A DNA stretch of 64,000 nt, from contig OZ025804.1 in the NCBI GenBank assembly GCA_964019425.1, positions 62,001 to 126,000 of the forward strand, given 5' to 3'. The notes below the pieces were generated by a model. It had not been told where the DNA came from. It ran no database searches and was given only the letters and a program-made list of their open reading frames with translations. This DNA comes from Flectonema sp. DT1601. Taxonomy: Eukaryota; Euglenozoa; Diplonemea; Diplonemida; Diplonemidae. Both the position numbers and the translations under genes were made by a program. Each line of letters opens with the position of its first letter. Position 1 is the first letter of the stretch. Shown in pieces: positions 1 to 64,000 of this stretch.

Positions 1-356
1 TTCTGTGATTAAATAAAATAACTTAACTTGATTAGTTGTTAGTTGGTAATTATCAGGTTATTATTTGTTACTTTTACTGAGCTTGTTCTTACGACACTTA
101 ACCACTTATTTAAAAGTGGTCGTACAAGCAAAGCATATTCATAACAACCATTCAGATTATTTCACTGATACATTTTTTCTATAAATAGCAGTACAGGATA
201 CACAAGGAGATAGCTTAATAAACAGTACCTCAAAGAAAAGAACGGAACAGAACAATAAAAGATAGACAAGGAGAGGTTGAGGGGAGGTCAACTCCTCGAT
301 AAGTACTCTTCACTTCATTAATTAACTGGATGGTTACTTTTAACTGTTGTACTCAA
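1..356. other. AT-rich intergenic DNA
   Basis: I see no gene, RNA or repeat here. It lies downstream (minus strand) of the PDZ gene and probably holds its 3'UTR. Confidence 0.5.
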
Positions 357-2348
357 TTAGTTAGTGTTGACTTCAATATATTCCAACTTCTCAACCCAAC
401 CTAACGATGCCCACTTGTCTCTACCACCAGCTGCGTCAACTGCAAGTCTTCTCGCCTCTGGTGAGTATGTCAGCGCCTGCTGTCTCGCAGCTTCTTCAAT
501 CTCCTCTTGTTCGACATCCAGAGCACTGCTGGAGTCGTAAGGACAGGCGTTGCCCTTTTCAGTGAGCGCATCTCCACAGGATTTGTGGTAGTGCTCTCCG
601 CAATCACCGCAGAGAGAGAGCGTTCCAGCCCATATCACTTTCTTACATACAGAACAACGTGTAGGTCGGAGAGAAGAAAAAGCTTTCAGTCTGTGACGTA
701 CACAAGTACAATCTGACCACCTCCAAGTGAGGAATCCTTGACGGAACTGCAGCAGAACGTATTCCGTGTCTTCAGCTACGATGATCTTCTTTACGATTGC
801 TTTGTGACCAGCTTTAGATCGTTGATTTTGAGTGTAAGGAATTAGAGGCGTTAATTTAGTTCTGACTCTCAGGTTTTCTCTCGGCTTCCAAGTTGGCTCA
901 TCCTTTGTCGCTACTGGGATGTCATCAGGTGTGTCAGTCGATTTAGGGTTCTCATCATTCTCTCTGTTGTTCTGAGTGAGTCCCATTAGCGTTCTGAAAC
1001 TTGTCTTCCTTTGCTCTGACACTGCTAATGAAGACACACAACTCTCTTCATCACTATCTAACATGTAAGGAAGAATTGATTCTTTAGCAGCATCTATCTC
1101 AATACGACCAGCGTGTACTGGTGATGTGTTTCTTGGAGAACTAACATCAAAGATTTCAGGGTTTTGAAATAATCCCCTCTCAGGTGGTAGTGGGACATCA
1201 TCAGAGTCTCTCCAATTATCAACAAAACCACTCTTTTCAGGTGGTGGTCGAACCATTGACATGTACCCATCACCAATCATTAATAGTTTCTTGTTTCGAG
1301 ACTTACTTCTAACATCACGAGGGGCTGCAATGATTTGAATTTGAAATCGATCAGCTGCTAGTCTCGCTCTAGTTAAAGCTGATCGGAGGTCAGTTAGAGA
1401 CTTTATTGGAGCTCCAGCAACGCTCTTGATGACACAACCGCGGGTAAGACCTGCTCGATCGAAGACAGATCCGGCAATAGGATCAGTCGCTAGTCGCAGT
1501 ATTTTATTATTATTTTCTTCATCTTCTGGATCAGGTAACTCCTCAACAACATAACCCATATTATCATCATCTGATTGGTTATGTCTAATATACAATGTTT
1601 GCAGCACAGGTACTGTTGGATCCGGTAACGTTGGGTCAGCATACTCAACACACAAAGTCACAAGTTTATTTTGATGAACTCTTCCATACATAACTTCTTC
1701 ATTAAAATCTTTAATCGTTTTTATCGGTTTTGAATTAATAGAATGCAGCGTCACGTTGTTTGGTATTCGATTAGCTCCAGCTGGACTATTCTTTTCTATT
1801 GATGAGATCTGAAGACCTTTTTCAGTTTCAATACATTCAATTCCCCATCTGTCAAGATGGTCATTCAGTCTTAAATGATAAGTTATAAAATTATCTTTTA
1901 TGATTGCCGTTGGTTTTATTCTTATCGTGTACACTGGGGACATCTGAATCCTAGAAAAGTCCTCAGAGTAAGTCATAGGAATATCGTTAACAGATGTTAG
2001 GACACCAGGAGGGACTAGTTGCTTGCTAGCAATAGTTCCCGGTGTTGGAGATACCACTACTCCCATTCCCCAGGTGGGATTCCTTGATTGCGGATTCAAA
2101 CCAAAATCACCCAAAGAAGCCCCTTCTTTAATCAAATCGATTTCAATTTCATCAATTTGAGGATCAACTACAACTGGAGCACTCGTACTGTATATCGGAT
2201 TACCTCTGTCATCCCTACCGAGAAGTGGTTCTTCTCGATCAGAGAGCTGTCTTCGTCTAATTGCCAAGTAAAAACCGCCCGCAAATATCACAACCAATAA
2301 TACAGCTACGGCAACCAGCACTCCGGCTACACAACCCGCATTGCACAT
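357..2348 (-). CDS. Single-pass membrane protein with PDZ-like domains and a C-terminal zinc-binding module
   Basis: 663 aa. Residues about 5-32 form one strongly hydrophobic segment followed by basic residues (IRRRQ), so this is a signal anchor or type I/III membrane protein with a large soluble part. Three PDZ-like stretches follow at about 75-145, 165-240 and 260-345; the third is the clearest, with a GSVFDRAGLTRGCVI core. A long Ser/Pro/Asp-rich linker leads to a Cys/His-rich module at about 550-605 (CSVCKKVIW, CGDCGEHYHKSCGD) like a C1 or RING/PHD-type zinc finger. The start fits a TTTTCAG acceptor at 2360-2362, leaving an 11-nt leader. It is probably a membrane-anchored scaffold binding protein C-termini; this role is inferred from the domains only. 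I do not recognise the exact family. Confidence 0.8.
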   Translation of the reverse strand: MCNAGCVAGVLVAVAVLLVVIFAGGFYLAIRRRQLSDREEPLLGRDDRGNPIYSTSAPVVVDPQIDEIEIDLIKEGASLGDFGLNPQSRNPTWGMGVVVSPTPGTIASKQLVPPGVLTSVNDIPMTYSEDFSRIQMSPVYTIRIKPTAIIKDNFITYHLRLNDHLDRWGIECIETEKGLQISSIEKNSPAGANRIPNNVTLHSINSKPIKTIKDFNEEVMYGRVHQNKLVTLCVEYADPTLPDPTVPVLQTLYIRHNQSDDDNMGYVVEELPDPEDEENNNKILRLATDPIAGSVFDRAGLTRGCVIKSVAGAPIKSLTDLRSALTRARLAADRFQIQIIAAPRDVRSKSRNKKLLMIGDGYMSMVRPPPEKSGFVDNWRDSDDVPLPPERGLFQNPEIFDVSSPRNTSPVHAGRIEIDAAKESILPYMLDSDEESCVSSLAVSEQRKTSFRTLMGLTQNNRENDENPKSTDTPDDIPVATKDEPTWKPRENLRVRTKLTPLIPYTQNQRSKAGHKAIVKKIIVAEDTEYVLLQFRQGFLTWRWSDCTCVRHRLKAFSSLRPTRCSVCKKVIWAGTLSLCGDCGEHYHKSCGDALTEKGNACPYDSSSALDVEQEEIEEAARQQALTYSPEARRLAVDAAGGRDKWASLGWVEKLEYIEVNTN

Positions 2349-3110
2349 GTGCGGAAGGACTGAAAATTATAAAAGTGAGTTACGAGTTTTTTTTTTATAA
2401 AAAAATAATTTCACAACAACCCCTCCATCTGATCATCTGATCATCTAATTGTTAACTGTTGAAGGACGAGTTGGTTATGAAATGAGGAGTTATTTAGTTT
2501 TTCCTCTTTTTTATTTTTTTTTTTTTGAAGCAGGGGCAAAACAAACAAAGAAAGAAATGACTAATTCCATCCACGAAGAATAATAACAATAATCAAATAT
2601 CCAACAGAGATTACATAAAGAATCACCACTTTGAGTACCTCACGCTACTTGAGTCATTACTATTTTCGACGTCTTAGAATGGAAAGTTTTACTTCTTTCA
2701 GATTCTTTTCAAAAACTTACCAAAAGGGAAGACCTCTCTTGGTGGGTATACAAAGATCGTTTTTTTTTTTTTTTTTTTTTACACATGCGATCACGACCGG
2801 ACACACACACGAAAACGTATAAAAAATAAAAGAGAAAGGAATTTAGTTTTGAATCAAACGAAAAGGAAAAGAATAGCTCTTTATCAAACCCGAGACCAGG
2901 AGTGTTCCTTTCTACGGGGATTTGGTGAAAAAGAAGAAAGAAAAAAAAATAAAAAACTCCCACGTCGTTTGTGTTGGGAGTATTTCGTTGATAGATTCTC
3001 ATCGCTGATTTTTTTTCTTCTTTTATTTGTAGTAAAAATCTTTTTCTGTTGTCACACGCTAATGTTTAAAAAAATAAAACACGGGAACGATACAAAGGGC
3101 AGGATAAGCC
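2349..3110. other. Intergenic DNA with homopolymer tracts
   Basis: It carries the splice-acceptor region of the PDZ gene (2360-2400) and poly(T) runs at about 2515-2526 and 2760-2780. No coding exon is evident on either strand. Confidence 0.5.
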
Positions 3111-4577
3111 AAAGGAACTCAACACATTTATGCCTTCTGGGCATCACGGAGAACTTCTACAACGGACTTGAAGGCGAACCACTCAGGGATGTCCTCTCCA
3201 GCTCTCAATCTACGACGGAACTCAGTTCCCGAAAGCTTGAGCGGCTTGAGGTCCTTGGCCTTGGCATCGTCAGCCGCCATGTAACCTTCCTCAGTGTACA
3301 CCAAGTTCAGGGAAGGAACGGTCTTCATTCCGAGCTCTGGTCCGTACTTGGCAGCGGTCTCCTGGGCGTCGTACGCACCGTAGTAGTCCTCTCCGGTGAT
3401 GCTCGACTTGCTTCCAGCCATGTCTCTTCCGATGATGAAGTGAGTGCATCCGTAGTTCTTTCTCAACAACATGTGCTGAATGGCTTCTCTTGGACCAGCC
3501 ATGTGCATCGAGTATGGCATGTATGCCCAGAACACGCTCTCGTTCTTGGTCTCCTCCTTCAACACTTCGTAGGTGTGGTATCTGACGGTTCCCGGAATGT
3601 CGTCAGCCTGGGTAGGACCGCAGGTTGGGTGAACCAAAACAACACCTCCAGAGTCCACGTTTGGTGCATCCAGGGCTCTGGTAAACAACTCGTAGTGAGC
3701 TCTGTGAACAGGGTTTCTGCACTGGAACGCAACCACGTCCTTGTCCAGTGGAAGGAATGAACGAACCTCAGATGGGGTCGCACATGGGAAGTCTCTCTTT
3801 GGAAGGGAGAGTCCGTGAAGGGTACCTCCCATGTAGTACTGACCACGCTCAGTGGCAACCATCAGGCATCCAGGGTGCTCCAGCTCGGAAGTTCCGTACA
3901 ACTTCTTGCATTCGGCAACCTTGTTTGGCTTGAACTTCGAGGTCACGTCCATCACGGCCATTGGGACCTTGTTGTAGGTCAAGAGAACGTGTTGTCCTTC
4001 CTTCACATCAGTTCTGTCAGTGTCCAGGCACACTGGAAGACCGAAGATGTTTCCGTTAGTCAACCTCATGTCATCGACAACCGACTGGTAGTCGTCCTCT
4101 CCCATGAATCCCTCGAGAGGTGAGAACGCTCCAGTTGAGATGAGCTGAGTGTCACATGATTGTCTCTCGTTAAGTTCGATTGTCACTCCGTTGCATCTCG
4201 CGATCAGGTCGGCCTTCTCGGCATCGTCCGCCACCATCTTGTTGATGAGGGATCCACCGTGAGGGGTGTTCAAGAATCTCGCCTGTCCTCTGAGAGCAGA
4301 TCTTCCGAAGGTCTTCATGACGTTCATTTTGAGATTTGTGTGTTGGAGATGATAGCTGAGTGGGGGGGGAAGGAATTTAGCAGCAAACGCACACGTTCAC
4401 ACTGGTGACCCGAATCACGAAATTGAATAAGAAGTAACAACACAAATGATCCATTCTGAGATGCGTACCTGCTGTGGGAAGAATATGTTAGTTAGACCAA
4501 ACAAGTGTAATAATATAAATTCAGGGAAGCAAACAATACAAAACCCCCCCAACAATCAATCACCAGTATCGATCAGT
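3111..4577. repeat. Segmental duplication copy 1 containing an ATP sulfurylase gene
   Basis: These 1,467 bp are nearly identical to 10467-11933 (constant offset 7,356). I saw only about two or three substitutions by eye, one a silent change near 3719 and one in the G-run upstream of the ATG. The block covers the whole gene, its leader, the splice acceptor and about 220 bp of upstream DNA, then identity stops abruptly on both sides. Confidence 0.9.
3128..4327 (-). CDS. sat: ATP sulfurylase (sulfate adenylyltransferase), copy 1
   Basis: 399 aa. It makes adenosine 5'-phosphosulfate and pyrophosphate from ATP and sulfate, the first step of sulfate activation. The active-site QCRNPVHRAH (H208 and H211) is intact, as are GRDMAG (300-305) and the C-terminal GTEFRRRL...IPEWF element. 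There is no APS-kinase extension, so it is a single-domain Sat. Residues 1-25 are rich in Arg, Ser and hydroxylated residues and lack acids, like a mitochondrial presequence; organelle targeting is an inference. The start follows a C-rich tract and CAG at 4356-4358, giving a 28-nt leader. Codons are strongly C/G-ending compared with AT-rich neighbours, suggesting high expression. The encoded protein appears identical to copy 2. Confidence 0.95.
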   Translation of the reverse strand: MNVMKTFGRSALRGQARFLNTPHGGSLINKMVADDAEKADLIARCNGVTIELNERQSCDTQLISTGAFSPLEGFMGEDDYQSVVDDMRLTNGNIFGLPVCLDTDRTDVKEGQHVLLTYNKVPMAVMDVTSKFKPNKVAECKKLYGTSELEHPGCLMVATERGQYYMGGTLHGLSLPKRDFPCATPSEVRSFLPLDKDVVAFQCRNPVHRAHYELFTRALDAPNVDSGGVVLVHPTCGPTQADDIPGTVRYHTYEVLKEETKNESVFWAYMPYSMHMAGPREAIQHMLLRKNYGCTHFIIGRDMAGSKSSITGEDYYGAYDAQETAAKYGPELGMKTVPSLNLVYTEEGYMAADDAKAKDLKPLKLSGTEFRRRLRAGEDIPEWFAFKSVVEVLRDAQKA

Positions 4578-5355
4578 GTTATCATACTATCCAAGTACGA
4601 AATAAAAGACTATCGCGAGTTAGTCACGAGCGGTAACAAAATACCGCACAGTTGTTTGCTTTTACGCGGTCGCTGAGATCAATTTAACCTGTAAAGAAAG
4701 AAGTTGGTTTGGTTTAGTTTCAGCCGAAACAAGACAGCTCTCTCCAGTGACTTGCCGAAGTTAGGCCATCCGTGAATGGTGGTGCCCATCCTTACCCAAA
4801 TTAGAACTAGTTGCTTCAGCCATTTTGTGATAAAACACCTCATTCTGAAACTATTTGTGTAGGAAAGGTCCCTTTGCCCAATCAATAATAAGGTTGCAAG
4901 ATTTCTTTTTTTTTCTTTTTCCCAACCCCGGTACTTAATATTACTACTTTATTTATGAAGCATAGGAAGCCAAAAGTTCAGCAAATGCTCACAGTTGAGA
5001 TCGCTACCAACTGTGAGACTCTTATTGAGGTAAGAGACGTAGAACCTGAAACAGATAACTACCTAGCAGACAGTGTTAGAGATGGTTGATAATGTTAACT
5101 TTTATCAAAGAGAGGGAGAACCGCATTAGATTAGAAAATAAGAAATAAAAGAAATAATACCAAATAAAACAATACACCAGAGGATAGAGTCGCACTTATA
5201 TTCCACCCGGGGAATTTCACAGCAGGAGGCGTTTTTACTAGAAAAGAAATAAAAAAATGTTTGGATTTCGATGTGCGCCCAAAATACCCTGAAGTGGAAA
5301 CTTCACCAGCAACGTATTCTATTGGTAGGCAGTATCTACTATTTTTTATTTTCCT
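4578..5355. other. Intergenic DNA, possible tiny gene only
   Basis: A pyrimidine tract with TTTCAG near 4850 on the minus strand is followed by an ATG and a 52-codon frame, which also contains a GTAAGG...CTTTACAG intron-like stretch. The product resembles nothing I know, so I do not call a gene. Nothing else is visible. Confidence 0.3.
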
Positions 5356-5410
5356 TCCCTTCATAGATGGAAGTGAAAATCAGCCACAAAATTTTGTAGG
5401 GCCAAAATAG

Positions 5411-5466
5411 GGCGCTGGAGGGCGCTGGAGGGCGCTGGAGGGCGCTGGAGGGCGCTGGAGGGCGCT
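5411..5466. repeat. 10-bp minisatellite
   Basis: GGCGCTGGAG is repeated perfectly five times and followed by a partial GGCGCT. It lies just inside the left end of the inverted-repeat element. The reverse-complement motif AGCGCCCTCC recurs inside the right end, so it may be a subterminal transposase-binding array. Confidence 0.9.
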
Positions 5467-5652
5467 TTTTTAATTAAATTTAATATAATGCCGAGCTCAT
5501 TTTGACACACCCCTGCCCTCAGCGAGGGTTGAATCGCATCTTATTTGACTTTTCTCCGGTTCGCCCGATCAAATGCGTCTCCGGGATATCAGTTTACTTG
5601 CCACTAGTAAACTTCTTTTTTTTTCTCACAAGGTACCATGAAGACCGGCCTA

Positions 5653-6034
5653 TTAACAGATTAGCAGCCTCTTGAATCCCTCTATATTCGACTCGGTGCA
5701 TTCTGCGGGACATATCTCCACGTCGCTAAGCTCCTTGTAGATCTGGGATGCATCGTCCACTGAAATGAGTTTCAGCTTCAGGGATTGCAGCAGGCTACGG
5801 AAGCTCTCAAGGAGTGGTGAGGCCCCCATTGTTTTTGCCATTGTTGATTTCTTTGTGGAAGTCCAGATACCTCTGCTGGCGTGTCAGTTCATTGTACATC
5901 ACGTTTCGACACAGTTTCAGGAATTCCATCATGGGGGGAACTTTGATACGATACATCATGGGGGGGGTTGTATGTTCGATTTTGTAAAAATTACAACTGT
6001 GTTGTATCATAAAAACATAAAGATAATTTAACAT
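5653..6034 (-). pseudogene. Frame-broken coding remnant inside the inverted-repeat element
   Basis: Two overlapping minus-strand frames appear to continue one another: 5807-6034 (…YNELTRQQRYLDFHKEINN) and 5653-5841 (ASPLLESFRSLLQSLKLK…). A +1/-1 shift near 5825 would join them into about 90 residues ending with EGFKRLLIC. A G-run (5946-5953) and poly-G-rich repeats interrupt the 5' part. I do not recognise the protein; it may be the end of a transposase or a captured gene. Confidence 0.35.
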
Positions 6035-6225
6035 TAGTTTTAAATACAGTGACTAAGGGTGATGCGCAACTTAGCATATTAAAGTAACTATAGGTTTCGA
6101 GAGTAATCCATATACCTCTTACCTCTATTCTCTCTCATCAGTATGGTGTAGAAGTAAGTCAGTCAAATGTTGAGACTGAGTCATTCCAGTTTGCAGGACT
6201 GGAATGTAGTTACTTTGTCATCATG
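5970..6225 (-). repeat. Dispersed repeat, copy 1
   Basis: About 250 bp aligns with 50735-50985 on the same strand at roughly 85% identity by eye, with long exact blocks such as GAGTAATCCATATACCTCTT. CATCATGGGGGG...ACTTTGATACGATAC motifs flank this copy on both sides (about 5928-5957 and 6217-6249). In both copies the repeat lies just 5' (minus-strand sense) of a short open frame, so it might be a promoter or leader segment of a mobile unit. Confidence 0.8.
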
Positions 6226-6964
6226 GGGGGGGGACTTTGATACGATACGAAAAGATTTATCTGGGAAGAATACTGCAGGTCTTTGCACAAAAAAATAAAA
6301 ATACTGTCACCATGAAACAGAAGGCGTTGAACATTGCCTGGTTTCTTTGGTGGAGGCCACGTGAACGTAGTTGAGCACCTCTTGCCTACGCTACCGTAAC
6401 AGTGAAAAACAGCTGTAAATTAAAATCAATGTGAAAAAAATAAAATGAAACCAAAGGTTAACAGTGGACGAATCCGACGTAAGGCTTTCCTAGACTACTC
6501 GAGTCTTCAGCGGTCCGCTCGGTGATAGCAGCCTAGGAAGGACAAGCTCACCCATCTGCCTGGAGACCATTCAAATTGGCTCGCTCTAAATTGGCGACCT
6601 AAACGCTCTACCCTATCGCCGCGATTGCCACTGAGGGGGGGGGGGGAAATCCCTCGTGAGTTTCCTTAATCTCTGTCGCAAACGCGTGGGTGAAGTAGTG
6701 AATAATAAGCCACCGGATCGGATCGTCCACTGTATCGGATCGTCCGCCTCCTCCTCCCCTTAATCACCTCCTGAATCCCTTTGAGGTTCGAGCTTGCCCG
6801 ATCGACCACTGCAAACACAAAATTTGGGTATATCTTGTGAATACTTACTAACACATCACGGATTACCTATTGGTAGACGGTCTCCCCCCACCCACCACGT
6901 ATTCAGATACACATCTGACGGCAACAGTCTGGCACCAATTACTTGATGGCGCATTGCGGTAACG

Positions 6965-7195
6965 CCATCAAGACAGAAACCGTGCGAGGATACAAATTTC
7001 TTCTTAACAATTGCTGATCCTTCTCAGCTACTCGCGGGAACAACTTCGAAATCCTATCGTGCAAAGGAAACTTAGGGTCGTAAGTTGTCCTGATAAACAT
7101 GGCAAACCATGCTGCCACTCCATCTGTAGCGGCACCATACGCCGCTGCACGCGCGAACCGCTCACTCCTCTCGGTTGACCAGCAGATTCAGTTTC
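6965..7195 (-). pseudogene. Unidentified coding remnant inside the inverted-repeat element
   Basis: An open minus-strand stretch of about 75 codons without its own ATG start contains RSERFARAAAYGAATDG and later FPLHDRISKLFPR and ends with a stop near 6967. It looks protein-like (balanced composition, aromatic residues) but matches no family I can name. It may be the remains of the element's transposase. Confidence 0.3.
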
Positions 7196-7810
7196 AGTTG
7201 CCGGTTAGGCTCATCTGACTATTTTCCCTTGTGTTTGCTAGTATTGCAGTGCTTCAACACATTGAATGGATCCACACCGTTTGTGCCATGAGGCATCTGA
7301 CACCAGTAATCCCAGAGGACGTCATCCCGATTCCAAGCGGAAAAAAAAGCTCCAGAATTTCTGGAGCTCCGGTGGTTTACTGGTATGAACCCCGTGACAC
7401 CCTTTTTTCTCTTTTTCGTAAGACTGCCAAACTTGTCAAAAAAAATTTTTTTGGCTTTCTGTGTCAAAATACTTGTGCGTCAGTGTAAGTCCGTCAATTC
7501 CAGCTGTCTTATAGTAATAAAAAAGGTAAAAAAAGCGCCCTCCAAAATTATTAAAAGCGCCCTACACGCCCTCCAAATTGTAGGGCACTTCCATCTATGT
7601 CCCTTAGAGTTTTTTTTAATTATTTTTAATACACGTATCTCCGCTCGGGAGGATGTGCGAGTTCTCCTTTTTTTCGAAGAAATATTTCATAAACTGCTAC
7701 GGAAACCGATTCACGAGCTCACAACAAAATTATATTTCTTCGTTTGATTTTCAAATTGTTTCTACTCACAGAAATAGAAACCTAAATAACAAAAAAAAAG
7801 AGTTTAAGAA

Positions 7811-9718
7811 TCAATTCACCACTTTATACTTAATGATCTGCTTCTCAAAGAGAGCGCTATTACTTTCAGGCAACCTGACAGATTTAAGAGCGTTGCATTT
7901 ACCGAGAAAGCGATCACTAACAGCAGTGACACAACTAAGACCAGAGAGGTCAAGAGAAGTTATTTCTGAACAGCCATACAAGAAATCATCACCAATACTG
8001 GTGACACTACTAAGACCTGAAAGGTCAAGAGCAGTGATTTCTGAACAGCAATACAAGAAAAATTCACCAATAGTAGTGACATTACTAAGAACTGAAAGGT
8101 CAACGGACGTGATTCGTCTACAGAAATACAAGAAATTATCACCAATACTGGTGACACTACTAAGACCTGAAAAGTCAACAGAAGTGATTTTTGAACTGTA
8201 AGACAAAAAATGATTTCCAACAGTGGTCACGCTCCTAAGACCTGAAAGGTCAAGAGCAGTGATTTCTGAACAAGAGTATACGAAATTATTTCCAATAGCG
8301 GTGACACTACTAAGACCTGAAAGGTCAAGAGCAGTGATTTCTGAACAGCAATACAAGAAAAATTCACCAATAGTAGTGACATTACTAAGAACTGAAAGGT
8401 CAACGGACGTGATTCGTCTACAGAAATACAAGAAATTATCACCAATACTGGTGACACTACTAAGACCTGAAAAGTCAACAGAAGTGATTTTTGAACTGTA
8501 AGACAAAAAATGATTTCCAACAGTGGTCACGCTCCTAAGACCTGAAAGGTCAAGAGCAGTGATTTCTGAACAAGAGTATACGAAATTATTTCCAATAGCG
8601 GTGACACTACTAAGACCTGAAAGGTCAAGAGCAGTGATTTCTGAACAGCAATACAAGAAAAATTCACCAATAGTAGTGACATTACTAAGAACTGAAAGGT
8701 CAACGGACGTGATTTGTCTACAGAAATACAAGAAATTATCACCAATACTGGTGACACTACTAAGACCTGAAAAGTCAACAGAAGTGATTTTTGAACTGTA
8801 AGACAAAAAATGATTTCCAACAGTGGTCACGCTCCTAAGACCTGAAAGGTCAAGAGCAGTGATTTCTGAACAAGAGTATACGAAATTATTTCCAATAGCG
8901 GTGACACTACTAAGACCTGAAAGGTCAAGAGCAGTGATTTCTGAACAAGAGTATACGAAATTATTTCCAATAGTAGTGACATTACTAAGAACTGAAAGGT
9001 CAACGGACGTGATTTGTCTACAGAAATACAAGAAATTATCACCAATACTGGTGACACTACTAAGACCTGAAAAGTCAACAGAAGTGATTTTTGAACTGTA
9101 AGACAAAAAATGATTTCCAACAGTGGTCACGCTCCAAAGACCTGAAAGGTCAAGAGCAGTGATTTCTGAACAAGAGTATACGAAATTATTTCCAATAGCG
9201 GTGACACTACTAAGACCTGAAAGATCAACAGAAGTGATTTCTGAACAGGAATATAAGAACTTGTCTCCGATAGTGATAACTCGTGAGATGCCTGTTCTGT
9301 TGGAATTTGAATTGCGGAAAGCAACCTGTTTGGCATCTGAAGGCAGCAGGTCACCGTTAACAGTGAGGCAACCATCCTCTGTGAATGTGGGGGTGTCGAG
9401 ATATAAATTCTCTGTAGCGTGCTCTTTGATCCAAAGAAGCAACTTCTCCCGTTTTGCATCATCAACAAACCAGTGTATGCCGAATATCCTAAACTGCTTC
9501 TTCACCATGTCCAACTCGCTGTTTGCAACTATTCCATGATCTGTTAGTCGCTTAGTTTCGCAAAGGGTATCACCGGCAAACGAGAGTTCAACTTCCTCTG
9601 GATCGACATCCCACTCCTCAGCCGCCACCGCCAACACATCGCTCACAAGGGTATCAACACCAGCAGTCACAGTCACTGCGGGGAGTCCCAATTCCGGCCA
9701 CGTCACAAAAACTTGCAT
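7811..9718 (-). CDS. Ubiquitin-like domain fused to BspA-type leucine-rich repeats, copy 1
   Basis: 635 aa. Residues 1-75 have the ubiquitin pattern: MQVFV start, an acidic helix (DTLVSDVLAVAAEEW), then LSFAGDTL...LTDHGI matching ubiquitin's IFAGKQL...LSDYNI. There is no C-terminal Gly-Gly, so it is a fixed domain. From about 130 to 610 run BspA/LRR_5-type repeats of 23-25 residues (ITSVDLSGLSSVTSIGDNF pattern). The start matches the sister gene at 12237 and follows ACTAACACCCCACAG, with a 21-nt leader. No signal peptide or membrane segment is present, so it is probably intracellular and used for protein binding. The repeats are almost identical in DNA, so copy number is likely unstable. Confidence 0.85.
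   Translation of the reverse strand: MQVFVTWPELGLPAVTVTAGVDTLVSDVLAVAAEEWDVDPEEVELSFAGDTLCETKRLTDHGIVANSELDMVKKQFRIFGIHWFVDDAKREKLLLWIKEHATENLYLDTPTFTEDGCLTVNGDLLPSDAKQVAFRNSNSNRTGISRVITIGDKFLYSCSEITSVDLSGLSSVTAIGNNFVYSCSEITALDLSGLWSVTTVGNHFLSYSSKITSVDFSGLSSVTSIGDNFLYFCRQITSVDLSVLSNVTTIGNNFVYSCSEITALDLSGLSSVTAIGNNFVYSCSEITALDLSGLRSVTTVGNHFLSYSSKITSVDFSGLSSVTSIGDNFLYFCRQITSVDLSVLSNVTTIGEFFLYCCSEITALDLSGLSSVTAIGNNFVYSCSEITALDLSGLRSVTTVGNHFLSYSSKITSVDFSGLSSVTSIGDNFLYFCRRITSVDLSVLSNVTTIGEFFLYCCSEITALDLSGLSSVTAIGNNFVYSCSEITALDLSGLRSVTTVGNHFLSYSSKITSVDFSGLSSVTSIGDNFLYFCRRITSVDLSVLSNVTTIGEFFLYCCSEITALDLSGLSSVTSIGDDFLYGCSEITSLDLSGLSCVTAVSDRFLGKCNALKSVRLPESNSALFEKQIIKYKVVN
7921..9120. repeat. 300-bp coding tandem repeat in the Ubl-LRR gene
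   Basis: Three nearly perfect 300-bp units start at about 8221, 8521 and 8821, plus a partial unit from about 7921 to 8220. Each encodes 100 residues, or four leucine-rich repeats. Unit differences are few; for example one 25-residue repeat is replaced by its neighbour in the 8821 unit, as expected of unequal exchange or gene conversion. Confidence 0.9.
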
Positions 9719-10466
9719 TGTTTTTTTAGTTACTATTTGCTGTGGGGTGTTAGTATATAGTTTATATGGATGTAAAGAATGCCTTGAGGCGCAATAATTA
9801 TAAATACGACCCCCACATTAAATCTCGAATTGGGTTTTTTTTTATATTTTTTATTCATCAAACACCTGAGAAAGAAACCTGAGAAAGAAATAAGTAGCTA
9901 CCCGACTACTACTATGAGCTCTCTGAATGCCACCAGACTAAGATCATCTCACGGTGTAATGTCGTGATGATCTCTCTGATGTGGTGGCTTCCATCTGCAG
10001 TAGCTGTATTCTGATTGGGTCAATTCGAAACGAATGGTTTAACTAAATCATTCCTGTAGTACCGAAAAGAATCCTTTGAGGTCTGCAGACAACATTCTGG
10101 ATTCTACACATTCTGAGAGGACATCAGAGTTGTTATAATATATTTAGGATTCCTATTGAGGGGATAAAATTATTTTATGATTAGGAAACTCAAAATTTTT
10201 AAATAACTGAAAAATGATACACTCTGGCTCTGTTCCTCAATATCGAAAAGGAAGAAAAAAAAAAAGAAAAAAAAGAAGAAGAAGACAAGACGCGAGTCCA
10301 TCTCGCATTCTCGAACCAACTCATTAAAGTTAGACTTCACTATTTTTTATTTTCATTTTTGAAACGCTTGATAAACCAAATTGATCAACATAAGTGAAAC
10401 CTTTTTTTTTTTCCAGCAGTTTTTTCGTTCTCATGCGGGAGCCAGAGGGGGAGATGGATGGAGGGA
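9719..10466. other. Intergenic DNA
   Basis: It contains the acceptor of the Ubl-LRR gene (about 9740) and an A-rich tract at 10252-10285. No gene is visible. Confidence 0.5.
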
Positions 10467-11933
10467 AAAGGAACTCAACACATTTATGCCTTCTGGGCAT
10501 CACGGAGAACTTCTACAACGGACTTGAAGGCGAACCACTCAGGGATGTCCTCTCCAGCTCTCAATCTACGACGGAACTCAGTTCCCGAAAGCTTGAGCGG
10601 CTTGAGGTCCTTGGCCTTGGCATCGTCAGCCGCCATGTAACCTTCCTCAGTGTACACCAAGTTCAGGGAAGGAACGGTCTTCATTCCGAGCTCTGGTCCG
10701 TACTTGGCAGCGGTCTCCTGGGCGTCGTACGCACCGTAGTAGTCCTCTCCGGTGATGCTCGACTTGCTTCCAGCCATGTCTCTTCCGATGATGAAGTGAG
10801 TGCATCCGTAGTTCTTTCTCAACAACATGTGCTGAATGGCTTCTCTTGGACCAGCCATGTGCATCGAGTATGGCATGTATGCCCAGAACACGCTCTCGTT
10901 CTTGGTCTCCTCCTTCAACACTTCGTAGGTGTGGTATCTGACGGTTCCCGGAATGTCGTCAGCCTGGGTAGGACCGCAGGTTGGGTGAACCAAAACAACA
11001 CCTCCAGAGTCCACGTTTGGTGCATCCAGGGCTCTGGTGAACAACTCGTAGTGAGCTCTGTGAACAGGGTTTCTGCACTGGAACGCAACCACGTCCTTGT
11101 CCAGTGGAAGGAATGAACGAACCTCAGATGGGGTCGCACATGGGAAGTCTCTCTTTGGAAGGGAGAGTCCGTGAAGGGTACCTCCCATGTAGTACTGACC
11201 ACGCTCAGTGGCAACCATCAGGCATCCAGGGTGCTCCAGCTCGGAAGTTCCGTACAACTTCTTGCATTCGGCAACCTTGTTTGGCTTGAACTTCGAGGTC
11301 ACGTCCATCACGGCCATTGGGACCTTGTTGTAGGTCAAGAGAACGTGTTGTCCTTCCTTCACATCAGTTCTGTCAGTGTCCAGGCACACTGGAAGACCGA
11401 AGATGTTTCCGTTAGTCAACCTCATGTCATCGACAACCGACTGGTAGTCGTCCTCTCCCATGAATCCCTCGAGAGGTGAGAACGCTCCAGTTGAGATGAG
11501 CTGAGTGTCACATGATTGTCTCTCGTTAAGTTCGATTGTCACTCCGTTGCATCTCGCGATCAGGTCGGCCTTCTCGGCATCGTCCGCCACCATCTTGTTG
11601 ATGAGGGATCCACCGTGAGGGGTGTTCAAGAATCTCGCCTGTCCTCTGAGAGCAGATCTTCCGAAGGTCTTCATGACGTTCATTTTGAGATTTGTGTGTT
11701 GGAGATGATAGCTGAGTAGGGGGGGAAGGAATTTAGCAGCAAACGCACACGTTCACACTGGTGACCCGAATCACGAAATTGAATAAGAAGTAACAACACA
11801 AATGATCCATTCTGAGATGCGTACCTGCTGTGGGAAGAATATGTTAGTTAGACCAAACAAGTGTAATAATATAAATTCAGGGAAGCAAACAATACAAAAC
11901 CCCCCCAACAATCAATCACCAGTATCGATCAGT
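10467..11933. repeat. Segmental duplication copy 2 containing an ATP sulfurylase gene
   Basis: Near-perfect copy of 3111-4577, same orientation, with sharp ends. The DNA between the copies (about 5.9 kb) is unrelated to either flank. Confidence 0.9.
10484..11683 (-). CDS. sat: ATP sulfurylase (sulfate adenylyltransferase), copy 2
   Basis: 399 aa, with a protein identical to copy 1 as far as I can read. The same catalytic motifs are present (H208/H211 of QCRNPVHRAH, GRDMAG at 300-305), as is the same Arg/Ser-rich N-terminus that looks like a mitochondrial presequence. The leader and CAG acceptor (11712-11714) are shared with copy 1, and the only difference seen upstream is one base at the start of the G-run. 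With introns and UTRs also this close, the pair is either very young or kept alike by gene conversion. The likely effect is simply higher dosage of sulfate activation. Confidence 0.95.
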   Translation of the reverse strand: MNVMKTFGRSALRGQARFLNTPHGGSLINKMVADDAEKADLIARCNGVTIELNERQSCDTQLISTGAFSPLEGFMGEDDYQSVVDDMRLTNGNIFGLPVCLDTDRTDVKEGQHVLLTYNKVPMAVMDVTSKFKPNKVAECKKLYGTSELEHPGCLMVATERGQYYMGGTLHGLSLPKRDFPCATPSEVRSFLPLDKDVVAFQCRNPVHRAHYELFTRALDAPNVDSGGVVLVHPTCGPTQADDIPGTVRYHTYEVLKEETKNESVFWAYMPYSMHMAGPREAIQHMLLRKNYGCTHFIIGRDMAGSKSSITGEDYYGAYDAQETAAKYGPELGMKTVPSLNLVYTEEGYMAADDAKAKDLKPLKLSGTEFRRRLRAGEDIPEWFAFKSVVEVLRDAQKA

Positions 11934-12236
11934 ACCATTTCATATCTTCAGACATAACACTAATCAACTTCATCTTTACTTTTATTAAGATTTCACACAC
12001 AGCGTTACATTCAGAATACGAGTGCAGTAAGTGACACATAGACGGCGTGTTCTCCTTTTAACACTCCCCAGTAGATATCTGTGAAGGAAAGTTGTTTCTA
12101 TAATAGAAGTTCTTTAGGAGGCTTTCATTCCTCTTTGTCCAGATAGCGGCAATCTGCTTAGGTGGTTATCAGAGGGAAGTATAAGTAAATAACATTAAAA
12201 GTGAATACTTTTATACCAAAACAATAATTACTTCGT
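11934..12236. other. Intergenic DNA
   Basis: Nothing recognisable lies between the duplication edge and the stop codon of the second Ubl-LRR gene. Confidence 0.5.
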
Positions 12237-13595
12237 TCACGAAATGGAGTCTTCCAACTGAACAAGTTGCTCAGAAAGAGTTGTCAGGTCATCTTCTAAA
12301 GTCCGCATGTTGTTGACAACACACAAAGTCTGAACTCGCGTATTCTTCAACACTTCCTTCAGCTGCTTCAATGCCGCATCACGGCCCCGCTTGCGTAATT
12401 GAATTTGACCACCAGATTCAAAACCCAACAAGTCGTCGGGGAGGGATCTCAAGTCAAGTTCTGTGAGTTGGGGGCAATTCTGAAAACTGAATTTTCCCAT
12501 TTTCCTTAAACTACTGAGCCCATCAAAGCTTACAGTCGTAAGTTTTGAACAATCCGCAAGAAATGACTCCCCAACATCCGTAAGTGACGTCATCTTGCTG
12601 AGGTCGACCTCTTCCAATGAGACGCAGTCGCTGAGAAAATCATTCCCCAAGGAAGTTGTGTTGGTCAGACCAGACAAGTCAATACGCTTCAAGGACCCGC
12701 AACAAAAACAAAATTTATTACCAATTGACTTGACGCTTACTAACATCGACAAGTCAAGTTCGGTAAGTGCTGCACAAATTGATAAAAAATAGTTTCCGAT
12801 TGTTCTTATGCTTTGCAGACCTGAAAGGTCAATACTCGTAAGTGTATTATTGGTGCCGAAGTGAACATATAAAAACCCATCAGGTATATTCTCAAGAAGG
12901 GGAAGGTTCATATTAATTGATGAGAGTGACCTAAAAGAGGCTGCCATTGAATAATCATTCAGGTGTCGGAGATTAACCAGCGGTGATAAATCAATAGTTT
13001 TGAGTGAGCCACAATGATACAAGAAATCTTTCCCAATCGATTCCACACCAGACAATCCCGACAAGTCGATGTCTGTAAGTGACACACAGTCGCGGGCAAA
13101 AGAGTCACCGACGGATCTCACATTCCGCAAACCTGGAAACCTGACCCGTTGCACATGTCGCATGCTTCGCATGAGGGAACCAGGGCAATCAATAATCTCA
13201 CGACCATTGACAAAGGACAGGCATGTCAGGCGAGGACATAATCCGTAATTATCTTCGTCATCTACAAATGACTTCATGTTGACGGACAAGAAACCCTCTT
13301 CATCACAGGACTGTAGCAGTTCCTCAATCTTTTCTGATCCTTCTTTCATGTCCTCGAAACTACACCCCAGCACCCCATCCAACACTTCCAACTGTGTACC
13401 TCCTTCTATCCCATGTGATACCAACGTAGACAACTCTGGAAGCACGACACCCGCACACAACAATTCGCTGTTCTGAAAGCCAACACCCCACTCATCGACC
13501 GCTGCCTCTACTGCGTCCCTGACCAGCGTGTCCGCCGTCACTGTAAACGGAACAGTTGGGAATTCTCCATCTGAACAGGAAATGAAAACCTGCAT
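12237..13595 (-). CDS. Ubiquitin-like domain fused to BspA-type leucine-rich repeats, copy 2
   Basis: About 452 aa. I place the start at the MQVFISCSDGEF methionine rather than the upstream in-frame ATG (13697). It aligns with the start of the paralogue at 9718 and sits just after ATTACAG/GACAG acceptors. Residues 1-75 are ubiquitin-like. LRR_5-type repeats follow (LTDIDLSGLSGVESIGKDF style), and a C-terminal helical tail of about 60 residues (RDAALKQLKEVLKN…LSEQLVQLEDSIS) could form a coiled coil. Unlike copy 1 the repeats have diverged, so this gene is older or has escaped homogenisation. Its function is unknown; the fold predicts protein-protein binding and perhaps a link to ubiquitin pathways. 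Confidence 0.8.
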   Translation of the reverse strand: MQVFISCSDGEFPTVPFTVTADTLVRDAVEAAVDEWGVGFQNSELLCAGVVLPELSTLVSHGIEGGTQLEVLDGVLGCSFEDMKEGSEKIEELLQSCDEEGFLSVNMKSFVDDEDNYGLCPRLTCLSFVNGREIIDCPGSLMRSMRHVQRVRFPGLRNVRSVGDSFARDCVSLTDIDLSGLSGVESIGKDFLYHCGSLKTIDLSPLVNLRHLNDYSMAASFRSLSSINMNLPLLENIPDGFLYVHFGTNNTLTSIDLSGLQSIRTIGNYFLSICAALTELDLSMLVSVKSIGNKFCFCCGSLKRIDLSGLTNTTSLGNDFLSDCVSLEEVDLSKMTSLTDVGESFLADCSKLTTVSFDGLSSLRKMGKFSFQNCPQLTELDLRSLPDDLLGFESGGQIQLRKRGRDAALKQLKEVLKNTRVQTLCVVNNMRTLEDDLTTLSEQLVQLEDSIS

Positions 13596-14121
13596 GTTGC
13601 CTGTCAGCCCTGTAATGTAAACAGTAATAACTAAATAACGTGTAAGCAGTAAGCAATGATGAAGTCTTGAAGAATCGATGTTTGTGTTGTGTAGCATGTG
13701 ACCTGTGTGCTCCGATTAGCATGTTTTCTATCAGACGAAATAAGTTTTTAACTTTCGACTCATAAGAAGTTCAGTCACCGTGTCAGAATATTTCATTTGA
13801 ATCTTTCTAAGAGAAGGAAACATAGTAAAACAGAATGAACAAACACAACAAGGACATACTAAATAAAGGTCAGAAATATTACAAGGGTGATAAGACTTCT
13901 CTTCCTCCCAAAGGTTTGGTTTACCACTTGCAGATTATTAGAGTGTTTCTGTTTTAGTTCTCTTCCTTCTCTGAAGATTGTTGTCTATTGGACCTCTCGG
14001 GGGGGGGCTACTCTCTGCAGCTCATTTTAAATTGGCATCCGACAATGAAGTTACGTGTGGCTGCTCTCTCTCTCTAAGAGTGGCAATACAGGTTGTAAGA
14101 CAACTGTTTTAGTAGAAAGAC
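13596..14121. other. Intergenic DNA
   Basis: This covers the leader of the second Ubl-LRR gene and then unannotated DNA with a G-run (13999-14008) and a CT-repeat (about 14066-14080). No gene is seen. Confidence 0.5.
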
Positions 14122-14674
14122 TTAGCCAGGCTGTGGTAACATCCTCCAGGTGTACTCAGGTAGACATCTCACATAATTAACAAGTATTGCAGTTCCATAT
14201 AATCCTGGTATGAATAGGAGTGCTCCGATAAATTGAAATGCCTGTTTTTGATTTGTCGTTTTACGCTTTTCAGGACTTCATTACTGAACACGATGAGAAT
14301 AAGAATATAATTCATACCCAGGCCCTGTCATAGTCGTCGCATTCAAAGTGACAAACAAAAGCAATCAACGAGAACACAAAACCAAAGAAGAGAAGATTAA
14401 ACGACATAATAGTTCTCTTGAGAGCTTTCCAATAGAGATGTCCTAACCGTCTTCTCGACTTCTCAGGATTTCTGGGATTGAGCCATTTGAATATTAACCC
14501 TGGAGGTCCAACATCGTACAACAACACTCTGTGCCATAAACCATCCCATTTCTGAACAGTATGCCACGTTCCTTGTTTACTAGTGACATTAATATGAGGG
14601 TCTTCTGGTGGAGGAGGTGTGGGGGAGAGATCATCATTTACGAGTGGACGGCGCTCGCGTGTCTCTTCCGACAT
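14122..14674 (-). CDS. TMEM134/TMEM230-like two-pass membrane protein, two exons
   Basis: 158 aa after removing one intron (about 14242-14317, 76 nt, GTATGA...AAACAG). Exon 1 (14318-14674) gives an acidic, Pro-rich N-terminus, then a first hydrophobic segment (IMSFNLLFFGFVFSLIAF). Exon 2 restores a second membrane segment with ALLFIPGLYGTAILV, matching the F-IPG-Y signature of TMEM134/TMEM230 proteins. Without splicing, the frame stops right after the donor (YDRAWV), removing this hallmark helix, so the intron is well supported. The start is the MSEETRERR methionine, 15 nt after TATGTTCCAG. Relatives act in endosome and secretory-vesicle membranes; that role here is inferred. Confidence 0.8.
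14242..14317 (-). other. cis-spliced intron in the TMEM134/230-like gene
   Basis: Donor GTATGA, acceptor AAACAG, 76 nt, phase 0. Removal joins YDRAW to AFQFIGALLFIPG in one open frame. Confidence 0.8.
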
Positions 14675-16213
14675 CTTTGTTGGATGGGACTGGAACATAA
14701 AATTAATAAAAAGAGAAGATAAAGTTAACGTCAAGAGTCTTCTTCACAAATAATAATTTATCTACTTTAGTGTTTTCACTTCCTCAGTACGACAACTGGT
14801 ACAAGCATAACATCTGTAGTCTGAAGGCTTTTCACAACAGCAACAATTCTCAATTTTCCGAATGTAACCTGCCGACTGTTCAGTGAAATAGATAAACAAA
14901 ACTCAGAAAGGGGCGGCAAGCTTGCACGTGGAATAGCATTTGAGTAGTTAACAAAAGTCAGAAAACCGAAACAGCCGCATAAAAAAAAAAAAAATGCACC
15001 AAAAAAAAAAGAGGAAAAAAAAAATGAAACTTTCATTTTGTCTCATTCTCCAGAAAAAGAACGCTTGTTTTATCAACGTGGCGATGGTGTTTAGCTTTTT
15101 TTTTTCCCACTTCTGCCGATAGAACAAACTATTCTAAAATGAAATGGGATCACAAACCACACATGACAGAATGCCAAGAGAGAAGTCGGTTGCAACAACC
15201 CTGAATTTTTATTCCAGACAGAGCTACACACATGCCAATGTATTCTGGAAGGCACGATGGTGAAAACCATCACAAGTTCTATAGAGAAGCTGCTGCTGAC
15301 CGAAAGGCTTTGGTGACTACCAATTACCGGGTGCGTATTTTTGAGGTACTACTCCCTGCTGGTTTAGACCAAACCTGGTTGGGATGTTTATGATAATTAT
15401 AATTCCGATAATGAAGGAAGGAATGGGAGAATTCATTATTTTTTTTTTCTTCTTTCTTTTTTTTTTTTTTTTTTTTTTTTTTTCTTTTTCTCTCCCTTCA
15501 ATAAAGGTAATTCACATGAACAACATATCAGATCAGTTCTTCCTCTTCTCCTTTTCTATTAAATAAACTCGACAATAATAACCTATCGTCGAGTGAAACA
15601 AAATCATAATACGGTCAGACTGTGTGAGAGCAAAGCAAGGATTGCGCGCACTCCCTTTTACCCCCCATTCCCCTCCCTTGTACAAACAGTTGTTTTTGGT
15701 AGTTTAAATTCAAAAAATTATTGTAAGAAAAAAGAAAAAAAAAACGTTTGTGCATAAAAACCGTAAACAAGAAGAGTCGTTCCAGAATCTTTTTTTTTTT
15801 TTTTTTTTTTCACCAATTTTTGTTCGTTACCAAAAAAAAAAAAAAAAAGTGAGGGGAATGGTGAAAAAAAAAAAAAAAAGGGGAAAAAAATAAGAATCAA
15901 CTAACTACGAAATGCTAAGGAAAATAATAATCCTCCACCAGGCAAGATTAGGCTGTAAGGGGTGATAGCATCTTTAAAAAAAGAAAATTTAAAAATGTAA
16001 AAAAAAAAAAAAAAAAGAATAAACCGAAGCATTGAGCGAGGCGAATTTATGACTCACACCATTCCTGTTGTTTATTGCTAACAGTGAGTGCCCTAATGAG
16101 ATTTTGCTTTTCTTTAAGGCTACCAATACAGGTAGGCATATGAGTATATTGTACACACAACTGAAGTGGAAACCATTAATAGACTGCTGGGCATTAGATG
16201 ACACAGGTCATAT
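14675..16213. other. Intergenic DNA rich in homopolymers
   Basis: Long T and A runs occur at about 15459-15483, 15790-15810, 15832-15848, 15865-15880 and 15998-16015. One 86-codon minus frame (14776-15036) is not like any known protein and begins in poly(A). No gene is called. Confidence 0.45.
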
Positions 16214-17848
16214 CTATTCAGGGTTCCCCCAGCATTGAATAGATCCACTAGACCCTGCAGATAGTAAAGCGCCAGTGTCTAACCAAGCAACCTGACAAAC
16301 TTGTTCGCTGGATGAGAGAGTGCATCGAAGTTTTGAAGTCGGTTTCGTGTCGTAGATTTGTATTTGATTTTCACTATTCGAAACAACTCCAATTGCCATA
16401 AAACAATCATCAGGTGAGAGGCAAGCCTTCGTATATGAAAGCATTCCATCACATGAAGACAGCTCTCGACTGACTATAGCGTTGTATGTTCTGATGTCCC
16501 AAAGTTTTAAAGTTCCATCTTTAGAGCTGCTGAGTACTTTATTACCACATGAAGAGAAGCAGACACTTGTCACTTGATCAGAGTGAGCATTCTTAAGTTC
16601 TTCGATACTGTTTACTGTTTGTGTGTCCCAGAACCTGACCGCTCCATCGAAATGAGCAGATGCGACAACTGAACCTCCACTTGTACTGATGTCATGTAAT
16701 CCTGACCAACAGAGACTTGTTTTAGTACAAGCAGTTCTTGATATGTCCCATCTTTTTATTGTTCTATCACCAGAGCAGGTCAGAACAGTTTTGTCATCAC
16801 CAAAACAGGTTCCAGTAATCTTACTCGTGTGACCAACAAGTTGAGTCATAACTCGGTAGTTATTAGTACCGTAGATATCTGCAGCTCCATCAGATGTACT
16901 CGCCAACAAGTAGTCACCAGATGGGTTGAATAACACTCTCGTCACACCAGCAGATAGACGAAGAACATTCTTCTCAGAAAAGTTTCTGGTATTCCAAACC
17001 TTAACTAACCTATCACTACTACCAGATGCGAATAACTGTCCTTGAGGATGAATTGCAATACTGCTAACGTCATTTGTGTGACAGGCAGGGAGTTCCTTTA
17101 GTAGCTGAGTTGGTATCTTCATAACATGTCGAGTGTCTTGTTGGACTTGAAATTGATTAGAACGACCACTCTCGTGTGGGTCGGAGTGAAATGATGACTC
17201 TAATCCTCCTCCATGAGTTTGTGATAAAGTTAGCTGATGAATCAAATCTTTTACTTTCTTTGTTAAATCGTTGATTTCATTGAGTGACTCTGCCTCTTTC
17301 TGTTTACAGTCAAGAGTAGTTTTAGTAAGAATGATATTCTCATCAATTAATTCCTTACGTTCTCCTATCGCTGAGGCGTGGTCTTTACGGAGTTGGATAA
17401 GAGTGTTGTCTAAGTTGTCGCGTTCTTTTTGCAAGACTGAACTTTTTTCCTCAAAAGGAGACACTCTATTGAAAGCATCACTCAACTCATCAGTTTGTGC
17501 TTGTGCTATTTTTAAGGATTCTTGTAGTGTTGTTTTCTCTCTCTGAGTATCAATTATAATCCTAGCGTCGTCAATCCATCTTCTCTGTTGACCTTCTAAA
17601 TCTTTAACTTTTCCTTCTAATTCACGAATGTATGTAGTGTCTCCACCACCTCCACCACCATTTCTTACTTGTCTTTGTAGATCTGTGTTCTGTAGCTTTA
17701 GTTCAGATAGCTGAGATTCTTGTTTCTTTGAGAGGTCATATATAGATTGCCAGCCATCAATGATACGATCAAAAGGCTGAGCATACTTCTTATTCCTTCT
17801 TGAGATTGCTCCCTGTAAGTTCAGCATCCAGGGGGCTGAATCGGTCAT
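16214..17848 (-). CDS. ATG16: Autophagy protein ATG16 (coiled coil plus WD40)
   Basis: 544 aa. The N-terminal 40 residues (MTDSAPWMLNLQGAISRRNK…FDRIIDGWQSIYDL) resemble the ATG5-binding helix of ATG16L1, with tandem Arg and a following amphipathic helix. Residues about 45-200 are a heptad-rich coiled coil for dimerisation. Residues about 250-544 hold seven WD40 repeats (HTNDVSSIAIHP…FASGSSDRLVKVWN and so on). ATG16 binds ATG12-ATG5 and directs LC3/ATG8 lipidation to autophagic and single membranes; the WD40 part is typical of animal- and plant-type ATG16. The leader contains (A)21 between the CTTAAG acceptor (about 17900) and the ATG. Length and domain order are normal for the family. Confidence 0.9.
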   Translation of the reverse strand: MTDSAPWMLNLQGAISRRNKKYAQPFDRIIDGWQSIYDLSKKQESQLSELKLQNTDLQRQVRNGGGGGGDTTYIRELEGKVKDLEGQQRRWIDDARIIIDTQREKTTLQESLKIAQAQTDELSDAFNRVSPFEEKSSVLQKERDNLDNTLIQLRKDHASAIGERKELIDENIILTKTTLDCKQKEAESLNEINDLTKKVKDLIHQLTLSQTHGGGLESSFHSDPHESGRSNQFQVQQDTRHVMKIPTQLLKELPACHTNDVSSIAIHPQGQLFASGSSDRLVKVWNTRNFSEKNVLRLSAGVTRVLFNPSGDYLLASTSDGAADIYGTNNYRVMTQLVGHTSKITGTCFGDDKTVLTCSGDRTIKRWDISRTACTKTSLCWSGLHDISTSGGSVVASAHFDGAVRFWDTQTVNSIEELKNAHSDQVTSVCFSSCGNKVLSSSKDGTLKLWDIRTYNAIVSRELSSCDGMLSYTKACLSPDDCFMAIGVVSNSENQIQIYDTKPTSKLRCTLSSSEQVCQVAWLDTGALLSAGSSGSIQCWGNPE

Positions 17849-18806
17849 TATTTTATTGTTTTTTTTTTTTTTTTTTTTTATTACTCTCTTGGGGTCCCTT
17901 AAGAAAAATCAAAATAAAAAAAAACAACAAAAAAAAAAGTTCACATTCAAATGTCTCGTATAATTTCATTAATGTCATCAGACTCTCCTTCATTTTTTTT
18001 ATTTATTTTACGTTTTTTGATAAAATGATAAAGCAAACTAAAGAGCTTTATTAAGGGTCAGCCAACCTGTGTTAGGGGGAAAAAAAAAAAATCAAAGAAA
18101 TAAAAACAAGGATGTTCATCCACAATCAAACGTAACTAAAATCTGCCATTAATAACTTTTTTTTTTTTTTTTTTTGTTTGTTTGTTTTCGCTATATTAAC
18201 AAAAGACCGCACAACTCTCACCTGAACTCCAGAATACGTTTTGATAACTATTCCTCTCTCTGTTGTGTGTGCGGACAGATTATCTCAAGACCTTTATCAG
18301 ATCTCGGTTAATAAAAAAAAATAAAAAAAATAAAAAATTAACTCTATCTCGGATTTTATGATTAAACCACCTCTCTCTCTCTCTCTCAATATATAAAACA
18401 GTACGAAGGTACTGAGGAAGAGAATTCATTCTTCCTCAGTTAGTTTTTTTTTTTTTTTTTTTTTTAGCGGAGTAACAATCAAGCTCCCTGGTAAAACCGT
18501 TCTTATGCCTCCCTAGTCTTTGTAGTTATCAGACTGTGAGCAGGGGGGGGGGTTGGAAGAAAAAAAAGGGGGGAAAAAAAAACACCTTTATCATACCAAG
18601 GCAACATAACTGCAACAAGAATCAGACTTCTTTTTTTTTTTTTTTTTTTTTGCAGTCGTAGCAACCGACGGAAATAACGCATCCTTCAAGAATTCGGACA
18701 GCGATGGTTGTTTTTTTTTTTTTTTTCGTTTGTTTTTTTTTTTTTGGGGATTTTTTTTAATTATTTTGTTTTGTTTCATGTTTCCCACTTCAAACAAAGG
18801 AAGGGG

Positions 18807-18837
<31 letters not shown>

Positions 18838-19305
18838 ACAAAAAAAAAAAAAAGACAAATTTTTTTACTATAAAACAATACCGATTCACTTAATAAGGGG
18901 TACTAGTGAAAGGAGGAGAATAGGAGCTAAAAAAAATAGGAAATAATTATCGCGCTTCGTCCCTTTCTGAGTACCAAAACCGTAACAAGGTTGTCTAATT
19001 CTTTTCAGAAGACCTGCTGACTGAGGTAAGGTATGAGGGGACTTGTTTAAAGTAAAAACAAAACTATTTTCATAACCCCGTTCAACTAGTCCGAAATGGA
19101 TAACTAAATTGAAAGAATGAACTAACGTAACAAGTAAGACCAGCTTACGGTATTCCTTCTCACAACAACCTAATTGAGAAGCATTTCCGATGGTTGTTAA
19201 CTTGCCTGCGACTTGTCGTTCTCGTTTCTGTAGGGGAATCGTATTCTTTTTTTTTTTTTTTTTTTTTTTCCCATGGAAAATAATATTCATCTTATACATC
19301 CTCTC
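17849..19305. other. Intergenic DNA rich in homopolymers
   Basis: Contains the A-rich leader and acceptor of ATG16 and many T/A runs of 15-27 nt (for example 18157-18175, 18444-18465, 18630-18651, 18807-18834 and 19247-19269). A 137-codon minus frame at 18886-19299 starts inside poly(A) and is not convincing. Confidence 0.45.
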
Positions 19306-19811
19306 TTAAGACTCGTCATCCCAGTCATCCGGAACTTCTTCATCTTCATTACGCTGGGCTTCTACTTCTTCATCGAATACCCCTGTGTGAATAGGAGCTC
19401 GTTTCTCTTCAGCTTTTATACGTTCCAACCGTTCAAGCCTCTGTAAGCGTTCGATGTCACGTTGTTTTTTTTCATCCAATTCTCGTTGCTTTCGTTCCCT
19501 GAAAGCTTCTTCTTGCTGTGCTTTGGTAGACCCGTTGAACATGTCTCCGAGAATAGCACTTTCAACTTTGAAATTAGCAGCTTTGGTGTTATTCACATCA
19601 TCTTTACCCTTCTTTACAACAACATATGAACTGTGGTTGGTAGCCACGGAGGGATCGATTATATTTGTACGCGATTCGTTTGTTCTGTTTTTTTTTTTTT
19701 TTTTTTTCATAACGTTGTCATCCCTCCAAACACATTTAAGTAATAACGAGTATCACACCTTTTGTACACCTCAGATGCTTTGGGACGATGGCCAGTGTTC
19801 CTTCCCGACAT
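19306..19811 (-). CDS. Small charged coiled-coil protein, two exons
   Basis: About 143 aa after splicing. Exon 1 (19759-19811) encodes MSGRNTGHRPKASEVYK plus two bases of an Arg codon. Exon 2 (19306-19684) continues in frame with TNESRTNIIDPSV. The intron (19685-19758, 74 nt) runs from GTGTGA to a poly(A)-CAG. The start is 13 nt downstream of ATTACCATTACAG, a good acceptor; the methionine preceding the Lys run in the unspliced frame is therefore rejected. The middle is a highly charged helix (REELDEKKQRDIERLQRLERL type, about 75-115) and the end is acidic (EEVPDDWDDES). I do not recognise the family. Confidence 0.65.
19685..19758 (-). other. cis-spliced intron in the coiled-coil gene
   Basis: Donor AAAAG|GTGTGA, acceptor (A)18-CAG, 74 nt, phase 2. 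It contains a long poly(A) immediately before the acceptor instead of a pyrimidine tract, which is unusual. Confidence 0.6.
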
Positions 19812-20159
19812 ATAAGGTGGGCTTCTGTAATGGTAATTAAAATTAAAACTTAAAAAAAAAAATTAAAAAAAAGGGAGACGTTCTACAAACATAAGCAATC
19901 TTCCGTACCTTCTCAGTATTTATCATAAGTAATAGTCAGCCTGTTTACAAAAGATGACGTCTTTATATTGTAAGCTGCCAACCGAATGCACCCAAGCAAG
20001 AGGAGCTATATTACGACTCACGATGAACTATTTAATCTGTTTTCAGGGGGTGCTATGCTAACATAATAAACTTTAAAATACTCAATGATAAGTAACAAGG
20101 TTAAAACTGAGGAGTGGTGGGGGGCAATGAAGGAAGACTCAGCTCCATTTCAGAATACT

Positions 20160-21128
20160 AAAAGTTGAGCGTCCCATGCCTTGCAGTCCAGTTAAGACAG
20201 ATGTAAAATTTCATTTATTTTGTCTGGTTTTCGTAATATTTTTAAGGGAAAACCTACAGAGTGTCACCTACACAATTCCAAAGTCTCAGGTTGGATGCTT
20301 GTTCCATCCACCTGATCAACATCGCTACTGAAGGAAGCCAGCTGGTGGCAAAGATTGAGCCAAGACTGGCAGGAATGCCGTTGATGAGGATTAGATCACT
20401 TGATCGGTCCCATTTGCCTGTCAATGTAGAAAAGCCAAGGACTTCATATCTTGCTGCATCGAGTTTCTGCGATTGACAGCCTACGAGTAGGAGGAGCTGG
20501 TTGGATGGAGCGCTGTGGCAGAATGGACATTTGATGGCTTTCCGCCAGTTTTGCATCAGTGGATGACACCCCGTTCTGAAATTTGCAATTCTGATTTCAT
20601 CGCTCCGCGGAACCTTTGATGGTGTTCTTATAGCAGGTGTAACCAATTCTGTTCCAAATGTCCTTCGTGATCCCCCTCCTCACTCGGGATTTGTGATAGA
20701 AGAAGGATCCTCGGATTGGGATTTGAGGGAGGTATCTGTTGTGAGCCGATTTCTTAGCAAGTTCATCAACTTCGTCGTGTGCTTCTATCCCCATGTGAGA
20801 AGGGATGAATTGAAGATGTACTTTCATACCGCAGTTTACACCTGCCATTCTTCAACTAGTCCAACAATGATTTAGAGTCGGTATAGATTCTGACTGACTT
20901 AGTTAGCCCGTCTTTCTGTACCTTCCAGTTTAAATAGTTTGCCGCATTTTTCAAGGCATGTTGCTCAGTTCTGTAGCTGCAATCCGCACGCACTAATCTG
21001 GTGCGTGAGCACGTTTCTTTCCGTCTCGTAACTTAGCAATGAGAGCCGCGCCTGACGCACTCGAAGAGTATGAACCGTCACAGTTGATCACCATGTCCAC
21101 CGGAGGAAGTGTACTGCGGGGAATTTCT
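20160..21128 (-). mobile_element. Decayed 3' end of an I/ingi-type LINE
   Basis: Scattered minus-strand frames (20254-20646, 20597-20848, and about 20880-21115) match the RNase H and C-terminal Cys/His region of the LINE at 43.7-48.3 kb, e.g. DEIRIANFRTGCHPL and FSTLTGKWDR. Downstream, 20160-20245 matches the sequence at 43010-43105 (GAGCGTCCCATGC…), which is therefore the element's 3'UTR. The 5' truncation point abuts (A)11 at 21129-21139. Several stops and frameshifts show that it is dead. Confidence 0.85.
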
Positions 21129-22494
21129 TTTTTTTTTTTTCGGGAAGATAAAATGGAAACTACTTTCTTTGTCCTTTCATATTATACAGTAAATTAGTAC
21201 AATCTTTCTACTGACTCTGATCGTTGTCTCGACATACAGCGACAGGGAAAACCCGCGAGCTGGGGACGACAGTCTTCTTTAGCATTTAAGCATTTTTCGA
21301 CTTGAACAGACATGACCCTTCAATTTAATGAGTTCTCATGTTTCTGGGTTTGGGATGGGGAATGTGCACTTCTTCTCTTGATCCTTTGTTCTCATGGACC
21401 CCTTGTCTCTGTGCATAAAAAAACAAATCGTCGTCTACCCAGCTTTACATTTGTCGCCGTACCAGTAAATAAAATGGGGCGAAAGAAGGGGGCGAGAGTC
21501 GTCCGTCCTTTAGTCTCTGGGTCTGGACGTCAAGTTTTTTTCGGGAAATTAAAATGGAAACATCTTTTTTATTTTTCACTTTTTTTTTTTTTTTTCTGGT
21601 TACACTCCTGGGTGCAACCGTCTTCTTTGTTTATTGTTGATTTCACTTCAATGTTTGCCTTTCTATTTTTTTCACTTTCTTTCGATAAAATTTAGGAACA
21701 CGTCTGTGCTTCCAGACACGCATCATTAATTAGTCACCACATTCCTTTGTATTATGGCTCAACTGATGTAACATTTTCAAGTCCTCCGGTCTGGTAGTTT
21801 TCGATGAATTGTTTACATTAACGAAGTGTTGATAAGTCAACAGTTGAACATTATTGAGGTCCTCATTCAAATTAATTAATGTAGTCACCCGATGTTGAAA
21901 GAATCAGAACAATTATTAACAGGGGATGTGAGTAAGACGGCATACTCAAACAGTGCTCCATACGAAACCAAATCCTGTTTGGAAATGTAACCTGCAGAGC
22001 TGTATTTTATTATTGATCTGAGAGAGTGAAGTAAATGTGAGATCAATTTCCAACTCTTCCAAAAAAAAAAAAAAAAAAACTTTCAAAATAGAAATCAGAT
22101 AAAGTTTCGTGGTTAAATAACACGAAAAACTAGTTGGAAAAAAAAAAACACAAATATTTTCCAAAATTTATTTTAAAAAGTTAAAGTAAGCCTTACAGCA
22201 CCACACTGATGCTCAATATTTCTCTGTAGGTGTATATCCGAGATGAGTTGGAGAATTAAATAAGAAAATTAACCACATGATGGTATTATTATTTATTCCT
22301 TAAAAAACTAATCCCCGTAAAAATGTCAATTGACAACATTGGATGGGGAAATGGAACTACAAACGTAACAAACATCAACAAACAACAAATAAAGATTCCA
22401 TCCCAGAAAGTGGACGTAACTCCGACAACTCGCTCGACGGCTGTAGCAGTCTACGAAAGACGATAGCCGTAGTTGACCTTTGAACTTAATCTCC
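21129..22494. repeat. Intergenic DNA with more LINE 3'-end debris
   Basis: The motif TTCGGGAA(G/A)(A/T)TAAAATGGAAAC occurs twice (about 21140 and 21541). At about 21577-21640, a poly(T) run followed by TGGTTACACTC resembles the LINE 3' end at 43250-43310. From 21700 to 22494 nothing recognisable is seen. Confidence 0.5.
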
Positions 22495-22767
22495 CTAAGT
22501 GGATGCATTGCTGCTGCGGGATCTCGCTCTGGTTTCTTTTGCTTTGCGAGCCTTTTTCTCTTTTGCTAATTCTGCTTTTTCTTTCTCAGATTCCTTGTAT
22601 TCCTTAATGGCTGCAGCTATCTTTTGTTTTAATGTTTGAGGTTTCCTTCGAATTCCCTGACCCTCTGATGGAGGAGGCATCAAGAAGGCAACAACTTTAT
22701 CTGACTCACCGATTTGACGAATCGGTTCAACTTTTTTCTTTTTCCCAGTCCCAGCTTTTGGTGGCAT
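22495..22767 (-). CDS. Divergent short member of the linker-histone-like family
   Basis: 90 aa, Lys/Arg-rich. It shares the layout of the array genes downstream: a basic start (MPPKAGTGKKKK), a short VVAFLMPPPSE segment matching VVDAFLIDAPE, then TLKQKIAAAIKEYKESEKEK matching TTKQQIASALKEYKEGQKEK. It lacks the long Lys/Ala tail and the SPKK motifs. The start lies 14 nt after TACCATTCAG. This alignment identifies the family core as about 45 residues. It is probably nuclear and nucleic-acid-binding; this is inferred from composition and relatives. Confidence 0.7.
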   Translation of the reverse strand: MPPKAGTGKKKKVEPIRQIGESDKVVAFLMPPPSEGQGIRRKPQTLKQKIAAAIKEYKESEKEKAELAKEKKARKAKETRARSRSSNAST

Positions 22768-22938
22768 ATTTAGTTATTAATCTGAATGGTATTTTAAGAA
22801 TCTCATTTTTATTTTTAGTACTCGAAATGAAATGATGTGAAGTGAAGTGTCACCATAATTATATTCCTGAATAACATAAAGAAACATTAATATAAATTAA
22901 GACACCACTAATACACTTGAGGGTTACTTATGTCAGCT

Positions 22939-22954
22939 GGTGTATAGAAACACC
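22939..22954 (-). promoter_or_regulatory. 16-nt 3' hairpin of histone-like gene C1
   Basis: Minus strand GGTGTTTCTATACACC: 5-bp stem GGTGT/ACACC, 112 nt after the stop of the gene at 23067. See the finding on conserved hairpins. Confidence 0.55.
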
Positions 22955-23066
22955 TGAATAAAGTGGACGGGAAGGATAAGAATGACTCTTTTCCATCCTC
23001 TCTTTTATTTCCACTTCCTAACTAACGAGAGAGGAAATTACAGCAAACTACTGCACTAAACTTACT

Positions 23067-23480
23067 TTACTTCTTTGGAGACTTCTTTGGGGATTTCTTG
23101 GCGGCGGCCTTCTTCTTGGCAGCAGCCTCCTTCGCCTTCTTGGCGTCCTTCTTCTCAGCGGCTCTCTCCTTCTTCTCAGCGAGCTTCTTTGCCTTCTTCT
23201 TTCTCTTGGCTGCTGCGTCCTTTTGCTTTTTCTCGGCTCTCTCCTCCTTTCTCTCCTTCTTGGCAGCGGATTTCTCCTGTCTCTTTTCCTTCTGACCTTC
23301 CTTGTATTCCTTCAAGGCAGAAGCAATCTGCTGTTTGGTGGTAGACTTCTTCTCCCTCTTAACCTTCTCAGGGGCATCGATCAAGAAAGCATCGACGACA
23401 TTCCTCTTGTTAGGCTTACGGAGTGGGACGATCACCTTCTTTGGGGAAGACTTGGACTTGGATCCTTTCTTGGCGGCCAT
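23067..23480 (-). CDS. Linker-histone-like basic protein C1
   Basis: 137 aa and over 40% Lys/Arg. N-terminus MAAKKGSKSKSSPKK, then a conserved core (VVDAFLIDAPEKVKREKK, KQQIASALKEYKEG), a long Lys/Ala/Glu helix, and a KKSPKKSPKK end. S-P-K-K motifs bind the DNA minor groove in H1 and other chromatin proteins, and the Lys/Ala tail is H1-like. No winged-helix domain is present, as in the tail-only H1 proteins of kinetoplastids. It is probably an abundant chromatin protein; kinetoplast-associated proteins of trypanosomes are an alternative. Codons are strongly C/G-ending. The leader runs from CAG at 23506-23508 (25 nt). Confidence 0.75.
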   Translation of the reverse strand: MAAKKGSKSKSSPKKVIVPLRKPNKRNVVDAFLIDAPEKVKREKKSTTKQQIASALKEYKEGQKEKRQEKSAAKKERKEERAEKKQKDAAAKRKKKAKKLAEKKERAAEKKDAKKAKEAAAKKKAAAKKSPKKSPKK

Positions 23481-24079
23481 TGTTGTTGAAGTAGAGTGTT
23501 CTAAGCTGATGATTGGAAGGGATAAATTGACAAACTGAAAAGATAATTACTCACACTGACTACAGACAGCACTATCTGTACTTGGATAACATGACGACAA
23601 CAAATAAAGTTTCCCTTCTCCTTACCCATCTCTACATCCTTTTTACGTGTGCTGTCGAATAGATAAGTGTAGGCCTTGGGAGGATTAATTCTTAACTTAA
23701 CTTTCGCAATATTTCGTTTTTTTTTTTTTTCATTCATCATAGCAGCCCAGGTTTACAGAAATTGGAGAAGTCGGAGGGCGCTACTCAGATTGTACTCAAC
23801 AGGGAGGGTTTACTTGTTTATCCACGACAAACATTACCATAAATATCTGAAAGAACGAAGGGGAAAAACAAGTGGGTGAAGTGGGGGTTGTGAACGTGAG
23901 ACAACAGTGGGATTAATTTCTTTTTCGTTTTTTCTTCTTTAAACTTTCTTTTTACCTTCAGGTCCATAAATCTCAGATTAGATAAAGTAGTGATCTGTCA
24001 AATGAAGGTTATGTTATGCACCGCAGTCGCTAGGTTAATTGGGTACATTTTGTAGATTGGTATAAAAAATTCACACGAA

Positions 24080-24574
24080 TTACTTCTTTGGAGACTTTTT
24101 TGGAGACTTCTTTGGGGACTTCTTGGCCTCGGCCTTCTTTTTGGCTTCAGCCTTCTTCTTGGCAGCCTCCTTCGCCTTCTTCTCCTCCTTCTTCTCAGCG
24201 GCTCTCTCCTTTTTCTCGGCCGCTCTTAATTGCTTTTTCTCCTTCTTCTCAGCGGCTCTCTCCTTCTTCTCAGCGAGCTTCTTTGCCTTCTTCTTTTTCT
24301 TGGCTGCTGCGTCCTTTTGCTTTTTCTCGGCCCTCTCCTCCTTTCTCTCCTTCTTGGCAGCGGATTTCTCCTGTCTCTTTTCCTTCTGACCTTCCTTGTA
24401 CTCCTTCAAGGCAGAAGCAATCTGCTGTTTGGTGGTAGACTTCTTCTCCCTCTTTACCTTCTCAGGGGCATCGATCAAGAAAGCATCGACGACATTCCTC
24501 TTGTTAGGCTTACGGAGTGGGACGATCACCTTCTTTGGGGAAGACTTGGACTTAGATCCTTTCTTGGCGGCCAT
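24080..24574 (-). CDS. Linker-histone-like basic protein C2 (long variant)
   Basis: 164 aa, starting at MAAKKGSKSK (24574), 18-20 nt after TTATTTCAG; the upstream in-frame ATG at 24667 lies before this acceptor and is rejected. Compared with C1 it has an extra Lys/Glu/Arg block of about 20 residues in the tail, an extra KAEAKK repeat and a third SPKK at the C-terminus. Its leader and 3' flank differ from all other copies. It is the only array copy without a clear 16-nt hairpin downstream, so it may be regulated differently. Confidence 0.75.
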   Translation of the reverse strand: MAAKKGSKSKSSPKKVIVPLRKPNKRNVVDAFLIDAPEKVKREKKSTTKQQIASALKEYKEGQKEKRQEKSAAKKERKEERAEKKQKDAAAKKKKKAKKLAEKKERAAEKKEKKQLRAAEKKERAAEKKEEKKAKEAAKKKAEAKKKAEAKKSPKKSPKKSPKK

Positions 24575-24772
24575 TTTTCTTTTTGTTAAACTAAGCTGAA
24601 ATAACAAAACTGAGCGATAAACAAAAACATCAAATACCAGACCAGCTGGTTCATTAATTTGGATCACCTGTTTCAGTGAGTTGTGAAAATAAATTGAATC
24701 CGCACTGAGGCCAACTCTATTTTATTTATCGAAACGATATAATGTTGTTGAGAGGAATAAAAACCAGAAATC

Positions 24773-24788
24773 GGTGTGCAGAAACACC
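24773..24788 (-). promoter_or_regulatory. 16-nt 3' hairpin of histone-like gene C3
   Basis: Minus strand GGTGTTTCTGCACACC, 5-bp stem, 69 nt after the C3 stop. Confidence 0.55.
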
Positions 24789-24857
24789 TTCAGCTTCTGA
24801 AGAGCTGAAATACTTCAATTTAATACCAGAAATAATACAAAAAACTTATTCACTTGT

Positions 24858-25271
24858 TTACTTCTTTGGAGACTTCTTTGGAGATTTCTTGGCGGCGGCC
24901 TTCTTCTTGGCAGCAGCCTCCTTCGCCTTCTTGGCGTCCTTCTTCTCAGCGGCTCTCTCCTTCTTCTCAGCGAGCTTCTTTGCCTTCTTCTTTCTCTTGG
25001 CTGCTGCGTCCTTTTGCTTTTTCTCGGCCCTCTCCTCCTTTCTCTCCTTCTTGGCAGCGGACTTCTCCTGTCTCTTTTCCTTCTGACCTTCCTTGTATTC
25101 CTTCAAGGCAGAAGCAATCTGCTGTTTGGTGGTAGACTTCTTCTCCCTCTTAACCTTCTCAGGGGCATCGATCAAGAAAGCATCGACGACATTCCTCTTG
25201 TTAGGCTTACGGAGTGGGACGATCACCTTCTTTGGGGAAGACTTGGACTTGGATCCTTTCTTGGCGGCCAT
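24858..25271 (-). CDS. Linker-histone-like basic protein C3
   Basis: 137 aa; protein sequence identical to C1 by eye, with the same N- and C-terminal SPKK motifs and Lys/Ala tail. The leader follows CACACCACAG. It shares 125 bp of upstream DNA with C8 but its 3' flank with C7 and C8. Confidence 0.75.
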   Translation of the reverse strand: MAAKKGSKSKSSPKKVIVPLRKPNKRNVVDAFLIDAPEKVKREKKSTTKQQIASALKEYKEGQKEKRQEKSAAKKERKEERAEKKQKDAAAKRKKKAKKLAEKKERAAEKKDAKKAKEAAAKKKAAAKKSPKKSPKK

Positions 25272-25541
25272 TGTTGTTAAGTAGTGTTAGTATGAAGCTG
25301 TGGTGTGAATATGAATGTGTGAAATAAACCAAACTAAAAATTATGATAAAATACTTCTTCTTCTTGTTGGAATACGAAATCACAACCTGGCTCACCCTAA
25401 TAAATAAGTTTTAACAACTGTTTGTACTCAACCACAATAAGTTAGTGTGTCCTGATGTTGTTTCTGTGATAAATAAAGTAACACCACAATCACAAGAATA
25501 GGAACCATATTATAATAACTGGGACGGGAATACTATGTGTT

Positions 25542-25557
25542 GGTGTTGAGGAACACC
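25542..25557 (-). promoter_or_regulatory. 16-nt 3' hairpin of histone-like gene C4
   Basis: Minus strand GGTGTTCCTCAACACC: perfect 6-bp stem and 4-nt loop, preceded by CAAA, 44 nt after the C4 stop. The same size and geometry as the metazoan histone mRNA stem-loop, with a different sequence. Confidence 0.6.
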
Positions 25558-25601
25558 TTTGGTAATACCAAAAGGTATTTGAGTACCAAAATAAACTTAC
25601 T

Positions 25602-26015
25602 TTACTTCTTTGGAGACTTCTTTGGGGATTTCTTGGCGGCGGCCTTCTTCTTGGCAGCAGCCTCCCTCGCCTTCTTGGCGTCCTTCTTCTCAGCGGCTCT
25701 CTCCTTCTTCTCAGCGAGCTTCTTTGCCTTCTTCTTTCTCTTGGCTGCTGCGTCCTTTTGCTTTTTCTCGGCTCTCTCCTCCTTTCTCTCCTTCTTGGCA
25801 GCGGACTTCTCCTGTCTCTTTTCCTTCTGACCTTCCTTGTATTCCTTCAAGGCAGAAGCAATCTGCTGTTTGGTGGTAGACTTCTTCTCCCTCTTAACCT
25901 TCTCAGGGGCATCGATCAAGAAAGCATCGACGACATTCCTCTTGTTAGGCTTACGGAGTGGGACGATCACCTTCTTTGGGGAAGACTTGGACTTGGATCC
26001 TTTCTTGGCGGCCAT
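25602..26015 (-). CDS. Linker-histone-like basic protein C4
   Basis: 137 aa; differs from C1 by one Lys-to-Arg change in the tail (KKAREAAA). It has a C1-type leader (CTTAGAACACTCTAC) following ATCAG. Confidence 0.75.
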   Translation of the reverse strand: MAAKKGSKSKSSPKKVIVPLRKPNKRNVVDAFLIDAPEKVKREKKSTTKQQIASALKEYKEGQKEKRQEKSAAKKERKEERAEKKQKDAAAKRKKKAKKLAEKKERAAEKKDAKKAREAAAKKKAAAKKSPKKSPKK

Positions 26016-26341
26016 TGTTGTTGAAGTAGAGTGTTCTAAGCTGATGAGGAGATGAATTGATGCTGAGATTAAAATAAAATAACGTGAAACCGAAATGTTT
26101 ACCAGCTGTACAGGTTAATAAATTATCGAACCCAAGTCAAGATCTGAATAGTTCTGATTGTGTTGGTACGCCAACAGCAGCTAATTAAGATTTCTTACTT
26201 ACCATTCAATTCGACGTGTTCCAAGTCACACTCACAGCACCCTAATAGTTATTTATTATAAATTCTAAAAGTGGGGGTAAGAATCTTAACTTCGTAGTGT
26301 GTAAGGGTTGACAGGTTCACAACTGCGAACAATTACATTTG

Positions 26342-26357
26342 GGTGTTGAGGAACACC
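26342..26357 (-). promoter_or_regulatory. 16-nt 3' hairpin of histone-like gene C5
   Basis: Minus strand GGTGTTCCTCAACACC, identical to that of C4, with a perfect 6-bp stem; 49 nt after the stop. The DNA around it differs from the C4 flank, so the hairpin itself is conserved. Confidence 0.6.
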
Positions 26358-26406
26358 TGCGTGAAGCTAGTCGACCAAACTACTATAAAAGCTGCATACG
26401 AGTACT

Positions 26407-26820
26407 TTACTTCTTTGGAGACTTCTTTGGAGATTTCTTGGCGGCGGCCTTCTTCTTGGCAGCAGCCTCCCTCGCCTTCTTGGCGTCCTTCTTCTCAGCG
26501 GCTCTCTCCTTCTTCTCAGCGAGCTTCTTTGCCTTCTTCTTTCTCTTGGCTGCTGCGTCCTTTTGCTTTTTCTCGGCCCTCTCCTCCTTTCTCTCCTTCT
26601 TGGCAGCGGACTTCTCCTGTCTCTTTTCCTTCTGACCTTCCTTGTATTCCTTCAAGGCAGAAGCAATCTGCTGTTTGGTGGTAGACTTCTTCTCCCTCTT
26701 AACCTTCTCAGGGGCATCGATCAAGAAAGCATCGACGACATTCCTCTTGTTAGGCTTACGGAGTGGGACGATCACCTTCTTTGGGGAAGACTTGGACTTG
26801 GATCCTTTCTTGGCGGCCAT
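26407..26820 (-). CDS. Linker-histone-like basic protein C5
   Basis: 137 aa with the Arg variant of the tail. It has a C3-type leader following CCTCTCGCAG, but upstream of the acceptor the sequence is unique. Confidence 0.75.
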   Translation of the reverse strand: MAAKKGSKSKSSPKKVIVPLRKPNKRNVVDAFLIDAPEKVKREKKSTTKQQIASALKEYKEGQKEKRQEKSAAKKERKEERAEKKQKDAAAKRKKKAKKLAEKKERAAEKKDAKKAREAAAKKKAAAKKSPKKSPKK

Positions 26821-27072
26821 TGTTGTTAAGTAGTGTTAGTATGAAGCTGCGAGAGGTTAGTTATGTTTTATTTATTAGTTGTTTACTAATGATTCACAAC
26901 ACTTGTGTATGAAGTCCCCAAACATTTAGTATTGGAAGACTCTACCAAATGTCCAGCGAAGAGTATCAGAACACTCATCATTATGGTACAGAAGACACTA
27001 TTTGGTAACATGACTGGACTGTTGGATTAGAAATAAATAACTTTCAAGTTGCATGACGAAGAGTAAGTATTT

Positions 27073-27088
27073 GGTGTACAACAACACC
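27073..27088 (-). promoter_or_regulatory. 16-nt 3' hairpin of histone-like gene C6
   Basis: Minus strand GGTGTTGTTGTACACC, 5-bp stem, 102 nt after the stop. Confidence 0.55.
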
Positions 27089-27190
27089 TCAGTAAGAAGT
27101 AATAATTCTTATTGAAAAGTAGGGGAGAGAGAGATGGGGGGAGGAATTACAACGAACCAACGTAACTCACAATTAGTAACTAAAATTAAT

Positions 27191-27604
27191 TTACTTCTTT
27201 GGAGACTTCTTTGGAGATTTCTTAGCGGCGGCCTTCTTCTTGGCAGCAGCCTCCTTCGCCTTCTTGGCGTCCTTCTTCTCAGCGGCTCTCTCCTTCTTCT
27301 CAGCGAGCTTCTTTGCCTTCTTCTTTCTCTTGGCTGCTGCGTCCTTTTGCTTTTTCTCGGCTCTCTCCTCCTTTCTCTCCTTCTTGGCAGCGGATTTCTC
27401 CTGTCTCTTTTCCTTCTGACCTTCCTTGTATTCCTTCAAGGCAGAAGCAATCTGCTGTTTGGTGGTAGACTTCTTCTCCCTCTTAACCTTCTCAGGGGCA
27501 TCGATCAAGAAAGCATCGACGACATTCCTCTTGTTAGGCTTACGGAGTGGGACGATCACCTTCTTTGGGGAAGACTTGGACTTGGATCCTTTCTTGGCGG
27601 CCAT
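27191..27604 (-). CDS. Linker-histone-like basic protein C6
   Basis: 137 aa, Lys variant. It has a C1-type leader, following TTTATCAG. One synonymous change is visible in the tail (TTAGCG for TTGGCG on the plus strand). Confidence 0.75.
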   Translation of the reverse strand: MAAKKGSKSKSSPKKVIVPLRKPNKRNVVDAFLIDAPEKVKREKKSTTKQQIASALKEYKEGQKEKRQEKSAAKKERKEERAEKKQKDAAAKRKKKAKKLAEKKERAAEKKDAKKAKEAAAKKKAAAKKSPKKSPKK

Positions 27605-27856
27605 TGTTGTTGAAGTAGAGTGTTCTAAGCTGATAAATAATAATAAGATGGCAGGTATTATTACATTATTTCACAATATTTTTTATATTATTTCAATTCC
27701 AAACTTATAGTCAGTTGACCCGAATTGTAAAAAGGTTCCCTGAGAGAAGATGAAGAAAGTGTTAACACAAATAAAAGGTACTGACTGAATACAAAAAAGG
27801 TTAACCCTAAATTACGTTACGATATGTAACTGGGAGAGGAATAAAAACCAGAAATC

Positions 27857-27872
27857 GGTGTGCAGAAACACC
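27857..27872 (-). promoter_or_regulatory. 16-nt 3' hairpin of histone-like gene C7
   Basis: Minus strand GGTGTTTCTGCACACC, 69 nt after the stop; the surrounding flank is shared with C3 and C8. Confidence 0.55.
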
Positions 27873-27941
27873 TTCAGCTTCTGAAGAGCTGAAATACTTC
27901 AATTTAATACCAGAAATAATACAAAAAACTTATTCACTTGT

Positions 27942-28355
27942 TTACTTCTTTGGAGACTTCTTTGGAGATTTCTTGGCGGCGGCCTTCTTCTTGGCAGCAG
28001 CCTCCTTCGCCTTCTTGGCGTCCTTCTTCTCAGCGGCTCTCTCCTTCTTCTCAGCGAGCTTCTTTGCCTTCTTCTTTCTCTTGGCTGCTGCGTCCTTTTG
28101 CTTTTTCTCGGCCCTCTCCTCCTTTCTCTCCTTCTTGGCAGCGGATTTCTCCTGTCTCTTTTCCTTCTGACCTTCCTTGTATTCCTTCAAGGCAGAAGCA
28201 ATCTGCTGTTTGGTGGTAGACTTCTTCTCCCTCTTAACCTTCTCAGGGGCATCGATCAAGAAAGCATCGACGACATTCCTCTTGTTAGGCTTACGGAGTG
28301 GGACGATCACCTTCTTTGGGGAAGACTTGGACTTGGATCCTTTCTTGGCGGCCAT
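27942..28355 (-). CDS. Linker-histone-like basic protein C7
   Basis: 137 aa, Lys variant. Its leader is a third type (CTTAAATACTCAACTTAAC) following TTCCGCAG, combined with the C3/C8-type 3' flank. Confidence 0.75.
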   Translation of the reverse strand: MAAKKGSKSKSSPKKVIVPLRKPNKRNVVDAFLIDAPEKVKREKKSTTKQQIASALKEYKEGQKEKRQEKSAAKKERKEERAEKKQKDAAAKRKKKAKKLAEKKERAAEKKDAKKAKEAAAKKKAAAKKSPKKSPKK

Positions 28356-28791
28356 TGTTGTTAAGTTGAGTATTTAAGCTGCGGAACAGGAAAGCTTGAC
28401 TGAATAAAATGAACGCTGAAATAATATAAATATCCCAACAGATTGACTAATGGTAATGTTAGTATTGGTAAACAGTAGTCGTAAAAGACTCTACACTATA
28501 TTTATAGACCATCTCCACACGTGTGTTGTCATTCAGTGCAGGTACGCAATCGAACATAAATAATAATTTATTAAAGCGAACTCATGATGAGGAAGTGATA
28601 TAATATGAATTCCCTCAAACAGTGACAGTAATAACATAATTTATTTCCAAAACGTGTCTTCCACAAATGTAAAAAGGTTCCCTGAGAGAAGAAAGTGTTA
28701 ACACAAATAAATGGTACTGACTGAATACAAAAAGGTTAACCCTAAATTACGTTACGATATGTAACTGGGAGAGGAATAAAAACCAGAAATC

Positions 28792-28807
28792 GGTGTGCAG
28801 AAACACC
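28792..28807 (-). promoter_or_regulatory. 16-nt 3' hairpin of histone-like gene C8
   Basis: Minus strand GGTGTTTCTGCACACC, 79 nt after the stop. An extra ACTTCAATTT duplication lies between stop and hairpin compared with C3 and C7. Confidence 0.55.
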
Positions 28808-28886
28808 TTCAGCTTCTGAAGAGCTGAAATACTTCAATTTACTTCAATTTAATACCAGAAATAATACAAAAAACTTATTCACTTGT

Positions 28887-29300
28887 TTACTTCTTTGGAG
28901 ACTTCTTTGGAGATTTCTTGGCGGCGGCCTTCTTCTTGGCAGCAGCCTCCCTCGCCTTCTTGGCGTCCTTCTTCTCAGCGGCTCTCTCCTTCTTCTCAGC
29001 GAGCTTCTTTGCCTTCTTCTTTCTCTTGGCTGCTGCGTCCTTTTGCTTTTTCTCGGCCCTCTCCTCCTTTCTCTCCTTCTTGGCAGCGGATTTCTCCTGT
29101 CTCTTTTCCTTCTGACCTTCCTTGTATTCCTTCAAGGCAGAAGCAATCTGCTGTTTGGTGGTAGACTTCTTCTCCCTCTTAACCTTCTCAGGGGCATCGA
29201 TCAAGAAAGCATCGACGACATTCCTCTTGTTAGGCTTACGGAGTGGGACGATCACCTTCTTTGGGGAAGACTTGGACTTGGATCCTTTCTTGGCGGCCAT
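28887..29300 (-). CDS. Linker-histone-like basic protein C8
   Basis: 137 aa, Arg variant. It is the first copy of the array in the direction of transcription. Leader and 125 bp of upstream DNA are the same as C3. Confidence 0.75.
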   Translation of the reverse strand: MAAKKGSKSKSSPKKVIVPLRKPNKRNVVDAFLIDAPEKVKREKKSTTKQQIASALKEYKEGQKEKRQEKSAAKKERKEERAEKKQKDAAAKRKKKAKKLAEKKERAAEKKDAKKAREAAAKKKAAAKKSPKKSPKK

Positions 29301-29648
29301 TGTTGTTAAGTAGTGTTAGTATGAAGCTGTGGTGTGAATATGAATGTGTGAAATAAACCAAACTAAAAATTATGATAAAATACTTCTTCTTCTTGTTGGA
29401 ATACGAAATCACAACCTGGCTCAAATCTCAGTACAGGGAGAGAACAATATTTACTGCTGATAGTCGAGTAAAACTACTACTTCGAAGAAGAGTGTTGACA
29501 AATAATAAAACTTTTTATCAAAAAAAATTTTAAAAAAAAAAAAAAAAAATGAGCGTATCATCCCCTAAACTGCTACCAGTACCGATGATTATATCAGATT
29601 CTGAGGTTTAAATATTATGAAGAAAATCGATCAGCGTCTACCAACGAG
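29301..29648. other. Intergenic DNA
   Basis: C3/C8-type upstream DNA to about 29424, then unique AT-rich DNA with an A-run at 29533-29549. Confidence 0.5.
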
Positions 29649-30524
29649 TTACTTTACTTTTTTATAAATAATTATATCTCTTCCAGTGAAACCATCATTC
29701 TTGTCAAGTTTCATTGTTAAGTATTCTTCAAATCCAAATTGTGATTCCAATAAAGTCCCAAACTCCGATGGATGAATTTTTAAATTTCGGGAAGTCATCG
29801 CATGTCCTAACTTGCTTACTGCTTTCTTATAACTCTTCCAAGGCTGTGCTTCAAGTATAAAAAGACCACCTATGTTGAGTAGGGATGAAATTCTTGAAAA
29901 GGCAAGTCGGAGTCCGGAGTCTCCGAAATTCAGATGAATCCATTTGGATACGGAGAATGCCATTATAATATCAAAAAGATTCCCATCAGGAAGCGGAATA
30001 TTGTCTCTCAAGTTTGATATATTAACCGTGTGAAACGACAGCCGAGGTACTTCTTTACTAACTTTTACTAATTCAGAACATTTTTGAGGAAAATATTTTT
30101 CATAATCACCAGGAACTTCAATACATTTTTTTTTATTTATTTGAATCGCGCGATTAATTAATCTTTGATCGATGTCAACACCAGTGACAGATTTAGCTTT
30201 AAATTTCTCACCCAACAATGATGTTAATTGACCGTTATTACAACCCACATCAAGCCAATGAGAACCTTCTAAATGATTTCTTATTTTTTCTAATTCTTTA
30301 ATTCGACCGTCGCTTTCTAAAGTTCGATATCCGTAGTAAGAATCGTAGTTTCCAAATATATATTTATTATGTATGTTTGGGAGGTTCATGGACTCGGTTT
30401 TTCGACGTTTTAATCTTCCTCCTCGAATGTGGTCGTATTGTGTCTTTAGTATATTTGAAGGAATCGGGTTGTGAATTTTTAAATCGTTTTCAACATCTAA
30501 TTCCAACTCTGTCTCAGATGCTGA

Positions 30525-30527
<3 letters not shown>
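29649..30527 (-). CDS. MEPCE: Bin3/MePCE-type RNA 5'-cap methyltransferase
   Basis: 292 aa from the MSASETELEL methionine. The family signature FGNYDSYYGYR precedes a SAM-binding motif (LDVGCNNGQLT) and acidic post-I residue (VTGVDID). The Bin3-specific SKWIHLNFGDSGL and EAQPWKSYKK elements follow, matching metazoan MePCE and BCDIN3D. These enzymes methylate the gamma-phosphate of small RNAs such as 7SK, U6 or tRNA-His; the RNA target here is unknown. The whole leader between the TTTTTCTCAG acceptor (about 30562-30566) and the ATG is about 34 nt of almost pure adenosine. Upstream in-frame codons in the translated ORF come from this tract and are not used. Confidence 0.9.

Positions 30528-30561
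<34 letters not shown>
30528..30561 (-). promoter_or_regulatory. Poly(A) 5' leader of the MePCE-like gene
   Basis: On the minus strand the order is pyrimidine tract, CTCAG, ATA, then about 33 A's running straight into ATG. A shorter (A)21 lies in the ATG16 leader at 17859-17880 and (A)12 in the DUF3592-like leader near 35259. Confidence 0.65.
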
Positions 30562-30563
<2 letters not shown>

Positions 30564-31184
30564 CTGAGAAAAAGAAAAAAAAAGAGTTTTTTTTTTTTTT
30601 TTTATAATACAGGTAAACTGAAAAACAAAAAGACATGAAACCCTCCGCAAGGCCTACCACATCTCAAAATCAAAAAAATAAATTTTCAGATGTAGTTTAA
30701 CCCAAAACACATCAACAGAAACTAAATCAGCATACTGCGGGTATTCTTTATTGAATGATTTATTCTGGAAATTGCAGTTTATACAAAAAAGTCACATTAA
30801 GTTTTACAAAAAACATAATCAGTAGTTCTGCATATTTATCAACGGGTTTCACTATTTTACAAAAAATTACTTTCCTCTGTTTACCCATGTCTGTAAAAAA
30901 TGTAGAAAATAGTAATTTCACAGAAATTGAGTCGAGTAGTTTTATTTTATTTGTTTATTTATTATTATTATTTTTTTTTCCTTTCTTCCTTTCTATTTTT
31001 TTTTTTTTTTTTTTTTTTAATTTCAATCAACAAAGATCTGCATAGACTCTTAACTAAAGAAATAGAAAATACATAAAATAGAACAACAGGGTAATATTCG
31101 TTACTTGTAATCTTATCAATTATTTAAAATAACTTTCAACGTTTAAATAAAAAATTGAAATCTTACGAATCCACTCGGTAGGTT
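30562..31184. other. Intergenic DNA
   Basis: Contains the pyrimidine tract of the MePCE-like gene, poly(T) at 30588-30603 and 30998-31018, and the 3' flank of the GT61 gene. No gene is seen. Confidence 0.5.
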
Positions 31185-33545
31185 CTATTCGTCGTCGTCT
31201 TCTTCACTTAGAAATGATTTCTTCTTCTGTCTCACTTCTTCAATTTGATTTTTTATGTCAGACTTGACCAACTCGATTGGTACAACATTCTGAGCAGAGT
31301 GTAATGTGTATGACAAATAAGACAATCCCATGTATCCAGCAAGGTGTTTGTAGCGGTAGTTTGAGGGAGGTTTTTCTGGACAAAAAAATTCAAAAACAGA
31401 TCCCCAAGTTGGAAGAAACATCATTTGAATCAATCCAGCACCATGCATCGCAACAATAAGATCAGTAGACCTCGAGATGTTTAATTGTGAATCGAAATCA
31501 TAAGAAGCATAATCAACGACGTTAACGGTTACTTCATTAAAACTTTCCAACAGTGAAATTAGTTCTTCTTCATTTCCAAATCGACGACCTATGCTGTGAC
31601 CTGTCTTGTAATTCCTCCTTGCGATTAGAGTGATCACCACGCTATCATGTATTGATCCTACACCAACTGCATTGTACGAACCTAAAACAAAATCACTGAA
31701 GGCTCTCATCGTACTCGAAGTCTGTTCAATACACTCAACGTGATTATTATATAATAAAGACAGACGAGCTGGGACATTAAAAAAGGCTTTTTCATAGCAT
31801 ACTTTTTTACCTTTGTATTCATCCTTTAAATCAGGATACCAAAGTAGTTTATTACCAGAAGAATACACCCATTGCCATAGAGGAAGATAGAATCCCTTAG
31901 TCATCCTGTCGTGGATTACAATCTGAAGATCGTTGAAGTTGAATTTTAAAATTGAACTCGCCATGAATAAATTTAAAAAATCATGAGCGATGTGGAAAGG
32001 AGAATAATCTCCTGCTCGGGTTACAAAATACGTTGGAGTAGAGATAGTTACGTCGCACTCAGGTTCTGAATCAACATTAGTGAAACCTTTGTCAAACCAA
32101 TCAGCTATGCATTGAATGAACATTCCTTTCCATTGACGTTTTGCTTTTGAAGATACTTCACACCCGTGAGACTCAAACGCTCCTTTGCGAAAGTCTAACC
32201 AGGGAAATTGTTGTGCATGAGGCATCTTATCAAAATTTATTAAAACATTTTCAGATTTACAAAAAGGTGTGTCTGATGAATGTCCTTTTATCTTTCTGGT
32301 ATTGCAAACAATCGAACTTCCAGAATCAGATTTTTGTTTGCACATTTCAAGCTGACTATCAGATGACTGAAACTCTTTTATGGAAGGATAAGAATAGATT
32401 TCATCGCAAGATTTCTTTCGAGATCCTTTATCAGGAATCGATTCCCAATAGTGTCTTTGAAAACAATCCATATCGACATTAGCATGAGATGGGATCTCTG
32501 ATGATGATTTGTGTGATAGTTGACACTTACTCATCGCTGTTTTATATTTATTTTTATTCTTCGATTGTAAAGTTTGAACTGCAAGTAGTTCTTTTGGAAC
32601 AATTGGTTTATCAACATCGTGCCAAGTTGCTTCTTCATAGCTGCTAATAGGCCAGTTTAATTTAGAAAGAATTCGTCTTTCAGAAAGAGCCTCCTGTTCG
32701 GTTCCCCCTGGATTCTGTTTTACAGCATTATCTTTGAGATCATTGTGTTTTTCAACTTGATCAGATTGTGATTCTTTTTTTTTAGACTTGCGATGGTGAT
32801 GATTTCTCTTCTTTGGAACATCAGTGGCATCGTCGCTTTCAGAGTCCTCTGTTTGGTGTTTCTTATTCTGGTTTCTTGATTGGGAGTGTTTTATGTTGTC
32901 GTCTTCGGTGTGGTGTTTGTTCTTTTTTGGAGTTTCAGTCTCATCATTGTCAGTGTCTGTCGGTAAATGGTTGCGATATTTGTTCTTTCTCTTTGAGTGT
33001 TTTAACTTGTCATCATCATCAATAATAAGATTATCGTCTTCGTTGTGATGTTTGATTCTTTTTGGAGGACTGGCGGTCTCATTTTCATCATTTTCGGTAT
33101 CTACATCTCTGTGATGTTTACGTCTCTTAGGTTTAGATTTTTTAATCAACTCCTCCGATTCGGCTAAGCTATCGTCTTCTGTATCGTGTTTGTTATTTTT
33201 TGAATGTTTCTTAACATCATTTTCATTCTCAAAGTCAGAATCTGATTTCTTAGAACGATGTCTTACACTATGATGACGGTTTATGATTTCTTCTTCTTCT
33301 TCGCTGTTGGAGTCTTCCTCAATGTGTTTTTTTTGTTTACTTCCATCCTCTCTTTCAATAGATTTAACCTTCAGCAAGTGTTCACTATATTCAATAACGT
33401 GTTGTAATTGAGTAGAGTCTAACCTTTGAAGCCTTTCTTCGATACTATTTCTACCCGGTCTCCACCCAACTAGCGAGAATCCCATCAGTACTAACCACAA
33501 CACGATTACTACAGCTGCTGACTGAATAACCTTCACCAGTCTCAT
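31185..33545 (-). CDS. GT61-family glycosyltransferase with long charged stalk
   Basis: 786 aa, type II membrane topology: residues 1-27 hold a short basic tail and one hydrophobic anchor (VIQSAAVVIVLWLVLMGFSLVG). Residues about 60-300 are an extraordinary His/Lys/Glu/Asp/Ser-rich stalk with repeats like NKHHTEDD and KKKNHHHRKSKKK. The C-terminal half is a GT61 (DUF563) catalytic domain: SPFHIAHDFLNLFMA, then DLIVAMHGAGLIQMMFLP (the HGAGL signature), then SVFEFFCP. GT61 enzymes transfer xylose, arabinose or GlcNAc in the Golgi or ER. The start is 20 nt after CTCAATCAG. Donor and acceptor cannot be predicted. Confidence 0.85.
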   Translation of the reverse strand: MRLVKVIQSAAVVIVLWLVLMGFSLVGWRPGRNSIEERLQRLDSTQLQHVIEYSEHLLKVKSIEREDGSKQKKHIEEDSNSEEEEEIINRHHSVRHRSKKSDSDFENENDVKKHSKNNKHDTEDDSLAESEELIKKSKPKRRKHHRDVDTENDENETASPPKRIKHHNEDDNLIIDDDDKLKHSKRKNKYRNHLPTDTDNDETETPKKNKHHTEDDNIKHSQSRNQNKKHQTEDSESDDATDVPKKRNHHHRKSKKKESQSDQVEKHNDLKDNAVKQNPGGTEQEALSERRILSKLNWPISSYEEATWHDVDKPIVPKELLAVQTLQSKNKNKYKTAMSKCQLSHKSSSEIPSHANVDMDCFQRHYWESIPDKGSRKKSCDEIYSYPSIKEFQSSDSQLEMCKQKSDSGSSIVCNTRKIKGHSSDTPFCKSENVLINFDKMPHAQQFPWLDFRKGAFESHGCEVSSKAKRQWKGMFIQCIADWFDKGFTNVDSEPECDVTISTPTYFVTRAGDYSPFHIAHDFLNLFMASSILKFNFNDLQIVIHDRMTKGFYLPLWQWVYSSGNKLLWYPDLKDEYKGKKVCYEKAFFNVPARLSLLYNNHVECIEQTSSTMRAFSDFVLGSYNAVGVGSIHDSVVITLIARRNYKTGHSIGRRFGNEEELISLLESFNEVTVNVVDYASYDFDSQLNISRSTDLIVAMHGAGLIQMMFLPTWGSVFEFFCPEKPPSNYRYKHLAGYMGLSYLSYTLHSAQNVVPIELVKSDIKNQIEEVRQKKKSFLSEEDDDE

Positions 33546-33880
33546 TGTGTCTCACCAACAAATATCTGATTGAGATGTGGAATATTTTTTAAAAAGAAAA
33601 AAAAAGAAAAGGAATCAAAGCCCAACAAACTAACTAATCTTTCACAAGGCTCATAACAAGTTTCTTGCCTATTTTGAATTTTATCTCTTTTCACCTTTCT
33701 TTTATATAACAACAAAGAGCCTACGAAAACGTCGTAAACCAGGCAATTTTTTGAGGCCAGACGGAAAAAAGAAAAACTATTAAACGAACTCCTGACAACT
33801 CACATGTGTTGACGATAATCGATGCTCCAAAATATGAACTTTTCTAAAGCCAGAATGAAAAAAACGCTTCAGGTACGTTT
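33546..33880. other. Intergenic DNA
   Basis: Contains the pyrimidine-rich acceptor region of the GT61 gene (33567-33605) and the 3' flank of the next gene. Nothing else is seen. Confidence 0.5.
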
Positions 33881-35242
33881 TTATTGCGTTTTCTTGTCTG
33901 CCTCTTCTGCTTCCTGTTCTTCTTCCCTTGGTCTCAACTCCTCAGGGATAAAACAAGTCACGTAAATAGGTAAATGATAAGATACTGGAGACCACTTAAT
34001 ACAAAGGTTTATATCAATTACCCAGCGGTAGTAGTATCGCTGTCTGCAGTTAATCCCTGGAGGGGAATGAAGCTGGCAGACGTGTTGATCGAACGGAGCA
34101 ACACAAGAGACGCCGAGTGAATCTTTAGTGAGACGATATCCCTGAAGGATGTCAAACTTTTCAGAATGAAGTCTTTTGACCTGTCGATTCGGACCTTGAC
34201 CTTGTCTTGGTCCTTGAAAAGTCTCAATAAGCTCAAAAGACATATTTACTTTCTCATATTCAACAGGAATCCATTTTGATCTTCTCGGTTGCTCTACTCT
34301 AATTGCAAAAGGTGATCCCATTTCAATACGTTCCTTGTCAACTAAAAGTCTTAGATCTTGTAACCTTGAAATAAAGACAATGAAATACCCCGCTCTGATT
34401 CCCAACACTCCTCCTAATATATGAAATAAGAACCTCAATTCATTACCAGTAGGTGCTGTTCTATGACTCGCATAATGTTTCCAAGTGTAGTGTCCAGAAA
34501 TGTGCCATAAGAATACCATGAGAATACCAAACAATAAAGACGATGTAGATCTAATTCCATAATGGCTAGGTAAAAGGTACCATTGTTCTATCTCGTCAGG
34601 TGTTGCGTCAGTTAGAGTTAAATCACGTACTGTGGGTTCGTACTTTGCTGGTGGATCGGAACAACTTTTCCAATCATGTTCTAAAGCAAAATACCATCCA
34701 GTTGCGAATATAATAACAAACTCAAACAACAACCACCCATAAGGTGAAAATGAAATTTCTTGAATCAGAATCGAAAAACTTGGATCCTCAGGATCGACAA
34801 ATGCAAGAGATTTCTTTCCAGGTTTGTAGAATCCAATTATTCTGTTGATCTGAGATTCAGGTCTACCCGGGTGTTTCCTACCATAATAATATACCTGAGT
34901 AGATGTCATGTTTTGACCTCTAAATAAATAAGTATAGAAGATCACGGGTTTGTATTCATTATTCGACTTGTACAACGTACGTCGGTCACCAGATGCATCA
35001 CGTGATTCAGATTTGTGAATGTAGCATGGGACTCCTTCCCACTTCATAGCATTCGATTGATTTTCAATTAACTGCCATTGAAATCCCAATACAGGTCCTC
35101 CTGCTATGACTATCAATGCGATGACAAAACGAGCTATGCTGTGTCTGTCAACAGTTCCAGTTTTCTTCATCATTTTTGGTTTAGATTCCTCAACTGGTTC
35201 CTTAATCGAAACCTTCTTTTTAACATCGGTACTCGCAGCCAT
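33881..35242 (-). CDS. DUF3592-like multi-pass membrane protein
   Basis: 453 aa. Hydrophobic segments occur at about 37-55 (FVIALIVIAGGPVLGF), 170-190, 230-250 and 275-295. Between the first two is a luminal or extracellular domain of the DUF3592 type: a W-x-GVPCYI start, YKPVIFYTYLFRGQ, and the FYKPGKKSLAFVDPEDPSFS strand pair. A soluble C-terminal part with Cys residues and an acidic tail follows. The N-terminus is basic and Ser/Lys-rich. The ATG is about 50 nt after CTTGTCTCAG, with (A)12 in the leader. DUF3592 proteins have no settled function, so none is proposed. Confidence 0.7.
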   Translation of the reverse strand: MAASTDVKKKVSIKEPVEESKPKMMKKTGTVDRHSIARFVIALIVIAGGPVLGFQWQLIENQSNAMKWEGVPCYIHKSESRDASGDRRTLYKSNNEYKPVIFYTYLFRGQNMTSTQVYYYGRKHPGRPESQINRIIGFYKPGKKSLAFVDPEDPSFSILIQEISFSPYGWLLFEFVIIFATGWYFALEHDWKSCSDPPAKYEPTVRDLTLTDATPDEIEQWYLLPSHYGIRSTSSLLFGILMVFLWHISGHYTWKHYASHRTAPTGNELRFLFHILGGVLGIRAGYFIVFISRLQDLRLLVDKERIEMGSPFAIRVEQPRRSKWIPVEYEKVNMSFELIETFQGPRQGQGPNRQVKRLHSEKFDILQGYRLTKDSLGVSCVAPFDQHVCQLHSPPGINCRQRYYYRWVIDINLCIKWSPVSYHLPIYVTCFIPEELRPREEEQEAEEADKKTQ

Positions 35243-36604
35243 ATCACTCCGAAGAGAAGTTTTTTTTTTTTTAATTATTATTCACGTTGTAGATCCCTGA
35301 GACAAGAAAGAACTTAATTAGCAAATTTTAAAAAAAAAAAAAAAAAAAAAAAACTTTGAAAACTTCCAACGGAGGTTCCCCTTTGCATCCCTAACACCTA
35401 AACAATAAAAAGACATAACACACAATAAAAAAATCAAAAGCGAGTATCCTCTGAAAACGAAGCAAAGAAATCACCGACGAAGAAACTATTGAGTGGCAAG
35501 GGGAGGGAAAAGCTCATTTGAAGTTTTGTTTTAATATATTAAAAAGACTGAACCGGAGAGGGGACAAACACAGCAAAATAAATAAATAAATAAATAAAAC
35601 TACAGGAGGAAGAACTTGAACCGTAGAGTACAAGTTGTAATTACCTCATCGGAGGTCCAATACGGTTGTGGCACCTGCGGGAAGAGTCGGGAAGCACTGC
35701 GGCAATTCCCACACCTCGGCAAAGTACCTTTTCTAACTGATGCGGGTTCTCACAGATAGATTTTCACTTTTCTTGCTAAAATGCTTGAAAAGATTAATTA
35801 GTAACCGTCTTCAGAGTATTTCTAAAGAACCACCTCTATGACTCCTCTCCGGAACCATAAAAGAGAGTGAAGTGCCTTCACAGAAATTTATACTTTGCAA
35901 GCAATGCGCATAGAGCTATGCGATGAATGCAGGGGGTGATTACTCACTACGTTCAGAAATAATAATTAACTTTTTTTTTTTTTTTTTTTTGAAAAAAAAA
36001 ATATAACAAATAAAAATAAAAATAAAAAAAAAACTTACAATCACCTGTGTTAATTCTTTTTTTCTTTCAGCCTCAACGAAACGCATTTTTTATTTTTTAT
36101 TTTTTTCCTTTTTGTTTTTTTTTCTTTTTTTGTTTCCCCTCCTCCCCTAACTGATAACATTTCACTTCATTTTTCAACAGACACAACACGCACAACACAT
36201 CCTTTTCTCCAATTATTTTTCTTTTTTTTTTTTTCTTGCTTGTTTATTCCGTATCCGAAAAGTAAACGAAAGATAAATAGAAATATTAAAAGTAAAACAA
36301 CGACGACAACAACAACAAAAAAAAAAAAAAAAAAGGAAGTAAGAAAACCTATGCATTCAAGTTACTTACACACCAAACGAAAGGTTCCCTAAATAGGGGA
36401 TTCGGATAAGGTATTTTGACATTCGAAACGTGATATAGATAGATTCCGGGGTAGCAATCTTTTTTTTCTCCTCACCAATTATGTGCTCCGACTAAGAGCG
36501 GAGAATACATTCCATCAGACTTGTCATACAAGTCGTGCTATCCTCACGCAAGGGATGCGTTCAGTAAAAGAAGTTTAACCAGTCTTGACTTGGTTAATTC
36601 ACTT
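35243..36604. other. Intergenic DNA with homopolymers
   Basis: Poly(A) at 35331-35352 and 36319-36334, poly(T) at 35970-35990, and CT/T-rich stretches at 36050-36240. No gene or exon is evident. Confidence 0.5.
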
Positions 36605-38076
36605 CTAGTCAGAACGACTCCTCAGCGGAAATTTCCCCGAAGAAGAATGCAACAACTGTCTCTTTGCCGCTCGCTCACACGCTTCCGCATATCCATCAAG
36701 ACGTTTAAGAAATGATAAAGTATTCTTATCACTACATCCAGGTGGAATTCTTCGCTCTGTTATGAATGGATGCTCCAGAAGAACATCCGCATTCGGACGA
36801 TCCTCCTTCTTTCTGAGAGTAGCTTTGTGAATAAAGTCCTTCAGGCGACTAGTGTCGGAATCACTGTTTTTATGTGGAGGTATGTAATGGTAAAAAAGAA
36901 AAACAATAATTACACAACAAAACGAGAAAGGAAATGCACATACGGTCCCTTAAGGTCACTGAGATCTATTTTCGCATCGCTGTTTACGACATTAAACATA
37001 ACTTCGTTGTACGTATCGGACCCTCTTGGTACTCTGTTGTGTATTGTTTTGTTAATGTTAATGAAATCGTAAAGAACTTAACTCATGAGGTAAACAAACC
37101 TTCCAAGAGCCAAATATGCGATAACAAAGCCTAGTGAGTAAACGTCTGAGTTGTACGAAAACTTATCAGTAACAATACGCTCAGGGGCCATCCAGCGGAA
37201 GGAACCAGTGCCCGAGAGAGCTTCTGAGTCTTTGTTCGTGAACGTGCAAATGCCAAAATCACCGATTTTAACTTCTCCATCACAACCAATGAGAATGTTA
37301 TCAGGTTTAATATCCTTGTGAATTATGTGTTGTATCCGCAACTCATACAGAGCATTCAAAACACGTTCCGCAATGAGTGCTGTATCTTCGGAAGGGATGG
37401 TAAGTTTTTTTCTTTTCAATTCATGCATACATTTCTCAACAGAACCATAATCCATGAACTCCATTAAGAAGTTTACAGTTCCATTTGTTCGACTGTAGTA
37501 GGCTTCATAGGTGCGTACAGCAAATCTTGGTTTTATAGTTTTAAGTCGTTCAAGCTCACTTCTTATAGCTTTTTTTGTATTATCACTGGAGGCTACGCTG
37601 ACAACTTTCAGTGCGAATGTTCCCAACTCTCGGTGGACACATCTTTTTACTTCACCGAATCCACCTCGTCCTATAGTCTCCATGATTACTAAATCTTTGT
37701 AGTGGATGTGGATGCGTTTTTCTTTTTCTTTATCTTTAGCTGGTTCTTTACCAATAGCAGGTGTGTCAGGCATTTTGGGTGTCAATACTTCATCATAATG
37801 AACTACTTCACTCGGTATTCGGGGAGAACACGTTGGTGAAGCTACTGATGTCACTGTCTGAGTTGAGGGAATGCTCTCCGCCGCAGTGACTTTAATGGGA
37901 GCCCTTTTCATCGGATCTGGTTCTATTCTCTCATTACCCATGACGAATGCTCCATCCTGGGTATCAATTTGAATTGGGGCCAGTGTCTGTGAAACGTCCG
38001 GCATGGCTTGCCCATTCCCAATAAGATGCACCGCCATGTGCACAGGAGGTTCTTTTATTGCAGGTTGCTCTGGCAT
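36605..38076 (-). CDS. MAP2K/STE-like protein kinase, three exons
   Basis: About 441 aa after removing two introns (37034-37099, 66 nt; 36864-36943, 80 nt). Exon 1 (37100-38076) carries a Pro-rich tail, then IGRGGFGEV (P-loop), ALKV (VAIK Lys), HKDIKPDN (HRD loop with K in place of R), DFGICTF, and APERI after SGTGSFRWM. Unspliced, the kinase would stop after ALGRF, losing the C-lobe. Exons 2 and 3 restore it (VPRGSDTYNEVMF, LKDFIHKATLRKKEDRPNA, HPFI). The start is the MPEQPAIKEPP methionine, the first ATG after GAAACAG at 38156-38158; the codon at 38112 is TTG. All catalytic residues are present, so it should be active; its cascade is unknown. Confidence 0.85.
36864..36943 (-). other. Kinase intron 2
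   Basis: GTATGT...AAAACAG, 80 nt, phase 2. Joins LSDLKGP to DSDTSRLKDF. Confidence 0.75.
37034..37099 (-). other. Kinase intron 1
   Basis: GTTTGT...CAACAG, 66 nt, phase 2. Joins AYLALGR to VPRGSDTYNE. Confidence 0.75.
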
Positions 38077-39660
38077 AGCCAGAGGTGGTGGGGGGGTGGG
38101 ACCCCCCTTCAACCAATTTTTCAGTTTCTTATGTATTTTCGTGTTGGCAAAGATCCTGTTTCAATGAATAATAATAATAATAAGTATAATTAAATTGAAC
38201 TCCCTTAACACGCTTTTTTAAAGTTCTAAAAATCATTTTATTATAATCCTGTTTTGGAGGAAAAGGAATTGTAAAAAAACAAACGGAAAGGGGTAAATTA
38301 TCTCTTTTGAGGAAGACGGGAAAATAATTTAAGCATATTTATAAAGAGGGGGGGAAAAGGGGGGGGTGAAACTTTGACAGTATAAAAACAGTAACAACTT
38401 TAGGTATTAATACAAAATTAATATCAAGTACTTGACTGGAAAATATTTGTAGTTGTTAATCAAAGAAGGAAAAGGGGGGTAATTTGATACTCTGTATCAA
38501 GTGCAAGGAACAGCAATCTCTCGGACATTCTTGACTGTCAGCGGCAGCGTAGTAAACGGGGAGTACCTTCTTACTACGTATAAATATAAAGCAACTTGAA
38601 ACTGGCTAAAACGAACACAAGGTTCGACCAAACTTAGTTGCAATGAAAAGAAACCAACAGTTGGCATCGAAAAAATCCCATCAATGCTGCCGAATTTGGG
38701 GATTCGGGGCCCACGTACTACAGATTAAGCGTCCCATGCCCTGTAGCCCGGTGCAGCTTTAAATTAGTATTTCTTTACACACTTCAAAATCAAACAAATA
38801 TGGAAAACTTGGGAAAGAAAAACTATTTTTTGCGAAAATAAAAAAAAAATTAAAAAATTAGAAACATTTCGGTTGGGACTGCATTCTTAAGCTCAAAGGA
38901 ACAACAATTTCTCCGACAATCTTGACTGTCAGAGGCAGCGTAGTAAATGACTGCAAATAAATAAATAATACCACTGGAGGCCGTTAAACTTTGACAACAT
39001 AAAAACAGTAACAACTTTAGGTATTAATACAAAATTAATATCAAGTACTTGGTTGGGGAGGGGGGAGAAAAAATAAATTTAACAGCAGTCTCCTTTTTAT
39101 TTATTTTGAATAGAAACACTCGGTGAGTTAAGGCGCCCAATAGCGACTATCAGCGTTATTTGTTGGTCTTTATCCTTTCTTTTTTTTTTTTTTTTTTTCC
39201 ATCTTGAAGACATGTTTTACGAGCGAAAGAGAACCGTGGCAGTGTAACTTCAACACCCTTACTTTATAGGCTTGTTTCCGGTTGCGCACAAACAAAAACA
39301 AAGTGAGAATTATTTAGTGAGGTGCCGATTATTTTTCTTTTGCATTCGGCAAGTATTGCAAAAGCTAAGAATAATCTTGGGCAGCACACGTGTATCTCCT
39401 TTAGCTCTATTTAATTTGGTTCATGGTTTCGTGCACAAACAAAACAGTAACAGTGTTATATTACTATTACTTGTGTAGTTTATACCGAAGTTAATTCTTT
39501 TATTTTTTTTTTCTGACCAATTTCACTACGTAAACAAAACACAAGGGATTATATGCGACTCTTATCAAAGCGGTTGCATAAAGGGGAGAATGAATAGTTG
39601 TGCGCAACACTTTAATTGAAGTGCTTATCAGAAGGTTAGTGAGGGAATATACAACTATAC
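38077..39660. repeat. Intergenic DNA with duplicated segments and a LINE 3'-UTR scrap
   Basis: Segment a (38369-38440, CAGTAACAACTTTAGG…) recurs at 38987-39055. Segment b (38502-38560, CTTGACTGTCAG…GGCAGCGTAGTAAA) recurs at 38896-38952. The order is a-b ... b-a although both pairs are direct repeats, so one of them has been transposed. At 38723-38755, TAAGCGTCCCATGCCCTGTAG resembles the LINE 3'UTR at 43025. No coding sequence is visible. Confidence 0.6.
39608..39623 (-). promoter_or_regulatory. 16-nt 3' hairpin of the long histone-like gene
   Basis: Minus strand CACTTCAATTAAAGTG: 5-bp stem CACTT/AAGTG, 52 nt after the stop. The sequence differs from the array hairpins but size, spacing and shape agree. 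Confidence 0.4.
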
Positions 39661-39675
39661 ATTAATAATGGGAGT

Positions 39676-40323
39676 TTACTTTACACAGTGCGCGACGGCC
39701 CTTGCCACGACTGCTGCAGCGTTTCTCGCTGCCTCGTCAACCTTCTTCTGGGCCTCTGCTTGCTTCTCTAAAACCTTTGCCCTGGCCTCAGCCATTTTCT
39801 CTTCAGAGAGTCTTTTGGCTGCAGCGATGAGTCTCGCTTTCTTTGCACGAAGTTCAGCTTCCTCATCATTATCTTTTGTTTTGTGCTTCTTCCCGCCAGC
39901 GCCACTGGTATCAGCCTTCCTCTTTGCTGCGTCTTTCTTCTTGGTTTCAGCCTTTTTCTCGGCTTCAGCCTTCTTCTTGGCTTCGGCCTTCTTCTTAGCA
40001 GCCTCCTTCGCCTTCTTGGCGTCCTTCTCCTCCTCCTCAGCGAGCTTCTTCGCCTTCTTTTTCTTGGCTGCTGCGTCCTTTTGCTTTTTCTCGGCTTTCT
40101 CCTCCTTTCTCTCCTTCTCCGCAGCAGCTTTCTCCTCTCTCTTTTCTTTCTCTTCCTCTTTGAACTCCTTCAAGGCAGAAGCAATCTGTTGTTTGGTAGT
40201 AGGCTTCTTCTCCCTCTTAACCTTCTCGGGGGCATCGATCAAGAAGGTTTCGGCGACATTCTTCTTGCGGAGAGGGACGATCACCTTCTTTGGGGAGGAC
40301 TTGGATCCCTTCTTGGCGGCCAT
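39676..40323 (-). CDS. Long divergent linker-histone-like protein C9
   Basis: 215 aa. The N-terminal half aligns with the array proteins: MAAKKGSKSSPKKVIVPLRK, then AETFLIDAPEKVKREKK and TTKQQIASALKEFKEEE. The tail is longer and more acidic. Instead of SPKK repeats it ends with a new region of about 80 residues (DTSGAGGKKHKTKDNDEEAELRAKK, then an Ala-rich helix) with a final Cys. Only the N-terminal SSPKK remains. The start follows CCCTTTCTTAG. Lying 10 kb upstream of the array, it could be a specialised variant of the same chromatin protein; this is inference. Confidence 0.7.
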   Translation of the reverse strand: MAAKKGSKSSPKKVIVPLRKKNVAETFLIDAPEKVKREKKPTTKQQIASALKEFKEEEKEKREEKAAAEKERKEEKAEKKQKDAAAKKKKAKKLAEEEEKDAKKAKEAAKKKAEAKKKAEAEKKAETKKKDAAKRKADTSGAGGKKHKTKDNDEEAELRAKKARLIAAAKRLSEEKMAEARAKVLEKQAEAQKKVDEAARNAAAVVARAVAHCVK

Positions 40324-41060
40324 GATTATTATTCGCTGCTAAGAAAGGGAACGGAATTATTAATGACATGTCAACTCACCGTCCGGTTGTTGCTTTCTCA
40401 TGACACTCCAAGATGGTCATCATGCGAAAACTCGAAAATGAGACCTTCTTGGGGCAATCATCGATGGCCGTGAACTCCTTTCCTCTCAAGAAGGTACATT
40501 TATATTTGCAGATCTTTTTTCTTTTCTAAACATTGTACCTCGGAGTGTTCATTTTATACCGACGCGATTCCATCTTACTTTATACTAAGAAGTTTAATTT
40601 TGTAAAAACTGGGACGAACATCAAAGCAGATGGGTGTTATCTTTTCCCTTACTCAAATCAAACTCATTTTCTTACCTTTTTTTGTTTTTTTTCATTTTTT
40701 TTGTTCTTTTTTTAAAGGGAAATAGGGAAGCTGAAATCACAAAAAGAACAAACCAAATACGATTATTTTTTTCCTTCTTTATCTCTTTTTTTTTTCTCCT
40801 CCCCTCACCTATTTTTCTTGTTTCCTTGACAGAGCCGAACCCTCCGAAAAAAATTAAACAAGGTGGCAGGGTTGTTCTTTTTTTTTTTTTTTTTTTTTTG
40901 GAAGTGTTATTACCATCCAAAAAAAAAAAAAGAATAAAAACGTTGAGAAGGAAGTAGTCTAAAGTTGATACCAGGCTAGATTACCAGTACTCATTAAAGC
41001 TACTTAGAAAAGCTCCGTGCGGTGTACTGGTTATTGAGGTATTGAAATTTTCTTTACATT

Positions 41061-41094
<34 letters not shown>

Positions 41095-41147
41095 CCCCTT
41101 TTCTTTTTTTCGATGAAATAACGAAAAAGAAAAACTCACAAGTCACT
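40324..41147. other. Intergenic DNA with homopolymers
   Basis: T-runs at 40879-40900 and 41061-41094, plus polypyrimidine tracts at 40676-40800. Apparent short frames are homopolymer translations. Confidence 0.5.
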
Positions 41148-42074
41148 TCATTGACTGCTAAGTATCGCAACAGCGTCTTCTATAGACCCACCGCACTGCT
41201 GAAGGGCTGCTCGTGAGGGTCCTTCGCCAAAGCCCATTGCTACAAGCTGTTGTACAGTGGCGTCAGAAACCAAGGATTGAGAATTATCGGGTTGACTACT
41301 ACCCATGAGGGATTGTTGGATAGCTGCTTGAAGCTCTGGGTCAGCAACGCGATTCCGATGACGGACACCTCCAAAACTCCTGCCATCAGGTAATAGTTGA
41401 TCTTGATAAGGGCCATCTGCAAGTGACTGACCATGTAATTCAGCCATTATCTCTCCCGGAGTTAACCCCGGAGATGGAATTGGATCAAACCAACTAGTTA
41501 ATGAAGTCAATGTTGATACCACAAGCTTGGGCAATTTCATTGATTGAAAAGGCAATTTAGTTGAAGATGCAATTAGACCTCCAATTAATCCGATCAGAGC
41601 AGACGCCCATGAACCAGTTATAAAAAAATAATAAAGTGCAATTACGTATACATGAAATTTCTCAGACACCATTGATTGGGATGCAGGAATTTCCATAAAA
41701 TACTGAACCAGCATAGACGCCAAAATTGGATGTGGACCACAGCGGACGTACCGAAGGCTATGCGTAAGTGTTAATTTATAAAGCAACAAGTGAAGAATCA
41801 ATGAAATACTACTCGACATAACGAGGTATGCTCCAAATTTCCTTGATCCTTTGATTTTCTCAAGATACCGCATAGTTATAAACAATGAACTTCCAGTCAT
41901 TAATTCCACAAAACCATTATAACACCATGGTAAACTAACAACCATTCCAGTGACATCACTAATCTGTTCTAAGTCACCCCTTCTCATATCCATCTTAAAC
42001 ATAGCAGACCCAGCAACCGTAAACAAAATCAACGCTTTCGTTACGGGAACGGCCACTAACGCCTTGCCCGCCAT
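41148..42074 (-). CDS. UBAC2: UBAC2-like rhomboid-fold membrane protein with C-terminal UBA domain
   Basis: 308 aa. Residues 1-200 contain about six hydrophobic segments in a derlin/rhomboid-like arrangement. The catalytic Ser-His of active rhomboid proteases is not evident, as expected of the UBAC2 pseudoprotease. After a Pro/Ser linker, residues about 265-308 form a UBA domain (VQQLVAMGFGEGPSRAALQQ…EDAVAILSS). UBAC2 relatives reside in the ER and bind ubiquitin and lipid-droplet or ERAD factors (UBXD8, gp78 in animals). The ATG is 13 nt after TTTCTTTCCAG. Length and domain order are normal for the family. Confidence 0.85.
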   Translation of the reverse strand: MAGKALVAVPVTKALILFTVAGSAMFKMDMRRGDLEQISDVTGMVVSLPWCYNGFVELMTGSSLFITMRYLEKIKGSRKFGAYLVMSSSISLILHLLLYKLTLTHSLRYVRCGPHPILASMLVQYFMEIPASQSMVSEKFHVYVIALYYFFITGSWASALIGLIGGLIASSTKLPFQSMKLPKLVVSTLTSLTSWFDPIPSPGLTPGEIMAELHGQSLADGPYQDQLLPDGRSFGGVRHRNRVADPELQAAIQQSLMGSSQPDNSQSLVSDATVQQLVAMGFGEGPSRAALQQCGGSIEDAVAILSSQ

Positions 42075-42440
42075 TATAAGTTAGTTCCTGGAAAGAAATA
42101 TAATGAGAATTCACAATACGCAAGGACAGAGGCTTTGTATACAAAGAACAATGTTTTTGAGAATGTATCAAGGCAAGCTTTCAATAATTTTTATGTCATC
42201 CGCAATCAGTGTGCCAGGCTCCGATTTGAACTTCCAGGTGGTTGCCTTCGTTTCAGGCGGGTGGTAAACATTGTGAATTGTCAATGGCGGATTAAATTAA
42301 AGTACTACTGTTAATATCTCAGTTTGGTCACGTGAGATGAAGCCTGAAGTAGTTGCAGGAAACATGGTTAACAAACACTTCACCATCGAAGGCTGTTCAA
42401 TCTACAGAAGTCAACCTGAAATAATTTAAATAAGATTATA
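42075..42440. other. Intergenic DNA
   Basis: Contains the UBAC2-like acceptor (about 42088) and otherwise nothing recognisable. Confidence 0.4.
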
Positions 42441-42880
42441 TTAAAACACCTTGATTCCTCTTTTTAGTGCCCAGTTCAATCGAAAGTAATTTTCTGGTTT
42501 TATAACTGAGCGAATGTTATTTAACCAAATCACAATGATTGCCCAGTGTTGCTCCTGTTGGTCACACTTGTGTTCACCAAGACTATTCTCGATTCGTTTC
42601 ACCAATTCGACCAATGACGTGATGACTGTGGCCACTTCGTTGCCTCCACCGGAGTTGCAACTATGCCAGTTATTTGTGAGATCTCACCTACATGCCGTTG
42701 ACTTTTTTCTGCAAACGATCAAGGGTTTCATTTGTCTTTTCCCTCAAACTGTTCACGCTGCCTTCTACAACTTGAACTTCGACCGTTGGTTTCTTCTTGC
42801 CGGAGAGTCTGTTAGCCTGCTGCGCAGGACGTCCTGGCTTCTCGGTATCGGGTTTTACTACTATTTTTTTTTTTCGGTTT
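42441..42880 (-). pseudogene. LINE ORF1-like coding remnant
   Basis: Minus-strand open stretches encode a Lys/Pro-rich start (KPGRPAQQANRLSGKKK), a helical segment (SVNSLREKTNETLDRLQKKV), an in-frame TAG near 42690, then in another frame a second helical part (VATVITSLVELVKRIENSLG). A 31-nt GTAGGT...CATAG deletion would bridge the two but is too short to accept as an intron. It begins directly after (A)11 at 42866-42876, the pattern seen for the truncated LINEs nearby. Coiled-coil plus basic composition suggests a retrotransposon gag/ORF1; this is tentative. Confidence 0.4.
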
Positions 42881-42927
42881 CGCTTCTAACTTTTTCCATT
42901 AGAATGAGGACATCACCATTGGACAAA

Positions 42928-43003
42928 TATTCTTTCTTTGTTTTGATAACTTAAAACTAATACTACAGAATTAATTGTCTACTTAGACGTCTTCGGATGT
43001 GTT
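42928..43003 (-). repeat. LINE 3'-UTR fragment, type beta
   Basis: Closely matches 48478-48555 (GATAACTTAAAACTAATACTAC and flanks), which lies in the 3'UTR of the RNase H LINE at 48.3-49.6 kb. Confidence 0.8.
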
Positions 43004-43009
43004 GCAATG

Positions 43010-43110
43010 ATACTTTTTTTTAAAGTTGAGCGTCCCATGCTTTGCAGTCCAGTTACGACAGATGTAAATTTCATTTCTTTTGTCTTTAGTTATCGTAATT
43101 TTTTTAAATC
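43010..43110 (-). repeat. LINE 3'-UTR fragment, type alpha
   Basis: Matches 20160-20245 (GAGCGTCCCATGC, CAGTCCAGTTA, GACAGATGTAAA). In the minus-strand sense it lies directly downstream of the tRNA-like sequence. Confidence 0.75.
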
Positions 43111-43148
43111 TGTATCTAGCTCACAAAATTTTTATCAGGAGAAAAATT

Positions 43149-43234
43149 GCGCTCACCAGGAATCGAACCTGGACCGAGCTAACAACCCCTCATGCGATGG
43201 GTGTACGCTCTTGCTACCTTTACACCATGAGCGC
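43149..43234 (-). tRNA. tRNA-like gene or tRNA-derived sequence, anticodon unclear
   Basis: 86 nt on the minus strand. The acceptor stem GCGCTCA/TGAGCGC pairs perfectly (7 bp), as does the T-arm CCAGG-TTCGATT-CCTGG (5 bp), which contains a good B box (GGTTCGATTCC). T8, A14, G18G19 and A21 are in place (TGGTGTAAAGGTAGC). A GAG...CTC pair could be a long variable arm, so it has class II length. The D- and anticodon stems pair poorly: positions 28-30/40-42 pair but 27/43 and 31/39 do not, and position 33 is C. ATTTTTC right after the 3' end is a plausible Pol III terminator. It could be a divergent tRNA, a pseudogene or a SINE head. Confidence 0.55.
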
Positions 43235-43249
43235 TTATTTTTCTCCCGA

Positions 43250-45153
43250 TTTTTTTTTTTTTTTTTTTTTTTGGTTACACTCGTCTGTGCTTCCAGACTC
43301 TTTGTTTTTGTTCTTTTCACTTCTTTGTTTTGTCTTTCTTTTATAATTTCTTTTGGTTTAAGTCTGACAAATTGGAAAACACGGGAAACATAGGTAGGCT
43401 CCGCCTGAGGACGTAAGAAGAGCGGCAACGGAAAAATAAATGGTCACGCGTCCTTGAAATTGGACACATGAAGCTAATTCGGTCACCATTCCTACCATCG
43501 ATAAGGAAAAACAAAGAATCGAGCATATAACTAGAGCGGTGGTCAAAGACCACTTGAACAGCCCGAAGGCCTGCCCTCAAGAGAAATTTATAAGGAGAAT
43601 AGGAGAAGAAGGAGACAGGAGTGTTGGAAGAGACACTGCGACAACACCGAAGGTGATGTGCAGTTACCCAACCAGGAGATGATTGATAATGATGAAAATA
43701 CTAAAAATAATAACAAATTGATATTGGCGACTACATGTCACCTACAACATTACTTCCAAAGTCTAAGGTTAGATGTCTGTTCCATCCACCTTATGATCAA
43801 CGCGAGTGATGGAAGCCACGCCAAAGTGAAGAGAGCTTCAAGGTTAGGAATTTCGTTGGCAATAATAAGTTCCCGGTCGCGATCCCACTTGCCGGTCAGT
43901 GTTGAGAAGCCCAGGATTTTGAACCTGGCCGAATCGAGTTTGGGAGATTGACATCCCTGCAGCAGGTGAACCTGTGAGGACGGTTCGCCACAAAATGGGC
44001 AGTCGATCGTCTTGCGCCAGTTCTGAATTAGCGGGTGACATCCTGTCCGGAAGTTCGCTATCCGTATCTCGTCGGCTCTTTCCATCCCAGGAGGGTATTT
44101 AACGGAACGGCCTCCGATGAGGTGCTTATAGCAAGTGTAACCACTCACGTTAAGAAGATCTTTTTTGATGCAGCGCTTAACATGAGATGATCGCGAGAAG
44201 TACGTGCCTTTGACTAGCACAGGACGGATGTTCTTGTTGTGTGCTGCTTCCTTTGCAAGCGCATCAACTTCATCGTGAAATCCGATTCCAATGTGCGAGG
44301 GGATGAATTGCAGATGCACTTTCATTTCACACATGCGCAGGTATTCCAGTATCTTCAAGGACTCAGTGTTCTTCTGTCTGCACCTTCCACCCAGCAGTTC
44401 ATCCAGAAGGGATTTTGAGTCCGTGAATATCCTCACAGATTTCATTGAAGTATCTTTGCTAAACACTGTTCTCAGATGTCTAGCCGCGTTCTTCAGAGCA
44501 TGTTGTTCAGCCCTGTAGCTGCAGTCAGCTTGATAAAGCCTAGACGCGTAAGCAGATCGAAGGCCGCTACGTGACTTGGCAATATGAGCCGCACCGGCCG
44601 CGCCGGAAGCAGAGTAGGAGCCATCGCAGTTGATTACCATGTCGACAGGAGGCAACGTTCCAATGTACGACATGAACTTTTCTTTGTCCACCGCAGGGTT
44701 CGCGGACTTCGGAAATCCGCAGCTGTTGCTAATCCTAAGGTTCGTCGGAGATACCCAGGGTTCCATCGAGTCAGGCTGCACAAGGCACTGGCTTTCTCGC
44801 TGACTATCAGTGCCAGGGATTAGGCCAGCCCAGTAGCTTTGTGTTGAGGCGAGTCTGTTTGTATTAGGTATCCAAGTCATGGCTTTATACCTGTAGTACG
44901 CAATTTTTGTCTGCTTTTCAATCTGACGTTTAAAAGGATACATGTCAGACTCCCACAACAGTAACTCTCTTGGCGTACACTTGCTGCATCCAGTAACCAG
45001 TCTGGCGACCTTCCTCAGTTCGAAGTCGATGCTGTCAACGCTGCTGCTTATCAGCCAACCAAAACTGTCAAGCGCATATGAGATTCTTGCGGTTACATAA
45101 AGGTTCTTAACCATGTTAAGAGTCTTGTAGTCCAGTTCGTACGGCTGGAGGCA
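43250..45153 (-). mobile_element. LINE alpha, copy A (5'-truncated, I/ingi type)
   Basis: Begins inside the RT C-terminal region (LQPYELDYKTLN) and runs through RNase H and a Cys/His motif to a stop at 43750, a 3'UTR of about 480 nt and (A)23 at 43250-43272. It is flanked by TCGGGAG on both sides (43243-43249 and 45154-45160), an apparent target-site duplication placing the insertion at the poly(A) end of copy B. Confidence 0.85.
43750..45153 (-). pseudogene. LINE alpha copy A polyprotein fragment: RT C-terminus, RNase H, Cys/His motif
   Basis: About 465 codons in one open frame, fused by chance to translated 3'UTR and poly(A) of copy B upstream (to 45453). RNase H motifs are visible: VINCDGSYS (first Asp), YRAEQHAL (Glu), IFTDSKSLLD (second Asp), IPSHIGIGFHDEVDALA (His/Asp). 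A CPFCGEPSSQVHLLQGC zinc-binding motif follows, as in I-clade LINEs. The RT catalytic core is missing, so it cannot move on its own. Confidence 0.85.
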
Positions 45154-45656
45154 CTCCCGATTTTTTTTTTTTTTTTTGGTTACACTCGTCTGTGCTACCA
45201 AACTCTTTGTTTTTGTTCTTTTCACTTCTATGTTTTGTCTTTCTTTAATACTTTCTTTTTGACTTAAGTCTGACAAATTGGAAAACACGGGAAACATAGG
45301 TAGGCTCCGCCTGAGGACGTAAGAAGAGCGGCAACGGAAAAAATAAATGGTCACGCGTCCTTGAAATTGGACACATGAAGCTAATTCGGTTACCATTCCT
45401 ACCATCGATAAGGAAAAACAAAGAATCGAGCATATAACTAGAGCGGTGGTCAAAGACCACTTGAACAGCCCGAAGGCCTGCCCTCAAGAGAAATTTATAA
45501 GGAGAATAGGAGAAGAAGGAGACAGGAGTGTTGGATGAGACACTGCGACAACACCGAAGGTGATGTGCAGTTACCCAACCAGGAGATGATTGATAATGAT
45601 GAAAATACTAAAATAATAACAAATTGATATTGGCGACTACATGTCACCTACTTTAC

Positions 45657-46225
45657 TTCCAAAGTCTAAGGTTAGATGTTTGTTCCATCCACCTTATGAT
45701 CAACGCGAGTGATGGAAGCCACGCCAAAGTGAAGAGAGCTTCAAGGTTAGGAATTTCGTTGGCAATAATAAGTTCTCGATCGCGATCCCACTTGCCGGTC
45801 AGTGTTGAGAAGCCCAGGATTTTGAACCTGGCCGAGTCGAGTTTGGGAGATTGACATCCCTGCAGCAGGTGAACCTGTGAGGACGGTTCGCCACAAAATG
45901 GGCAGTCGATCGTCTTGCGCCAGTTCTGAATTAGCGGGTGACATCCTGTCCGGAAGTTCGCTATCCGTATCTCGTCGGCCCAGGAGGGTATTTGACGGAA
46001 CGGCCTCTGATGAGGTGTTTGTAGCAGGTGTAACCACTCACGTTAAGCATCCTTCTTGATGCAGCGCTTAACATGTGATGATCGCGAGAAGTAAGTGCCT
46101 TTGACTAGCACAGGTCGGATGTTCTTGTTGTGCGCCGCTTCCTTTGCAAGCGCGTCAACTTCATCGTGAAACTCGATTCCAATGTGCGAGGGGATGAATT
46201 GTAAATGCACTTTCATCTCACACAT
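45657..46225 (-). pseudogene. LINE alpha copy B: RNase H end and C-terminal Cys/His region
   Basis: Continues the RNase H domain after a frameshift near 46.22 kb (VHLQFIPSHIGIEFHDEV) and, after another near 46.05 kb, the ANFRTGCHPLIQNW/CPFCG region to the LRLWK-like end. Compared with copy A a stretch near 45980 (SIP of the A frame) is deleted. It is non-functional as read. Confidence 0.75.
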
Positions 46226-47571
46226 GCGCAGGTATTCCAGTATCTTGAGGGACTCGGTATTCCTCTGTCTGCACCTTCCACCCAGCAGTTCATCCAGAAG
46301 GGATTTTGAGTCCGTGAATATCTCACAGATCTCATTGAAGGATCTTTGCTAAACACTGTTCTCAGATGTCTAGCCGCGTTCTTCAGAGCATGTTGTTCAG
46401 CCCTGTAGCTGCAGTCAGCTTGATAAAGCCTAGACGCGTAAGCAGATCGAAGGCCGCTACGTGACTTGGCAATATGAGCCGCACCGGCCGCGCCGGAAGC
46501 AGAGTAGGAGCCATCGCAGTTGATTACCATGTCGACAGGAGGTAACGTTCCAATGTACGACATGAATTTTTCTTTGTCCACCGCAGGGTTCGCGGACTTC
46601 GGAAATCCGCAGCCGTTGCTAATCCTAAGGTTTGTCGGAGATACCCAGGGTTCCATCGAGTCAGGCTGTACAAGGCACTGGCTTTCACGCTGGCTGTCAA
46701 TGCCAGGAAGGAGGCCAGCCCAGTAGCTTTGGGTTGAGGCGAGTCTGTTGGTACTAGGTATCCAAGTCATGGCTTTATACCTGTAGTACGCTATCTTGGT
46801 TTGCTTTTCAATCTGACGTTTAAAAGGAAGCATGTCCGCTTCCCACAGTAGAAGTTCTCTCGGTGTGCACCTGCTGCATCCAGTAACCAGCCTGGCAACC
46901 TTCCTCAGTTCGAAATCAATACTATCAACGCTGTTGCTTATCAACCAACCAAAGCTATCGAGCGCATAAGAGATTCTCGCAGTTACGTAAAGGTTCTTGA
47001 CCATATTTAGCGTTTTGTAGTCAAGATCATACGGTTGAAGGCATTGAAGCAGAGATATTCCCTTTTTCAGTTCTTCATGAATCTTAGCCACCTGTTTGTG
47101 GAAAGTGAGTCTGTCGTCGATGTGAACTCCGAGGTATTTCACTGAGTCCACGATTGGCAACAGAAATGCGGTTTTAAATCTGGCTTTCACCACCATCACG
47201 TTGTCTTCGAGAACAATATTCCGCAACATCACGTTGTCAAGTTCATCTTGCGTTTTGATCGGAGTTCCATCAACCTCGAGAATAGTTTCGCCGCTTTGAA
47301 GCATGGGTCTAGAAGAGTTTAAGTTGATACTCTTTTCAATGTCACTATAGTCCATTTTGATAACGTTTTCCACAACAGATCTGGAAAACAGTAATTCGCG
47401 ATTGCAGGTGTCGTTGAGAATCGTATCCTTCGTACGGACTTTCATCTTAAGAGCACAGGTCTTTGAGACCGACAGGGCCATGTCGTTGTCAGAACACCAT
47501 TGATCCACTTTATCAAGTATTATTTGGGCATTTGAAAGAGCTTCTTCCATGTTATGCCAGATACTACACAT
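46213..47571 (-). pseudogene. LINE alpha copy B: RT C-terminal part and RNase H
   Basis: About 452 codons. Starts in the RT thumb (NAQIILDKVDQWCSDNDMAL, typical after the YADD palm), passes through SVKYLGVHIDDRLTF (a LINE RT landmark), a connection region with a Cys motif (TGCSRCTPRE), and RNase H with CDGSYSASG and the catalytic Glu. Frame lost at both ends. It is nearly the same as copy A over the shared part (about 95% by eye). Confidence 0.85.
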
Positions 47572-48323
47572 GCTGTATCATCCGCATACAGAGCAGACGT
47601 CGTTGTTTCTTTCTCCAGTTCCAAAATCTTGCAGAGGTCATCAACGTAGATAAGATAGAGAAGAGGACCCAGGATCGATCCCTGGGGAACCCCCTTAGCC
47701 AGAGTACGGAATTCGCTAAAATAACCATTCGCTTCAACTCTAACCTTCCTGTTTGTAAGAAAGTCTGTGATCCATCTGATAATAACATTCGGAACACCCA
47801 TCTTTACCAATTTTAATAAAAGTATCTTATGGTTGATCCTGTCAAACGCAGCAGTAAAATCAAACGATAAGAACACCGATCTCTTTCTCTTCATGTGCAT
47901 CCTTACGACGGCATCTACCAAAACGGTGATCTGTTCGCAGGTATTTCTCCCCCTTCTGAATCCAGCCTGTAGTGGGCTGAGTGACGAATGTTTTGTGAGC
48001 CAGTGCATGAGTCGGTCATACACGAGCCTCTCCGCAAGTTTCCCAACAACCGATGTGAGCGTAATGGGTCTGAAACTCTTCAGTTCATTACGAGGTTTTC
48101 CAGCCTTGAACATAGGCTTGATTAAACCTTGTTTCCACTGGTACGGTACTTTTGAAGTCTTCCAAGAAGTGTTAATAATTCTCAGGAGGTATTCCACTGT
48201 TGCCGGAGTGAAGTTTTTGATCATCTCATTGTGAACTCCATCAGGTCCTGCAGCCTTGCGGGTCTTCAGGTTCTTAATCGCTGCTTCAATTTCAGCCATT
48301 GTGAAATCACAGCAAATATCCAT
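47520..48323 (-). pseudogene. LINE alpha copy B: reverse transcriptase core
   Basis: 267 codons. All RT blocks are visible: KAAGPDGVHNEMIK, SFRPITLTSVVGKLAERLV, SPLQAGFRRGRNTCEQI, FLSFDFTAAFDRINH (first Asp), LAKGVPQGSILGPLLYLIYVDDL, and SALYADDTACVVSG (catalytic YADD). The palm is intact but the frame ends soon after YADD and continues in the 47571 frame, so one indel separates them. The I/ingi assignment rests on the RT-RNase H order. Confidence 0.9.
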
Positions 48324-48477
48324 TTTATTATCACCTTTTTTTTTTTTGAGTGCACCACGACCCGTGAGTCTGCGATGCTGATTGCGCTGTTAGGCGCGGC
48401 CGTTCTTTTTCTTTCTTTCTTTCTTACTTTCTTTGTTTTGGGGGTTGGGGGTGGGAATCCCGTAGGCTTCGTATCTC

Positions 48478-48560
48478 CTTTCTTTGTTTTGATAACTTAA
48501 AACTAATACTACATTATTAATTGTCCACTTGGACGACTTCAGATGTGTTGCAATAATGCC
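48478..48560 (-). repeat. 3'-UTR segment of LINE beta shared with 42928-43003
   Basis: About 88% match by eye over 76 nt. It identifies the fragment at 42.9 kb as a second, more truncated LINE beta insertion. Confidence 0.8.
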
Positions 48561-48599
48561 TTCAATGTTGATATTCGAAATGTCGATGTTTTAATAATA

Positions 48600-49597
48600 C
48601 TACCGTCCTAATAGTTGTGCCAGTCTGTCTAAGGTTGTGACAAAACCAGTCATCTGCTGTTGATTAGTAGGTAAGTAGCAGTCCTCCAGTTGGCATGCTT
48701 CCTCTCCCTTGTCATTCATCATGTGACTGATGTATTTTTCCCTCAAGGTTTCTATACACCAATGTTCGCATATAAATAATACATGATGTGCTGTCGCCTT
48801 TCCAAGTTTACAGAAAAAGCACAGCTCGTTCAGTCCTTTGATTATCAGAGATCTGCAATGTCCCACTCTAAAGCGTGACATCAGTACTTCCTCTGGTCGT
48901 GTTAGAGCTTCGATGTACGGAGGGTGTCTTACCTCTCCCGGTCCGATCCAGTTCTCCCTTTTTCTCCGCTTGTGAAACGTCATCAATGTTCCCATGTCAA
49001 GTTGAGTGGGCAGTTGTTTAATAATAACATCTTCGTGAGGTGGATCTTCCTTCAGGCCTGCAGCGAATTTCGCCAGTTGGTCCGCTACTTCGTTGTACCG
49101 CACGTTTCTGTGTGCCGGTACATACTGCATGTTGACTTGGATTCCCTTCTTCTCCAATTTCATTGCCAACTTCCAGATCCTCTTGTTCATTGGGGACCTT
49201 TGTTTATATGGCCCTTGTTCCAATGCCTGCATGACTGACATCGAATCAGTCAGCAGGTGCGTCGTTGCTGTTAGAGATTCATGTTCATCCTCCGCCACCT
49301 GAACTAAATTTTCCAACGCCATTTTCACTGCAATCTGCTCGGTCCTATACGAGGAACCCGCTACTGGTATTTTATATCCAAGTAGACGCATCTTGCTTTC
49401 TTTTACTATGACCACAGCGGCAGCCGAGTCTGTCATGTAAGTCTCGGATTTGTGTCTTATCGACCCGTCAGTGTAGACTTTCATCTCGTGAGTTGGTAGT
49501 TCAGTTTCTCGCTGTTCAGCCTCTTCCTTGTTACTTGAATATGTGAATCTCATCGCATTAGTACTTTTCCATGGAGGGAGAGTGTAGTGAAGAAAAG

Positions 49598-49599
<2 letters not shown>
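48600..49599 (-). pseudogene. LINE beta RNase H and Cys/His C-terminal domain
   Basis: About 333 codons; the methionine at 49661 lies upstream of the truncation point and is not native. RNase H: KVYTDGSIRHKSE (Asp), YRTEQIAVKMALE (Glu), LLTDSMSVMQAL (Asp), QYVPAHRNVRYNEVADQLA (His/Asp), so all four catalytic positions are kept. Then MSRFRVGHCRSL and CFFCKLGKATAHHVLFIC, the C-x2-C...H-x4-C motif common after RNase H in I-clade LINEs. RT and endonuclease are missing. Confidence 0.8.
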
Positions 49600-49628
<29 letters not shown>

Positions 49629-50250
49629 CGCCGAAGCGAAGATGCCGGGAAGAAACCACATGCTAGTACATTTCTTTTACTTTTCTTTGTCTGCTGGAAT
49701 TCTATCTGAGAAAACCGGTAGTCTTTAAAATTGTAAGCCAAGTACAAGTTGCCTCCTGACGGGTATATTGTGGGTAGTTAGAAAACGTTGCGCTCCAAAA
49801 TATAACAAGACTCTACTCCACCCGCATCAGGCACATCTCTTGTCTTAGCCCTAGCATGCTACGTTGGAACATTGTCACCAGCCCGGTGGACCAAGTTGTA
49901 ATTATTGCCCCTGGTTTACTCATCACTCTTCCGTGTGACGGCGGTTATTCCCTAATAACCTGTTGTATGCTTTACCTAAGTCTTTTACTTTTTTCTTCTT
50001 CGCACGCTGTCGGTTTCCACCTTCGATGCAGTCAATCTTGTTCCGCCTTGGTTGTTTTTAGAAGAGCTAAGCTAAGTGGCAAGGTTTCACTAACAGATCG
50101 ACTTTTTGTCAGCATCTCAGGCTTCTTTTTGCCGAGGACGTGCGGCTTTCTTTGAGGTCTCACAGTGACACTTTTAAAAGAAGTTATCTATTCCGGTGGG
50201 TATAAAAAAGGGGGGGGGGTGAGGAAGGGGGCGGGTGAGTACACCCACAG
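49600..50250 (-). other. Probable 3'UTR and poly(A) tail of an upstream retroelement
   Basis: The (A)29 run (49600-49628) follows GCATCTTCGCTTCGGCG on the minus strand. The region between it and the stop of the frame at 50254 has no coding potential. It could be the 3' end of an element including the 50254 frame. Confidence 0.45.
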
Positions 50251-50253
50251 ATC

Positions 50254-50772
50254 TCAGCGGTCATCTTTAAGTCTCTTTCCTGGGCTCAGGCTAGTCCTCC
50301 CTGAGTCCGCTGAACTGTATGGCGATATCTTCTTCTTTGTCTTCTCGTTCGAGGATGGGCACGACCTCGTCCTCCTGTGTCTTGGTGTACTGTCTGGGTG
50401 ATCCAAGGCTCTGGAGGCGGTCTCCACTCCGGCGGTCCAGCATCTTCGGCAGGTGGTTATCTGGCACTTCGTGCATCTGCTCCTGAACCATTTCCGTTGT
50501 AACAATCTATGGCAGAAGTCGCATTTGACCCTTGGTCCCTTTTGCAACGGCGGTGCATGGTCACATGTCGGTCGGGTATCTTCGGTATCGTTTGTGGAGA
50601 CATCGGAGCTACTTGTCCCCGTCCGGGGTGGGCTGCTCCTCGCTCTTCTGGTCTTCGGCGTCGGATCTTCTGTAGAGCTGTTATGGCTGTCGAGGTCTAG
50701 CGTTCTGGCCACAGGGGGTAAACTGTTTGATTTTGTACGTAAAATACAAATGTTTTGTATCATAAAAAACAT
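50254..50772 (-). CDS. Orphan Ser/Thr/Pro-rich protein with a zinc-ribbon-like motif
   Basis: 172 aa. A low-complexity, Ser/Thr/Pro/Asp-rich N-terminus leads to CDFCHRLLQRKWFRSRCTKC and TCRRCW, giving C-x2-C...C-x2-C...C-x2-C spacing like a treble-clef or FYVE-type finger. The tail is basic and Ser-rich. The first about 15 codons lie inside a dispersed repeat (50735-50985), so the natural start may be a later in-frame site; no other ATG is close. GC-rich codon use resembles the LINE at 55-63 kb rather than the AT-rich frame beside it. It may be a retroelement accessory ORF; function unknown. Confidence 0.5.
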   Translation of the reverse strand: MFFMIQNICILRTKSNSLPPVARTLDLDSHNSSTEDPTPKTRRARSSPPRTGTSSSDVSTNDTEDTRPTCDHAPPLQKGPRVKCDFCHRLLQRKWFRSRCTKCQITTCRRCWTAGVETASRALDHPDSTPRHRRTRSCPSSNEKTKKKISPYSSADSGRTSLSPGKRLKDDR

Positions 50773-50985
50773 AACGATAATTTAACATTAGTTCTGAGAT
50801 ACAGTGACTAGGTGTGATGCTTAACTTAGCCTTTTAAAGTAACTATTAGGTTTCGAGAGTAATCCATATACCTCTTACCTCTATTCTCTCATCATCAGTA
50901 TGGTGTAGAAGTAAGTCAATCATCTGTTGTGACTGAAGCATCTTAGTTAGCAAGACTAGGATGTAGTTACTTTGTTATAATGTTT
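50735..50985 (-). repeat. Dispersed repeat, copy 2
   Basis: Counterpart of 5970-6225. It lies between the stop of the large frame at 51077 and the start of the 50254 frame. Confidence 0.8.
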
Positions 50986-51076
50986 ATAAAAAAAAACATT
51001 CTTCTTGTTATTACTAGTTCGTAGCGCACTACTAGTGGAGCACTCTTCTACAATAAATGTAGAAAGTATAAGATGA

Positions 51077-54000
51077 TTAATTATCAAGATCTGATGCATA
51101 ATCTGATACATCTTCAAAATCATGTAAAACAGGAGTCGAAGGAGTATCTAAGATGTTCGTAACGTTCTCTTTATCTTCACTTTTAGGTGTGTTGATATCT
51201 TCTTGTTTGGCTCGTTTCTTACGTACATCTTTTCTTAGTAGCGGCTGCATAGGACTTTCAGAATTTAATCTCTTTGTATATTTCGACTTCTCCTTCTTTT
51301 TTGCTGAAGCGACTAGCATCTTATTAACCTCAACTTTGATCTTGCGTTTACTTTTAGATCCGTTCTTATTCTCTAACTTTTTTCTCTTGTCCTTGTCCAT
51401 GTATCCATTAAATTCGATTATTGGAATCGGACTTTCAGAATTTAATCTTTTGCGGGTATCTCTTTTTGGTGTAGTTAGTGTACTATCCTCTTTCTCAAGA
51501 ATTTGTGTTACTAGTTTTGCACCTCTTTTAATAGACCGCATGTTTAGTTTCTTCTTCTCCTTGATGACCATTGTGATCTTGTTGGAGCCATCACTGTTGT
51601 TAACTTCATACGTTGTATTATCATGATCCATGTAATATGGAAAGTCCTTTGAGGCTCTGAATATTGCGCATATGTGGACATGATCAATAATTGATTTTTT
51701 AGTCTTGAAGCAATATTTACATTTCCTCTTGATATGCGTTGTATCTTTGTAGGATGGTTCTGACGAGGATGTTGTAGTTGGCACGTCGGTCATTGAGTTC
51801 TCAACTATTGTATTAACTTCTGTTGCCTTTTCTAGTTCAACATGCGACGTTGTCTCATCTTTCTTACTTCCGGTTTCATCTTTAAGTTGGGGAAGTATCT
51901 TACTAGATTCTTCATTGATAGGTTCCGATGTTTTATCCTTAATCTGCGTATGTGATTGCGTAATGACTTTAATTCTAGGGATAGTTGACTCGTGAGATCC
52001 ATTATTGAAAGCTTTCTTTTTGGATTGCTTCATAGCATGTTTATGAGACAGTATATTGGACTTTTTGTTACGTTTTGAACAAGGTTCAAGGGTATCACTT
52101 AAACTTTCCGGCATTGAAGTTACGGGGTTCATACTATCTTCTGTGTCTATGACAACAGTGTTATTTCGTGTTGCTGTTTTCGGAGTTGTAACTTTTAACG
52201 ATGGTGCAGTGTATGTTGTAACAATCTTGTTAGGTTGCCTATTCATTGCTAAATCATAAATAAGCTCCCGATTGTGTCCATTCCAACAAGTTAGTGGTTC
52301 TTGTGGGACAATCTTGTTGGTTGTCGGAGTTTTGATTTTGCCTCCCGACTTTTGTTTTACCGGTGTTTCAAACACATGTCGATGTTCAGGTGTTTCTAAA
52401 CACGGTGGTGATATAGCCTCAGTCGCAATGAGACTATTGTTTCTGACCTCCATATGAACATTAGTTTGTGGTGGTGAAGCAAGTTCGTTTGCGTTGATAC
52501 TGTTGTTGTTGATCACTATAGGCATATGAATACCAGTCTGCGGTGGTGAAATATACTCGAATGTCTCGAGACTGTTGTTGTTAATTACCGTATGAACACC
52601 CGTATGTGGTGGTGCAATAGGCTCAATTATGTTGAGATCATTGTTATTGATCAACATATGTACATCCGTTTGTGGTGGTGATATCTCGTTGTAGCTATTG
52701 TTATCGACATCGGTAAGGCAAGTTTTATGAATTGAGTCGTTACTCTTTTTCTTGGGACTTATAAGAGTATCCACATGTGGTGGTGGGATGATGTCAATAT
52801 CATATAGACTTCTGTTATTGACGGCAATCATCGTGTCAATATCAATATCCATCCGAGTTGGTGAAGTAACATCTGTTGGACTCTTAGTATCATGGATAGT
52901 TGGCGGTGAGATGGCAACAATGTCGTCCCCGTTGTGATAGACTTGTGGGGGTGAGATGGCAGCAATTGTATTTACCTTGTATATTCTCGGAGGTGATACC
53001 GCCATGATTTGACACCCAGATGAGCTGTGATATAGGTTACGAAAGTTTGGGATGGTTGGTATAATCTGCGGTGTTGCAATTATAAGTGTTGTATTTTCGT
53101 AATTAAATTGTGTATCCGTATTATAAAGTGGACCAGTTAGAATAGTGGTCATTGGTGATTCCATATGTACATCGGTATTTGGTGTAGCATATTCCATATG
53201 ACATAAGTTAGTATTCTGATTGGTGTTCAAGATATGATTGGGAAACTTAGTGAGCTTTGTGGTTCCACTTACAAAATCATTTGACTTTTGATCTTCAGAA
53301 GTTATGTAATCAGTGATGTCGAAGTGAGTATTAGATTTAGAAGCCTTGTTAGCAACAACTATTGCTTCCTTATCGTCCAAATCCACATCTTGCTGACCTA
53401 TTTTTGGATCTAGGTGTGTATCTATCTCTGGATCTTGAGTGACTTCCTTTGGATCTTGAGTGACTTCCTTTGGATCTTGAATGACTTCCTTTGGATCTTG
53501 AGTGACTTCCTTTGGATCTTGAATGACTTCCTTTGGATCTTGAGTGACTTCCTTTGGATCTTGAATGACTTCCTTTGGATCTTGAGTGACTTCCTTTGGA
53601 TCTTGAATGACTTTCTTTGGATCTTGAATGACTTCCTTTGGATCTTGAATGACTTTCTTTGGATCTTGAGTGACTTCCTTTGGATCTTGAATGACTTTCT
53701 TTGGATCTTGAATGACTTTCTTTGGTTCTTGAATGACTTCCTTATGAGTAGTATTTTCATTCGAAGATCCTAAATCCAATGGATCTGTGGCTTTAGCTGT
53801 TGTAGAGATATCATCCTCTTCAAATTTCTGTAACATCTCGTATAACAGTGCTGTGTCATCGTTATCATTCGTCTTTTGACTAAGAGTATCTTTCTCTTGT
53901 TTGTTTTCCATGTGGGGCTCCATTGTTGGATAGTCGAGGTTCGGAAATTGGAGTTTTTCCATAGGATTGTTTTTTGTAGGGCAGAATGCGAAGTGATAGT

Positions 54001-55078
54001 CAAATGTTTCCAAAGGATATATCCTGGCAATGTCATTCCACGTTTCATAACTTGGAGTGTGTTGAATGATATCATATCCTGTATACTCTGTATCTTTTCC
54101 GATAAATAAGATATAGTGAGTGTATGCTAATCTACGTGTAATTATAACGAATGGAAAGCGTTTTAGGTTTTGTTCTTTGAGTATATTGTTGACTTTATCT
54201 AAATCTTCTGCGCTGGTACAATGGTGTATTTCTAAGGACAGATGAATCTTGATTGTCTCATATATGACTAATTGGTGAAACCATCCATCAGGATTGAATT
54301 GAAACATTTCAACCAATCCTAACCACTTCATTTCTTGTGTTGCCAACTCATCTTGAATCTTAAAGACTTTAGATATCTGAATTCTCTCGATGTTCAGATA
54401 ATCAGCCATAAAATTAATGGTGGCCCAACCACACTCACCGCTGTTAAGGCCTTCAGCTGGTTTAGTGTGCATAGAAATAGGAAACCTTTTATCGATCGAA
54501 ATATCCCATTCAGGACCTCTATCATTCTTCATAACCGGTTTATCAGTCTGAGATTTTTCCGTTTCATCTTCTTGCGTTTCTGTGGTCTTATCTGTCATAA
54601 CTACATCAGTATCTGATGTGTTAGGAGTTGACTTCCCTTCTGTTGTAACTTCCGCCGATTTTCCAGGCGTGTCAACCTTGAGGAAGATTTTTTGAATATT
54701 ACTTTCCGTATATTTACTTGTAATTGGAAAATAATAACCTCCATTCGTACGACCAACAACCATGTGACATTCGTGATTCACATGTTTGTTAATTATTTCA
54801 CGGGTTGTCTTACCCTGGTCGTATGATAGAATACTGATGTTAACAGGTAGTATTTTGTCGAAGTCTTTGCAAAATTTGGTTACTTTAAATATCCCATTGC
54901 GATATTTAATATCCAAAGCATCAATCTGTGTCTCAGTGTTCTTGTTTATTGCGGTGGAACATATTAGACATTGATCTGGATTGTTAGTGATTGAGTGACT
55001 TGCAATCCGGAATGCAGTAACCATGGTGTTATTACATTTTTTGAGTTTTGCATACCCAACGTTCTTATCGAGTAACAT
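51077..55078 (-). CDS. Large AT-rich ORF with Josephin/papain-like region, repeats and C-terminal zinc finger
   Basis: 1,333 aa from the first ATG; the frame stays open upstream to about 55375 and that stretch also looks protein-like (FPQYKDFILSTYWDFPKQ). Residues about 205-360 contain GLNSGECGWATINFMADYL, then after about 115 residues AYTHYILFIGKD and GYDIIQHTP. This Cys-helix...His-strand...Asp/Asn order resembles Josephin or other papain-fold ubiquitin proteases; the assignment is tentative. Residues about 440-560 are an 8-residue repeat (KEVIQDPK/KEVTQDPK). Residues about 680-900 hold about ten SPPQTxVHM-like repeats. A CKYCFKTKKSIIDHVHIC finger (CCHC) lies near 1150 and the tail is Lys-rich. 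Composition is far more AT-rich than the adjoining LINE. Confidence 0.6.
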   Translation of the reverse strand: MLLDKNVGYAKLKKCNNTMVTAFRIASHSITNNPDQCLICSTAINKNTETQIDALDIKYRNGIFKVTKFCKDFDKILPVNISILSYDQGKTTREIINKHVNHECHMVVGRTNGGYYFPITSKYTESNIQKIFLKVDTPGKSAEVTTEGKSTPNTSDTDVVMTDKTTETQEDETEKSQTDKPVMKNDRGPEWDISIDKRFPISMHTKPAEGLNSGECGWATINFMADYLNIERIQISKVFKIQDELATQEMKWLGLVEMFQFNPDGWFHQLVIYETIKIHLSLEIHHCTSAEDLDKVNNILKEQNLKRFPFVIITRRLAYTHYILFIGKDTEYTGYDIIQHTPSYETWNDIARIYPLETFDYHFAFCPTKNNPMEKLQFPNLDYPTMEPHMENKQEKDTLSQKTNDNDDTALLYEMLQKFEEDDISTTAKATDPLDLGSSNENTTHKEVIQEPKKVIQDPKKVIQDPKEVTQDPKKVIQDPKEVIQDPKKVIQDPKEVTQDPKEVIQDPKEVTQDPKEVIQDPKEVTQDPKEVIQDPKEVTQDPKEVTQDPEIDTHLDPKIGQQDVDLDDKEAIVVANKASKSNTHFDITDYITSEDQKSNDFVSGTTKLTKFPNHILNTNQNTNLCHMEYATPNTDVHMESPMTTILTGPLYNTDTQFNYENTTLIIATPQIIPTIPNFRNLYHSSSGCQIMAVSPPRIYKVNTIAAISPPQVYHNGDDIVAISPPTIHDTKSPTDVTSPTRMDIDIDTMIAVNNRSLYDIDIIPPPHVDTLISPKKKSNDSIHKTCLTDVDNNSYNEISPPQTDVHMLINNNDLNIIEPIAPPHTGVHTVINNNSLETFEYISPPQTGIHMPIVINNNSINANELASPPQTNVHMEVRNNSLIATEAISPPCLETPEHRHVFETPVKQKSGGKIKTPTTNKIVPQEPLTCWNGHNRELIYDLAMNRQPNKIVTTYTAPSLKVTTPKTATRNNTVVIDTEDSMNPVTSMPESLSDTLEPCSKRNKKSNILSHKHAMKQSKKKAFNNGSHESTIPRIKVITQSHTQIKDKTSEPINEESSKILPQLKDETGSKKDETTSHVELEKATEVNTIVENSMTDVPTTTSSSEPSYKDTTHIKRKCKYCFKTKKSIIDHVHICAIFRASKDFPYYMDHDNTTYEVNNSDGSNKITMVIKEKKKLNMRSIKRGAKLVTQILEKEDSTLTTPKRDTRKRLNSESPIPIIEFNGYMDKDKRKKLENKNGSKSKRKIKVEVNKMLVASAKKKEKSKYTKRLNSESPMQPLLRKDVRKKRAKQEDINTPKSEDKENVTNILDTPSTPVLHDFEDVSDYASDLDN
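53428..53735. repeat. 24-bp coding minisatellite
   Basis: GGATCTTGA(A/G)TGACTTCCTTT-type units repeat about 13 times in alternating sub-types, giving a 48-bp higher-order period over part of the array. In the minus-strand protein this is the octapeptide KEVIQDPK/KEVTQDPK. Confidence 0.9.
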
Positions 55079-55289
55079 GTTATAAATGTCATCTCGTCCA
55101 TTCAGTTTGTAGTACTGTTGGATTGTTTTCTTCTCAGAGGTGACGGGTAGTTCCTTGTCATATCTCCAATTTGTCTTGAAAAAGAATTGCTGGAGGTTAT
55201 CTCTCTGTTTCGGAAAATCCCAGTATGTACTAAGAATGAAATCTTTGTATTGTGGGAAGAGGCTCTTCTTCGAGTACCCTCCACAGGGG

Positions 55290-57757
55290 GTGTGTGGGTC
55301 TCCTTGTCGTATGTTTGTAACTGCGATGATGGGCTGGACAAGTCGCGTTCCTCCTTGGTGAGGATGTCTACTGGTTCTTCAGAGGTGTCACACACTTCAT
55401 TGTCGAGGGCGTCCGCTAGTTCTCCGGAGGCATCCTGTTCTATTTCGGTAAGGATGTCTGCTGGTTGTTCGGCGGTATCGCGCACTTCTAGTTCTCCGGC
55501 GGCATCATGTTCTACTTCGGTAAGGATATCCGCTGGTTCTTCGGAGGCATCGCGAACTTCCCCGGTGAGGGTGTCTGTCCGTTCTCCAGGGGCATCATAA
55601 ACTTCTTCCTTGAGGGTGTTTACTGGATCTTCGGAGGCATCGTGTTCAACTCTCTCCGGCGGGTCTATGGTTGCAACTATCGTCCTTAGACCGGTTGACG
55701 GTAGGGGACTGCCTTCGGTGGGCAAATCTGTCGGTTTAGTGACTGGTGTGGCGCGGGCCGTGGCATCTTCCAACTCCTGACTTGCATTCGGCGGTGGGAT
55801 GTCGGTTTCCTTTGGCTCCGGCTTACTCTGGCCGACATTGGTTGCAACTGCGGTTTCTACAGGTGAGGCGGTCGGCGCTACACTTTCTATCTCCGTCGTG
55901 ACCGTCGGGTTCCGTTGGTTATCTTCTAGTGGGGGGCCTTCTGAAGTCACTGAGTCATCTCGGGCCACTTCAGGTGCGGACGTCTTCGGCTTCTTCACTG
56001 ATACAGGCTCGTCTTGCGAATCTGAACCAGGGGACCACTGCTTCTTGCTCCTCGGACTGGCCGATGGCGTTGGGCTTCCATCGGGGTCGGCTATGGCGGG
56101 CGGTGGATGGTCTGCCTCAGCCTTTGGTTTCTTGACTGAGGTAGACTCTCCCTGCGAATCGGAATCTGGGGATCTCGGTTTCTTGGTTAACCGTAATCCC
56201 AGCTCCCCTTCCAGGTCTGAGGTACGTCTCAACACGTTCATCAGCGAGCAGTAATCTCGAGAGGACACCTCTTCCGCCTTGAACTGCGCACAGTTGTTGG
56301 CGACGTTTGGTGTGTTGAGGAAGCTCCATGTGGCCGGCACAGCCCCCGCCAGTCCCGTCCGTGTTGTCGCACTCCACGTGTTCATATTTCCTCTGCAACT
56401 CCAGGTGGCATTTCTATCCTGTTGACTCATCTTCTGTATCCCCTTGAGGGCAGCATAGTAGGAGGCTAGCCCAAGGTCTGCAGTGTCGAGCGTCGCACCC
56501 CAGCTGGCCGTCAACTTGTGCAGTTGCGTGTCCAACAGGCAGGCGGCCGCCCCCGTCCTCCCAGTGTTCAAGTTCCTATGACTGGCGAAGAATAGGCACA
56601 TGCGAGGCGAGTCCTGTTGACGTCCCCCTGCCATGTGGTCCCACCAGTATAGAGAGGCTTCCAATCGCGAGTTGAAGGCCTTGTACCGGCTTCTGGTGAA
56701 CTCGTTTACCATCGAGCTCGCTTCGCGCCAGCAGTCGTACAGACCGGACTTTCGGCCCCTGACTACTGCGTACCATTTGCTGCCCTGCGGTGGAGCGACT
56801 TTGGTATCCCCTGATGGTGGGTTGTACCTCTCCACAAATCGCTGGGCCGACTCGCGGAGGACGAATCTTTGGTGGACGGCGCCTCTGTATTTGTGCACCT
56901 CCCTCTTCGTTTCCTCCCACGTGGTATAGACTCCCGGGGATCTGCCTTCGGCGACTCCGTAGAAGAAAGTTGGCTTCCTGTTGGAGGGTGCTAAAATCCG
57001 TCTTGGATCCTGGGTGGAGGAGGGTAGCTGCTCTCGTCTCAGGTACAGGGCGACGCAGGGCTTTATTTGTGTGACCTTCGACGTGTAGATTCCCTCGGCT
57101 GAATCGTCTTGTTTCAGCCATCCCCCCCTTCCATTTGTCGTATACGACACATAGTGCCCCGAGACCTCGTTAAACCTGATGTGTTGGATCATTCCAGTCA
57201 GGGTGTAGAGGCGGCTCGATGCGTCTATGAAAGATTCTGGTAGGATGACTTCATCGGGTTTGGTATCTCCAAAATGTCCCTCTTTGAACCCAAGGAACAG
57301 CGAACGGGCTGGCTCGTCTACCGATGTAACGATCTCCGCTGAGCACGATTTACAACTCGGGCAGGTGAAGTCTGTCGGGCTTGTCGTCGTTTCGTCAAGG
57401 GCAGAAGCTGTCTTTTGGTCGGGTTCCAGTCTGAGGATGGGCGTTCTATACCGTACCGTGTGTATGTCTTCGCAGACTTGACGCGTGCGGATTTGCGTTA
57501 CCGTGGACACGAAGTCGACTGGTGGAGCTCCCGCCTTATCGATTGCTTCGAGCAGCTCTGACAGTGCATGTTCGGCTTCCGATTGTCCCGGTCCGCAGCG
57601 TGGTTTCATCCATTCCCATATCTTCTTCGCTGCCAAAACAGACCCCGATCGCTTCAGCTCCCTCAGAGTGCATAAGACACAGTCTGCTGAGTGTTCCGGC
57701 AATTTGTTGCATTCCGGAAGAGGCATGCCCTTGCATAGGCACTGTGTTCATGTAGCA
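55290..57757 (-). pseudogene. LINE gamma: USP body, two hybrid-binding domains, RNase H-like region, acidic repeats
   Basis: The frame (stop at 55102) starts after the USP Cys box and is restored to it by removing one base near 57746. FTCPSCKSC is a CxxC finger; SGHYVSYTTNGRGGWLKQDD is the USP His box with the catalytic His and the DD pair. FFYGVAEGRSPGVYTTWEE and WYAVVRGRKSGLYDCWRE are two RNase H1-type hybrid-binding domains (Cauli_VI family). LFFASHRNLNTGRTGAAACL resembles the first strands of RNase H but lacks the leading Asp-Gly, so it is probably inactive. About 200 residues of EPADILTE-type acidic repeats end the element. Confidence 0.75.
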
Positions 57758-60451
57758 GGAATCCCCGAGATTCTGAATCCCCTCCAGGCCTACTCCAAAG
57801 GGTATGAAGGTCGGAGGATGTTCTATTGCTGGACTCTCGGGTTTCGAAGTGAGTGACGGCCCTCTCTGTGCGTTCAAGGGCGTACCCGGGACCGACTCCG
57901 GTTCCTGCCATCGTCCGGCAGAAGTTGTTATTGGGCCAGGAAGGTGCATGACGGCAGAGTCTGGAACAGACAGGGCGGCTTCGTTCGGCGTTATCTCTCC
58001 ACCGTGCGTAGCGATTGGATCAGTGGGCGATTCATGCGGCCTCAGCCCGGTCTCCGATATCTCTAAACCTCCGGCAGTGGATTTGGTAGGGCCAGGGGGC
58101 ATAGGGACAGCAGCGGCTGGGTCGATCAATATGAATACATTCCGTCCGCCTATTGGCAGTGAAGGATTGCCTGTTTCCATCGTGGGTTCAACCGGCGCTC
58201 CTTGCGGGCGAAAAGACGGTCTCGGCTCCGGCTCAGGTAACTCTAAACTTCCGGCAATGGATATGGTTGGGCCCGGAGGAGTAGGGACAGCGGTGACTGG
58301 AGCGGTCTGATCCGTCTCGGTTCGTTTAGCGGCTGGCGAGGAAGTTACGTCTACAGCTGATGCCGGATCAGCCGGCGCTTCTAGAGGTCTGTTGAGTGGC
58401 AGTCTCAGCCCGGGCTCCGATACCTCTAAACCTCCGACGATGGATGTGGTTGGGCCAGGAGGGGTCGGGGCAGCGGTGGCTGGAACGTGCAACGTGAACT
58501 CGTTCGGTCCAACGGCTGGCAAGGAGGCAGCTGGAGCGGACACTGGTGTGGCTGTCGGGTCGGGTCCTCCGTCGTCAGTCGTGTACGGTAACGGGGTCGG
58601 CACTGGTGTTGATTCGTACTCACACGGCTCTCCGTCTTTGTGTAGTGGAATTGCGGCACTCGTAGCGGGTTCTGCGGGCAATCTTTGCGGACTAGTCGAC
58701 GGACTCGGCACAGGCTCCGATATCCCTAAACCTCCGGCGATGGATATGGTTGGGCCAGGAGGGGTCGGGGCAGCGGTGGCTGGTTCAGTCGATGTTTTCT
58801 CGTTTCTCCCTCCAGCTGGTAAGGAAGCCGTCGGAGCGGACACTGGTGTGGCTGTCGGGTCGGATCCTCCGTCGTCAGTCGTGTACGGTAACGGGGTCGG
58901 CACTGGTGTTGATTCGTACTCACACGGCTCTCCGTCTTTGTGTAGTGGAATTGCGGCACTCGTAGCGGGTTCTGCGGGCAATCCTTGCGGACTAGTCGAC
59001 GGATTCGGCACAGGCTCCGATATCCCTAAACCTCCGGCGATGGATATGGTTGGGCCAGGAGGGGTCGGGGCAGCGGTGACTGGTTCAGTCGATGTTTTCT
59101 CGTTTCTCCCTCCAGCTGGTAAGGATGCCGTCGGAGCGGACACTGGTGTGGCTGTCGGGTCGGATCCTCCGTCGTCAGTCGTGGTCGGTAACGGGGCCTG
59201 CGCCGGCACTGGTTCGAGCTCTCTCGGCTCTCCGGCTTTGTGTAGTGGAGCTGTGAGGCTCATAGTGGGTTCGGCGGACACCCCTTGCGGACTAGTCGAA
59301 GGACTCAGCACAGGCTCCGATACCTCTAAACCTCCGGCGGTAGATATGATTGGGCCAGGAGGTGTCGGGGCAGCGGTAGTTGGTTCAATCGATGCGGTCT
59401 CGTTCCGTCCTTCGGTTGACAGGGTAGCGGCTGGAACGGACACCGATGTAGCTATCGGAACGGATCCTCCGTCGTCAGTCGTGGTCGGTTGCGGGGCCGG
59501 CACTGGTGTCGATTCGAACTCCCTCGGCTCTCCAGCTTTGTGTTGTGGAGTTACTAGTCTCGTTGCGGGTTCCTCTGGCTTCGTGGCCGGCCTGGTGACT
59601 GAATCCCCCTCGGGTTCCGCTGACCGGCCGATCCCTCCGGCATCCGGTGTGGTTGGGTCTGGAGTTGGATCCATAGGTTGTGGGGTCGATGCGGACAATG
59701 ACACGTCATCGGATGTGCTCGGTGCAGGCGGCGTGTGTGGCGTGTGCGGCTTACTTGCGGATAACGCTGCCTGGTGTATGAGCGATGCTCCTCTTGCCCT
59801 GAGGGCTTCTGCAGTGCAGACCACCACTTGGGTTGAGACCCTCCTGGCATACAGGCCTGCAACCTCCCGTAGGGGTACTGTTGTGGCAATGGCTCGCAGC
59901 TGCGACAGTCGGCTCAGGGTCCTCACAGCTTGTGGGCCTAAACCTCCATAGACTTCAAGTGCAATCGGGGAAAAGTTTAATCCGAACTTTGCACATAGGG
60001 CCGAGTATTTGCCTGACTTTGCGGCTTCTGCTTCACTGGCTGCTTGCCCCGGCTTGTTGTAGTTTCTAGAAGCCCCCGGGTTGACGATCGTCACGTCGAA
60101 GGCCCGCCCGACCCCCTCGTTCAACCCTTGCGGACAGTACCAATCTGCGGGTCGCTGCTTGTTGTATCCAACGAGGTATTTGGGTTCCCTCATCGTTGCC
60201 AAGCCCGCCGAACGACAGATGCCGATAAACTCTTCCCTTACTTTATCATGCCTGCGGTGGATATCCCCTCCGTCGATGCATACAGAGGCGTGGTACCCGA
60301 ATGCGTCCTGCGTCTTCTTGCAGGCACGGCAGGCCTCATCCTCTGAGAACAGGGCTGTCCCGAGACGTAATCCGCAGGCGATACGGAATATGTCGGAGCC
60401 TATGTAGCATTCCTCATCTGGACATTGTAACCACGTGCTTGCTTTCGGCAT
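57757..60451 (-). pseudogene. LINE gamma: restriction-like endonuclease, Pro-rich repeats and USP Cys box
   Basis: CRACKKTQDAFGYHASVC (C-x2-C-x7-H-x4-C) and RRHDKVREEF lead into RPADWYCP…RAFDVTIVNP, the PD-(D/E)xK restriction-like endonuclease found at the C-terminus of R2/NeSL/CRE-type LINEs. EYKSGKYSALCAKFG-like residues follow. Then about 550 residues of Pro/Thr/Ala-rich sequence with a 100-residue period (TPPGPTISIAGGL). The frame ends with GLEGIQNLGDSCYMNTV, an excellent USP Cys box (consensus GLxNLGNTCYMNS). The methionine at 60451 is only the first ATG after a frameshift from the RT frame. Confidence 0.8.
58140..59640. repeat. 300-bp coding tandem repeats in LINE gamma
   Basis: The block GTTGGGCCAGGAGGGGTCGG recurs at about 58446, 58746, 59046 and 59346, exactly 300 bp apart, with weaker units on both sides. 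Each unit encodes 100 Pro/Thr/Ala-rich residues. Adjacent units at 58.6-59.1 kb are nearly identical. Confidence 0.9.
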
Positions 60452-61067
60452 GGTGAGACAAGAGTCTCTTCTTGTCGGTTGGTGCCGCGTCTTCCAGCAA
60501 CTTATCTCGCGCGACCTGGTCTAGTCTGGCCGAGGTAAGTCGTTGTGGGTGGTATGTGCCCTCCAGCTTTAGGCTTGCCGGCAGCACCTTGTTCAGCGCC
60601 TCTTGGATCTGCGCACCTAGGCTACATTTGTAGTCCCGCCATAGGCTAACACAGGTATCCTTTACCAGTCCTAGCGAACCTAACAGGGCAGCATTCCTGT
60701 GCTTTGTACATGAACGGAGGCCGAGTCCGCCCATCCGCGTGGGGAGCTGTGCCTGGGTCCATCTCGAGCCTTCCAGGCCCTGTCCTAGCACCTCCGAGGC
60801 CGCCCATTTGACAACTTCGTCAACCTTCTGCAGCTGTTCTGTTATATCAAACGAGCAGCTCCGCATCAGGTGTGTGACCTCACAGAAGCCCGAACACTGT
60901 CTTAGAAGGACAAGGGCTGTCTGTCTGTCTTCCACGCCTGCGATCAGCTGGGCCTTGTCTTGCAGCCTACTGACCTTCTGTGCTACGAAGCTCTGAACGT
61001 GGGCGATCGATCCGAAAGGTGAGCCCAGGAAGTCTCCATTATAGAGCGGGCTCCCCATGCCTTCCAA
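60414..61067 (-). pseudogene. LINE gamma: RT thumb and connecting region
   Basis: 217 codons continuing from the RT frame after an indel near 61.06 kb. It has helical LINE-type sequence (VQSFVAQKVSRLQDKAQLI, ALVLLRQCSGFCEVTHLMR) and the PTRMGGLGLRSCTKHRNAALLGS landmark shared by this class of RTs. It then runs into the endonuclease frame at about 60.44 kb. Confidence 0.75.
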
Positions 61068-61917
61068 TCCCCAGCCAGACGGGGAGCTCGACTGGGTTCT
61101 CCTGTAAGACGTACGTCTGGCACTTGGCAGGTCTGAGGCTCAGTCCAATCTTTGCCGATTCCCTATCCAGGGTGCGTAGGGCTTGATCCACTTGCTCTAA
61201 TGATCCTGCGATCAATCCATCGTCCAGGTAGAAGCAGGCGAACTCCGGGCTGGTTTTCAACACCTCCACAAGTACTGGTTTCAAGGCCAATGAGAACAGC
61301 ATCGGTCCCAATGGGTCCCCTTGTTGTGCACCCTCAGCGGAGGACAGGGTGTGTTTGCCAAATAGTAACCACGACTGTCTACCGTAGCACCACCGCACCC
61401 AGTTCTCGAGCTGCGAGCCCGTCGTTGCTTCGATGAATGCTCCACGATGGACGCAGTTGAAAGCGTTCGAGAAGTCTATTTTGACGAAGACTTTCTCTGC
61501 CCCACAGTTTTTGGACCTAAACTCATGGAGTGCATGGATGGCCGCTTCTGTCCCCCCTGGTACTGCTACACCAAGTTGGCACACTTGCATAAGGTGGACT
61601 TTGGCTTCCCGTGCAAATTGACGGCAGAGGTGTTTCGCCGTCAGTCTCCTCCAGGTTTCACCCACCGCGATTGGACGATATTCCCCTGGTCTGCCTTCTT
61701 TCTCTATGGCGGTCAGGTTTGCTCCTGCCATGAGAGGGGCGATGGTGCTTGGGGCTCGGCCATTTGCCAGGAGCTTCACTACTTTTGTTAAAGAGGCCAG
61801 AAGTCCAGGGACCTCCCCCCGGTCTACCGCATCTTTGAGATGTTGTGGTGCGAGACCTGAGGGACCCACTCGAGCCCCTGTGAAAGGACCGTAGGCAAGA
61901 TAGTACCGTCTCCTCAT
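61039..61917 (-). pseudogene. LINE gamma: reverse transcriptase core
   Basis: RT blocks: TGARVGPSGLAPQHLKDAV, EYRPIAVGETWRRLTAKHL, QLGVAVPGGTEAAIHAL, VFVKIDFSNAFNCVHRGAF (first Asp), SSAEGAQQGDPLGPMLFSLAL, and CFYLDDGLIAG (catalytic DD). The GGTEAAIHA and EGAQQGDPLGP forms are typical of the RT group found with C-terminal restriction-like endonucleases in algae and protists. The 5' part continues in the 61658-62182 frame. Confidence 0.85.
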
Positions 61918-62182
61918 CTACCGTGGATTCGGTGCCGGTGCCTTCCTGGTACTCTCCTGACTTCGGCGGGTGCAGAGTCTTTAGTTTTTCCAGCACTTCA
62001 TCCGAGTGTTCTGCCGGAGGTGGTGAGCTCAAAGCTGAGATCGCCTGCGATATGCGGCCCTCTCTTACCAGTTCGGTTGCCCTCCGATTTCTTGATTTCT
62101 GGACGGCGCCACTTTTGTCTGGATCTGGGTACTCCCGGTCGCATTTGCCGCCCATAGTACCATGAAGTTGCCCTTTGACCAT
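61658..62182 (-). pseudogene. LINE gamma: segment upstream of the RT
   Basis: RRATELVREGRISQAISAL followed by DEVLEKLKTLHPP is the conserved pre-RT helix pair of this LINE group. The frame is linked to the OTU/finger frame by an indel near 62.1 kb and to the RT frame near 61.92 kb. Confidence 0.7.
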
Positions 62183-63103
62183 GCCGTCAGGTCCTCGATC
62201 GCGCCGTTCAAGGCTGATTCAGTCATCCGTCCTCCCTTTCTTCGTACTCTTCTCAGGGTACAGACTGGTAGCATTAGTAGCAGCCGCCAGGCTTGGTCGT
62301 TATTTAAGTCTGCTACCAGATCCGACGTCAGCTTCAGCGCTTTCGCGAAGTGGTGCAGTAGGGGTACTGGAATCACCTTCAGTAGGGGCCTCCTCCGAGT
62401 GGCGATGGTTTCGAGGTCCGGCAGGTCTTGTGTCGATAGAGCCATCTCCTTGAACCCCTTGTAGGCGTCATCTAATTCCTTGGATTCTAGCTTTTCTCTG
62501 CAGGATTGGTGCATGGGTTGTGTCATTCCAATTACCAATCGGCAGACTGGGCACTCCCGTAGGTTGAGTCTGGAGAGGTGACTGTGTGTCAGGGGGTTCC
62601 CACTGAAAGCGCGCTCTTGCGCGTGCTGGAGCAGCTCCGTCCAAGACGGGAACGCCGCCTTGTGTCTGTCGCATTCCGGTTGTGGACACGTAAGTGAGAC
62701 ATCCTTTGGGCTGGGCGGATGTGGTAGCAAGGGACCAGCTGTTTCCGCGGTATTCATTCTGCCTGTCTGCAGGATCAGGAGAGGCCTTGCTTTATTGAGG
62801 AGGGATGTTAGCTTTTCCGGTGCCACTACGACGGGGTCGTAATGGCTCCCCTGCAAGGTGAGTGCGATCACGTGGCCCGGGGTTGTCCCGTTCCTTCCTG
62901 ACACCACTAGTTCTTCCTTTCCAACGAACAGTAGGAAGCTGCACTTCAGATCGTCTGCCATGGCTTGTAAGGCCAGTGCGTCACCCCACGCCTTGTCTGT
63001 TCTGAGCGTATTGAGGTATGCTTCCATCTCTGTGTCTGATGAAAAGCATTGGTTGAACACTTCTTGGCTCTTCTCAATAAAGTCAGCCGTCCTCTGTCGT
63101 AGC
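62065..63103 (-). pseudogene. LINE gamma: partial OTU-like cysteine protease and Cys/His fingers
   Basis: The frame is open upstream of the annotated GTG-type start into the poly(A) junction at 63104. EMEAYLNTLRTDKAWGDALA, then ALQAMADDLKCSFLLFV and HVIALTLQGSHYDPVVV match the C-terminal half of OTU domains (W-GD helix, and final HYD with the catalytic His). The N-terminal catalytic Asp-x-x-Cys box would lie beyond the truncation. Next come CPQPECDRHK…FPSWTELLQHAQ (C2H2-like) and CPVCRLVIGMTQPMHQSC. The OTU call rests on pattern only. Confidence 0.6.

Positions 63104-64000
<897 letters not shown>

Follow-up and report, generated by a model that had tools for sequence, protein, structure and literature searches.

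We show here that LINEs in the genome of the diplonemid Flectonema sp. DT1601 encode two unrelated classes of predicted deubiquitinase (DUB), an OTU domain and a USP (peptidase C19; Pfam UCH), in a single giant open frame with the reverse transcriptase (RT). OTU, RT and UCH matches share one open frame at no fewer than 29 of the 43 genomic RT matches of 700 bp or more, and these frames, 2257–5423 aa in length, fall into five families, A–E. LINEs usually encode little beyond what is needed for their own copying. The window, that is the whole stretch of 64,000 nucleotides that was analysed, corresponds to positions 62001–126000 of contig C25 in a genome of 92 contigs and 89.5 Mb, and within it a 12-kb block of mobile DNA consists of two elements, a broken copy of the R2-like family A element (LINE-A) and a second retroelement inserted into it.

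Two nested retroelements in the window

BLASTN with the intact LINE-A copy of contig C29 matched the window in two parts, 63108–55281 (98.1%, 7859 bp) and 50718–49600 (97.9%, 1119 bp), and the 4.6-kb segment lying between them is 97.8% identical to a segment of contig C85 (L047:4642–9169). Both junctions of this segment carry the same 11 bases, ACCCCCTGTGG, of which the last 10 occur, once, in the C29 copy. Considering the duplicated junction bases and the uninterrupted C29 copy, we infer that the second retroelement inserted into LINE-A. The features of the block, in the order in which they are read along the minus strand, are the following.

55281–63108, minus: LINE-A, 5' and middle part, 5'-truncated and frame-broken, matching C29:918721–928359
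62806–63108, minus: OTU fragment, His present (GSHYDPV), catalytic Cys box absent; Pfam match, and 96% by tblastn with the intact LINE-A OTU
62461–62745, minus: zinc-finger-like linker after the OTU; tblastn 99% to LINE-A, C2H2 pattern by eye
61066–61878, minus: R2-like reverse transcriptase; RVT_1 9.1e-20, the best PDB match of family C being the R2 protein
60005–60409, minus: zinc-knuckle-like motif (CxxC...HxxxC) and putative restriction-like endonuclease motifs, C-terminal; tblastn 100%
57842–59746, minus: Pro/Thr-rich linker of 300-bp repeats, divergent in sequence among families
57037–57799, minus: USP (peptidase C19), in two frames here; tblastn, two pieces of the intact USP at 98–100%
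56635–56973, minus: two RNase H1 N-terminal hybrid-binding domains (Cauli_VI); Pfam 1.2e-26, two stretches
56170–56634, minus: possible degenerate RNase H-like region, placed by position and sight only; no Pfam match
55288–56169, minus: acidic region, LINE-A repeats
55281–55291, minus: target-site duplication, 5' copy (ACCCCCTGTGG), from the junctions compared with the C29 copy
50720–55280, minus: nested retroelement, likely Penelope-like, 5'-truncated; 97.8% to L047:4642–9169, RT relatives P0009–P0012
53954–54526, minus: conserved Cys...His domain of the nested element
50709–50719, minus: target-site duplication, 3' copy, from the same junction comparison
49600–50718, minus: LINE-A 3' part, with the Cys-rich C-terminal region (50257–50715), stop and 3' UTR; 97.9% to C29
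49600–49628, minus: LINE-A poly(A) tail

A first-pass annotation of the window had raised the prospect of three deubiquitinase folds (OTU, USP and Josephin-like) side by side in one element. The three domains are indeed adjacent and on the same strand; however, the insert is flanked by a target duplication of 10–11 bp, the intact C29 copy runs through the site without it, and among the copies of the insert found at other places there is one that has an RT of its own in the same frame. The third domain thus belongs to the nested retroelement and not to LINE-A, the target-duplicated insertion rules out a single element with three folds, and we see practically no chance of that reading being correct. 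The same annotation had voiced doubt over the unity of the block because of a sharp GC drop at 55.3 kb, and this doubt was well founded: GC content is 50.9% in 55001–56000 vs 36.1% in 54001–55000, the nested insertion beginning at this point. At gathering score, Rfam detected no RNA gene in either the window or loci L045–L051, seven in all.

OTU and USP domains of LINE-A

The intact C29 copy is a stop-free frame of 3213 aa (918721–928359). Its domain order, assigned by eye except for the positions of OTU, RT and USP, which come from the profile searches of the genome, begins with a hydrophobic leader, a C2H2 finger, the OTU, zinc-finger-like motifs and the RT, continues with the knuckle and endonuclease-like motifs, Pro/Thr repeats and the USP, and closes with a pair of hybrid-binding domains of RNase H1 type, followed by acidic repeats and a Cys-rich terminus. 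Both protease-like domains of this copy exceed their Pfam thresholds, the OTU with 54.2 bits (cut-off 23.3) and the USP, at C29:925381–926073, with 40.3 bits to UCH (cut-off 23.9).

The window copy is less complete. Its Pfam OTU match (62065–63153, minus strand, E 1.3e-6) covers profile positions 21–83 only, which bears out the partial OTU-like domain noticed at first pass; the catalytic Cys box is lacking because the copy is 5'-truncated at 63108, and is present in intact copies. The USP had been described in the window as a domain with clear Cys and His boxes. The intact C29 copy upholds the assignment; in the window copy itself, however, the frame is broken, with the Cys box (57746–57799) in one frame and the remainder (to 57037) in another, and Pfam calls no USP there.

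On sequence criteria LINE-A is an R2-like LINE, the RT of the related family C being closest to R2 in the PDB: the stretch taken from this family matched the R2 retrotransposon protein with its RT part (4.5e-6), and the USP part of family C matched ubiquitin carboxyl-terminal hydrolase 8 (0.001). The 5' truncation of the window copy inside the OTU and its 3' poly(A) are as in RLE-type LINEs. CxxC...HxxxC, RH, K/RPxD and FD/YD motifs align in one copy each of families A–E, and we take these C-terminal motifs following the RT to be those of a restriction-like endonuclease (RLE); Pfam gave no match for the knuckle/endonuclease-like region of LINE-A. With the R2/RLE-type LINEs (R2, R4, CRE, NeSL, HERO) LINE-A has in common a zinc-finger-like N-terminus, a central RT, knuckle/RLE-like motifs, the single frame, 5' truncation and 3' poly(A). 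It differs from them in a far longer frame and in two additions, the OTU ahead of the RT and, downstream of the endonuclease motifs, the USP with a pair of hybrid-binding domains.

Five LINE families with OTU and USP

A search of the genome with the RT profile gave at least 70 matches. Among the 43 of 700 bp or more, an OTU match lay in the same frame at a minimum of 34 and a UCH match at a minimum of 32, these totals being lower bounds since the genome profile searches scored the best candidates; the 43rd RT match (C47:351222) was entered by hand and has neither an OTU nor a UCH match nearby. On the same scoring of best candidates, at least one of the two domains was missing from the frame at 14 of the 43, and the window copy is one of these. 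The 29 or more frames with all three domains were assigned to families by RT similarity (16 to C, 6 to E, 3 to A and 2 each to B and D), and they are not independent, since many are near-identical, with equal RT scores. An open frame is by itself no proof of function. The co-occurrence of the domains across the genome, which the first-pass annotation had put forward as a check, holds for OTU and USP with the RT and fails for the third domain, which resides in a different element.

When single frames were scanned with Pfam, that of family C gave OTU (1.8e-12), RVT_1 (6.9e-17), UCH (2.7e-11) and Cauli_VI (2.2e-27), that of family B gave OTU (1.1e-11) and UCH (2.8e-13), and that of family E gave OTU (7.1e-8) and UCH (3.1e-15). 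The family D frame gave UCH (3.1e-17) with an OTU match of 4.3e-4 and 21.2 bits, below the cut-off of 23.3; the family D OTU reached 27.7 bits in the genome search and is borderline overall. The UCH cut-off is accordingly exceeded in all five families and the OTU cut-off in A, B, C and E. One aligned copy of each family retains the OTU Cys and His (GNC/GDC...H) as well as, in the USP, the Cys box, the His box (GHY) and the Asp box that follows it. Families D and E may carry a further USP-like stretch, similar in both, between the endonuclease motifs and the USP. Its sole profile support is UCH_1 in family E (E 0.0071), and a second USP in these families is tentative, since in family D UCH_1 falls on the main USP. 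Phylogenetic analysis of the USPs from the LINEs and the host did not resolve whether those of the LINEs share one origin (support 64/83). In the Pfam scans of the frames of B, C, D and E (those of B, D and E being partial) there was no match to the endonuclease/exonuclease/phosphatase (APE) family; neither was there any to the Ulp1/C48 family in these four frames.

Between families A and B, dN/dS was 0.02 for the RT, 0.04 for the endonuclease region, 0.12 for the OTU, 0.17 for the hybrid-binding domains (64 of 113 residues), 0.32 for the USP (66.2 synonymous changes at 187.0 sites, 80.8 non-synonymous at 584.0), 0.36 for the N-terminus and 0.59 for the linker (195 of 648 residues). Both OTU and USP are thus under purifying selection between these families, an argument drawn from the single pair A/B since dS is saturated or near-saturated in the other pairs. 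The faster evolution of the USP relative to the RT and endonuclease region (0.32 vs 0.02–0.04), together with the weakly supported second USP-like stretch of D and E, could be taken to mean that OTU and USP are passengers captured from the host, or non-catalytic adaptors that bind ubiquitin. Given that the five aligned family copies retain the catalytic boxes and that the OTU is held at a dN/dS of 0.12, we regard this as very unlikely.

The nested element and its Cys/His domain

The Cys...His domain at 53954–54526 is 54–56% identical to three related loci, with invariant Cys and His, and it is constrained, since dN is 0.31–0.34 against two related loci for which dS is saturated. At first pass this region had been called Josephin/papain-like; a conserved Cys...His domain is indeed there, but it has no Josephin match in Pfam or the PDB. 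The Josephin profile PF02099 gave a single match in the genome (E 2.73, one candidate scored), which lies outside the listed copies of the nested element; Josephin was absent from the Pfam matches of four members of the domain, and a PDB profile search to E 10, with Josephin chains included, returned none. Of 60 shuffles, 51 scored as high as the pairwise alignment to ataxin-3 or higher, and hhalign against a profile of ataxin-3 and ataxin-3-like gave a local alignment of 32 columns that was not significant (P 0.078). AlphaFold, run from the single sequence, gave a mean pLDDT of 32.4. Profile, PDB, pairwise and fold tests thus lend no support to a Josephin identity, and an OTU identity is likewise unsupported, with 3 to 56 of 60 shuffles scoring as high for six OTU or OTU-like stretches. 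The order Cys...W..Q...His looks Josephin- or OTU-like by eye and serves as a lead only.

The nested element has an RVT_1 match (3.6e-7), and its RT is 26–28% identical to those of P0009–P0012 (E 4e-67 to 8e-59), while a PDB search returned no relative for it. P0009 has Pfam matches to OTU and DnaJ, the OTU being downstream of the RT; P0010 has DnaJ, with OTU (0.057) and GIY-YIG (0.019) both below cut-off, and OTU and DnaJ both figure in the precomputed Pfam annotation of P0011 and P0012. In the 2050-aa frame of the nested element Pfam found neither GIY-YIG nor DnaJ. Considering RT motifs that we assume to be of Penelope type and the weak GIY-YIG match of P0010, the nested retroelement is likely Penelope-like. 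The RTs with OTU and DnaJ, which are on short contigs (P0009–P0012), are likely Penelope-like as well; where P0009 has its OTU, downstream of the RT, the nested element has the Cys/His domain instead, and Pfam detects no DnaJ in it. Its copies in C85, C50, C14 and the window have four different start points, and all four may therefore be 5'-truncated.

Possible roles of the OTU and USP

We put forward, with about even confidence, that the predicted OTU and USP of the R2-like LINE deubiquitinate the element's own protein or RNP, which would thereby escape proteasomal destruction and achieve insertion. In such a scheme the LINE encodes OTU and USP in one giant frame with the RT, the predicted DUB activity would strip ubiquitin off the polyprotein or RNP, and the deubiquitinated protein would evade the proteasome until chromatin is reached and insertion is done; a second, likely Penelope-like retroelement with its own conserved Cys/His domain has inserted into the window copy. 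We suggest self-protection because the DUBs are fused in cis and two classes are kept together, and because the OTU, RT and endonuclease region evolve more slowly than the USP and linkers; the position of the USP in cis to the RT and the very long frames, of up to 5423 aa, also fit.

Two other roles are compatible with the anatomy of the LINE as well, namely processing of the polyprotein and action on host chromatin. In the first, OTU and USP would act as proteases that cut the polyprotein into zinc-finger/OTU, RT-endonuclease and hybrid-binding parts, for which the single frame of 2257–5423 aa, with long, divergent and repeat-rich linkers between domains, would be suited. OTU and USP families normally cleave at ubiquitin tails, however, and not at free peptide bonds, R2 is active as one protein, and none of the four frames scanned with Pfam gave a match to a ubiquitin-like insert; we therefore hold such processing to be improbable. 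In the second, OTU and USP would deubiquitinate histones or repair proteins where the element inserts, and so ease target-primed reverse transcription. Several classes of transposon have DUB-like domains fused to their transposition enzyme, and Bao et al. 2010 (PMC2836005) propose that the OTU/Ulp1 of transposases serves in repair. In the four LINE frames scanned, a chromatin-reader domain was not among the Pfam matches, and the presence of two DUB classes is not explained by such a role in itself. This second role strikes us as unlikely, and deubiquitination of the element's own protein or RNP is the reading that we prefer.

Dualen/RandI LINEs carry an OTU-like protease, which they share with the LINEs described here, as they do the putative RLE; no counterpart of their APE was found by Pfam in the frames scanned from LINE families B–E. 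The combination of APE plus RLE in Dualen/RandI is given in the portion of PMC4640811 available to us, and a paper linking Dualen and OTU was not found in the literature searched. The same portion describes NeSL and Utopia-1_TSP as RLE LINEs with an N-terminal Ulp1-like cysteine protease; the N-terminal ubiquitin/SUMO-type protease recurs here, but theirs is Ulp1, whereas here it is an OTU, with a USP at the opposite end. Extracts of PMC2836005 report OTU or Ulp1 in Ginger1, OTU in Helitrons and a Trichomonas DNA transposase fused to peptidase C19, and those of PMC6431247 report that Helentrons have an OTU and that Burro LTR elements have domains related to ubiquitination. Ginger1, Helitrons/Helentrons and the Trichomonas transposase thus resemble the present LINEs in having an OTU, Ulp1 or USP-type (C19) domain, but they are DNA transposons, and these extracts name one such domain per element as against two in the LINE. 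For D. papillatum, about 2500 gene models are annotated as retroelement proteins, including LINE-1, SLACS and R2, in PMC10161547, in the main text of which the word 'ubiquitin' does not occur. The word 'josephin' has no occurrence in the main text of PMC6431247, nor has 'transpos' in that of a review of papain-like proteinases (PMC10318531). In sum, published cases include, as far as the accessible texts go, Ulp1 in LINEs of the RLE type and OTU in transposons of other kinds, and neither a LINE with a USP nor one with two DUB classes, and hence no LINE with OTU and USP together, was found in the literature searched, which lay mostly outside subscription journals.

In the protein database, where few eukaryotic transposons are presumed to be present, scoring of the 7981 best-sharing candidates gave 8 matches, among which only P0001 lists RT together with UCH; given its 100% identity over 74% of the query, P0001 derives from the genome studied here or one almost identical to it. 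P0002 combines RT and OTU.

That two unrelated DUB classes are kept under selection suggests that ubiquitin is a point at which retrotransposition is controlled. More broadly, and tentatively, we can imagine that the retroelements of this diplonemid are engaged in an arms race over ubiquitin, with a LINE stacking OTU and one or two USPs, an unrelated Penelope-like lineage bringing its own cysteine-protease module at the position occupied by an OTU in its relatives, and ubiquitin tagging as a main host defence against retrotransposition; we lean somewhat against this view. Why diverse transposons acquire ubiquitin/SUMO proteases is a question raised in the accessible text of Bao et al. 2010 (PMC2836005), and the natural series seen here, comprising elements with OTU and USP, with OTU and possibly two USPs, and likely Penelope-like elements with an OTU or another domain, makes it testable.

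As to the host, a search with ribosomal proteins ranked Euglena first; the window gene at 3131–4396 (minus strand), read as ATP sulfurylase, indicates a likely diplonemid, matching a EukProt protein at 93% and the Diplonema papillatum enzyme at 80%.

Divergence and N-terminus of the OTU/USP LINEs

Between LINE-A, the R2-like LINE with OTU and USP domains, and LINE-B (loci L045 and L051, respectively), dS is 0.04 in the first 279 aa and about 0.5–0.7 in the later domains, and because the N-terminal value lies so far below that of the later domains, family A or family B looks, from these sequences, to be recombinant. Following a poly(A) run, the frames of families A, B and C (L045, L051 and L048) start with a hydrophobic, signal-peptide-like stretch, with a Kyte–Doolittle maximum over 15 residues of 1.96–2.05; such a start is odd, being unexpected in a nuclear element.

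Other OTU-bearing repeats

Searching the genome with the OTU profile gave weak matches in two additional repeated families, one of which has frames of up to 2800 aa; no match to UCH, the Pfam profile for USP, lay close to either family in the genome search.

First family: C6:360813, C9:1523048, C12:19463, C35:1037445, C38:286440
Second family: C34:30730, C7:1320337, C12:1482956 and others

Four database proteins (P0009–P0012) with an RT akin to that of the nested, likely Penelope-like element bear OTU and DnaJ domains, on contigs of 4–7 kb; the OTU of P0010 is weak.

Junctions and surroundings

At least five Cs continue past the 3′ junction of the nested element in seven of the eight distinct junctions (L034/L047, L036–L040, L043 and window 50709–50719), L038 being the exception without a C run and a chance match in L035 being left out. 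Since the junctions mostly run into Cs, the element may prefer C-tract targets.

Around LINE-A the window holds:

63172–63967, (TTTC)n array, 796 bp
43753–49676, additional LINE remnants (RT, 47520–48389; RNase H, 48600–49676)

The sequence flanking the array recurs at 48.4 kb (48390–48500), adjoining another LINE, and the RNase H remnant directly adjoins the LINE-A poly(A) tail. The intact LINE-A copy has one kind of A/T-rich satellite, of about 256 bp per unit, on both sides (C29:914633–918050 and 929014–931960).

Elsewhere in the window, two pairs of genes, recognized by eye, are interleaved:

3131–4396 and 10487–11752, near-identical ATP sulfurylase genes
7814–9817 and 12240–13715, leucine-rich-repeat-like genes

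Small Lys/Ala-rich genes overlain by regularly spaced repeats were likewise seen by eye at 23095–29020 and 39679–40338.
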